A DNA stretch of 27,536 bases from a virus. The DNA lies in IMG/VR virus record IMGVR_UViG_3300024520_000410, positions 1 to 27,536 of that record. One strand, given 5' to 3'. Below, one piece after another: positions 1-27,536 of the stretch. The translations under genes were made by a program, and so were the position numbers. How positions within the stretch are numbered: the stretch's first letter is position 1; each line of letters begins with the position of its first letter. Below the pieces are notes generated by a model. It was not told the origin of the DNA and did no database searches. It saw only the letters and a list, made by a program, of their open reading frames with translations.

Positions 1-195
1 CGGCGCTCCAGTACGCCGACCAGCCGGCCTATTCGGCACTGCTGCTGCGGCGCACCTTCCCCGAGCTAACCCAAGCCGAGGGTCTGATACCCCGCTCCCA
101 CGAGTGGCTAGGCGGCTCGGGTGCCATGTGGAACGGCGACCGCTCGGAGTGGACCTTCCCGAACCGGGCTACGCTGCGCTTCGGCCACCTCCAGT
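1..195. repeat. Left copy of terminal overlap (circular junction)
   Basis: Bases 1-126 are identical to 27342-27467. The next 69 bases differ at six places (127, 161, 170, 176, 179, 185). Both copies lie inside the terminase large subunit reading frame and join it without a frame break, so the simplest reading is that the linear window overlaps itself on a circular or circularly permuted map. Five of the six changes are silent; the sixth (127) changes Met to Thr. True terminal repeats made during replication should be identical, so variants in the source population are more likely. Confidence 0.9.
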
Positions 196-1262
196 ACGAA
201 AAGGACGTCCACTCCTACCAAGGCGGCGCCTATCAATTCGTGGGGTTCGACGAACTGACCCACTTCACCGAAGCGCAGTATCGCTACCTGTTCTCTCGGA
301 TGCGGCGCCTCGCCGGCTCCAACATCCCCGTCCGGATGCGCGCAGGCTCGAACCCGGACGGCCCGGGGCACTCGTGGGTCAAGCGCTGGTTCCTGACGGA
401 GCCGCCGCAGGCTCGGGGCATCCCCGAGGCGGACCGGGACGACGAGCAGAAGCTCCAAGCGGAGCGCGTCTTCCTCCCCGCTCGGCTGCATGACAACCCG
501 TCACTAGATCGAGAGTCCTACCTCGCCTCGCTGAACCGGCTCGATCCCTACACGCGCGCCATGCTGCTGCGCGGCGACTGGGACGCCGATGCTCCCGGTA
601 AGATGTTCGAGCGCGGCTGGTTCGAGATCGTGCAGCTGCCGCCCGCCGACGTCCCCTCAGCGGTCTACTGGGACCTCGCCGCCACTGCGAAGACGCAGAG
701 CAACGAACCCGACTGGAGCGCGCGCGTCCGTGCGTGGGTGATCGACGGCGTCGTTACGCTCGACGTGTACCGCATGCGCGGCCGTCCTTTCGAGGTCGAA
801 CAGGCGGTCCGGCAACACGCGCAGCTCGACGGGACAGGCGTCCCGATCTACCTGGAGGAAGAGCCCGGCGCCTCGGGTAAAACGGTCGTGGACCATTACC
901 GCCGCGGCCCGCTCTTCGGCTGGGCCGTCCACGGTGATCGCCCCACGGGCTCGAAGGCGGAGCGCTGGCGTCCCGTCTCGACGCTTGCGCAAGCCGGGTG
1001 CGTGCGTCTCGTGGAGGGTCCGTTCCTGCGCGCCTTCCTGGACGAAGCAGAGTCGAACCCGGGAGGCGAGCACGACGACATGCTAGACGCCGCAGCCGGC
1101 GCCGTGTCAAAGCTCGCGCAGGCGGACGTCTGGGCGCAGGCAGGCTACGGCCGCGACGCCGACCTGGAGCCCGAGCTTACCCGGGAAGAGATCGCCGAAC
1201 TCGACGCCGAGATAGACGCCGAGGAAGACGAGCTAGACGAACTCGAAGAGGGGAGCGAATGA
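1..1262 (+). CDS. terL: Terminase large subunit, C-terminal part (continues from right edge)
   Basis: This is the DNA-packaging motor: an ATPase that pumps DNA into the prohead and a nuclease that cuts concatemers. The reading frame is open from base 3 and has no start here because the gene begins at 27059; the ATG at 126 is internal. Joined across the junction the protein is 514 aa. The Walker B core GFDELT lies at bases 243-260 (Asp178/Glu179 of the joined protein), followed by a coupling-type motif AGSNPDGPGH. The RNase H-like nuclease domain starts at YWDLAAT, with further acidic residues in EEEPGASGK and in HDDMLDAAAGA near the end. The C terminus is a run of Asp/Glu. The next gene begins 24 bp downstream. 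The family assignment is confident; nuclease metal ligands are inferred from motif position. Confidence 0.95.
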   Translation, partial: ALQYADQPAYSALLLRRTFPELTQAEGLIPRSHEWLGGSGAMWNGDRSEWTFPNRATLRFGHLQYEKDVHSYQGGAYQFVGFDELTHFTEAQYRYLFSRMRRLAGSNIPVRMRAGSNPDGPGHSWVKRWFLTEPPQARGIPEADRDDEQKLQAERVFLPARLHDNPSLDRESYLASLNRLDPYTRAMLLRGDWDADAPGKMFERGWFEIVQLPPADVPSAVYWDLAATAKTQSNEPDWSARVRAWVIDGVVTLDVYRMRGRPFEVEQAVRQHAQLDGTGVPIYLEEEPGASGKTVVDHYRRGPLFGWAVHGDRPTGSKAERWRPVSTLAQAGCVRLVEGPFLRAFLDEAESNPGGEHDDMLDAAAGAVSKLAQADVWAQAGYGRDADLEPELTREEIAELDAEIDAEEDELDELEEGSE

Positions 1263-1286
1263 CCTCCCCCGCACAAAGGGGAACGG

Positions 1287-1673
1287 ATGCCGGAATCTGA
1301 AAAGGAATCCTTCGACAGCCTCGCGCAGACGCAGGCGCAGCAGTCGGCGGACGTCGCGATGCAGATGGCGAAGCTGGGCGTGGAGACCGCTCGACGGAAC
1401 CAGACGTTCTTTGACCAAGCAGTGCTCGCGGCGCAGGCGCACACAAACGCGCTGAACTCGATCACGGCCCGCTCGCTCTCGAACGCAGCCGAGAACGACA
1501 ACCAAGGCGCAAAGATCGCTCTAGACCGAACGTGGAACATCGACGAGCAGACGGCGGCCGTGTCGCAGATGCTCCGAGCGTTCGAGCGGATGGGGGTCTC
1601 TAACACGGCGATCTCCGACGCGCTCGCTGCGGCGTTCACGAAGGCGGTAAACCCGCCGCCGTCGGACGGCTAG
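1287..1673 (+). CDS. Hypothetical 128-aa helical protein
   Basis: The 128-aa protein is rich in Ala and Gln and looks almost wholly alpha-helical, with no membrane segment, signal peptide or Cys. A good ribosome site (AAAGGGG) precedes the ATG by about 6 bases. It sits between the large terminase and the portal, where many siphoviruses carry small proteins of unknown role. I do not recognise a family. A helical packaging accessory or structural assembly factor would fit the position, but this is only inference. A perfect hairpin follows its stop codon. Confidence 0.7.
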   Translation: MPESEKESFDSLAQTQAQQSADVAMQMAKLGVETARRNQTFFDQAVLAAQAHTNALNSITARSLSNAAENDNQGAKIALDRTWNIDEQTAAVSQMLRAFERMGVSNTAISDALAAAFTKAVNPPPSDG

Positions 1674-1692
1674 CAGGACAGACGGAGGGGAG

Positions 1693-1722
1693 CTAGGCGC
1701 CGGGGGAGACCTCGGCGCCTAG
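1693..1722 (+). terminator. Perfect 10-bp GC hairpin between unknown gene and portal
   Basis: The arms CTAGGCGCCG (1693-1702) and CGGCGCCTAG (1713-1722) are perfectly complementary, with a 10-base loop. No T-run follows, so it could be a weak or factor-assisted terminator, an RNA processing site, or a structure that tunes expression of the portal gene 27 bp downstream. Confidence 0.6.
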
Positions 1723-1748
1723 CGCTGGCGAACTCGAAGGGGGAACGC

Positions 1749-4004
1749 ATGGGCGTCTGGGACACGATCGCCGGCATGTTCGGCGCGCAGACACGCGCGG
1801 CAGGCTACGACCTGAACACGCGCGACCTGGCCGGCTTCCTCCGGGAGTACGAAAGCGAGCGCGCCGTGTCGCAGCCGATCTCATTCGCGCCATCCCAGAT
1901 CCCGAGCGTAAAGGGTATCGGCTCGCAGCCTCCGGATGAGCGCCTACTCCAGGAAGTCCGAGGCTGGCAGGCAATCGCGACGCGCGCCATCGCGGACCGT
2001 GTCGCCGGGCTGGAGCTACAGGTCGGCCACATGGTGCAGGAAGGATCGCGCTCGACGTTCGACCCGCAGCCTAAGCACCCACTCCAGACGCTGCTAGACC
2101 GGCCGTCCCCGCTGCACTCACGCCGGAACACGCTCCACTTGATCGCTAACTACGTCGTCACGCTCGGGGAGGCGTACCTACTCAAGGTCGGATCGGATGC
2201 CGGCCTGACCGTGGAACTCTACGTGATGCTGGGAGGCTCGGTGTCGCCGGTCCTGTCTGCCGGCGTCGTCTCTGGCTATCTCGTCCGCGATGGCAGTGGA
2301 ACAGAGACGCCGATCGCCGCCGAGGACGTGGTGCGCGTCTGGCGTCCAGATCCAGAGAGCCTGTACACGTCCGTCGGCTTCCTCGGCCCGCAGGCGATCG
2401 CTGCGGACTCGTCGAAGTTCCTGTCCGAGCACCTACGCCGCCACTTCGAGCGAGACGCGACGCCTCGGATCATCCTGGAGCCTGCGAAGGATGCGGTCGC
2501 ACCCGGGCCGAAGGAAGAACGCCGGTTCAACCTGCGCTGGCTGGCGCGCTACAACCGCCGCAAGGGCACGCTCGTCGGCGTCCCGACGCGGCTCCCCGTC
2601 GGGTACACCGCCAAGGAATTCGCAGCGCACGGAGGCACGTCGGAGCTAGTGCCCCTGCTCGCGCACTGGCGCGATCAAACGCTGATGGCATACGGCGTAC
2701 CGCGTTCGATCGTGGGCGACGTGGTGGACGCCAACCGCGCAGCGGCCGAGACTAATCAGCTCGTGTTCGACCGGCACACGATCACGCCCATCACGGACTT
2801 GATCGCCGACGCGCTCACGCATCAGCTAGCGCAGCCAGAGCACGGGGACGCCGTCGTCCGCTTCGCGGAGTTCGTCTCCGAGGACTCGGAGCATCGCCTC
2901 GCCGAAGAGCAGCAGGACCTCTCGCTCAAGGTGCGGTCCATAGATCAGGTCCGCGAGGACCGCGGCCTAGAGCCCGTGACGTGGGGCGAGCTACCCGTCG
3001 GGTCCCCGATCGACACGCCCTACACAGGGGAAGAGCCCGAGCCGTTGGAACTCGAACCCCTGGAACCGAACGAACCCGACGAGCCGCCGGAAGACGACGA
3101 CGAAGACCCCGAGGGCGATCGGTCACGAGCGCAGACGCTCGCAGGCTGGGATGGGCGCGCGCGCATGGAGTGGCAGCGCACGCTTGACCGTGAGCGCCTC
3201 TTCGTCCCCCGCTTCCGCGCCGAGATGCGACGCCTATTCGAGCAGCAGGCGCGCTTGACCCTGAACGCGCTCCGGCCGTCGCTCGAACTGACCCGCTCGC
3301 GGGTTCACCTATCCCAGCAGGACTTCGCGCGCGCGTCCATCCAGGACATGCTGGCCGCGCTACGCGCTCTGTTCAAGTCAGAGCGCTTCGTCGAACTGTT
3401 CCGGATCCGTGTCGAGCCGATCCGCCGGGAGGCGATGCTCCGGACAGGTAGCGACGCGCTCGATAGCGCAGCAGCGCTCACGGGCGCTTCGCTGCCGGGC
3501 TTCCAGTTCACCCCTCAAGTACAGGCGGAGCTACTCCGGCAGGCGTCCACGTTCGCCGAGGTCGTCAACGCGACGACGTTCAAGGAACTGAACCTGAACC
3601 TACACCGAGCGCTCGCAGACGGCGCCGCGCTCGGGGAGCCCGTGGACGTACTCGCCAAGCGGATCGAGGGGCAGATCCGAGGCACCTACGCCAGCCGCAA
3701 GCGACGCGCGAAGGTGATCGCACGGACGGAGCTTCTACAGGCGACGCAGTCCGCGCAGGTCGAAGGCTTCCGGCAGAGCGGCGTAGTGGAGCGCAAGCGC
3801 TGGAACACGTCACTCGACGAATCCGTCCGGGACTCCCACCGAATCAATGGTCAGACGCGCGACCTGGACGAGCCGTTCCTATTGCCCGCAGACGCAGACG
3901 GACCGGCGGAGCTTGCAGAGGCTCCAGGTCGCGGAGTCGGAGGGGAGCGCCTGTCCGCTCACAATACGATCGGGTGCCGATGCTTCGTCACCCCGGAGGT
4001 ATAA
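1749..4004 (+). CDS. Fused portal protein and Mu F-like minor head protein
   Basis: The 751-aa protein joins two usually separate head proteins. Residues about 1-420 resemble HK97-type phage portals, the dodecameric ring at the vertex through which DNA passes, including the YGVPRSIVGD segment and a downstream helical region. Residues about 424-460 form an acidic, Pro-rich linker with a run of Glu/Asp. Residues about 465-751 resemble the Mu gpF-like minor head (head morphogenesis) family: IARTELLQATQ near residue 653, the KRWNTSLDESVRDSH block, and the ending HNTIGCRCFVTP. Standard portals are about 400-500 aa and Mu F proteins about 250-350 aa, so the length matches a full fusion. Ribosome site AAGGGGGAACGC precedes the ATG. 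The fusion would deliver one Mu F domain per portal subunit. Confidence 0.92.
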   Translation: MGVWDTIAGMFGAQTRAAGYDLNTRDLAGFLREYESERAVSQPISFAPSQIPSVKGIGSQPPDERLLQEVRGWQAIATRAIADRVAGLELQVGHMVQEGSRSTFDPQPKHPLQTLLDRPSPLHSRRNTLHLIANYVVTLGEAYLLKVGSDAGLTVELYVMLGGSVSPVLSAGVVSGYLVRDGSGTETPIAAEDVVRVWRPDPESLYTSVGFLGPQAIAADSSKFLSEHLRRHFERDATPRIILEPAKDAVAPGPKEERRFNLRWLARYNRRKGTLVGVPTRLPVGYTAKEFAAHGGTSELVPLLAHWRDQTLMAYGVPRSIVGDVVDANRAAAETNQLVFDRHTITPITDLIADALTHQLAQPEHGDAVVRFAEFVSEDSEHRLAEEQQDLSLKVRSIDQVREDRGLEPVTWGELPVGSPIDTPYTGEEPEPLELEPLEPNEPDEPPEDDDEDPEGDRSRAQTLAGWDGRARMEWQRTLDRERLFVPRFRAEMRRLFEQQARLTLNALRPSLELTRSRVHLSQQDFARASIQDMLAALRALFKSERFVELFRIRVEPIRREAMLRTGSDALDSAAALTGASLPGFQFTPQVQAELLRQASTFAEVVNATTFKELNLNLHRALADGAALGEPVDVLAKRIEGQIRGTYASRKRRAKVIARTELLQATQSAQVEGFRQSGVVERKRWNTSLDESVRDSHRINGQTRDLDEPFLLPADADGPAELAEAPGRGVGGERLSAHNTIGCRCFVTPEV

Positions 4005-4007
4005 GAC

Positions 4008-4481
4008 ATGCCGCATCGAATGCTAATTGCGCTCTTCTTGCTCCTGCTGGCAGCGCTAGCTCTGCCGCTGACGGCGGACGCCGTACCCGCGGCGGCTAGC
4101 GTCGTCGTGATCCCCGAAGCCGACTACGTCGCGACGGGCCAGTCAGTCGAGATCACGAACGCTAGCCAGTTCATATCCGGTCTGTGCCGGCTGCAAGTGG
4201 ACACCGCCACGGGCGACACCGTCGTAATGTCGCTGGAAGTGTTCGACCCGGCCGAGGGTGAGTGGAATGCCTGCATGACGAACGTGGGGCAGAGCAGCGC
4301 AGGCGTAACCTGCGTGGGGTTCGGGTCAGGCTGGGGCACGCCGCCTGCGGCCGGGCAGATCGAGTTCTGCAGCACCCTGTTAGAGGGGCAGTGCCTAGCG
4401 TCCAGTCGTCACCGCATCGTTACGGAGCACGCCGTAGCGGCGACAGCGCTGTACTCCGTGGCCTGCTGGTATGGGAGGTAA
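4008..4481 (+). CDS. Exported 157-aa protein with signal peptide
   Basis: This 157-aa protein has a textbook Sec signal peptide: basic start MPHRM, a Leu/Ala-rich core over residues about 5-22, and a likely cleavage site after ADA (about residue 25). The mature part is about 130 aa, with six or so Cys that could form disulfides outside the cytoplasm and a beta-strand-like alternation of residues. GGAGG lies 8 bases before the ATG, and an ATG at 4020 is a possible internal start. It sits between portal/Mu F and prohead protease, and its stop is within the ribosome site of the protease gene, so it belongs to the operon. I recognise no family. It could modify the host surface, block superinfection, or be a periplasm-routed virion accessory. 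Confidence 0.85.
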   Translation: MPHRMLIALFLLLLAALALPLTADAVPAAASVVVIPEADYVATGQSVEITNASQFISGLCRLQVDTATGDTVVMSLEVFDPAEGEWNACMTNVGQSSAGVTCVGFGSGWGTPPAAGQIEFCSTLLEGQCLASSRHRIVTEHAVAATALYSVACWYGR

Positions 4482-4485
4482 TCTG

Positions 4486-5346
4486 ATGCGACTCCGAGCG
4501 ATCGAACTCGAAGACGCGAGCGCGGATGGCTCGTTTACGGGGATGCTGGCTACGTCCGGCGAGGCGTCCGACGGGCACCGCCTGAACATGAACGGCGGCA
4601 ACCTGGAGGCAGGTCTCCCCCTGCTCGTCAACCATCGCGAGCCGCTGATCGGGCAGTGGACGGGCTTCGAGCGCGTCAAGCTCGACGACGGCGTCGGGAT
4701 CCGAGGCACGGCGCGAATCAATATGGACGGCGAAGGATCGCCCGCAGAGCTACGCCGAGACCTCGCGCTTCTCGTGTCGTCCGGTGACATCCGTGGTCTG
4801 TCTCTCCGCTGGGACGTGGACTCGGACGCCGACGTCCAGCGGCGGATCGACCTCCCGAAAGCGCACCCCGCACACGTAGGGCAGGACGAGCCGCACCGCC
4901 TCCGGCGCTTCGGTCTGTTCTTCGCTGCATGGCGTGGGGTGGAAGGGTCCATAGGGTTCGTTCCCAAGGATCGCGAGACCCTGATAGGCCGCTCGGAGCG
5001 GTCAGAGGACGTGTTTGTGCGGGACTTCTACCGCACGTCTGCGGAGTCTCTGGCCGTCCCCCTGGACCTCTCCGAGGATCCCCACGTAGAAGCGCTCGCG
5101 CGCGGCGTGGCGGACCTTGGACTCGACTTCGCCGGGCTTCGCGCTACGGTCGAAGGCATCGCCGCGCGCCTCGCGCAACCCGAGGCGGCACCTACGGCGA
5201 CTCAGCTCGCGCAACCCGAGCCGCAACTACGGGCGCATGTCGCGCCCGGGGATCTGGTCGAGAGCTTCCGCGCGGAACTCCGCGCGATCGAAGAGCGTCA
5301 GGACCGTCGCGCACTGGACGTGATCCGCGAGACGCTCGGGAGATAG
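4486..5346 (+). CDS. Prohead maturation protease with C-terminal helical (scaffold-like) tail
   Basis: The 286-aa protein resembles the HK97-type prohead serine proteases that cleave scaffold and capsid N termini during maturation. The likely catalytic His is H50 (context LLVNHREPLIGQW) and the likely Ser is S106 (context IRGLSLRW); the spacing suits the family. Residues about 195-286 are helical and rich in Ala, Gln and Glu, like an attached scaffold domain. I chose the ATG at 4486 because GGAGGT lies 6 bases upstream; an in-frame ATG at 4471 would sit inside the previous gene. The capsid gene follows 2 bases after the stop. Confidence 0.88.
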   Translation: MRLRAIELEDASADGSFTGMLATSGEASDGHRLNMNGGNLEAGLPLLVNHREPLIGQWTGFERVKLDDGVGIRGTARINMDGEGSPAELRRDLALLVSSGDIRGLSLRWDVDSDADVQRRIDLPKAHPAHVGQDEPHRLRRFGLFFAAWRGVEGSIGFVPKDRETLIGRSERSEDVFVRDFYRTSAESLAVPLDLSEDPHVEALARGVADLGLDFAGLRATVEGIAARLAQPEAAPTATQLAQPEPQLRAHVAPGDLVESFRAELRAIEERQDRRALDVIRETLGR

Positions 5347-5348
5347 TC

Positions 5349-6770
5349 ATGTCGAGACGAGCAAGCAAGCGCCGCACGTGGGCGCGTAACGAACCTGTCC
5401 ACGGCGTTCCGCCGCTCCAGGCATCCGTAGTGCCGGCACCGCAGCCGGCGCCTCCGGCCGACGCGCCTCCGGTCGATGCACGCGCCGAGATGATGCAGCT
5501 ACTCGCGGAACACGAGGAGCGAAGCTCCGAACGCCTGCTGGCGGGTCTGCGCTCCGCGCTGGCCGAACGCCTCCAGCCGCAGCGGGACACGCTGCGCGCA
5601 GTGGCTCCGCCGGATGGGCCGGCGCCGCAGCCTGCACCGCCGACGGGACGGATCACCACGGCATCGCCCTATAATGCGCTCTACGCGCAAATGCACCCGG
5701 CGATGCGTGCGGTCCGGAACGAAGAAGTGGACCACTATTTCGCCGCCTTCATGCGGGCGGCGACGTTCCACGATCACGCCGAGATTCGGCGGATTCAGGA
5801 ACGCTTCGGCGGTCGCTCAGCGGTCGCAGCTTCGGACGAACTGGAGCGCGATCAGTACGAAGGGCGCGCGACGCTCGCGGAGGGCACAACCACCGCAGTG
5901 TCGGGCCTCTCGCAGGGTACGGGCGGGCCGCTGATTCCGCTCCCGTTGGCTAACGTCATCATCACGGCGCGGAACCTCCGAGCGAAGTTCCGGCCGCGTG
6001 TGACGTCGTTCACGTCGCCGAACCTGACGCTCCGGGTCGCAGGGGCAGGGGTCGCCACGACCGGGCAGGTCGCGGAAGGCGCCTCGGGTTCACAGACGGA
6101 GCCGACGAACACGTCCACGCTCTTCGCCAAGGTAAAGACGCGGGCGAAGATGCGCGCCTCCGAAGAGTCGATCGAGGACTCTCCGTTCAACATCGCCACC
6201 CACTTCGGGGAGCGATCGGGCGCAGCCATCGGCGCAGCGGAAGACGTGCAGACGGCGACATCGAACGGCACCGCGCCGAACGTGTCGGACTCTTTCGATA
6301 ACGCAACCATCACGGCGTTCGCGGAAGCGACCATCACCGTGATGACCTATGCCGACGTCGTGGGTCTGTTCTTCGCCGTGCCCGAGCAGTACCGGGAGGA
6401 CGTCTCCATGTCGTTCTTCGGTAACTCTGCGATGGCAACCTTCCTCTCGACGATCCTGGACGGCAACGGGCGGCCGATCTTCACGCCGTCCGTTGACGCT
6501 CCGAGCGGGGTAGGCGACACGCGGCCGAACGCCATCGGGAACATCCTCGGTGCTCCGTTCTTCACGGCGCCTGTTGCGGCCGGCGGTCTGTACGCTGGCG
6601 CGCTCGCCTTCTGGGGATACCTGGACGGCGGCGGCATCCGGATGCGGGTGCTCGATCAGGTCGCAGCCGCGACGGATGACATCGAATATCGGTTCACGCA
6701 GCGGTGGGACTCCAACATCCTTCTCGCTGACGCGTTCCGGTCGATGGACGGCATCACTTCTGTCGCCTAA
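5349..6770 (+). CDS. Major capsid protein, HK97 family, with N-terminal delta-like domain
   Basis: The 473-aa protein builds the icosahedral shell. Residues about 1-120 are basic then Pro/Ala-rich and helical, like the HK97 delta (scaffold) domain removed by the protease encoded just upstream. The rest has HK97-fold hallmarks: GTGGPLIPLPLANVII, the glycine-rich AGAGVATTGQVAEGA segment, KVKTRAKMRASEE, and a closing block with YRFTQRWDSNILLADAFRSMDG. The reading frame is open far upstream, but the ATG at 5349, directly after the protease stop, gives the expected length. A 34-base hairpin follows the stop. Confidence 0.92.
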   Translation: MSRRASKRRTWARNEPVHGVPPLQASVVPAPQPAPPADAPPVDARAEMMQLLAEHEERSSERLLAGLRSALAERLQPQRDTLRAVAPPDGPAPQPAPPTGRITTASPYNALYAQMHPAMRAVRNEEVDHYFAAFMRAATFHDHAEIRRIQERFGGRSAVAASDELERDQYEGRATLAEGTTTAVSGLSQGTGGPLIPLPLANVIITARNLRAKFRPRVTSFTSPNLTLRVAGAGVATTGQVAEGASGSQTEPTNTSTLFAKVKTRAKMRASEESIEDSPFNIATHFGERSGAAIGAAEDVQTATSNGTAPNVSDSFDNATITAFAEATITVMTYADVVGLFFAVPEQYREDVSMSFFGNSAMATFLSTILDGNGRPIFTPSVDAPSGVGDTRPNAIGNILGAPFFTAPVAAGGLYAGALAFWGYLDGGGIRMRVLDQVAAATDDIEYRFTQRWDSNILLADAFRSMDGITSVA

Positions 6771-6783
6771 GCGGCGTCACCCT

Positions 6784-6817
6784 GGGGAGTCGGGCCGGCG
6801 CTTCGGCCCGGCTCCCC
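6784..6817 (+). terminator. Long GC hairpin after the capsid gene
   Basis: The arms GGGGAG-t-CGGGCCG (6784-6797) and CGGCCCG-g-CTCCCC (6804-6817) pair along 13 bp plus one T:G contact, with a 6-base loop. No T-run follows. The next gene's ribosome site (GGGGAGGG) starts a few bases downstream. The hairpin could protect the 3' end of capsid mRNA or partly terminate it, giving high capsid output relative to downstream genes. Confidence 0.65.
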
Positions 6818-6836
6818 ACCCCGGGGAGGGATCCAC

Positions 6837-7067
6837 ATGGCAACACGCAAGAAGGCGACGCGGAAGAGCGTCAAGGCGGGCGAGCCGTGCCTCCCCCACC
6901 ACGTGTGGCGGACGCGCGCTTTCGAGGGAAAGGTCTGCATGAAGTGCGGCATAACCGCGCGCGAGAACTTCGTCGCGAACATGCGGAAGGTGGGCGAGGC
7001 TGCGAAGCGTCGGTCCGCAGACGCAGCGAAGGCTGCGGCGAAGGCGTCGTCCGATGACTCGGCGTAG
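6837..7067 (+). CDS. Small basic protein with possible zinc site
   Basis: The 76-aa protein has a Lys/Arg-rich start and an Ala/Lys-rich helical tail. Between them C18-x2-H21-H22 and C34-x2-C37 could bind one zinc ion. It has a strong ribosome site and overlaps the next gene by 14 bp. It follows the capsid gene, but nothing visible identifies it as a head decoration protein. A nucleic-acid-binding accessory is a reasonable guess given its charge. Confidence 0.75.
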   Translation: MATRKKATRKSVKAGEPCLPHHVWRTRAFEGKVCMKCGITARENFVANMRKVGEAAKRRSADAAKAAAKASSDDSA

Positions 7068-7599
7068 GCCGCTCGCTCTCGGGATCGTCTTCGGGCTTCT
7101 GACATCGACGGCGATCGCGGCGGTAGTCATAAACGACCGCGACGTCCAGGTCGAAGGACCGCAGACGCTGGAGGCGCTGCTCGCGTCGGTCGCTAACGGT
7201 GAGGTCATCACCCGCACGGCCGGTACGCTCGGGAACGCCACGCCGCCGGCCGGGCGCTTCGACTCGAACCCGTACCTGGAGAACCCAGCCGACTACATCG
7301 CGAATCAGAACGGGTCGATGCAGATCAGCAGGGACCTAGCGCATACGCTCACTACGGTGCGCTGCTCGACGGACGTCGGGACGGTACTACTCCAGCTAGA
7401 GGAGCGGACCGCAGCGGCTCCGAACACCACGGGCGCGAACCTCATCACGGCGCCGTGTACCTGCGCTGCGACGGGTACGGTCTGCACTCTGGTCGGCGAT
7501 CCGACGCCGGACGCTAACGACCCGGTCGCCGTGGTGCTCTCGACGGTCACGGGAGGCGCCACCATCCTGCGCGCACACGTCTCTGCGAGCATCCCATGA
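7054..7599 (+). CDS. Exported 181-aa beta-rich protein with signal peptide
   Basis: The 181-aa protein starts with a signal peptide (MTRRRP, then a hydrophobic core to about residue 22, likely cut after AIA). The mature part ends in a domain of about 90 aa, starting near the VRCSTDVGTVLLQLEE segment and closing with a hydrophobic strand. That layout resembles the small beta-sandwich modules many phages carry on fibres or capsid decorations, and is similar in style to the repeats at the start of the adaptor encoded at 11016. It has four Cys, three of them in the PCTCAATGTVC cluster. Its start lies within the end of the previous gene and its stop shares ATGA with the next, which indicates coupled translation. 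Confidence 0.82.
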   Translation: MTRRRPLALGIVFGLLTSTAIAAVVINDRDVQVEGPQTLEALLASVANGEVITRTAGTLGNATPPAGRFDSNPYLENPADYIANQNGSMQISRDLAHTLTTVRCSTDVGTVLLQLEERTAAAPNTTGANLITAPCTCAATGTVCTLVGDPTPDANDPVAVVLSTVTGGATILRAHVSASIP

Positions 7600-10500
7600 C
7601 CCGCTTGGAGTTCTGCTCTGTCCTGGCTGCGACGCTGCTCGCATTCGTCGCCGGGACGAGTATCGCCATGGGCGAGACCTGCACCTTCCCCTCGGGCGCG
7701 CAGACGTGGGGCACGGGTGACGATGTGACGGCGCTCACTCCTGGCGCCTTCACTGGCTGCACGCCGGATACGTCGGACTTCTACGTCGCGTCAGGGACCG
7801 GCGGCTCTGCCACGCAGATCACCGTAGCGGGACACCTGGACTTCGCCGCGGCGGCGTCTCATATCTGCATCAAGGGCGACTCGACGCTTACCCTGGACGT
7901 GGTCGCGCAGGATCGTGCGCTCCGGCTCACGCTTCCGAGCGGTGCTACGGGTGTGTGTGCGACAGCGGCCGCGGACGAAGGTCTCGCCCTTGAAGCTTCC
8001 GGCGTCCTGACGCTGCAAGGCGGCTACATCGAGTGGGGCGACGCGACGCCGGTCCTGTTGAACGACCCGAGCGCCACGGACTTCGCGACGGTCGGGCTCG
8101 TCATCCCGTGTCTGGACGAGGACTGCACGACGAACGACGACTTCGAGCGATGGCAGTGGACCGACGCGCGCGACAATGCAGCCGAGGGCGCGCCCGGCGA
8201 TACGTTCCTGGACGAGTACCTCACGGAGGCAGGGACGTGGCTCGGGGCGGGCGAACGCCTGATGGCGTGCGTGTTCGATCCTGACGAGACGGACCCGGCC
8301 GGGCCGGTCGATCAGAATAACTGTTACATGGTCACGGCCGTCGACTCGACCGGGCCGACGTACTCGCTCGACATAGACCTGACGCAGCGGCTCGTCGCAT
8401 ACTCTGATTACTGGGACGACACGCACCGGGACGTTCTCTCCGTGACCATGTCGTCGAGCGTGGCGAAGGGGCAGCGCTGGATAGAGGTCCCCCACCTGAC
8501 CGTCGACTCACAACTAACCTACGCCGGCCGCTGGCTGCGCTTCGAGAAGGGCGCCACGCCGCAGGACCGTAGCTACATGATCTCGGCCACGGAAGAGGGG
8601 ACGTGCGTCGCGACGACGTCCGTGCACTGCACCGTAGACGAGCAGTGCGAGAGCTACCTTCTGACGGACACGTGTGACCAGACAGGCACGGACTGGATCC
8701 AGCTACTCGACACGCGCGGCGCCTTCGAGGCGTTCAATCAGGCGAGCGCGAATGAGAATGAGATCTGGATCGACTACGGGCACATGCGCGGGGATCCGTT
8801 CTTTCTGATGGTGCCCGTGGAGATCACGGCGGCAGCCGAAGTGGAGTGGGCCGTCGAAGACGTGGGCATAGCCGCGAGCAACGGGACGCTCGACTTCAAC
8901 GGCGTGCTAGCGCACGCTATGACCACGCTCGGAGCGCATCCGACGACGGGCGAGGCGGTCACGGTCGCAGGCTGGGATAACGTCGCAGCGTGGGAGATGG
9001 ACGGCGCCAACGCGATCCTACTCCGCGGGCAGGTCTCTGAGAATCAAATCACGGTGACAGGGAACGTGATCGGCCGGACGATGATCGTGGGCGCCTTGAC
9101 CTCGGACGACGAGGCTAACTTCTGCACAGGGATCGACACGCCGCACGACTGCTGCACGGGAGTCGGGACGGGCTCGTGTTTCGGGCCGTCGCACGGGTCG
9201 CTGCTGATGTTCGACGAGCAGCCTGTGGTCCGTAACTGGTCGATCAGGTACCGCGGGGACGACCTCGTCAACTACGGGGCGTCGGGGTACGACGCTCCCG
9301 TCACGGACATCCACGCGACGGTCGGTCCCATCCTGCACTTTGAGCGAGTCGACGGACGGTGGATGGCGCCGGCTCTCGCAGGCGGCGGACGCTCCGGCAA
9401 CTACATCGCCAACGCAGGCGGCGGCGAAGTGCAGCTCAAGACGAAGTCTGTGTTACACGACGGCGTCTGTGTAGCTTGCAGCTCGTGTGACGGTAACGGC
9501 GGACTCGTCGGCTCGCGCACCGGCGCCGCTCTACCCTATGACGGTGCGTGGTGGGACGGTGTGGCCGTGGTCGCGAATCACTGCGGCATGGACGCGGGGT
9601 GGACGTCGCGCTTTACGAACCTGCTCGTCGTCGGGACGCGCGCCTTCAAAAACAATATCTGGCCCGGCTGGCCGGAGGCGGCCGGTAATCTGTTCGACTC
9701 CCCTTCGAGCTACCGCAACTTCGTCATGCGCGACGGCGCGACAGACGCGGACGTGATCGACAGCGCCGCCGCCGCAAACGACTTTTGCTATAACACGACC
9801 GCCGAGACGACCGCGAGTAGCGAGCTGTGTAACGACGACACGGACTGCACGACCAGCGGCGAGACGTGCGACGGGCAAGGCGGGACGCACTTTCAGTCGG
9901 GGATCATCCGAGACAATACCTACGGCAACGTTGGGGTGTCCAACGCGCGGTGCAGCTCCGCGTCTACCCTACCCTGCTCGGGAGTCATGCAGGACGTCCC
10001 GACGGCGACGGGGGCGCAGTGGGAGAACATTCTCTGGCTCGACAACTACGGGAACCATCCCACGACGCACGTGCATGAACAGGGGTCGTTCTGCAACGTC
10101 GGCAACTGGAACCTAGAGGAGTCCACTTTCGCGTTCTCGCCGACCACGATCGCGGCTCCGCAGCTCGATGGATTCGTCCGCTATTCGGACACGCAGACGG
10201 CGTGCAACCAGACGGCGTGGCGGGGTCTGCTCTTCGCGAACCTGGCAGTGGGTGACGCCTTCCAGCTAAACGAATCCGTCGCAGAGCGGAGCGGCGCCGA
10301 CTCCCCCTACGCCGTCGGCTCCAACTTCTGCTACTCGAACAATCTACTGGACACGAGTCCGACACACGATCCGCAGACGGGGAATCTGCGCCAGAAGCGG
10401 GACCGCTCGCCGGGCTTCATCGACGAGGCGGCGGGCCGCTACGACACAGCGGCCGGCTCGTGGGCCGATCAGAACACGTGCGGGATTCGGCGCGGCGCAG

Positions 10501-10610
10501 CGGCTCCGGGTAACTGTGAGTACAAGTGGATGCACGCCATGCTCCGGACGGAGCCGGAGTGCATGGCGGACCTCGAGAGGGTCACGATCCCTCGGCGCGC
10601 AGCTCCGTAG
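7596..10610 (+). CDS. Large exported Cys-rich protein, probable beta-helix
   Basis: At 1004 aa this is the largest protein here. It begins with a signal peptide (hydrophobic core about residues 7-24, cleavage near SIA or MGE). The body is rich in Gly, Asn, Asp and Thr, with short repeated strands and turns (for example NNIWPGWPEAAGNLF and SGIIRDNTYGNVGVSN) typical of right-handed parallel beta-helices. At least four Cys-dense inserts occur, near residues 335-360, 507-525, 624-632 and 730-760, with patterns such as CNDDTDC...GETC that suggest disulfide-bonded loops and oxidising surroundings. ATGA overlap ties it to the preceding exported gene. Phage polysaccharide lyases and spikes often use beta-helices but normally lack a Sec signal. 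A surface-modifying enzyme or exported adhesin is possible; no catalytic residues are assigned. Confidence 0.8.
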   Translation: MTRLEFCSVLAATLLAFVAGTSIAMGETCTFPSGAQTWGTGDDVTALTPGAFTGCTPDTSDFYVASGTGGSATQITVAGHLDFAAAASHICIKGDSTLTLDVVAQDRALRLTLPSGATGVCATAAADEGLALEASGVLTLQGGYIEWGDATPVLLNDPSATDFATVGLVIPCLDEDCTTNDDFERWQWTDARDNAAEGAPGDTFLDEYLTEAGTWLGAGERLMACVFDPDETDPAGPVDQNNCYMVTAVDSTGPTYSLDIDLTQRLVAYSDYWDDTHRDVLSVTMSSSVAKGQRWIEVPHLTVDSQLTYAGRWLRFEKGATPQDRSYMISATEEGTCVATTSVHCTVDEQCESYLLTDTCDQTGTDWIQLLDTRGAFEAFNQASANENEIWIDYGHMRGDPFFLMVPVEITAAAEVEWAVEDVGIAASNGTLDFNGVLAHAMTTLGAHPTTGEAVTVAGWDNVAAWEMDGANAILLRGQVSENQITVTGNVIGRTMIVGALTSDDEANFCTGIDTPHDCCTGVGTGSCFGPSHGSLLMFDEQPVVRNWSIRYRGDDLVNYGASGYDAPVTDIHATVGPILHFERVDGRWMAPALAGGGRSGNYIANAGGGEVQLKTKSVLHDGVCVACSSCDGNGGLVGSRTGAALPYDGAWWDGVAVVANHCGMDAGWTSRFTNLLVVGTRAFKNNIWPGWPEAAGNLFDSPSSYRNFVMRDGATDADVIDSAAAANDFCYNTTAETTASSELCNDDTDCTTSGETCDGQGGTHFQSGIIRDNTYGNVGVSNARCSSASTLPCSGVMQDVPTATGAQWENILWLDNYGNHPTTHVHEQGSFCNVGNWNLEESTFAFSPTTIAAPQLDGFVRYSDTQTACNQTAWRGLLFANLAVGDAFQLNESVAERSGADSPYAVGSNFCYSNNLLDTSPTHDPQTGNLRQKRDRSPGFIDEAAGRYDTAAGSWADQNTCGIRRGAAAPGNCEYKWMHAMLRTEPECMADLERVTIPRRAAP

Positions 10611-10629
10611 CGATAACGAACGGGGGCAC

Positions 10630-10962
10630 GTGGTTGTGGTGAACGGAAACGGCGGAAAGCTCACCCTAGCGAATGCGATAATTACACTTTTCACCGCGGC
10701 GATTTTGGGGGTGCTAGCGTGGGGGTCTCACAGCGTGATCGAGCTACAAAAGTTTGCGGAGCGGGGGGATCGCTTCACGGCCTTGCAAGCGAACGACCTC
10801 CGAGACGAAATCATTACGGCATGGCGCGCAGAGCACGATCGGGAGCACGTGCCCAAGATCAGATTTATGATCGCAGAAGAGGTCGCGAAGGCGAACGCAC
10901 CGATCGTCGAGGCGCTGCACGCGCTAAGGCTTGACGCGCTCCGCGAGGGGACGCCACCTTAG
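10630..10962 (+). CDS. Single-TM protein with helical tail (lysis or tail accessory)
   Basis: This protein of about 110 aa starts at one of three closely spaced GTG codons (10630, 10636 or 10639) behind a GGGGG ribosome site. A membrane helix covers residues about 12-30, followed by a charged helical region of about 75 aa that may form a coiled coil. The frame stays open upstream, but those residues overlap the exported gene and look like shadow sequence. The shape is shared by spanin inner-membrane subunits and XhlA-like haemolysin accessories. The endolysin is encoded 9 kb away, so a lysis role is uncertain. Confidence 0.65.
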   Translation: MVVVNGNGGKLTLANAIITLFTAAILGVLAWGSHSVIELQKFAERGDRFTALQANDLRDEIITAWRAEHDREHVPKIRFMIAEEVAKANAPIVEALHALRLDALREGTPP

Positions 10963-10974
10963 AGGGATACACAC

Positions 10975-10994
10975 ACGCCCGCGGGAGCGGGCGT
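10975..10994 (+). terminator. 8-bp hairpin with GGGA tetraloop
   Basis: The arms ACGCCCGC (10975-10982) and GCGGGCGT (10987-10994) pair perfectly around a GGGA tetraloop of the stable GNRA type. It lies 12 bp after the TM-protein stop and about 20 bp before the adaptor start. There is no T-run. It may be a processing or stabilising hairpin dividing the exported-protein section from the connector genes. Confidence 0.6.
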
Positions 10995-11015
10995 CATCCC
11001 GGGGGAGCCGGACTG

Positions 11016-12284
11016 ATGGCAGAGAATCAGATCATCCGCGGCGGCATCGAAGGCGTGCTCTCTGACGCGCTGGAGGTCGAACTCCCCAGCTTCGGGCAGG
11101 CGACCACGCTCCTACGCTTTACGCCTCGGGTATCGACGGCGCCGTCTGCGGCAGACGCCGTGATCCGGATCCAGAAGCAGAGCGGCGGAGCGCCGACCGA
11201 CTTCATACAGGCCACGATCGTCAACGGCGCACTACTCGGCGTGCAGGCTGCGGGCTCGATCTCTCTGTCCGCTGGGGACACGTGGTTCCTTCACGTCGTC
11301 ACGGCATCGGGTGCGGAGTGGCTGGAAGTAACGGTGATCGCGGACGTCGCGAACGTCACGGGGATAATTGATTCCACCTTCCCGGGCGTGCTCGTGGACC
11401 CTTTCGAGGTCGAGATTCCCAGCGTGCCGGGCGTGACCACGATCCAGCGCATCGTCGCGCGTGTCGCGACTGCGCCGTCTGGCGGGTCGTGCGTGGTCAA
11501 GATCCAGGACGGCTCGGGCGCCGCTCCGCCGAACTCGATTACGTCCACGATCTCGTCGGGGAGCACGATAGGAACGGCTGGGGTGGGTTCGATCGCCGTC
11601 GGTCCGTCAACTCGTCTCTACGTGCGGGCGACGCCGACGAACGGCGCGGAGTGGCTCCAGGTCGAGCTTGAGCTAGCGCCTGCGACAGGCGCCGCAGCGC
11701 TCGATCTGACTACGCTCGCGTGCGTCAAGGACGAGGCGAACATATCGGGGACAACGCTCGACGCTCTGATCGCGACTCTGATCTCGGCCGTGTCTGCTGA
11801 AATGACCCGGTACATGCAGCGGCAGATCGCGCCCGTGTCCTACACGTCGGAGCGCTTCGACGGTGAGGGCGAAAACTGGTTCGAGGTGAAGCACCCGCCT
11901 ATACGCGCGCTCACGGCGATCAATCTGGAAGGGGACCTCGGGGTCTACTCCGAGGCAGTAACGCTCGCAGGGACGAAGCGCGACGACGTGGCAGGGGTCG
12001 TGTGGATCGGCGCCGACGGGTTCCAGGACCTGGACCTAGTGACGCTGCTCGGGGCACACATCGGGGAAGTGACCTACGACGGAGGCTTCCCCGTGGTGCC
12101 CCTGGACATCGCGCAGAAGGCGTGCCTGCAAGTCATCCACGAGCTGAACCAGACAGACCGACGGGGCGGCCGGCTCGGGCTCCAACAGAAGGTGCTCGAC
12201 TCGGGAGGCACGTCCACCTATGTCGTCGGGAAGTGGGCGCCCGGCGTGCGTGAGACGCTCGACGCCTACCGCACGGAACTCTGA
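11016..12284 (+). CDS. Head-tail adaptor with two N-terminal beta-sandwich repeats
   Basis: The 422-aa protein has two parts. Residues about 12-110 and 120-222 are tandem copies of one domain of about 100 aa; matching landmarks are LSDALEVELPSF versus LVDPFEVEIPSV, VSTAPSAAD versus VATAPSGGS, and NGAEWLQVELEL versus SGAEWLEVTVI. The pattern suggests an Ig-like or jelly-roll beta sandwich. Residues about 228-422 resemble the HK97 gp6-type connector: an N-terminal helical pair, a beta insertion near YTSERFDGEGENWF, and a C-terminal helix with LNQTDRRGG. Adaptors alone are usually 100-200 aa, so the N-terminal half is an addition that could decorate the neck. Ribosome site GGGGGAG precedes the ATG. 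The next gene starts at the last base of the stop (TGATG). Confidence 0.82.
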   Translation: MAENQIIRGGIEGVLSDALEVELPSFGQATTLLRFTPRVSTAPSAADAVIRIQKQSGGAPTDFIQATIVNGALLGVQAAGSISLSAGDTWFLHVVTASGAEWLEVTVIADVANVTGIIDSTFPGVLVDPFEVEIPSVPGVTTIQRIVARVATAPSGGSCVVKIQDGSGAAPPNSITSTISSGSTIGTAGVGSIAVGPSTRLYVRATPTNGAEWLQVELELAPATGAAALDLTTLACVKDEANISGTTLDALIATLISAVSAEMTRYMQRQIAPVSYTSERFDGEGENWFEVKHPPIRALTAINLEGDLGVYSEAVTLAGTKRDDVAGVVWIGADGFQDLDLVTLLGAHIGEVTYDGGFPVVPLDIAQKACLQVIHELNQTDRRGGRLGLQQKVLDSGGTSTYVVGKWAPGVRETLDAYRTEL

Positions 12285-12700
12285 TGGCGGAAGCGCTCCG
12301 TGTCATCGTAAAGCCGGCGCCGCGGCTAGCGCGTGCGCTGCGGAACCTGAAAGAGCCGCGCATCCGACGCGTGTTCACGCGTGCGCTAATACGGAGCGCA
12401 TTGGACGTGCAGACGGAGGCGGCATCGAATCAGATCATCCGGTCGAGCAAGGGTCCAGTGGACGCCGTGCGCGTGACGTCCAGGACGGGCACGCTCCGGC
12501 GCTCGATCGCCGTCAACCGGCAGGACCTCCCGTTCGCGATCACGATCGGGTCTGACCTGATCTATGCCCCGGTCCACGAGTTCGGTTCCCGTAAGCGGAA
12601 CATCCCCGCGCGTCCGTTCCTCGGGCCGGCGCTCGACGCCGTCGCCCCACGCTTCGAGCGTCACTTCCTGACGGAGCTCCGGAAGGCGTCGGACGGATGA
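12284..12700 (+). CDS. HK97 gp10-like neck/tail completion protein
   Basis: The 138-aa protein has a basic helical N-terminal half, a beta region, and the signature close PVHEFGSRKRNIPARPFLGPAL, typical of HK97 gp10-like and virion morphogenesis proteins that sit between head connector and tail terminator. Length and gene order (adaptor, gp10-like, terminator, tube) match siphoviruses. It is coupled to both neighbours by overlapping stop and start codons. Confidence 0.88.
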   Translation: MAEALRVIVKPAPRLARALRNLKEPRIRRVFTRALIRSALDVQTEAASNQIIRSSKGPVDAVRVTSRTGTLRRSIAVNRQDLPFAITIGSDLIYAPVHEFGSRKRNIPARPFLGPALDAVAPRFERHFLTELRKASDG

Positions 12701-13080
12701 TCCAGAACCAGATTCTGGACGCCGTGCTCGCGGCGATCACTGGGACGGGGAGCTTCGCCACCGTGGAACGTGGGCTCAAGGATGGCGCCGACGCGGCGGA
12801 CGTGCCGGTTGCCTACATCTACAACGCCACCGAGCCGCGCGAACGTCTGGCCTTCGGACAGGACGTCGCCGCGCTGGGCTTCTCTGTGGCGCTCTGGAGC
12901 GACACCACGCAGGCGGCGGCCTTGGACCTCGCGGACGGTGTCGTTACGGCCGTGCTCGCAGACGCTGGCCTCCTGGCGCTTGTTTCAGAGATCGCCGTCG
13001 CCGACATGGCGGAGTCTAACTTCGACGGGCACACCCGGCGTGTGGTCGTTCTGCTCTTCGAGTCGGAGCGCATAGAGTGA
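12697..13080 (+). CDS. Tail-terminator-like protein (candidate 1)
   Basis: This 127-aa alpha/beta protein has an N-terminal helix, a central strand pair around PVAYIYNATEPRERL, and a closing strand VVVLLFESERIE. Proteins of this size and layout directly before the tail tube gene commonly cap the tail (gpU-like terminators) and join it to the head. Two such genes follow each other here, and sequence alone does not tell which is the terminator. ATGA overlap on the 5' side and GTGA overlap on the 3' side. Confidence 0.7.
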   Translation: MIQNQILDAVLAAITGTGSFATVERGLKDGADAADVPVAYIYNATEPRERLAFGQDVAALGFSVALWSDTTQAAALDLADGVVTAVLADAGLLALVSEIAVADMAESNFDGHTRRVVVLLFESERIE

Positions 13081-13529
13081 GCGTCTGGAGCGACTTCGAG
13101 GCGGACTTCGCGGCGGCTCTCGTCGCGGCTCACGCCGGCTTCGCCCGGCTCGATTCGGACTTGACGGACCTGGACCGGATCACCTCGGGGCAGGTCCGAT
13201 ATCAGCTCGTCGGCGGCGTCGCCAACCGGGAGACCCGGGAAGACGTCGGCTCGAACGTGGTGAGCCGTGAGGTGCGCTTCGAGATCAAGCTCCACTACCG
13301 GCTCGCAGCGAGCGACGCCGAAAGGGACTGGACCTCGGGCTCGATCGTGGCGCTGGGGTACGGGCTCGAAGACGTGGTGGACACGCTGCTACAGCCGAGC
13401 TTCTACCGCGCTCTGGCGTCCGTCTTCCAGACGCTGCCGGAGGCGCTGGAGAGCGAGCCGACTGACCGGGACCGCGTCGGGGACGTGATCTCGCAGACCG
13501 TGAAGGGCGCGGCGCTTCTGACGCCGTAG
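13077..13529 (+). CDS. Tail-terminator-like protein (candidate 2)
   Basis: This 150-aa protein starts at GTG overlapping the previous stop. It opens with a helix (SVWSDFEADFAAAL), has a beta core (EVRFEIKLHYRL) and ends in helices. It lies 11 bp before the tail tube gene, the usual place of the tail terminator or tail completion protein. The family is not certain; the assignment rests on size, fold pattern and position. Confidence 0.68.
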   Translation: MSVWSDFEADFAAALVAAHAGFARLDSDLTDLDRITSGQVRYQLVGGVANRETREDVGSNVVSREVRFEIKLHYRLAASDAERDWTSGSIVALGYGLEDVVDTLLQPSFYRALASVFQTLPEALESEPTDRDRVGDVISQTVKGAALLTP

Positions 13530-13540
13530 GAGGTAACGAC

Positions 13541-14638
13541 ATGGCCGGACAGAACTGGGCGGCGCTTATGATGCTGGAGGCGCAGGCAGCGAGGGGCACG
13601 ATCGCTCCGACGCTCGACGCCTTCAACTTCGCCACGACGCAGCCGACGCTAGCCGACGGACTGGTACTCGGCGACGCAGGCAGCGGCGAAGGCGAGAGCG
13701 GGATCGACTCCACGGTCACGCGGCGCCTCTCGGAAAAGGCGTTCGTTTCGGGGAGCTTCACGCGTCCCTTCTCGGACTTCCTGGCCGAGGACTTCGACAC
13801 CCTGACGTTCGCGTTCCCGTTCTGTGGCAACCGGCGCACGACCACGGTGCCTGTTGACGCAGACTTCCGCTACGAAGGCGGCATAGAGGGGATCCTCCGC
13901 GCCTGCGGGCTCCAGCGTGAGGCGTGGTCGGGCGGAGTCGGGGAGCGATTCTTCCCGGGTAACGTGTCGATCGACGGATCCGAGGGCGCCTACGCGTCGT
14001 GCCGGCTGCTCTATGAGGGGCAAGACTGGCACCTCCGCGACCTCGTCGGGGACTTGACGATCACGTGGACACCGGGCGAGATCCCCGTAGCGTCGGCCGC
14101 CTTCCCGGGTGCCATCGTCGATTCGTTCACGGGCGCGGCGTTCCCGTCAGGCGCGCAGGCGCCAGACTACGAAGAGCAAGCAAGCGTGTCGGCGATCATC
14201 GTCGAGAGCGCGGCGAACTTCTTTGGACACGGAGACACGGGCGCGACGTCGGACGTCGTTCGAGGATTCTCGTCGCTCGAGCTGGCGATCTCTAACTCGA
14301 TCGAAGACGTGCCGGACTCGAACCAGACCGGCGGCATAACGAAAGAGCAGACCGGGCGCGAGGTCGTCTGCCGGGTGACGCTCTTCCAGGACTCGGACGA
14401 CCCGGACTATCTGCGGCAGCGACTGATCGCGCAGGTCGCCGGGACGGATAAGCTCCAGTTCCAGATCGGCACGGCCGCGGGTGCAGCGGCGACCGCGCTC
14501 GCGCACCGCATCGTTCTGACGAACCCGACCGTGGGCAAGATCACGCCGCGCAAGGTCGGCGGATCGCAGGCGTGGGAGTGCGAGCTTCGGGTGATCGACA
14601 ACGTCGCGAACGGCGAACTGGATCTGATCCTACTTTAG
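13541..14638 (+). CDS. Major tail tube protein
   Basis: The 365-aa protein stacks as rings to form the tail tube. It is beta-rich with an opening of MAGQNWAALMMLEAQAARGT, a style common in siphovirus tube proteins that begin with a reference to parameter-like Thr/Pro segments, and a long central beta region (DLTITWTPGEIPVASAAFPG). A perfect GGAGG site precedes the ATG by about 7 bases. It directly precedes the tape measure gene. No separate frameshifted chaperone ORF was seen between the two genes (only 15 bp separate them), so the usual tail assembly chaperone pair is absent or unrecognised. Confidence 0.85.
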   Translation: MAGQNWAALMMLEAQAARGTIAPTLDAFNFATTQPTLADGLVLGDAGSGEGESGIDSTVTRRLSEKAFVSGSFTRPFSDFLAEDFDTLTFAFPFCGNRRTTTVPVDADFRYEGGIEGILRACGLQREAWSGGVGERFFPGNVSIDGSEGAYASCRLLYEGQDWHLRDLVGDLTITWTPGEIPVASAAFPGAIVDSFTGAAFPSGAQAPDYEEQASVSAIIVESAANFFGHGDTGATSDVVRGFSSLELAISNSIEDVPDSNQTGGITKEQTGREVVCRVTLFQDSDDPDYLRQRLIAQVAGTDKLQFQIGTAAGAAATALAHRIVLTNPTVGKITPRKVGGSQAWECELRVIDNVANGELDLILL

Positions 14639-14653
14639 AGGGGAGGTCCGGCC

Positions 14654-16177
14654 GTGGCGTTCAGTGGACGTCGGCACCGTGTAGACGTCGAGATCCGGGG
14701 GAAGGACAACCTATCCCCCGCGACGGCGAAGAGCGAGAAGGGTCTCCGTAGCTTCGGCGACACCGCCGCATCGGTAAAGGCTGGCCTGTTCGCCTTTACC
14801 GCAGCGGTCGCCGCGATGACGGTCGCGCTTGCGTCGTCGCTCGCGGAGTTCGCGAAGAACGAAGTGGCCGCTACAAAGTACGCGGCGGCGCTCCGCTCGG
14901 CCGACCAGTTCTCGCAGGCGAACGTAGAGAGCGCGAAGGCGCTGTCCAAGGAGCTCCAGGATCAGGCGAACATCGCACGCGCCGACGGGCTGGAGATGGC
15001 GTCCCTGGCGCTGGCGTTCACGAAGAACGCCGAGGAGGCAGAGCGCCTCACGCGTGCGGCTGCGGACTTCGCCTCGGGTGCTGGACTCAACATGGAAGAG
15101 GCGCTCCGGCGTCTCGGCCGTGCGACGCAGGGATCCGTAGACGACGTCTCGAAGTTCGTCCCCGAGATCCGCAACCTGACGAAGGCGCAACTGGAAGCGG
15201 GCGAGGCGACGCGCCTGATCTCGGAGCGCTTCGAGGGGCAGGCGAAGGCGGCGACAGACAATCTCGCAGGCGCCTACAAGTCCTTGACGCTGGCGGTCTC
15301 GGACTCCACGGCAGCGTTCGGCGAGGGCGCCGCGACGGCGGGCAACTTCCAGACGGAGATCGAAGAACTCGCGACGACGGTGGCAGAGAGCGAGGGGACG
15401 ATGACCCTTCTCGGAACCGCCGTCGGCACGGTCGCCGGAGTCTTCCCCGCAGCCATCCGGCGCATGCTCCAGTTCGCAGAGAATGCGCGCCTCGCAGCGG
15501 CCGGCACGAACGCGCTCAGCGAAGCGACAGACAAGGAAGCGGTAGCGGCGACGGAGGCAGCGGCGGCGGTCAACGTCCTGTCTGCCGCAGAGGAGCGACG
15601 CCTCCGGATACAGACGGACGTAGACGACACGCAGAAGTCTCTAAACGATCGCCTGACCGCGCTCGGAGTCGTGCTCGAAGCCGACGTCAACGTCCAGCTA
15701 CAAGCGAATGCCGACCTTATGGAGGCGGTCACGCGGAACGCTCGCGAGCTGGGACTCTCGGAACAGGACCTGACGAACATCGGGAAGGCGCTAGCCGCGG
15801 AGGACATCAAGCTCGCCGAGACCTTGACCGGCGTAAAGGAAGAGGCAGACCTCGCGACGGTAGCAATCGACGCGCTCGCGACGCAGGCGATCAGAGCCGA
15901 CACGAGCGCGGCCGGTCTCTCGTCGTCGCTGGTCGGCGTCAAGGCGGAGCTGGCGAGTGCGGAGATCGCAGCCATCAGGACGGCGCAGGCGTTCGACCGG
16001 CTCGCAGCCGCGCAGGGGCGAGCCGCTGCGGTCGATGCAGCGGTCCGCAGTGGCGGGCAACTGGTACTCGGCGGAACGCGTGTCAACCTACCGGGCGGCG
16101 GATCGCGCCTGACATCGGAGCCGGGCTTCCGGACGCGCTTCTCTGGCGGGTCGAGCGGCGGCGGAGGTAGCTTCTAG
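14654..16177 (+). CDS. Tail tape measure protein
   Basis: The 507-aa protein starts at GTG behind AGGGGAGG. It is almost entirely helical, rich in Ala, Glu and Thr. Residues about 38-58 form a hydrophobic stretch (FAFTAAVAAMTVALASSLAEF) and the C terminus is Gly/Ser-rich (SGGSSGGGGSF). These are typical tape measure features; the length sets tail length, and at about 0.15 nm per residue would predict a tail near 75 nm, short for a siphovirus. Opening RRHRVDVEIRGKDNLSPA is common among tape measures of this class. Confidence 0.88.
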   Translation: MAFSGRRHRVDVEIRGKDNLSPATAKSEKGLRSFGDTAASVKAGLFAFTAAVAAMTVALASSLAEFAKNEVAATKYAAALRSADQFSQANVESAKALSKELQDQANIARADGLEMASLALAFTKNAEEAERLTRAAADFASGAGLNMEEALRRLGRATQGSVDDVSKFVPEIRNLTKAQLEAGEATRLISERFEGQAKAATDNLAGAYKSLTLAVSDSTAAFGEGAATAGNFQTEIEELATTVAESEGTMTLLGTAVGTVAGVFPAAIRRMLQFAENARLAAAGTNALSEATDKEAVAATEAAAAVNVLSAAEERRLRIQTDVDDTQKSLNDRLTALGVVLEADVNVQLQANADLMEAVTRNARELGLSEQDLTNIGKALAAEDIKLAETLTGVKEEADLATVAIDALATQAIRADTSAAGLSSSLVGVKAELASAEIAAIRTAQAFDRLAAAQGRAAAVDAAVRSGGQLVLGGTRVNLPGGGSRLTSEPGFRTRFSGGSSGGGGSF

Positions 16178-16178
16178 C

Positions 16179-16988
16179 ATGGCCTATCGGGAGCCGTTCT
16201 TCTGCTCGCGTCACATGTACAGGGGGGGCAGCGGGATCACCGCAGCCAGCGCAGCGGCGGCCGGGTTCCCCGCGTCGCGCGTCGCGGACGGCCGGCACGC
16301 TGTCAACTTCAAGCACGGAACATCGCAGGCGAATAACACGATCGCGGTAGACGCTGGCGGGGTACCGATCCTGAACTCGGATCGGCTGCTGATACCGACG
16401 GGGCACAACCTCGCGGGACTGCGCCTGCTCGTCGAGACGGACGACAACTCCGGGTTTGCGACGCCGACGACTATCCTTGACCTCAATCCCGTGGCGACCA
16501 GTGGCGTGATTAGCGCCGCGATCTCCGGTCCGGAGCGGCACATACGCTGCAACGTGGTGGACGTGTCGATCCCCGAATATCCCGAGATCTGGATCACGCG
16601 CGACCTCACGCCGACACGCGGCCCGGCTCCCGACTTCAAGGGCGATGGGCTCGTGGCGGCGCAGCCTAACATAGAGGTGATCGAGACACAGGGTGGCGAG
16701 ACGTTCCGGACCGTACACGGGCCGTCACGCAAAGTCTTCGACGTGGAGTGGCGCTTCCTGACCGACGTGGACATGGATCCAGCGGCGGGCACCTTCGGTG
16801 CGCTCGCGGTGGATACGAACTCCGGCGCGCTCCCGTTCTGGTTCTTCGATACGAACTCCGCACACGAGCCGATCTATGTAGAGCTGGTACGTCCGCTCGC
16901 GGATAGCGTCCAGCAGGATCACCCGGACCCGCGAGGCGCGGGCAACCGCTGGCGCGTGAGCCTGCAACTAATCGAAGTCCTCGCCTAG
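16179..16988 (+). CDS. Distal tail protein-like
   Basis: The 269-aa protein follows the tape measure and precedes the hub, the normal place of the distal tail protein. It starts MAYREPFFCSRHMYRGG, has an Ala-rich N-terminal part, and a C-terminal beta domain ending in a strand (WRVSLQLIEVLA) typical of proteins that pair with tube and hub rings. The ATG is one base after the tape measure stop, with GGAGG inside the end of that gene. Family assignment is by position and architecture. Confidence 0.7.
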   Translation: MAYREPFFCSRHMYRGGSGITAASAAAAGFPASRVADGRHAVNFKHGTSQANNTIAVDAGGVPILNSDRLLIPTGHNLAGLRLLVETDDNSGFATPTTILDLNPVATSGVISAAISGPERHIRCNVVDVSIPEYPEIWITRDLTPTRGPAPDFKGDGLVAAQPNIEVIETQGGETFRTVHGPSRKVFDVEWRFLTDVDMDPAAGTFGALAVDTNSGALPFWFFDTNSAHEPIYVELVRPLADSVQQDHPDPRGAGNRWRVSLQLIEVLA

Positions 16989-19867
16989 TGCTCGCGCTTA
17001 CCGCCGAGCAGCAGGAAGCCTCCGGAGCGCGCGAGGTGATGGCGGTCAACTTCGTCACCGTCGTCGCCTACTCGGATAAGGATGCAGGGACGGTGCTCCA
17101 GACGTGGCGCTTCGCGGATCTGCCGGTGACGTTCAATTCGGACGCGTACGAATCACTGCTGATCGACGTCACCCCGCAGACCGACTCCATGGTCCACCTT
17201 CCGCGCCTCGAATCCGCCGGCTCGGATGGCGTGCCGGGCCGCACACTGCGAGCAGTCATCCACCGCGGCGACATCGACGGCACGCTGCTCTACGAAGACA
17301 TGCGAGGGCAGAACCTGGAGTCCGCTTCCGTCGAGTGGTTCCAGGTACTGGTCCCGCTCGGCGGGCAAGGCGCAGACGTTCCGCCGCTGGAGAACATCCA
17401 ATCCGTGCAGGCGGCCGTCGCGGCGATGGTGATCGGGGACCGCGTCGTCCGGTTCAACGGAGACTTCGAGGACTGGGAAGTAACCGATAAGGGGATCGAG
17501 ATCACGGCGCGCGCTGCGCGGCCGGCGATCCCGTGGATCATCGCAAGCGACGCTACGCAGGTAGACCCTGACGACGTCGGGCGGCGCTTGCCCTTCGTAT
17601 ACGGGAAGATGGGGAAGGTCCGCGCCGTCGGCTGGGACGTCGGCGCAGCGTCTACGCTCTCGACGCTGATCGACGAGGATGACACGACCATCGTCGTCAC
17701 AGACGGCTCGCGCTTCCCGACCTCGGGCTCCGGTCTGATCGGCACGGAGTCCGTGTCCTGGACGGGGCGGACAGCGAACTCGCTCACGACCGTCACGCGC
17801 GGAGCCGACGGCACGACGGCCGTGTCGCACGCGCTCGGGGAGGTACTGGTAGAGACGATCGCGACGGCTACGTGGATCGTCAACGCACGCGAGTCTGACG
17901 CCTTCGGAGACCTCTTCGTAGTGTCCCCCTACAACGGCGCCGTGGTGCGTGTCGATGCGAGCCTGTACACGTCCACGCTCGCGGACACGACCACGATCAG
18001 CGGCGAGACGGTGACGTCGGTCAAGTTCACGGCCGCTAATCTGCGTGCGCTGCTGATCGACATCGCATCCAAGGGCACGCTCGGAGAGGGCGCGCTCGCT
18101 ACGGAGGAACGCTTCCCGGACGCCTACCCGAACACGCCGGCCGCGCAGGATCACTATTCATGGCTGGACGGGAACATCCAGACGGGCCGGACATCGAACA
18201 CCATCAACCGCCGGCTCCGCTTCGAGGAGAGCGGACCCCGCGCCGATCGAGTGATCGAGAAGTGTACCTATCGGTTCCATGCGAGCCTGACGAACACGGC
18301 GACGATTCAGCTCCGCGAGACCTCGGGCGGCGCCGTGCTCGAAACGATTACCAACAGCTTCGGCGTGACCCATCAGGCGTGGTGGGAGATCGAGACCACG
18401 GACGCCGGCCTGCTCGGCTCGGAGCTATGGATTACCACGTCGGTCGGCACGGTGACGATCCTGGCGGTGAGCCGCATCGAGCACTTCGCGGGTGTCTTCC
18501 CGTTCGAGTGGGTGAAGCCGAAGGCGACGGCGTCCAGCATGGGGACGTTCGGTCACTTCACCGATGGCGAGACGGCGGTCGGCGGGGTGACGACGCTCAC
18601 GACTGCGGGCTCTACGCGCGTGTTCACGATCACCTACGACACGGACACAGGGGACCCGCCCGAGGAGATCCGGTACCGCGTCTACGCCAAGCTGAACGCG
18701 GGCACGTCCACTGCGTCCGAGGTGCGGATCCAGGGATCGGGGGACGCGCTCGGGACTTGGATCGGTCGCTCGAAGAACACGGGCGGCGCTATTGAGGGGT
18801 TCTTCGAGACGGTCATCACGTCCGACAATGATTCCGGCGAGCTGGCGTCTGACGTGATCCAGGTCCAGCTACAGAACGGGAACGCCGGGACGTCGTCGAA
18901 CGTCACCGAGGTCGAACGCTGGGAGCTTCGCCCGGCTCTGACCTCGTCGGCCGAGATCGCCGCGACCACGGTCGGCATCGGGCTCGTGCTCTTCGCGGAC
19001 CTGGACGGGATCGTAGCGGCCGGCGGGAACTACATCGCCGCAGACGGTGTCGTCCTGGAGAAGATGCCGGACATTCTGCGGCACGTGATCGCGGACCTCG
19101 CGGGTGAGGGGCAGACGGCGATCTCTGCGAACTGGGACGACGCCGCGAGCGCGACGAACCTGGACGACAACGTCCACGCGCTGGTTCTGAACACGCTCGG
19201 CGCCAGCTTCGAGGAGATCGTGGAGCGGGCGGCGTTCGACTCGCGCGCGAATATCGGAGTGACGCACGGGAGCGCCGCGACGCCGCTCCGAATCTGGGAG
19301 ATGCTGGCAGCGGAGAGCGACTATACGTGGGACCCGCCGGGCGGCGGCGCCGTGTCGCGTACGATCTCACGCTACAGGAACGTTACGGAGAAGCTCCGTC
19401 CTAGCTTCGAGGTGTTCACCCGCTTCCGTGCGCTTTACAACTGGGACGCGTCGCGCGGCGACGGTCCCGAGGCGTTCGACTCCGTGGTCCGGATCGACAC
19501 CGATCAGGCGGACACGCACGGCTCTACCGGCGGGCCGTCGAACACGGAGATCGCGACGGCCGAGACGATCTACGGACGCCGCGACGCTCCGGCCGTGCTC
19601 TTCCCCACGATCCGCGACGAACTCACGGCCGAAGAGGTGCTCGGGTACTACGCGAAAGAACGCATCCGCGAGGGCGTGCGAGAGTTCAGCGTGTTCGGCG
19701 TCGTCTGGATCGAAGCCTACGACCTGGAGCAAGGGGACGTGGTCCTACTCGAAGTGGACTGGCTGGACCCCGTCGAAGACCCGAACGGCGCGCGGCTCCG
19801 TATCGTGCAGATTGACAAGGATCCGTCCACTAACACCTTCGACGTCTACGGGGTAGAGGTCTCGTGA
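16988..19867 (+). CDS. Tail hub/tip protein with inserted beta-sandwich modules
   Basis: This 959-aa protein starts at GTG sharing TAGTG with the previous gene. Residues about 1-215 resemble siphovirus hub N termini (Tal/gpJ-like), ending with DDVGRRLPFVYGKMG. Residues about 225-290 hold a small recurring phage motif (SRFPTSGSGLIGTE ... TVTRGADGTTAVSHALG). Residues about 384-500 and 506-652 look like two beta-sandwich (carbohydrate-binding-like) modules. Residues about 655-959 return to hub-like sequence, closing with VWIEAYDLEQGDVVLL. The protein probably closes the tail tip and, through the inserts, contacts the host surface. It is the main receptor-binding candidate in the late operon. Confidence 0.8.
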   Translation: MLALTAEQQEASGAREVMAVNFVTVVAYSDKDAGTVLQTWRFADLPVTFNSDAYESLLIDVTPQTDSMVHLPRLESAGSDGVPGRTLRAVIHRGDIDGTLLYEDMRGQNLESASVEWFQVLVPLGGQGADVPPLENIQSVQAAVAAMVIGDRVVRFNGDFEDWEVTDKGIEITARAARPAIPWIIASDATQVDPDDVGRRLPFVYGKMGKVRAVGWDVGAASTLSTLIDEDDTTIVVTDGSRFPTSGSGLIGTESVSWTGRTANSLTTVTRGADGTTAVSHALGEVLVETIATATWIVNARESDAFGDLFVVSPYNGAVVRVDASLYTSTLADTTTISGETVTSVKFTAANLRALLIDIASKGTLGEGALATEERFPDAYPNTPAAQDHYSWLDGNIQTGRTSNTINRRLRFEESGPRADRVIEKCTYRFHASLTNTATIQLRETSGGAVLETITNSFGVTHQAWWEIETTDAGLLGSELWITTSVGTVTILAVSRIEHFAGVFPFEWVKPKATASSMGTFGHFTDGETAVGGVTTLTTAGSTRVFTITYDTDTGDPPEEIRYRVYAKLNAGTSTASEVRIQGSGDALGTWIGRSKNTGGAIEGFFETVITSDNDSGELASDVIQVQLQNGNAGTSSNVTEVERWELRPALTSSAEIAATTVGIGLVLFADLDGIVAAGGNYIAADGVVLEKMPDILRHVIADLAGEGQTAISANWDDAASATNLDDNVHALVLNTLGASFEEIVERAAFDSRANIGVTHGSAATPLRIWEMLAAESDYTWDPPGGGAVSRTISRYRNVTEKLRPSFEVFTRFRALYNWDASRGDGPEAFDSVVRIDTDQADTHGSTGGPSNTEIATAETIYGRRDAPAVLFPTIRDELTAEEVLGYYAKERIREGVREFSVFGVVWIEAYDLEQGDVVLLEVDWLDPVEDPNGARLRIVQIDKDPSTNTFDVYGVEVS

Positions 19868-20547
19868 TCCAGTACAAGCCGGGCGTAGTGCTTCGGCCGT
19901 TCCACGCTTACCACGGGATGCAAGCGATCCTGGACGCAGCAGACCGCACGTCCCCGCCGACCGTGGGCGGCATCGTCGTCGTGACGAGCGCGCACCGTGC
20001 GTCGTCGCTCGCCGACTCGCTACACCCCGAGGATCGTGCGTTCGACTTCCGCGTCCGTTCGTCCGACCCCGAGCTAGACGGGAACGTCCTGGCACCCGGG
20101 CCGCGCATCGCTTGGCGGATGGCGGGTGATTGGGTCATGGCGATGCGGATCGCGCTCGGGGAAGGCTACGACGTAATCCGCGAGGCGGACATGATCGACA
20201 CGGGTGACGGCGTCGCGGCGGCGCAGGTCATTCATATCCATGCGGAGTGGGATCCGCCAGAGGGGATAGAGATGCCGAAGACAGAGCCGGCGAAGCCGGC
20301 GTCCGTGGGTTCGATCGTGGGGTGGATCCTTCGCAGTCCGCTGCTCGGGTTCGTTCCGAGGGGGTACCTGACGAAGGCGGCAGCGTACGCGCAGGTCGTG
20401 GCGGGCGTGGGTCTGCTGGGCTCGTGGGTCGCGACGTCGATCTCTACGGGCGAGGTCAACCCGACCTCACTCGACGCGATCCTCGGCTCGATCCTCGCAG
20501 CGAACGGAGCGCAGGGGGCAGGGATCCGACGCGCGCTCGACGAATGA
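19864..20547 (+). CDS. M15-like peptidase endolysin with C-terminal membrane segment
   Basis: The 227-aa protein starts at GTG overlapping the hub stop. Residues about 1-130 fit the M15 D,D-carboxypeptidase/L,D-endopeptidase pattern that cuts peptidoglycan cross-links: S52-x-H54-x6-D61 (SLHPEDRAFD) and a later H124-x-H126, giving plausible zinc ligands H54, D61 and H126. Residues about 174-193 form a hydrophobic helix inside an otherwise unfamiliar C-terminal domain of about 90 aa. No wall-binding domain is visible, which suits a Gram-negative host. The membrane segment may anchor the enzyme or supply holin/pinholin-like function. The next gene, a small membrane protein, overlaps by ATGA, completing a likely lysis pair. 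Confidence 0.78.
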   Translation: MIQYKPGVVLRPFHAYHGMQAILDAADRTSPPTVGGIVVVTSAHRASSLADSLHPEDRAFDFRVRSSDPELDGNVLAPGPRIAWRMAGDWVMAMRIALGEGYDVIREADMIDTGDGVAAAQVIHIHAEWDPPEGIEMPKTEPAKPASVGSIVGWILRSPLLGFVPRGYLTKAAAYAQVVAGVGLLGSWVATSISTGEVNPTSLDAILGSILAANGAQGAGIRRALDE

Positions 20548-20735
20548 GTCACGAGCGCAAGCCGAAGCTCGACCCGGCAGAGGAAGCTCTGCGCCGCTGG
20601 CTAGAGGGGCGGCCGTTCCTCGTGGTCTATCCGGTCGCGCTTGCGTGGTGGGCGGTCGGAGCGCCCATCCTCGGGACGCTCAGGGGCATTCGGGGCGTGC
20701 TCCGACGCAGGAAAAGGAACGGCCCGAAGCGCTGA
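20544..20735 (+). CDS. Small membrane protein, holin/spanin candidate
   Basis: The 63-aa protein MSHERKPKLD... starts at the ATG overlapping the endolysin stop. A hydrophobic helix covers residues about 27-43 (VVYPVALAWWAVGAPIL) and the tail is strongly basic (RRRKRNGPKR). One TM helix with a positive C terminus, placed directly after an endolysin, is a common holin layout. Its last codons form the left arm of the hairpin that ends the operon. Confidence 0.75.
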   Translation: MSHERKPKLDPAEEALRRWLEGRPFLVVYPVALAWWAVGAPILGTLRGIRGVLRRRKRNGPKR

Positions 20736-20752
20736 CTGGAACGCCTCGGGCC
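20721..20752. terminator. Hairpin at convergent end of late operon
   Basis: GGCCCGA (20721-20727) pairs with TCGGGCC (20746-20752); an inner GCG/CGC adds three pairs after one mismatch. It lies between the late operon and the leftward VRR-NUC gene, whose stop is 40 bp away, so it could end transcription from both sides. No T-run follows. Confidence 0.6.
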
Positions 20753-20791
20753 GGACCCCACACTAGAAGCTCACCGTACCCCGAGAGCGTA

Positions 20792-21118
20792 TCACCTTGA
20801 CGCGAGCCGTCGAGACCTGACGCGATGCGTCGCAAGCGCGCTCGCTACCCGCAGCGCCGCGAGCGCCTGCGTCTCCGTCTCGACGACGAAGTGTGGCCCG
20901 CCGTTCCAGTCTGCGTGAGTGCGCTTCTGCGTCACTTCGAGCGCGCCGTCGGGACCCTTCACTTCCAGCAACAGAGTCTCCCCCTGATAGCCTACGACGA
21001 GATCCCAGAACCCCGAGGGGTTCGACTCCTGGATCCGGAAGACGCGCGCTCCAGCGGCCTCCAGGACGGCGACAATGCCGGGCTCTGTTGAGTCTCGACG
21101 CTTCCCCCCTCGGCGCAT
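20792..21118 (-). CDS. VRR-NUC domain nuclease
   Basis: The 108-aa protein matches the stand-alone phage VRR-NUC family, small PD-(D/E)xK-fold nucleases proposed to resolve branched DNA. Visible active-site candidates are E12 in DSTEPGIV, D39 in SGFWDLVVG, and E52-x-K54 in LLLEVKG. The start is the ATG at 21118, with AAAGGGGAACC upstream on the minus strand; a longer in-frame reading continues upstream but is Arg/Ser/Pro-rich and looks non-coding. It may process recombination or replication intermediates made with the ERF annealing protein. It is the last gene of the leftward cassette. Confidence 0.85.
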   Translation of the reverse strand: MRRGGKRRDSTEPGIVAVLEAAGARVFRIQESNPSGFWDLVVGYQGETLLLEVKGPDGALEVTQKRTHADWNGGPHFVVETETQALAALRVASALATHRVRSRRLASR

Positions 21119-21305
21119 GGTTCCCCTTTCGAGATTCGGCGGGGGGTTCTTCGCGATCTCTGGTAGACTGCGGAGCGTGGTTGGTCTGCGTCGGGCCGGT
21201 CCACCCCTGATCGCTTCGAGGGTGGGCCGGCTCTTCGCTTCTGTCTCCAGCTTCGGTGATCCAGTTCGCCACCATGCACCCCCCGGGCATGGCCGATCTA
21301 GGGGC

Positions 21306-21341
21306 GGCGAGAGCCGTCTTCCCCGTAGTGGGCGAGAGCCG
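21306..21341. repeat. 11-bp direct repeat in the non-coding gap
   Basis: GGCGAGAGCCG occurs at 21306-21316 and 21331-21341. The 25-bp period is neither a codon multiple nor part of a longer repeat. Each copy can also fold as GGC/GCC around GAGA. Two copies are too few to call iterons. Confidence 0.5.
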
Positions 21342-21382
21342 AAAGCGAAGCCTGCGCTGGAACTCGCGGGTCCATGCCCGCA

Positions 21383-21408
21383 CCCCGTTTTTTGTGCCTG
21401 TAACGGGG
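21383..21408. terminator. CCCCGTT/AACGGGG hairpin
   Basis: Seven perfect pairs (21383-21389 with 21402-21408) enclose a 12-base loop containing most of a T6 run. On the minus strand it lies 26 bp beyond the stop of the 143-aa gene, where it could attenuate transcription before the VRR-NUC gene. On the plus strand a GCGGG/CCCGC hairpin just upstream followed by the T6 run looks like a rightward terminator. Confidence 0.45.
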
Positions 21409-21434
21409 AAGGATCGAAACAGGACCCCGCAACT

Positions 21435-21866
21435 CTACTCGCTCGGGGTGGACGAGAGCAAGGCGTCCGGGTCGAACTTGCGCGCGCCTCCCCTGCCGAT
21501 TGAATCGGCGAACTCGGCGAGCTTGCGGCGCACGCGCTCGCGCTCTTCGGGTGAGACCTTCTCGCGTTCCTTCGGCGGCGACGCGTGCGGGTATGGTTGC
21601 TGCGCGTCCTGCATGCGTCCGGCGCCGGACGCGAGCGCGAGGTCCTCGGCCTTCCGTAACCACTTCTGGAAGGTCGCCTTCCAGGACTTGCGGCGGATTC
21701 CCCGCGACTGATGGTAGTCGCGGCAGTCATCCCAGTGGCGGGGCAGCGTGCGCGAGTTCAGGAAGCGCCACGGCTGCGCGCGGAACCACGTCCAGAATTG
21801 ACGCAGCTCGACGTCTGACAACGTGTCGGAGAGCCGCTCGGGCGCCTCCGTCTGTCCGCCTGCCAC
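21435..21866 (-). CDS. 143-aa basic protein, possible replication accessory
   Basis: The protein starts at GTG sharing TAGTG with the stop of the XRE regulator, so the two are translationally coupled. Residues about 17-80 form a Trp-rich helical domain (FWTWFRAQPWRF ... WKATFQKWLRKAEDLA) reminiscent of C-terminal DNA-binding domains in phage replication initiators or DnaT-like loaders, followed by a charged helix (SPPKEREKVSPEERERVRRKL). I cannot name the family with certainty. Position beside a repressor and opposite the recombination genes supports a DNA replication or regulation role. Confidence 0.7.
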   Translation of the reverse strand: MAGGQTEAPERLSDTLSDVELRQFWTWFRAQPWRFLNSRTLPRHWDDCRDYHQSRGIRRKSWKATFQKWLRKAEDLALASGAGRMQDAQQPYPHASPPKEREKVSPEERERVRRKLAEFADSIGRGGARKFDPDALLSSTPSE

Positions 21867-22099
21867 TACGACGCGCGTCGGTCGGAGCGGAACAGACGCG
21901 ACGCGTCAGAGTCTGGAAGCTCGAACGCTTCCAGGATCTGTTGCATCGTCGAGAAGCGCGGCACGACCTGACCGGACTCGATCAAGTAAATTGTGCCGAT
22001 CGTGACGTCCGAGCGTTCGGCCAGGTCCTCGCGTGTCCAGAGCCGCGCCTCGCGTTCCTTGCGGAGCCGCGAACGTGGGCGTGGGTCAGGGGTTCGCAT
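21866..22099 (-). CDS. XRE-family helix-turn-helix regulator
   Basis: The 77-aa protein is mostly one Cro/CI-type HTH domain (residues about 18-63): LWTREDLAERSDVTIGTIY, then LIESGQ and P-R-F-STMQQILEAF, the usual XRE landmarks. There is no C-terminal oligomerisation or cleavage domain, so it is Cro-like in size. The ATG at 22099 is preceded by GGAGG. It faces the divergent control region with an inverted repeat at 22116-22152, its likely operator, and probably controls the rightward early promoter and itself. Confidence 0.9.
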   Translation of the reverse strand: MRTPDPRPRSRLRKEREARLWTREDLAERSDVTIGTIYLIESGQVVPRFSTMQQILEAFELPDSDASRLFRSDRRAS

Positions 22100-22105
22100 G
22101 GGCGC

Positions 22106-22134
22106 TTGCCTCCTAAGTGTGTGTTCGTCATAAT
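22106..22134 (+). promoter_or_regulatory. Sigma70-like promoter for rightward early genes
   Basis: TTGCCT (22106-22111), a 17-bp spacer and CATAAT (22129-22134) make a credible -35/-10 pair in a GC-rich genome. Transcription would start near 22141, about 26 bp before the first early gene. The left half of the inverted repeat lies inside the spacer, which suits repression by the adjacent XRE regulator. Confidence 0.6.
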
Positions 22135-22152
22135 CGGGAGCCTACACACACT
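22116..22152. promoter_or_regulatory. Inverted repeat, likely operator of the XRE regulator
   Basis: AGTGTGTG (22116-22123) and CACACACT (22145-22152) are perfect 8-bp arms 21 bp apart, flanking the -10 box. The symmetry extends outward: CTCCTAAGTGTGTG on the left against the complement of CACACACTAGGAG on the right, with one extra A on the left, so the two genes' ribosome sites are mirror images as well. Each arm could be one regulator site, with looping or cooperative binding between them. Confidence 0.6.
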
Positions 22153-22166
22153 AGGAGCATGATTCA

Positions 22167-22565
22167 ATGCGACCTTCTTTCGAGACCGTAGACCGCGAGC
22201 TAGAGCGCCAGGTAGAGGACGACGGGCTCGACGCGGCCGTGGAAGCGTGGGAACGCTGGAGCATGGAAGAGCACGTCAGGCGCGCGGAGGCGAACGTATC
22301 GACGATCGCGGACCGGATGCGCGCGGAGGCGGACGAGGTGCGCGACGCCTACGCGGAGCGAGGCTTCGCGGAGCCGTGCGGCGCGGCCATGCTGAGGGAG
22401 CGCGCGAACGCGACCTTGGACTTCGGCGCCTTCGTCCAGATCGCGGCGCTCGTCCTGATGGCGAAGGGGTACGCGGGAATGTTCGGGGTCGGGACGGCGG
22501 ACTTCGACCGCTCCGACGTCTCCTACTGGAGCAAGCGCGCGGCGCGCTACGTCGTCGGGCATTGA
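22167..22565 (+). CDS. Hypothetical 132-aa early protein
   Basis: This is the first rightward early gene. The 132-aa protein has an acidic helical N-terminal two-thirds, a short hydrophobic stretch (FVQIAALVLMAKGYAGMF, residues about 91-108) and a small C-terminal tail. TAGGAG lies 9 bases before the ATG, and an upstream out-of-frame ATG at 22159 opens only a short peptide. First position behind a controlled promoter suggests a host-takeover or regulatory role, but no family is recognised. Confidence 0.75.
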   Translation: MRPSFETVDRELERQVEDDGLDAAVEAWERWSMEEHVRRAEANVSTIADRMRAEADEVRDAYAERGFAEPCGAAMLRERANATLDFGAFVQIAALVLMAKGYAGMFGVGTADFDRSDVSYWSKRAARYVVGH

Positions 22566-23002
22566 GCGAGCTACTGGCCGTCCACTTCGGGCAGTCCCAG
22601 GACGGCGACCCGATCTCTCGTAACGAGGAACTACGGCGGAAGTGCGTCGCCTACCACGTGCGGAACCCGGACGTCCGGGTCCAGTTTGACAAGTGGGTCC
22701 GCCAACTGATCGACGCCGGCCGCAGCCGGTACGGCGCAGACGCGATCATGGAGCGCATCCGCTGGGAGACCGCGCTAGGGAACCCGAAGGCGCTGCGCCC
22801 GTTCAAGATCGCGAACGAACACGCGTCATTCTACGCGCACGACTGGGCGTGGAGGTACCCGGGGGAGCGTCGGTTCTTCAGTCTGAAGAATCAGAAGACG
22901 CACTGGGAGGCGCCGCTCGCTGGGCGCTTCTCGCACGCCGGGGGGGCGTTCGCGCTCGGGTCACGGCTCCGTGTCGAACGGAACGCACGGGCGCATCCGT
23001 GA
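22562..23002 (+). CDS. Hypothetical 146-aa early protein, TTG start
   Basis: I place the start at the TTG overlapping the previous stop as TTGA; the frame upstream of it is Gly/Arg-rich shadow sequence. The 146-aa protein has a helical start, KWVRQLIDAGRSRYGADAIMERIRWE, then FKIANEHASFYAHDWAWRYPGERRFFSLKN. This arrangement is known from small uncharacterised phage proteins in replication regions. No enzymatic motif is evident. Confidence 0.75.
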   Translation: MSELLAVHFGQSQDGDPISRNEELRRKCVAYHVRNPDVRVQFDKWVRQLIDAGRSRYGADAIMERIRWETALGNPKALRPFKIANEHASFYAHDWAWRYPGERRFFSLKNQKTHWEAPLAGRFSHAGGAFALGSRLRVERNARAHP

Positions 23003-23184
23003 AGCGAGACCACCCGCCCGAGCGCCGCTACGTAAAGGCGAATGCGTCACGGTGTCGGCATGCCCGATGGGACCCACTCCGGCAGCGTATCATCCGATGC
23101 GCGAACGACGCCGTCAGGCGGAGCTACACAACCCGGCGCCTCTGCGCCACACACTGGAGCGAAGAGAATGTCCGCAGGACCTGA
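22999..23184 (+). CDS. 61-aa Cys/His protein, putative zinc finger
   Basis: This small gene starts at GTG overlapping the previous stop (GTGA) and overlaps the ERF start by 17 bp. The 61-aa product is very basic and places C19, H21, C34, C49 and H52 in a C...C...C-x2-H pattern that could bind zinc. Such small Cys/His proteins are frequent in phage early operons and are often proposed to bind nucleic acid. Confidence 0.6.
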   Translation: MKRDHPPERRYVKANASRCRHARWDPLRQRIIRCANDAVRRSYTTRRLCATHWSEENVRRT

Positions 23185-24070
23185 ACTCTACGCCGCCCTC
23201 GCGAAGGCGCAGGGTGACGCGCAGACAATCGCGAAGTCTGGGCGCAACACACACCACGGCTACGACTACGCCACGCTGTCTGACTACCTGGACGTGGTCC
23301 GCCCCGTGCTCGCGAAGCATGGGCTGGGCGTGATCCTGGACGTGCCTGTCCGCGACGTCGTGCCGGGCATGGTGCGCGAGCGCACCGAAGAGCCGGAAGC
23401 GTGGGGAGCGCCGCGCTACCTGATCGCCGAGGAGTGGGGCGAGAAGCAACGCGCGCTCCGGCTCGGGTGCTCCGTGATCCTCTTCCACGAGTCGGGGCAG
23501 ACGCTCCAAGTGAACCTGATCGGCGAGGCTGCGGACGCGTCGGACAAACGAATCTGGAAGCTGTATACGGGCGTGCGAAAGTACGCGCTCGCGAACGTTC
23601 TGAACCTAGCGACTGGCGATGACCCCGAGAGGGACTCTCCGGAGGGATCGACGGGGCGATCAAGCGGCGAGAGTCGTCGCGAGACTACACCATCCCGCAA
23701 GGGGTCTCGCCAGTCGTCACGCGCACGGAAGACCGCAGGCGACGCAGAAGAGAACGCGAGCGAGGCGCAGGTCCGGAAGATCATGGCGGAGGCGGGTGCG
23801 CGCGGGCTCCAGGTCTTCGGCGGCGACGAAGCCGAAGCGAACGAGCGGCGTGGCGAGATCGCAAAGGCTGCGCTCATATCCGTCGGCGCCGTCAACTCAA
23901 GATGGGAGCCGACCTTCCACGCGCTCAAGAAGGGCAAGGTGGATGCGGTCCTCCGGATCGTGCGCGTGTGGATCCCTCCCGAGGCGGAGGGCGGCGAGGT
24001 CGGAGACGAGACCGCGAGCACGGCACCCGGGGAAGACCCCGGGCCACCTTCGGAGGGGTTTGAGCGATGA
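23168..24070 (+). CDS. erf: ERF-family single-strand annealing protein
   Basis: The 300-aa protein resembles the ERF recombination family, which anneals complementary single strands and supports genome circularisation and recombination-based replication. The N-terminal domain (residues about 1-155) has the expected opening, LYAALAKAQGDAQTIAKSGRN, followed by YDYATLSDYLDVVRPVLAKHGL, then beta strands and KLYTGVRKYALANVLNLATGDD. A Ser/Arg-rich linker (about 157-195) leads to a C-terminal domain of about 100 aa. The ATG at 23168 has GGAG about 8 bases upstream; the longer reading from 23042 lies over the previous gene. Confidence 0.9.
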   Translation: MSAGPELYAALAKAQGDAQTIAKSGRNTHHGYDYATLSDYLDVVRPVLAKHGLGVILDVPVRDVVPGMVRERTEEPEAWGAPRYLIAEEWGEKQRALRLGCSVILFHESGQTLQVNLIGEAADASDKRIWKLYTGVRKYALANVLNLATGDDPERDSPEGSTGRSSGESRRETTPSRKGSRQSSRARKTAGDAEENASEAQVRKIMAEAGARGLQVFGGDEAEANERRGEIAKAALISVGAVNSRWEPTFHALKKGKVDAVLRIVRVWIPPEAEGGEVGDETASTAPGEDPGPPSEGFER

Positions 24071-24393
24071 CCGAAGCACCGTTGACGTGTGACGCCTGCT
24101 GGGCGTCGGAGCCGCGCGACGAGGTCCGGACCCTGACGGACGTAGAGGCGGCGCGGCTCGGCTGGGATCAAGGCGCCCGGCTCTGCGCGCTCTGCGTCGC
24201 CATGCGGCGCATTGAACTCGGCGGCGACGACGTCCCCCACATGGCGTGCCTCGCCTTCCACGGAGAGCAGCGAGAGCTACCCCTCGAAGAGTCCCCCTCC
24301 GAGCGCTCCGACCGGCTCGCAGACGAAGACGAAGTCCGGGAGACCTCGGACCGGCTCTTCGCAGAATCGAAGCGCTCACGGGGCGAGGTATGA
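24067..24393 (+). CDS. 108-aa protein with two CxxC motifs
   Basis: The protein starts at ATGA overlap with the ERF gene. C8-x2-C11 and C40-x2-C43 form a probable zinc ribbon, and the C-terminal half is acidic and helical (EESPSERSDRLADEDEVRETSD). The order ERF then zinc protein suggests a DNA-binding or protein-interaction accessory to recombination. Exact function unknown. Confidence 0.72.
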   Translation: MTEAPLTCDACWASEPRDEVRTLTDVEAARLGWDQGARLCALCVAMRRIELGGDDVPHMACLAFHGEQRELPLEESPSERSDRLADEDEVRETSDRLFAESKRSRGEV

Positions 24394-24632
24394 CCCGCTT
24401 GGCGCTCGCGCTCGCGCTCGTCACGCTCGGTGACGTCCTGATCGTGTTCACGGATGACCCCGTAGTGATCTCCGAACTCGTGTGGGTCTGCGATCACGGC
24501 CGCGGCCGGGACTGCACCTTCGCTCTCGTCCCCGAACTCAAGGTCCACGGACCCCTTCCCGAGCCGTTCGAGCGCCCGGCGCCGGACTTGCAACACCCAC
24601 CACGCCGAGGTCCCCATGATCGACGTCCGTGA
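24390..24632 (+). CDS. 80-aa protein with N-terminal membrane helix or signal peptide
   Basis: The start is the ATG overlapping the previous stop (ATGA). Residues about 2-21 (TRLALALALVTLGDVLIVFT) form a hydrophobic helix; the rest has two Cys (VCDHGRGRDC) and a Pro/Arg-rich end. It overlaps the next gene by 17 bp. It may be an exported or inner-membrane protein; no family recognised. Confidence 0.6.
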   Translation: MTRLALALALVTLGDVLIVFTDDPVVISELVWVCDHGRGRDCTFALVPELKVHGPLPEPFERPAPDLQHPPRRGPHDRRP

Positions 24633-25839
24633 AGTCTCCGACAACGGCTACGTCTACCGGGTCCACTTCACCGCAGACGGACACCCGGAAGCCGAAGGGG
24701 ACGGCCCAGGACTCACGCAGATCTGCCGGCTCATCCAGCAACGGAACGAAGCTGCGCTCAGCTCGGGCCGGCAACACGTCCGCGGCTGGGCGATCGTGCT
24801 CCGGGGAGACTTCCACTTCGACCTCGCGCATCCCTGGATCCTCAACGCCGGACGCGTGGACATCCGCGGGCTCGAAGCTCGATTCTTCGCCCGAGGCGAA
24901 GCACCCGCCCGCCAGACGGGCGTTCGTCTGGAGCCCGGCCAACTGGAGGCGGTGCTCCCCGAAGGGCGTGCTGGGGACATCCTCCGCGATCCCCGCACCG
25001 GAGAGCAGGTCCCGATCCGGCACGACCGGGGCACGCACTACGAACTGGGCTGGCGCTGGCCCGGGGAGTCTGCGGAGGTCGATCTCTGTGACGGCTGCGT
25101 CCTGGAGCTTGGCGGCTCCATGGTCACGTTCCGGGACGTGCTCCCGATCTACGGGCCGCATCGCCGGGAGAATCGCCGGAACCCGTCCACGGCCGTCCGC
25201 ACGCCCGGCTGGGACCTCGAAGACGGCGTCTCGACGCGCAACTGGGACCACGTAGGTGACTACCCTCACATGCACGTCGGACACGACGGAGGCAAGAACG
25301 GCGTCCGGTTCACGGGCGGCGGCTCCATGTCCGGCGTCGGCATCCGTGCGGCATCCCGTCGCCACGCCGAGGGGCATCCCGTCCGAGGTGCGGCGTTCTG
25401 TCTGTTGGCGAACACCGTCAGGACGAGCTTCCGCGAGACCATGCATTTCAACTTCCGGCAGTACATCGTACGCGGCGGGCACTCGATCGAGATCCAGCTA
25501 GCCGGCGAGGGCGCAGCGCAACAGGTCTGGGCGCCCGAGGGGATCGCGTACCTGCACGGCTACGGGAACATGAACCACTGGAACAATCCCCTCGTCGCCC
25601 GGGACCTGCCCGTGTTCGACCTCGGGGAGGCGATCGGGAACCGGATCACGCACGCGGACCTGGAGTTCCCCTTCGCGTTCTTCCAGTGGGGGCAGGGGAA
25701 CGAGCGGAGCGTATTCGTGCGCGCCCGGGGGAACCCGGTCCACCTACACGCGCGCGGCACGCTGAGGAACTTCGCCGGAACGCTCTTTGACGTCCCCGAG
25801 GGTTCGAGGATCGACGCTGACGCGCTCTGGATCGAATAG
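24616..25839 (+). CDS. 407-aa probable beta-helix protein
   Basis: This 407-aa protein lacks a signal peptide. Its N-terminal 80 aa look alpha/beta, then repeated short strands with turns dominate: WILNAGRVDIRGLEARFF, VDLCDGCVLELGGSMVTF, GVRFTGGGSMSGVGIRAA and, near the end, PVHLHARGTLRNFAGTLF. The spacing is typical of right-handed parallel beta-helix (pectate-lyase-like) folds found in tail spikes and glycan-cleaving enzymes. It is unusual for such a protein to sit near the end of the early operon, far from the tail genes, though on the circular map it lies just upstream of the late promoter. GAGG precedes the ATG. Function unassigned. Confidence 0.72.
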   Translation: MIDVREVSDNGYVYRVHFTADGHPEAEGDGPGLTQICRLIQQRNEAALSSGRQHVRGWAIVLRGDFHFDLAHPWILNAGRVDIRGLEARFFARGEAPARQTGVRLEPGQLEAVLPEGRAGDILRDPRTGEQVPIRHDRGTHYELGWRWPGESAEVDLCDGCVLELGGSMVTFRDVLPIYGPHRRENRRNPSTAVRTPGWDLEDGVSTRNWDHVGDYPHMHVGHDGGKNGVRFTGGGSMSGVGIRAASRRHAEGHPVRGAAFCLLANTVRTSFRETMHFNFRQYIVRGGHSIEIQLAGEGAAQQVWAPEGIAYLHGYGNMNHWNNPLVARDLPVFDLGEAIGNRITHADLEFPFAFFQWGQGNERSVFVRARGNPVHLHARGTLRNFAGTLFDVPEGSRIDADALWIE

Positions 25840-25851
25840 GAGACCCCTTGA

Positions 25852-26136
25852 ATGGCCCACCGATACGTGACCCTGCCAGCGGCGCTCTACGCAGCGACGG
25901 ACCCGTCTGGGAGCGTCGTCCTAGAGACCCTCTCCAGAACGCGCACGGACTCATGGACTGCCCTTTTCCGTCACACCCGCCGCGAAGGCGAGCGCCTGAT
26001 CGCCCGGCATCAGGAACGCCTACGCCTGCGTCAGAGGGGGTTCCAAGTGATCGAGCTGGAACTCCGCCAAGCGGAGCCGCTCCGGATCCCGCTCCCCACG
26101 ACGCCCGCCCCGGAGCTGCTGCGTCCCATCGTCTGA
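25852..26136 (+). CDS. Hypothetical 94-aa protein
   Basis: The ATG has GGAG 9 bases upstream. The product opens with MAHRYVTLPAALYAATDPSGSVV and continues with a helical Arg/Glu-rich middle and a strand-like VIELELRQAEPLRIPL. A competing 128-aa frame (TTG at 25848) has Pro/Arg-rich composition over the same bases and is less convincing there. No family recognised. Confidence 0.65.
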   Translation: MAHRYVTLPAALYAATDPSGSVVLETLSRTRTDSWTALFRHTRREGERLIARHQERLRLRQRGFQVIELELRQAEPLRIPLPTTPAPELLRPIV

Positions 26137-26234
26137 CGTTCTGGGACCTCGCCTTCGCCACCTTCTGTGGACTTCTGCTCTGGATAGGCGCCTACGCTCT
26201 CGGGGTCGCCTTCTGGCGGGTCGTCTTCGGGTGA
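26133..26234 (+). CDS. 33-residue membrane micro-protein, probable CTG start
   Basis: The only sensible start is the CTG that overlaps the previous stop as CTGA, parallel to the ATGA, GTGA and TTGA overlaps elsewhere in this genome. The peptide is LTFWDLAFATFCGLLLWIG and on to VVFG, almost one membrane helix. The alternative is that it is the end of the longer 25848 frame. A next GTGA overlap follows at 26231. Its role could be in lysis or membrane signalling, but this is guesswork. Confidence 0.45.
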   Translation: MTFWDLAFATFCGLLLWIGAYALGVAFWRVVFG

Positions 26235-26458
26235 AGCTCCGTAGGGGTCCGACTCCGGCTCTGTACCCGCTCCACGTGGCGCTCGCGCTCTCGTGGTGGC
26301 GACCTCGGAGCGTGGTCCGCTTGGACCTGATTCCTCCATGCACTCCGAACGGGCGCACCGGGCGCGAGCCCGGGATACGCCGAAGGGGAGACCCGCTCTC
26401 ACGCACGCAGGGACGCCGGTCGCCAAGCCCGGCCGGCGTCCCGTCTATCCGCTTCTGA
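26231..26458 (+). CDS. Doubtful 75-aa ORF
   Basis: The frame starts at GTG overlapping the preceding stop (GTGA), which favours it. Against it, the product is Arg/Pro-rich with little visible structure, and its 3' third contains the 26410-26442 hairpin. I list it because of the coupled start only. Confidence 0.3.
   Translation: MKLRRGPTPALYPLHVALALSWWRPRSVVRLDLIPPCTPNGRTGREPGIRRRGDPLSRTQGRRSPSPAGVPSIRF
26410..26442 (+). terminator. Strong hairpin ending the early operon
   Basis: GGGACGCCGGTC (26410-26421) pairs with GGCCGGCGTCCC (26431-26442): 12 pairs including one T:G, with a 9-base loop. It is followed by pyrimidine-rich GTCTATCCGCTTCTG. Together with the second hairpin it lies in a roughly 400-bp stretch (26235-26652) with no convincing gene and separates early from late transcription. 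Confidence 0.65.
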
Positions 26459-26470
26459 TCGGGGGAAGTC

Positions 26471-26511
26471 CGCAGGCTCTGGCGCAGGGGGGGGGGAGCG
26501 CAGAGCCTGCG
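26471..26511 (+). terminator. Second hairpin, 14-bp stem with a G10 loop
   Basis: The arms 26471-26485 and 26498-26511 (CGCAGGCTCTGCGC and its complement, with one bulged G on the left) form 14 pairs. The loop is an A, ten consecutive Gs and an A. It lies 28 bp after the first hairpin. A terminator or an RNA regulatory element are both plausible. Confidence 0.65.
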
Positions 26512-26615
26512 GGCTTCGTCTGTCTGGGGGGCGACGCGAACGCCGCACCGCGTCAAGGGGTAGCCTCTCCTGCCCGCTCCGCTCGTTTCGGACCCCTGCT
26601 CGAGCGAGCTCCGCC

Positions 26616-26644
26616 TTGACACCCCGCGTCATGGCGGACAGTCT
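26616..26644 (+). promoter_or_regulatory. Candidate late promoter upstream of terS
   Basis: A perfect TTGACA (26616-26621) stands after the two hairpins. The expected -10 position (26639-26644) reads CAGTCT, a poor match, so a phage activator may be needed. If used, transcription would begin around 26651, at or next to the GTG start of terS, giving an almost leaderless mRNA. Confidence 0.4.
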
Positions 26645-26652
26645 TTCGCCCC

Positions 26653-27195
26653 GTGGGGGGCAAGACGAAGCCGACGGGCCGTCCGTCAAGCTACACGATC
26701 GCCGCAGGGGAGCGCGTCTGCGCCGCCGTGGCTGCTGGGGTCTCGATCCGGAGGCACTGCCGGGAGAACCCCGAGGCGCCGGATCGCATGACCGTGCTCC
26801 GCTGGCTGGATTCCTTCCCCCGCTTCCGCAGCCAGTACGCTCACGCGCGTTCCGTCCACGCAGACGAGGTGTTCGAGGAGATCCTAGACATCGCAGACGA
26901 CGCGTCGGCCGACACCTACGAAGACTCGCGCGGCCGGACCCGGACAGACCACGAGGTAGTCGCGCGCTCTCGGCTGCGCGTGGACGCTCGCCGATGGGCG
27001 CTCGCCCGCATGGACCCCAAGCGCTTCGGTGACAAGGTCCAGATAGGGGGGATGACCGATGGGGAACCGCTCAAGCTCCAGTGGACCATCGGCGAAGCAG
27101 ACCTCGACGAGATCGGCCAAGCGCTCAGAGAGACCGGCGTCTTCTCCGAAGCGCCGGAAGCGCCCAGCAACGGTCACACAAACGGCGCGGGCTAG
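26653..27195 (+). CDS. terS: Terminase small subunit
   Basis: The 180-aa protein recognises phage DNA for packaging. It starts at GTG with GGKTKPTGRPSSYT, then an HTH domain (residues about 15-55: ERVCAAVAAGVSIRRHCREN and TVLRWLDSFPRFRSQYAHA), a helical oligomerisation region with EEILDIADDASADTY, and RSRLRVDARRWALARMDPKRFGDKVQ, a hallmark of this small-terminase family. The acidic tail may contact the large subunit. Its last 137 bp overlap the start of terL. Confidence 0.9.
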   Translation: MGGKTKPTGRPSSYTIAAGERVCAAVAAGVSIRRHCRENPEAPDRMTVLRWLDSFPRFRSQYAHARSVHADEVFEEILDIADDASADTYEDSRGRTRTDHEVVARSRLRVDARRWALARMDPKRFGDKVQIGGMTDGEPLKLQWTIGEADLDEIGQALRETGVFSEAPEAPSNGHTNGAG

Positions 27196-27536
27196 TGCGC
27201 TCCAGAAGCTCACCCCGAGGCTTACGCGCTACGTGCCCCACCGTCCACACCCGCGTCAGTCCGCCTTTCTGCTTCTCAACGTACCCGAAGCGCTCTACGG
27301 CGGCGCCGCAGGCGGCGGGAAGACGGACGCGCTATTGATGGCGGCGCTCCAGTACGCCGACCAGCCGGCCTATTCGGCACTGCTGCTGCGGCGCACCTTC
27401 CCCGAGCTAACCCAAGCCGAGGGTCTGATACCCCGCTCCCACGAGTGGCTAGGCGGCTCGGGTGCCACGTGGAACGGCGACCGCTCGGAGTGGACCTTCC
27501 CCAACCGGGCCACGCTCCGTTTCGGGCACCTCCAGT
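27059..27536 (+). CDS. terL: Terminase large subunit, N-terminal part (continues at base 1)
   Basis: The frame reads LQKLTPRLTRYVPHRPHPRQ, then the Walker A motif YGGAAGGGKT (residues about 80-89, Lys88) and LLLRRTFPEL, all typical of phage large terminases. The only ATG, GTG or TTG before the conserved N-terminal block is the ATG at 27059, with GGGGGG 7 bases upstream; a GTG at 27233 would remove that block. This makes a 137-bp overlap with terS and an extra basic, Ser-rich N terminus of about 46 aa. The gene continues at base 1 of the window. Confidence 0.88.
   Translation, partial: MGNRSSSSGPSAKQTSTRSAKRSERPASSPKRRKRPATVTQTARASALQKLTPRLTRYVPHRPHPRQSAFLLLNVPEALYGGAAGGGKTDALLMAALQYADQPAYSALLLRRTFPELTQAEGLIPRSHEWLGGSGATWNGDRSEWTFPNRATLRFGHLQ
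27342..27536. repeat. Right copy of terminal overlap
   Basis: This is the partner of bases 1-195. Joining base 27341 to base 1 restores one uninterrupted terminase gene and gives a unit length of about 27,341 bp. The copy here carries ACG where the left copy carries ATG (27467-27469 versus 126-128), plus five silent third-position differences. Confidence 0.9.

Follow-up and report, generated by a model that had tools for sequence, protein, structure and literature searches.

Tailed-phage virion proteins are expected to be cytoplasmic. What, then, are three genes with Sec-type signal peptides doing in a phage head operon, and where would their products act? The sequence that raises this question (hereafter the window, 27,536 nucleotides) is the IMG/VR virus record IMGVR_UViG_3300024520_000410, a near-complete tailed phage. 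Its positions 1-195 and 27342-27536 overlap over 195 bases with 96.9% identity, which gives a near-complete genome of about 27.3 kb (about 27.34 kb) that closes into a circle, the mismatches in the overlap reflecting strain variation.

Three signal-bearing genes in a head operon

The operon runs in the order TerL, a 128-aa gene, a portal-MuF fusion, SP1, prohead protease, major capsid protein, a 76-aa gene, SP2 and SP3, and continues with a 107-aa gene with one transmembrane segment, the head-tail adaptor, and neck and tail genes (Table 1). An earlier note on this DNA had placed the first signal-bearing gene between portal and protease and the other two after the capsid gene; this is the arrangement found, except that the 76-aa gene intervenes between capsid and SP2. 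The overlapping or abutting junctions that it described are likewise present: the SP1 ATG at 4008 follows the portal stop at 4004, with a GGAGG within the portal end; the protease ATG at 4486 (or 4471, overlapping) follows the SP1 stop at 4481; SP2 starts within the end of the 76-aa gene with a 14-nt overlap; SP2 and SP3 share an ATGA at 7596-7599; and the next ORF begins about 20-30 nt past SP3. GC at codon position 3 is raised in SP1, SP2 and SP3 (0.80, 0.82 and 0.84), as it is in the adjoining genes.

Table 1. Features of the head operon, with positions in the window
Feature	Position	Strand	Basis or remarks
Portal-MuF fusion	1749..4004	+	phrog_2662, Phage_portal, Phage_Mu_F
SP1, 157 aa, between portal and protease	4008..4481	+	predicted cut after ADA25; 132-aa predicted mature part, 6 Cys
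Prohead protease	4486..5346	+	phrog_80 match weak but in place; relatives by phmmer
Major capsid protein	5349..6770	+	phrog_10, Phage_capsid
76-aa basic protein, between capsid and SP2	6837..7067	+	ORF alone
SP2, 181 aa	7054..7599	+	Sec-type signal; 159-aa predicted mature part, 4 Cys
SP3, 1004 aa	7596..10610	+	Sec-type signal; 980-aa predicted mature part, 32 Cys
Motif in SP3, NFCTGIDTPHDCCTGVGTGSC	9123..9185	+	common to secreted-type proteins of many phage contigs
107-aa protein, one N-terminal transmembrane segment, directly after SP3	10639..10962	+	sequence, hydrophobicity
Head-tail adaptor	11016..12284	+	C-terminal half phrog_442; downstream edge of capsid-to-adaptor slot

The three precursors add up to 1342 aa and their predicted mature parts to 1271 aa. 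None has a homologue in Pfam, PHROGs, NCBIfam or the named phages, or a significant match in the PDB; SP3 does not match the Beta_helix, depolymerase or lyase models of Pfam, and its sole find in IMG/VR is one 99.99% identical contig. A single-sequence structure prediction for SP2 was uninformative (pLDDT 33). Of their neighbours, the 76-aa protein has no family matches, and the 107-aa protein, possibly holin-like, has no match in Pfam, PHROGs, NCBIfam or the named phages. Near the terminase end a 407-aa late protein (24616-25839), with neither signal nor family match, is a possible fibre. Scans of bacterial genomes for a host yielded no relative of the portal and only distant relatives of the terminase.

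Predicted signals and cysteine content

Signals were scored with a home-made rule-based predictor that rewards positive charge in the n-region, a hydrophobic core free of charges and small side chains at -3/-1; a score of at least 6 counts as a pass. By this home-made score SP1-SP3 display the full Sec/SPase I pattern and all pass, with 9.04, 7.97 and 6.0 respectively, SP3 being the weakest of the three and right at the threshold; the Sec-type signals that the earlier note had read on the genes at 4008, 7054 and 7596 are there, in frame. Shuffled N-termini matched the real score in 0, 0 and 0.35% of 2000 trials for SP1, SP2 and SP3, and internal windows of the same proteins never reached it. 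Among related loci, which were collected by terminase or portal similarity and, like the motif contigs below, are mostly fragments of uncultured viruses with gene starts from a simple caller, and not fully independent samples, 31 of 824 genes score at least 6 overall and none of the 102 core structural genes does, which agrees with the earlier premise that virion proteins lack Sec signals. In the structural regions of six named phages, 2 of 115 CDS pass the same threshold; one of the two, a capsid gene, is probably spurious. None of SP1-SP3 has a lipobox ([LVI]x[GAS]C) around residue 20, which rules them out as lipoproteins or spanins.

The predicted mature proteins all have even cysteine counts. 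Together they contain 42 Cys in 1271 residues; the twelve other late or structural proteins of the window contain 14 in roughly 4866, and the density in SP1-SP3 is about 11 times theirs (odds ratio 11.8). An even number of cysteines is preferred in exported, disulfide-bonded proteins of Gram-negative bacteria (PMC7678975). Across the phage loci fetched, signal-bearing proteins without the SP3 motif (see below) have an even:odd ratio of 37:3 (37/40; 50:11 with motif proteins included), versus 311:215 (311/526) for signal-less proteins (p=5e-6); the motif-bearing proteins alone, at 11:8, have no even bias. The density and even counts in SP1-SP3 would fit folding in an oxidising compartment.

The SP1 slot in related loci

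The same gene order, which the earlier note had proposed to look for in related phages, recurs in part. In one locus (L020) a 172-aa signal-bearing gene with 4 Cys separates portal from protease, and capsid follows; in another (L051) a 91-aa signal-bearing gene comes after the portal; and in a third (L052) two genes stand between portal and protease, first one of 126 aa that lacks a signal and then one of 148 aa that has it, with capsid after the protease. Seven others (L004, L010, L053, L054, L056, L057 and L058) have no portal-protease insert, and the slot therefore appears to be optional, with contents that turn over fast. Homology between SP1 and the same-slot gene of L020 is not detectable by BLASTP, and a multiple alignment was too loose for use. 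The tandem genes of L052 (3746-4583) are paralogues (34% identity, E=2e-17), of which the signal-bearing copy has 2 Cys and the signal-less copy 0.

In a second lineage (L042-L047, with capsid phrog_334 in L046), a number of signal-bearing genes follow capsid. One of them, in L199 (11295-15644), a locus of the contig that also contains L046, encodes a 1449-aa protein with glycosyl hydrolase 18 and TIG domains. The earlier note's larger claim, that about 1,300 residues of protein are exported, is well supported as a prediction: the signal scores, the density and even counts of cysteines, the signal-bearing same-slot genes of related and (see below) unrelated phages and the L052 pair all point that way.

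A cysteine motif and comparable cassettes in other phages

The core of the SP3 motif, CCTGxGTGxC, was searched against IMG/VR as a degenerate DNA pattern, which matched 49 stretches; in-frame translation of these yielded 34 non-redundant proteins. Three are encoded on bacterial contigs, and most of the 34 have the longer form CxxxxxPxxCCTGxGTGxC. A tblastn search found the motif in none of the named phages. A signal at the called start is present in 23 of the 26 motif proteins with an N-terminus inside the contig, versus 44 of 315 other genes of the motif loci (p=3e-15) and 28 of 714 genes of the terminase-relative loci. This association is not circular, because the motif excludes the N-terminus, though cysteine motifs are to be expected in exported proteins anyway. 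In genomes of the Desulfobacterota phylum (1/198) and the Myxococcota phylum (2/189) the motif is near control level and therefore indicates no host. One genome (G175, L189-L191) of the Smithella phylum sample has it three times in two contigs.

Three contigs recovered via the motif were read more widely and typed. L194 has capsid (phrog_10), 458 aa, 87 aa, a signal-bearing 150-aa gene, 426 aa with a signal-like start, a signal-bearing 722-aa gene with the motif, 375 aa and adaptor (phrog_442). L195 has capsid (phrog_10), 219 aa, four signal-bearing genes, a signal-bearing 481-aa gene with the motif, 81 aa, lysozyme, two small genes and adaptor (phrog_442). L196 has portal, protease, capsid (phrog_10), three genes, signal-bearing genes of 134, 289 and 268 aa, then 254 aa, and finally a signal-bearing 1513-aa protein (13766-18307) with 126 Cys and three CCTGxGTGxC copies. 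The slot in the window is built alike: capsid (phrog_10), 76 aa, SP2, SP3, 107 aa, adaptor (phrog_442). In L194 and L195 signal-bearing genes occupy the capsid-to-adaptor slot; in L196 and L199 they follow the capsid gene. A further locus (L148) has its motif protein, of 1206 aa and with a right-handed beta-helix, between the neck and major tail genes. Genes for lysozyme or for holin-like or spanin-like proteins adjoin signal-peptide cassettes in L140/L195, L144, L155 and L157.

Domains and folds of the cassette proteins

A domain scan of 56 signal-bearing proteins of the cassette contigs matched collagen repeats, Beta_helix and Phage_fiber_rpt twice each, and GH18, GDSL lipase, F5/8C, Laminin_G_3, Phage_depo_C, PelZ and GTA_spike_fiber once each. 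As far as such matches tell, these are domains typical of phage fibres, spikes and proteins that act on glycans. An L155 protein matches the head-spike-fibre model NF048003 weakly (E 1.1e-5, below cut-off). On another virus contig (L187, 1283-3705) two adjacent signal-bearing proteins have long Gly-x-x (collagen-like) runs.

The signal-less L052 paralogue is predicted, with moderate confidence, to be all-beta (pLDDT 67.6, pTM 0.67). Its fold resembles phage proteins to which no function is assigned, including V5YTA7 of Pseudomonas phage PPpW-3 (115 aa; TM 0.65/0.70); a PDB fold search gave weak jelly-roll-like matches only. The head region of PPpW-3 has a single 115-aa gene, ORF-7, between endonuclease and head closure Hc1 after the capsid gene, and by length and place V5YTA7 is probably its product.

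What SP1-SP3 may do

Sec export of SP1-SP3 with disulfide-bonded folding is the best-supported step and, to judge from their sequences, likely. In the reading that we favour, SP1-SP3 would be made late from the head operon as virion-appendage-type proteins and exported by the host Sec translocon; removal of the signal peptides would leave the mature parts given in Table 1, and disulfide bonds would form outside the cytoplasm. The periplasmic proteins would be freed around lysis, or earlier given a host outer-membrane secretion system, and would then bind or cut envelope, capsule or matrix polysaccharide of the producer cell and its neighbours. The signal-like N-termini, the slot, the cysteine pattern and the recurrence of these are supported by sequence; we infer from them the export itself, the cleavage and the route of release. 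The glycan target comes from domains in similar cassettes of other phages that are absent from SP1-SP3; as these match no family, it is proposed by analogy only. That SP1-SP3 are exported appendage-type proteins acting on glycans or surfaces after release is accordingly a tentative proposal, whose chances we put slightly under even. Against it, the crossing of the outer membrane is unaccounted for, the motif-bearing class lacks the even-Cys bias, and both the late co-expression and the location would be just as compatible with a virion component. The functions that the earlier note had offered (surface remodelling, exclusion of rivals, assistance in release, coating of virions) look alike from the sequence; the cassette domains of other phages favour, by analogy, glycan- or surface-directed action over a role in lysis, and coating of virions after lysis may yet apply, because the slot and the folds are of the head-decoration or head-spike type.

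This last possibility can be put more exactly: head decorations or spikes that cannot form disulfides in the cytoplasm would fold in the periplasm, meet the virions once lysis brings the two together, and then attach to heads or tails. Decoration genes typically sit in the capsid-adaptor slot, and both the fold match of the all-beta L052 paralogue to V5YTA7 and the sub-threshold NF048003 match of the L155 protein may point the same way. We nevertheless consider it rather unlikely, as a precedent for parts added after lysis was not found in tailed phages, and the fold link passes through a moderate-confidence model of a relative without significant homology to SP1. Export itself would be dispensed with if the hydrophobic N-terminus were a docking peptide for cytoplasmic assembly. 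There is a solved example in the same part of the particle: the head fibre of the gene transfer agent RcGTA binds its jelly-roll base protein through the hydrophobic IALGLGLGL (PMC7296036). In the collected signal-bearing proteins, however, K/R precedes the core in 56/56 and Ala stands at -1 in 53/56 (features that the predictor rewards, as charge and AxA, and that are partly circular as evidence); a mock N-terminus modelled on RcGTA, in part made up outside the residues quoted, reached a score of only 4.25; and the density and even counts of cysteines would be left unexplained, so that this explanation is improbable.

Superinfection exclusion or receptor masking, in which the proteins would coat the infected cell or its debris and block adsorption of rivals or progeny, accords with the predicted export and with the rapid divergence and presence or absence among relatives, as with accessory genes. 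Expression from the late operon would nonetheless be late for it, and SP1-SP3 have neither similarity to known exclusion proteins nor a lipobox or anchor; we give it equally poor prospects. A role as accessory lysis factors acting on the envelope might be read from the lytic genes adjoining several cassettes and the one-TM gene directly after SP3, yet SP1-SP3 lack a lytic domain and a separate candidate endolysin, assigned by eye and without family match, lies at 19864-20547; this is very improbable.

The favoured reading of SP1-SP3 extends to a recurrent module, for which the odds seem to us likewise a little short of balanced: diverse environmental tailed phages would fill the capsid-to-adaptor slot with cassettes of Sec-exported, disulfide-bonded appendage-type proteins, a soluble glycan-directed set that goes out with the progeny. 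Such modules would contain fibres, beta-helices, glycosidases and collagen-like proteins, often marked by CxxxxxPxxCCTGxGTGxC. If so, soluble glycan-active proteins set free by infected cells may open a path for the progeny; alternatively, virions may acquire disulfide-bonded parts extracellularly and be completed there. The cassettes would in either case be a source of candidate secreted enzymes and binders.

Comparison with known systems

In the open-licence articles searched we found no description of a phage head operon with a cassette of exported appendage-type proteins that recurs across unrelated phages and is marked by a Cys motif. According to a 2026 preprint (PMC13420450), soluble matrix depolymerases are not known to be encoded by phages; exported cassettes would bear on that statement as a concrete gene set. 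The detachable tailspike TspA of RcGTA described there would resemble the cassette proteins as a glycan-active appendage that may also be free at lysis; unlike for them, a signal peptide is not mentioned for it. The head spikes of RcGTA (base Rcc01079, fibre Rcc01080) are, in the passages of PMC7296036 that treat them, beta-rich and bind host polysaccharide. They are comparable as beta-rich head appendages, with the weak head-spike-fibre match of the L155 protein as a further likeness. They differ in that those passages report no Sec signal for them and give the fibre a hydrophobic docking peptide, which lacks the charged n-region of the cassette proteins; moreover, SP1-SP3 do not match the head-spike-fibre model NF048003.

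ORF-7 of PPpW-3 is alike in its slot after the capsid gene, in size and in the predicted fold of the signal-less L052 paralogue, and differs in having no signal and no cysteine. Phage-encoded exported proteins are known singly: morons and exclusion proteins such as Lom, Bor, Cor and Llp, some of them inside late operons, are exported to the envelope and are usually single, small, outer-membrane proteins or lipoproteins. The cassettes share with these that phage genes encode proteins predicted to be exported; in contrast, they are multi-gene and cysteine-rich, their products reach 1004-1513 aa, and they lack a lipobox.

Follow-up and report, generated by a model that had tools for sequence, protein, structure and literature searches.

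A pair of terminator-like hairpins, one with a loop of ten guanines, upstream of the terminase small subunit gene in a GC-rich phage genome

Gene Layout around the Hairpins

The window analyzed here is the whole of virus record IMGVR_UViG_3300024520_000410, which comprises 27,536 bp with a GC content of 67%. Positions 1–126 recur exactly at position 27342 (0-based 27341), and the record ends as a whole (1–195 and 27342–27536) overlap with several base differences between the two copies. In addition, 118 aligned bases of a near-identical contig (L004) match the window end at 94%. This end repeat with few differences, combined with the match in the contig, suggests that the genome closes on itself at about 27.34 kb and that slightly different strains were assembled into one record.

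A cluster of rightward genes extends from 22.2 to 26.1 kb and includes an ERF recombinase gene. At its left end, a CI-like HTH regulator is encoded on the opposite strand (Table 1). Positions 22100–22166 contain a perfect 9-bp inverted repeat (22116–22152) around the CATAAT −10 element of a sigma-70-like promoter, the only plus-strand promoter listed by a scan of positions 15000–27536. With its CI-like neighbor, this segment looks like a lysogeny-type control region, judging from its sequence features. The last large gene of the cluster (24616–25839) encodes a protein of 407 amino acids without a match in PHROGs, Pfam, solved structures or viral contigs, and the product of the last called gene (94 amino acids) has no family match in PHROGs or Pfam. 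Coding signal is absent in all six frames from about 26240 to 26650. Around 400–500 nt of noncoding DNA precede terS. The TerL, portal and major capsid genes come next, from the window start onward. The terminase appears to be mosaic: among phage records, TerL (126–1262) is nearest to that of the archaeal phage psiM100 (43%), while TerS (26653–27195) is nearest to that of Pseudomonas phage LKA5 (49%).

Two hairpins, denoted HP1 and HP2, lie in the noncoding stretch before terS. The initial annotation had located them at an early/late border. Their position at a gene-cluster boundary just before terS is supported by the gene calls and protein families, and the CI-like regulator, the promoter/operator at about 22.1 kb and the ERF-containing rightward genes that end here fit such a border. 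The label “early” is one we infer, because the last large gene of the cluster belongs to no recognized family.

Table 1. Coordinates of the features around the tandem hairpins (window positions).
Feature	Position	Strand	Details
CI-like HTH regulator	21869–22099	−	left end of rightward cluster
Last called gene of rightward cluster	25852–26136	+	94 aa; GGAG upstream, coding signal
HP1, terminator-like hairpin	26410–26442	+	13 pairs including one G-U; 7-nt loop
HP1 tail	26443–26450	+	GTCTATCC; 3 T in 8; tail score attained by 10% of window positions
HP2, terminator-like hairpin	26465–26517	+	17 pairs including one G-U
G10 run	26487–26496	+	apical loop (A-G10-A) of HP2
HP2 tail	26515–26526	+	TTCGTCTGTCTG; past the 14-pair core; tail score attained by 0.4% of window positions
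Imperfect palindrome	26610–26638	.	29 bp; contains TTGACA; arms of 11, one mismatch
terS, Sf6-like terminase small subunit	26653–27195	+	PHROG 1482, PF20901; start GTG

Structure and Folding Strength of the Hairpins

Arms and RNA folding confirm that two hairpins occur in tandem and that one of them is capped by ten Gs, as initially annotated. HP1 starts 273 nt past the last called gene and has the arms GGGACGCCGGTCG and CGGCCGGCGTCCC, while HP2 has the arms GAAGTCCGCAGGCTCTG and CAGAGCCTGCGGGCTTC. Inside HP2, whose 14-pair core consists of 26468–26481 and 26501–26514, a short GCG(C) inner stem carrying a single bulged base leads to a 12-nt loop of the form A-G10-A; not counting this bulged inner stem, the loop measures 19 nt. 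The stem lengths of 12 and 14 bp proposed before were about right, the full counts being 13 and 17 pairs when G-U pairs are included. Two other measurements needed correction, as the hairpins are separated by 22 nt (to 26465) instead of 28 bp and the element does not end at 26511 but runs on to 26517.

As RNA, both hairpins fold better on the plus strand than on the minus strand (HP1: −28.5 vs. −25.5 kcal/mol; HP2: −45.3 vs. −35.5 kcal/mol). The z-scores of the plus-strand RNA are −4.50 for HP1 and −4.76 for HP2, and none of 200 shuffles folds equally well. Scored without regard to strand, HP2 comes first among all hairpins of the window, and the 60-nt segment at 26461 ranks third out of 2748 by folding energy. 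Strength alone is nevertheless not decisive, since the score of HP2 is attained in two out of 20 Markov-simulated windows of 27.5 kb. What does carry weight is the clustering of strong hairpins in noncoding DNA: five of the seven strongest in the window fall in the 1148 bases (4%) that are noncoding according to the gene calls made within this analysis (binomial P = 2.5e-6). Strong intergenic hairpins are also found after the major capsid gene (6783–6818) and before the portal gene (1692–1723), neither with a U tail. Of two other hairpins, that at 20720–20753 has a T-rich minus-strand tail and that at 21193–21233 a T-rich plus-strand tail; gene calls at 20.5–21.4 kb are uncertain. A possible alternative pairing between the HP2 3′ arm and the beginning of terS (17 nt, 82%) was rejected, being at about chance level.

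The imperfect pairs of the hairpins carry a further indication of strand. In the four strong plus-strand hairpins, all of them are G-U on the plus strand (4/4), and in the hairpin at 20720–20753, with its T-rich minus-strand tail, both favor the minus strand (2/2). Across all nine noncoding hairpins, the polarity is 6 to 4 and thus unbiased, so that the argument concerns few, selected cases.

Hairpins directly upstream of terS might also act as DNA, namely as a cruciform, a replication origin or a packaging/terminase site, and an additional palindrome (26610–26638) occurs close by. Yet, the better folding of the plus-strand RNA of both hairpins and the retention of imperfect pairs as G-U in the plus sense make a role as DNA elements extremely unlikely. 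The palindrome ends 14 nt ahead of the GTG start codon of terS and, from its sequence, is possibly an operator or a third hairpin. The TTGACA box that had been noticed before terS is present at 26616, as one of three copies on the plus strand of the window. Its reading as a promoter is unsupported, as it has no good −10 element: with a −10 hexamer demanded 16–18 nt downstream, the scan of 15000–27536 did not list a sigma-70 promoter there.

Downstream Tails and Probable Transcription Termination

Both hairpins are stable GC-rich stem-loops that lie in noncoding DNA and follow a gene of their own strand, as expected of intrinsic terminators. The HP2 tail contains 4 T in 8 nt, which is equaled by 1.9% of window positions, while 10% equal the 3 T in 8 of HP1. 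These modest tails speak against terminators, as do the long loop of HP2, the 273 nt between the last called gene and HP1 and the lack of hairpin enrichment before terS in homologues, and a terminator scan requiring 5 T in 8 listed neither HP1 nor HP2. In the work on Streptomyces clavuligerus, a high-GC bacterium, the U-rich class of 3′ ends starts at 3 U in 8 nt, and folding energies are split at −23 kcal/mol (PMC8269248); a second study gives 3–4 U in the first 10 nt and a median loop of 4 nt for mapped Streptomyces terminators (PMC12207403). The tails of HP1 and HP2 both reach this minimum of 3 U in 8 nt (PMC8269248) but stay below 5 in 8. HP1 and HP2 resemble the high-GC Streptomyces terminators in their long GC-rich stems, their energies below −23 kcal/mol and the 3–4 U right after the stem (PMC8269248, PMC12207403). 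They differ in the 12-nt loop of HP2 with its G10 run, which is long compared to the median of 4 nt (PMC12207403), and in being two in series. In the second study, loop limits of 3–13 nt are quoted for TransTermHP (PMC12207403); the 7-nt loop of HP1 fits these, and that of HP2 counts 12 nt with the inner stem and 19 nt without it. Since the mapped Streptomyces terminators have similarly weak tails, we take HP1 and HP2 as probable tandem intrinsic (Rho-independent) terminators on the plus strand, which would close the ERF-containing unit and insulate the packaging genes.

The weakness of the tails also raises the question of whether the hairpins merely protect or shape an RNA 3′ end that is made by Rho or a nuclease, with the stems and the G10 cap stopping exonucleases. 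Two other intergenic hairpins of this genome lack any U tail, and U-lacking ends, possibly Rho-dependent or I-shaped terminators, are discussed in the Streptomyces study (PMC8269248). HP1 and HP2, however, are unlike those two hairpins in having 3–4 T in the first 8 nt, and we regard a role as stabilizers or processing sites as quite unlikely.

A different arrangement would be a regulated attenuator, in which the hairpins are part of the leader of the packaging operon, the promoter lies upstream of 26410 and a phage antiterminator allows polymerase through late in infection. Around 270 nt of noncoding DNA upstream of HP1 would leave room for this, and no promoter is recognized between HP2 and terS. 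On the other hand, none is recognized upstream of HP1 either, nor is an antiterminator among the early proteins scanned, although most cluster proteins match no named family. We hold the attenuator to be unlikely. In late control of phage lambda, the Q protein lets the polymerase pass terminator tR′. The situation here is similar in that a terminator would sit ahead of late genes, but it differs in that neither a Q-like gene nor a late promoter is recognized.

Under the preferred reading as tandem terminators, we infer both termination itself and the direction of control from what is observed, namely the hairpins, their location in noncoding DNA and the tails. RNA polymerase coming from the rightward unit (~22.2–26.1 kb) would transcribe HP1 first. 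Read-through past HP1 would reach HP2, where the RNA would be pulled out by the long GC stem with UUCGUCUGUCU behind it. The rightward unit would thereby be ended, and terS and the packaging and structural genes would be kept under separate control. In the apical loop, the G10 run would be little constrained by termination and is most likely a tolerated product of slippage.

Occurrence in Related Phages

Close relatives of this phage are scarce. No near-identical sequence turned up among 50,697 phage records. The only near-identical contig, L004 (with L375 one and the same near-identical contig), has 99.99% identity over 16,183 bp and ends at window position 16260, before the hairpins. It was retrieved by single-protein scans of viral contigs with TerS, the 407-amino-acid protein, the major capsid protein and the portal, which otherwise yielded L002 (TerS, 35%), L376 (portal, 42%) and three portal fragments (35–36%). 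Alignment scans with TerS retrieved 80 viral loci and a further 80 from genomes, at 35–52% identity, and a scan with TerL retrieved 80 loci at 31–55%. In most of these loci, the terminase genes alone match, with a portal in few and a head-tail adaptor in one. Among the contigs retrieved, L376 is the nearest with syntenic genes (terS 35%, terL 43%, portal 42%), and no hairpin scoring at least 24 is present in the ~240 nt upstream of its terS. The exact inner arms of HP2 occur in one of the viral contigs, where they enclose a 6-nt loop that lacks a G run. In phage LKA5 (L005), a 14-pair hairpin (3933–3968) likewise precedes the gene of the 49% identical TerS, but it is a single hairpin of different sequence, without a G run.

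The loci of TerS homologues show no enrichment of hairpins upstream of terS: these occur in 19 of 131 loci, compared to 102 of 934 control tiles and a Markov expectation of 10%, after 29 of the 160 loci were dropped for short upstream DNA or near-duplication. A hairpin before terS as a shared trait was rejected on this count.

The Poly-G Loop

No other G run of the window is as long as G10, and runs of that length appear in 9% of 300 first-order Markov simulations. Of the 25 G runs of at least five, 6 fall in the 4% of the window that is noncoding, an enrichment that would be expected from mere tolerance in such DNA. Across 254 fetched loci (2.26 Mb), none of 57 strong hairpins has a G run longer than four in its loop, and a G or C run of at least nine occurs once. 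No comparable G-capped hairpin was found among 67 GC-flanked runs of at least ten Gs from other viral contigs, within the matches listed; this survey examined 80 of at least 119 stretches and dropped 17 of 84 matches for short flanks. Three stems among these listed runs score at least 26, all of them G/C homopolymer stretches, and the stem ranking after them has 11 pairs, close to the chance level. The absence from 57 hairpins and 67 runs indicates a rare cap, one confined to this phage in the material surveyed.

Those three best stems all lie within 40 nt of the start of the scanned stretch, and a single assembly covers the G10 run, the near-identical contig ending at 16260. Hence, the length of the run could be a sequencing or assembly error while the hairpins are real, which would be compatible with the terminator reading. 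Against this, the run is 1040 bp away from the end of the contig and its complementary arms are intact on both sides; we deem such an error rather improbable.

An intramolecular G-quadruplex at the G10 run is not supported: no standard motif of four G3+ tracts with loops of 1–7 nt starts within 26440–26560, compared to four motif starts in the whole window. In the titles and opening lines of abstracts of the literature searched, no work on poly-G terminator loops is apparent. Functions that may be imagined for the cap, carried on its 17-pair stem at a transcript 3′ end, include an exonuclease block, binding of a phage or host protein, intermolecular G-quartets between RNAs or a change in length that tunes termination ahead of the packaging genes. 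A role of the loop is unsupported because no relative examined carries the G10 run, and a functional cap is very unlikely. The simplest reading is a slippage tract that an unconstrained loop tolerates, and from its distribution the G10 loop is probably private to this phage and neutral.

Biological Implications

Apart from one unexplained detail, the long poly-G loop, HP1 and HP2 are ordinary. Should the G10 loop prove to have a function or a variable length, it would represent an unusual kind of tuning element. In this small phage genome, for which close relatives are few, the two hairpins mark what is likely the boundary of a transcription unit, and they suggest that a GC-rich phage may close a unit with two terminators of long stem and weak tail.
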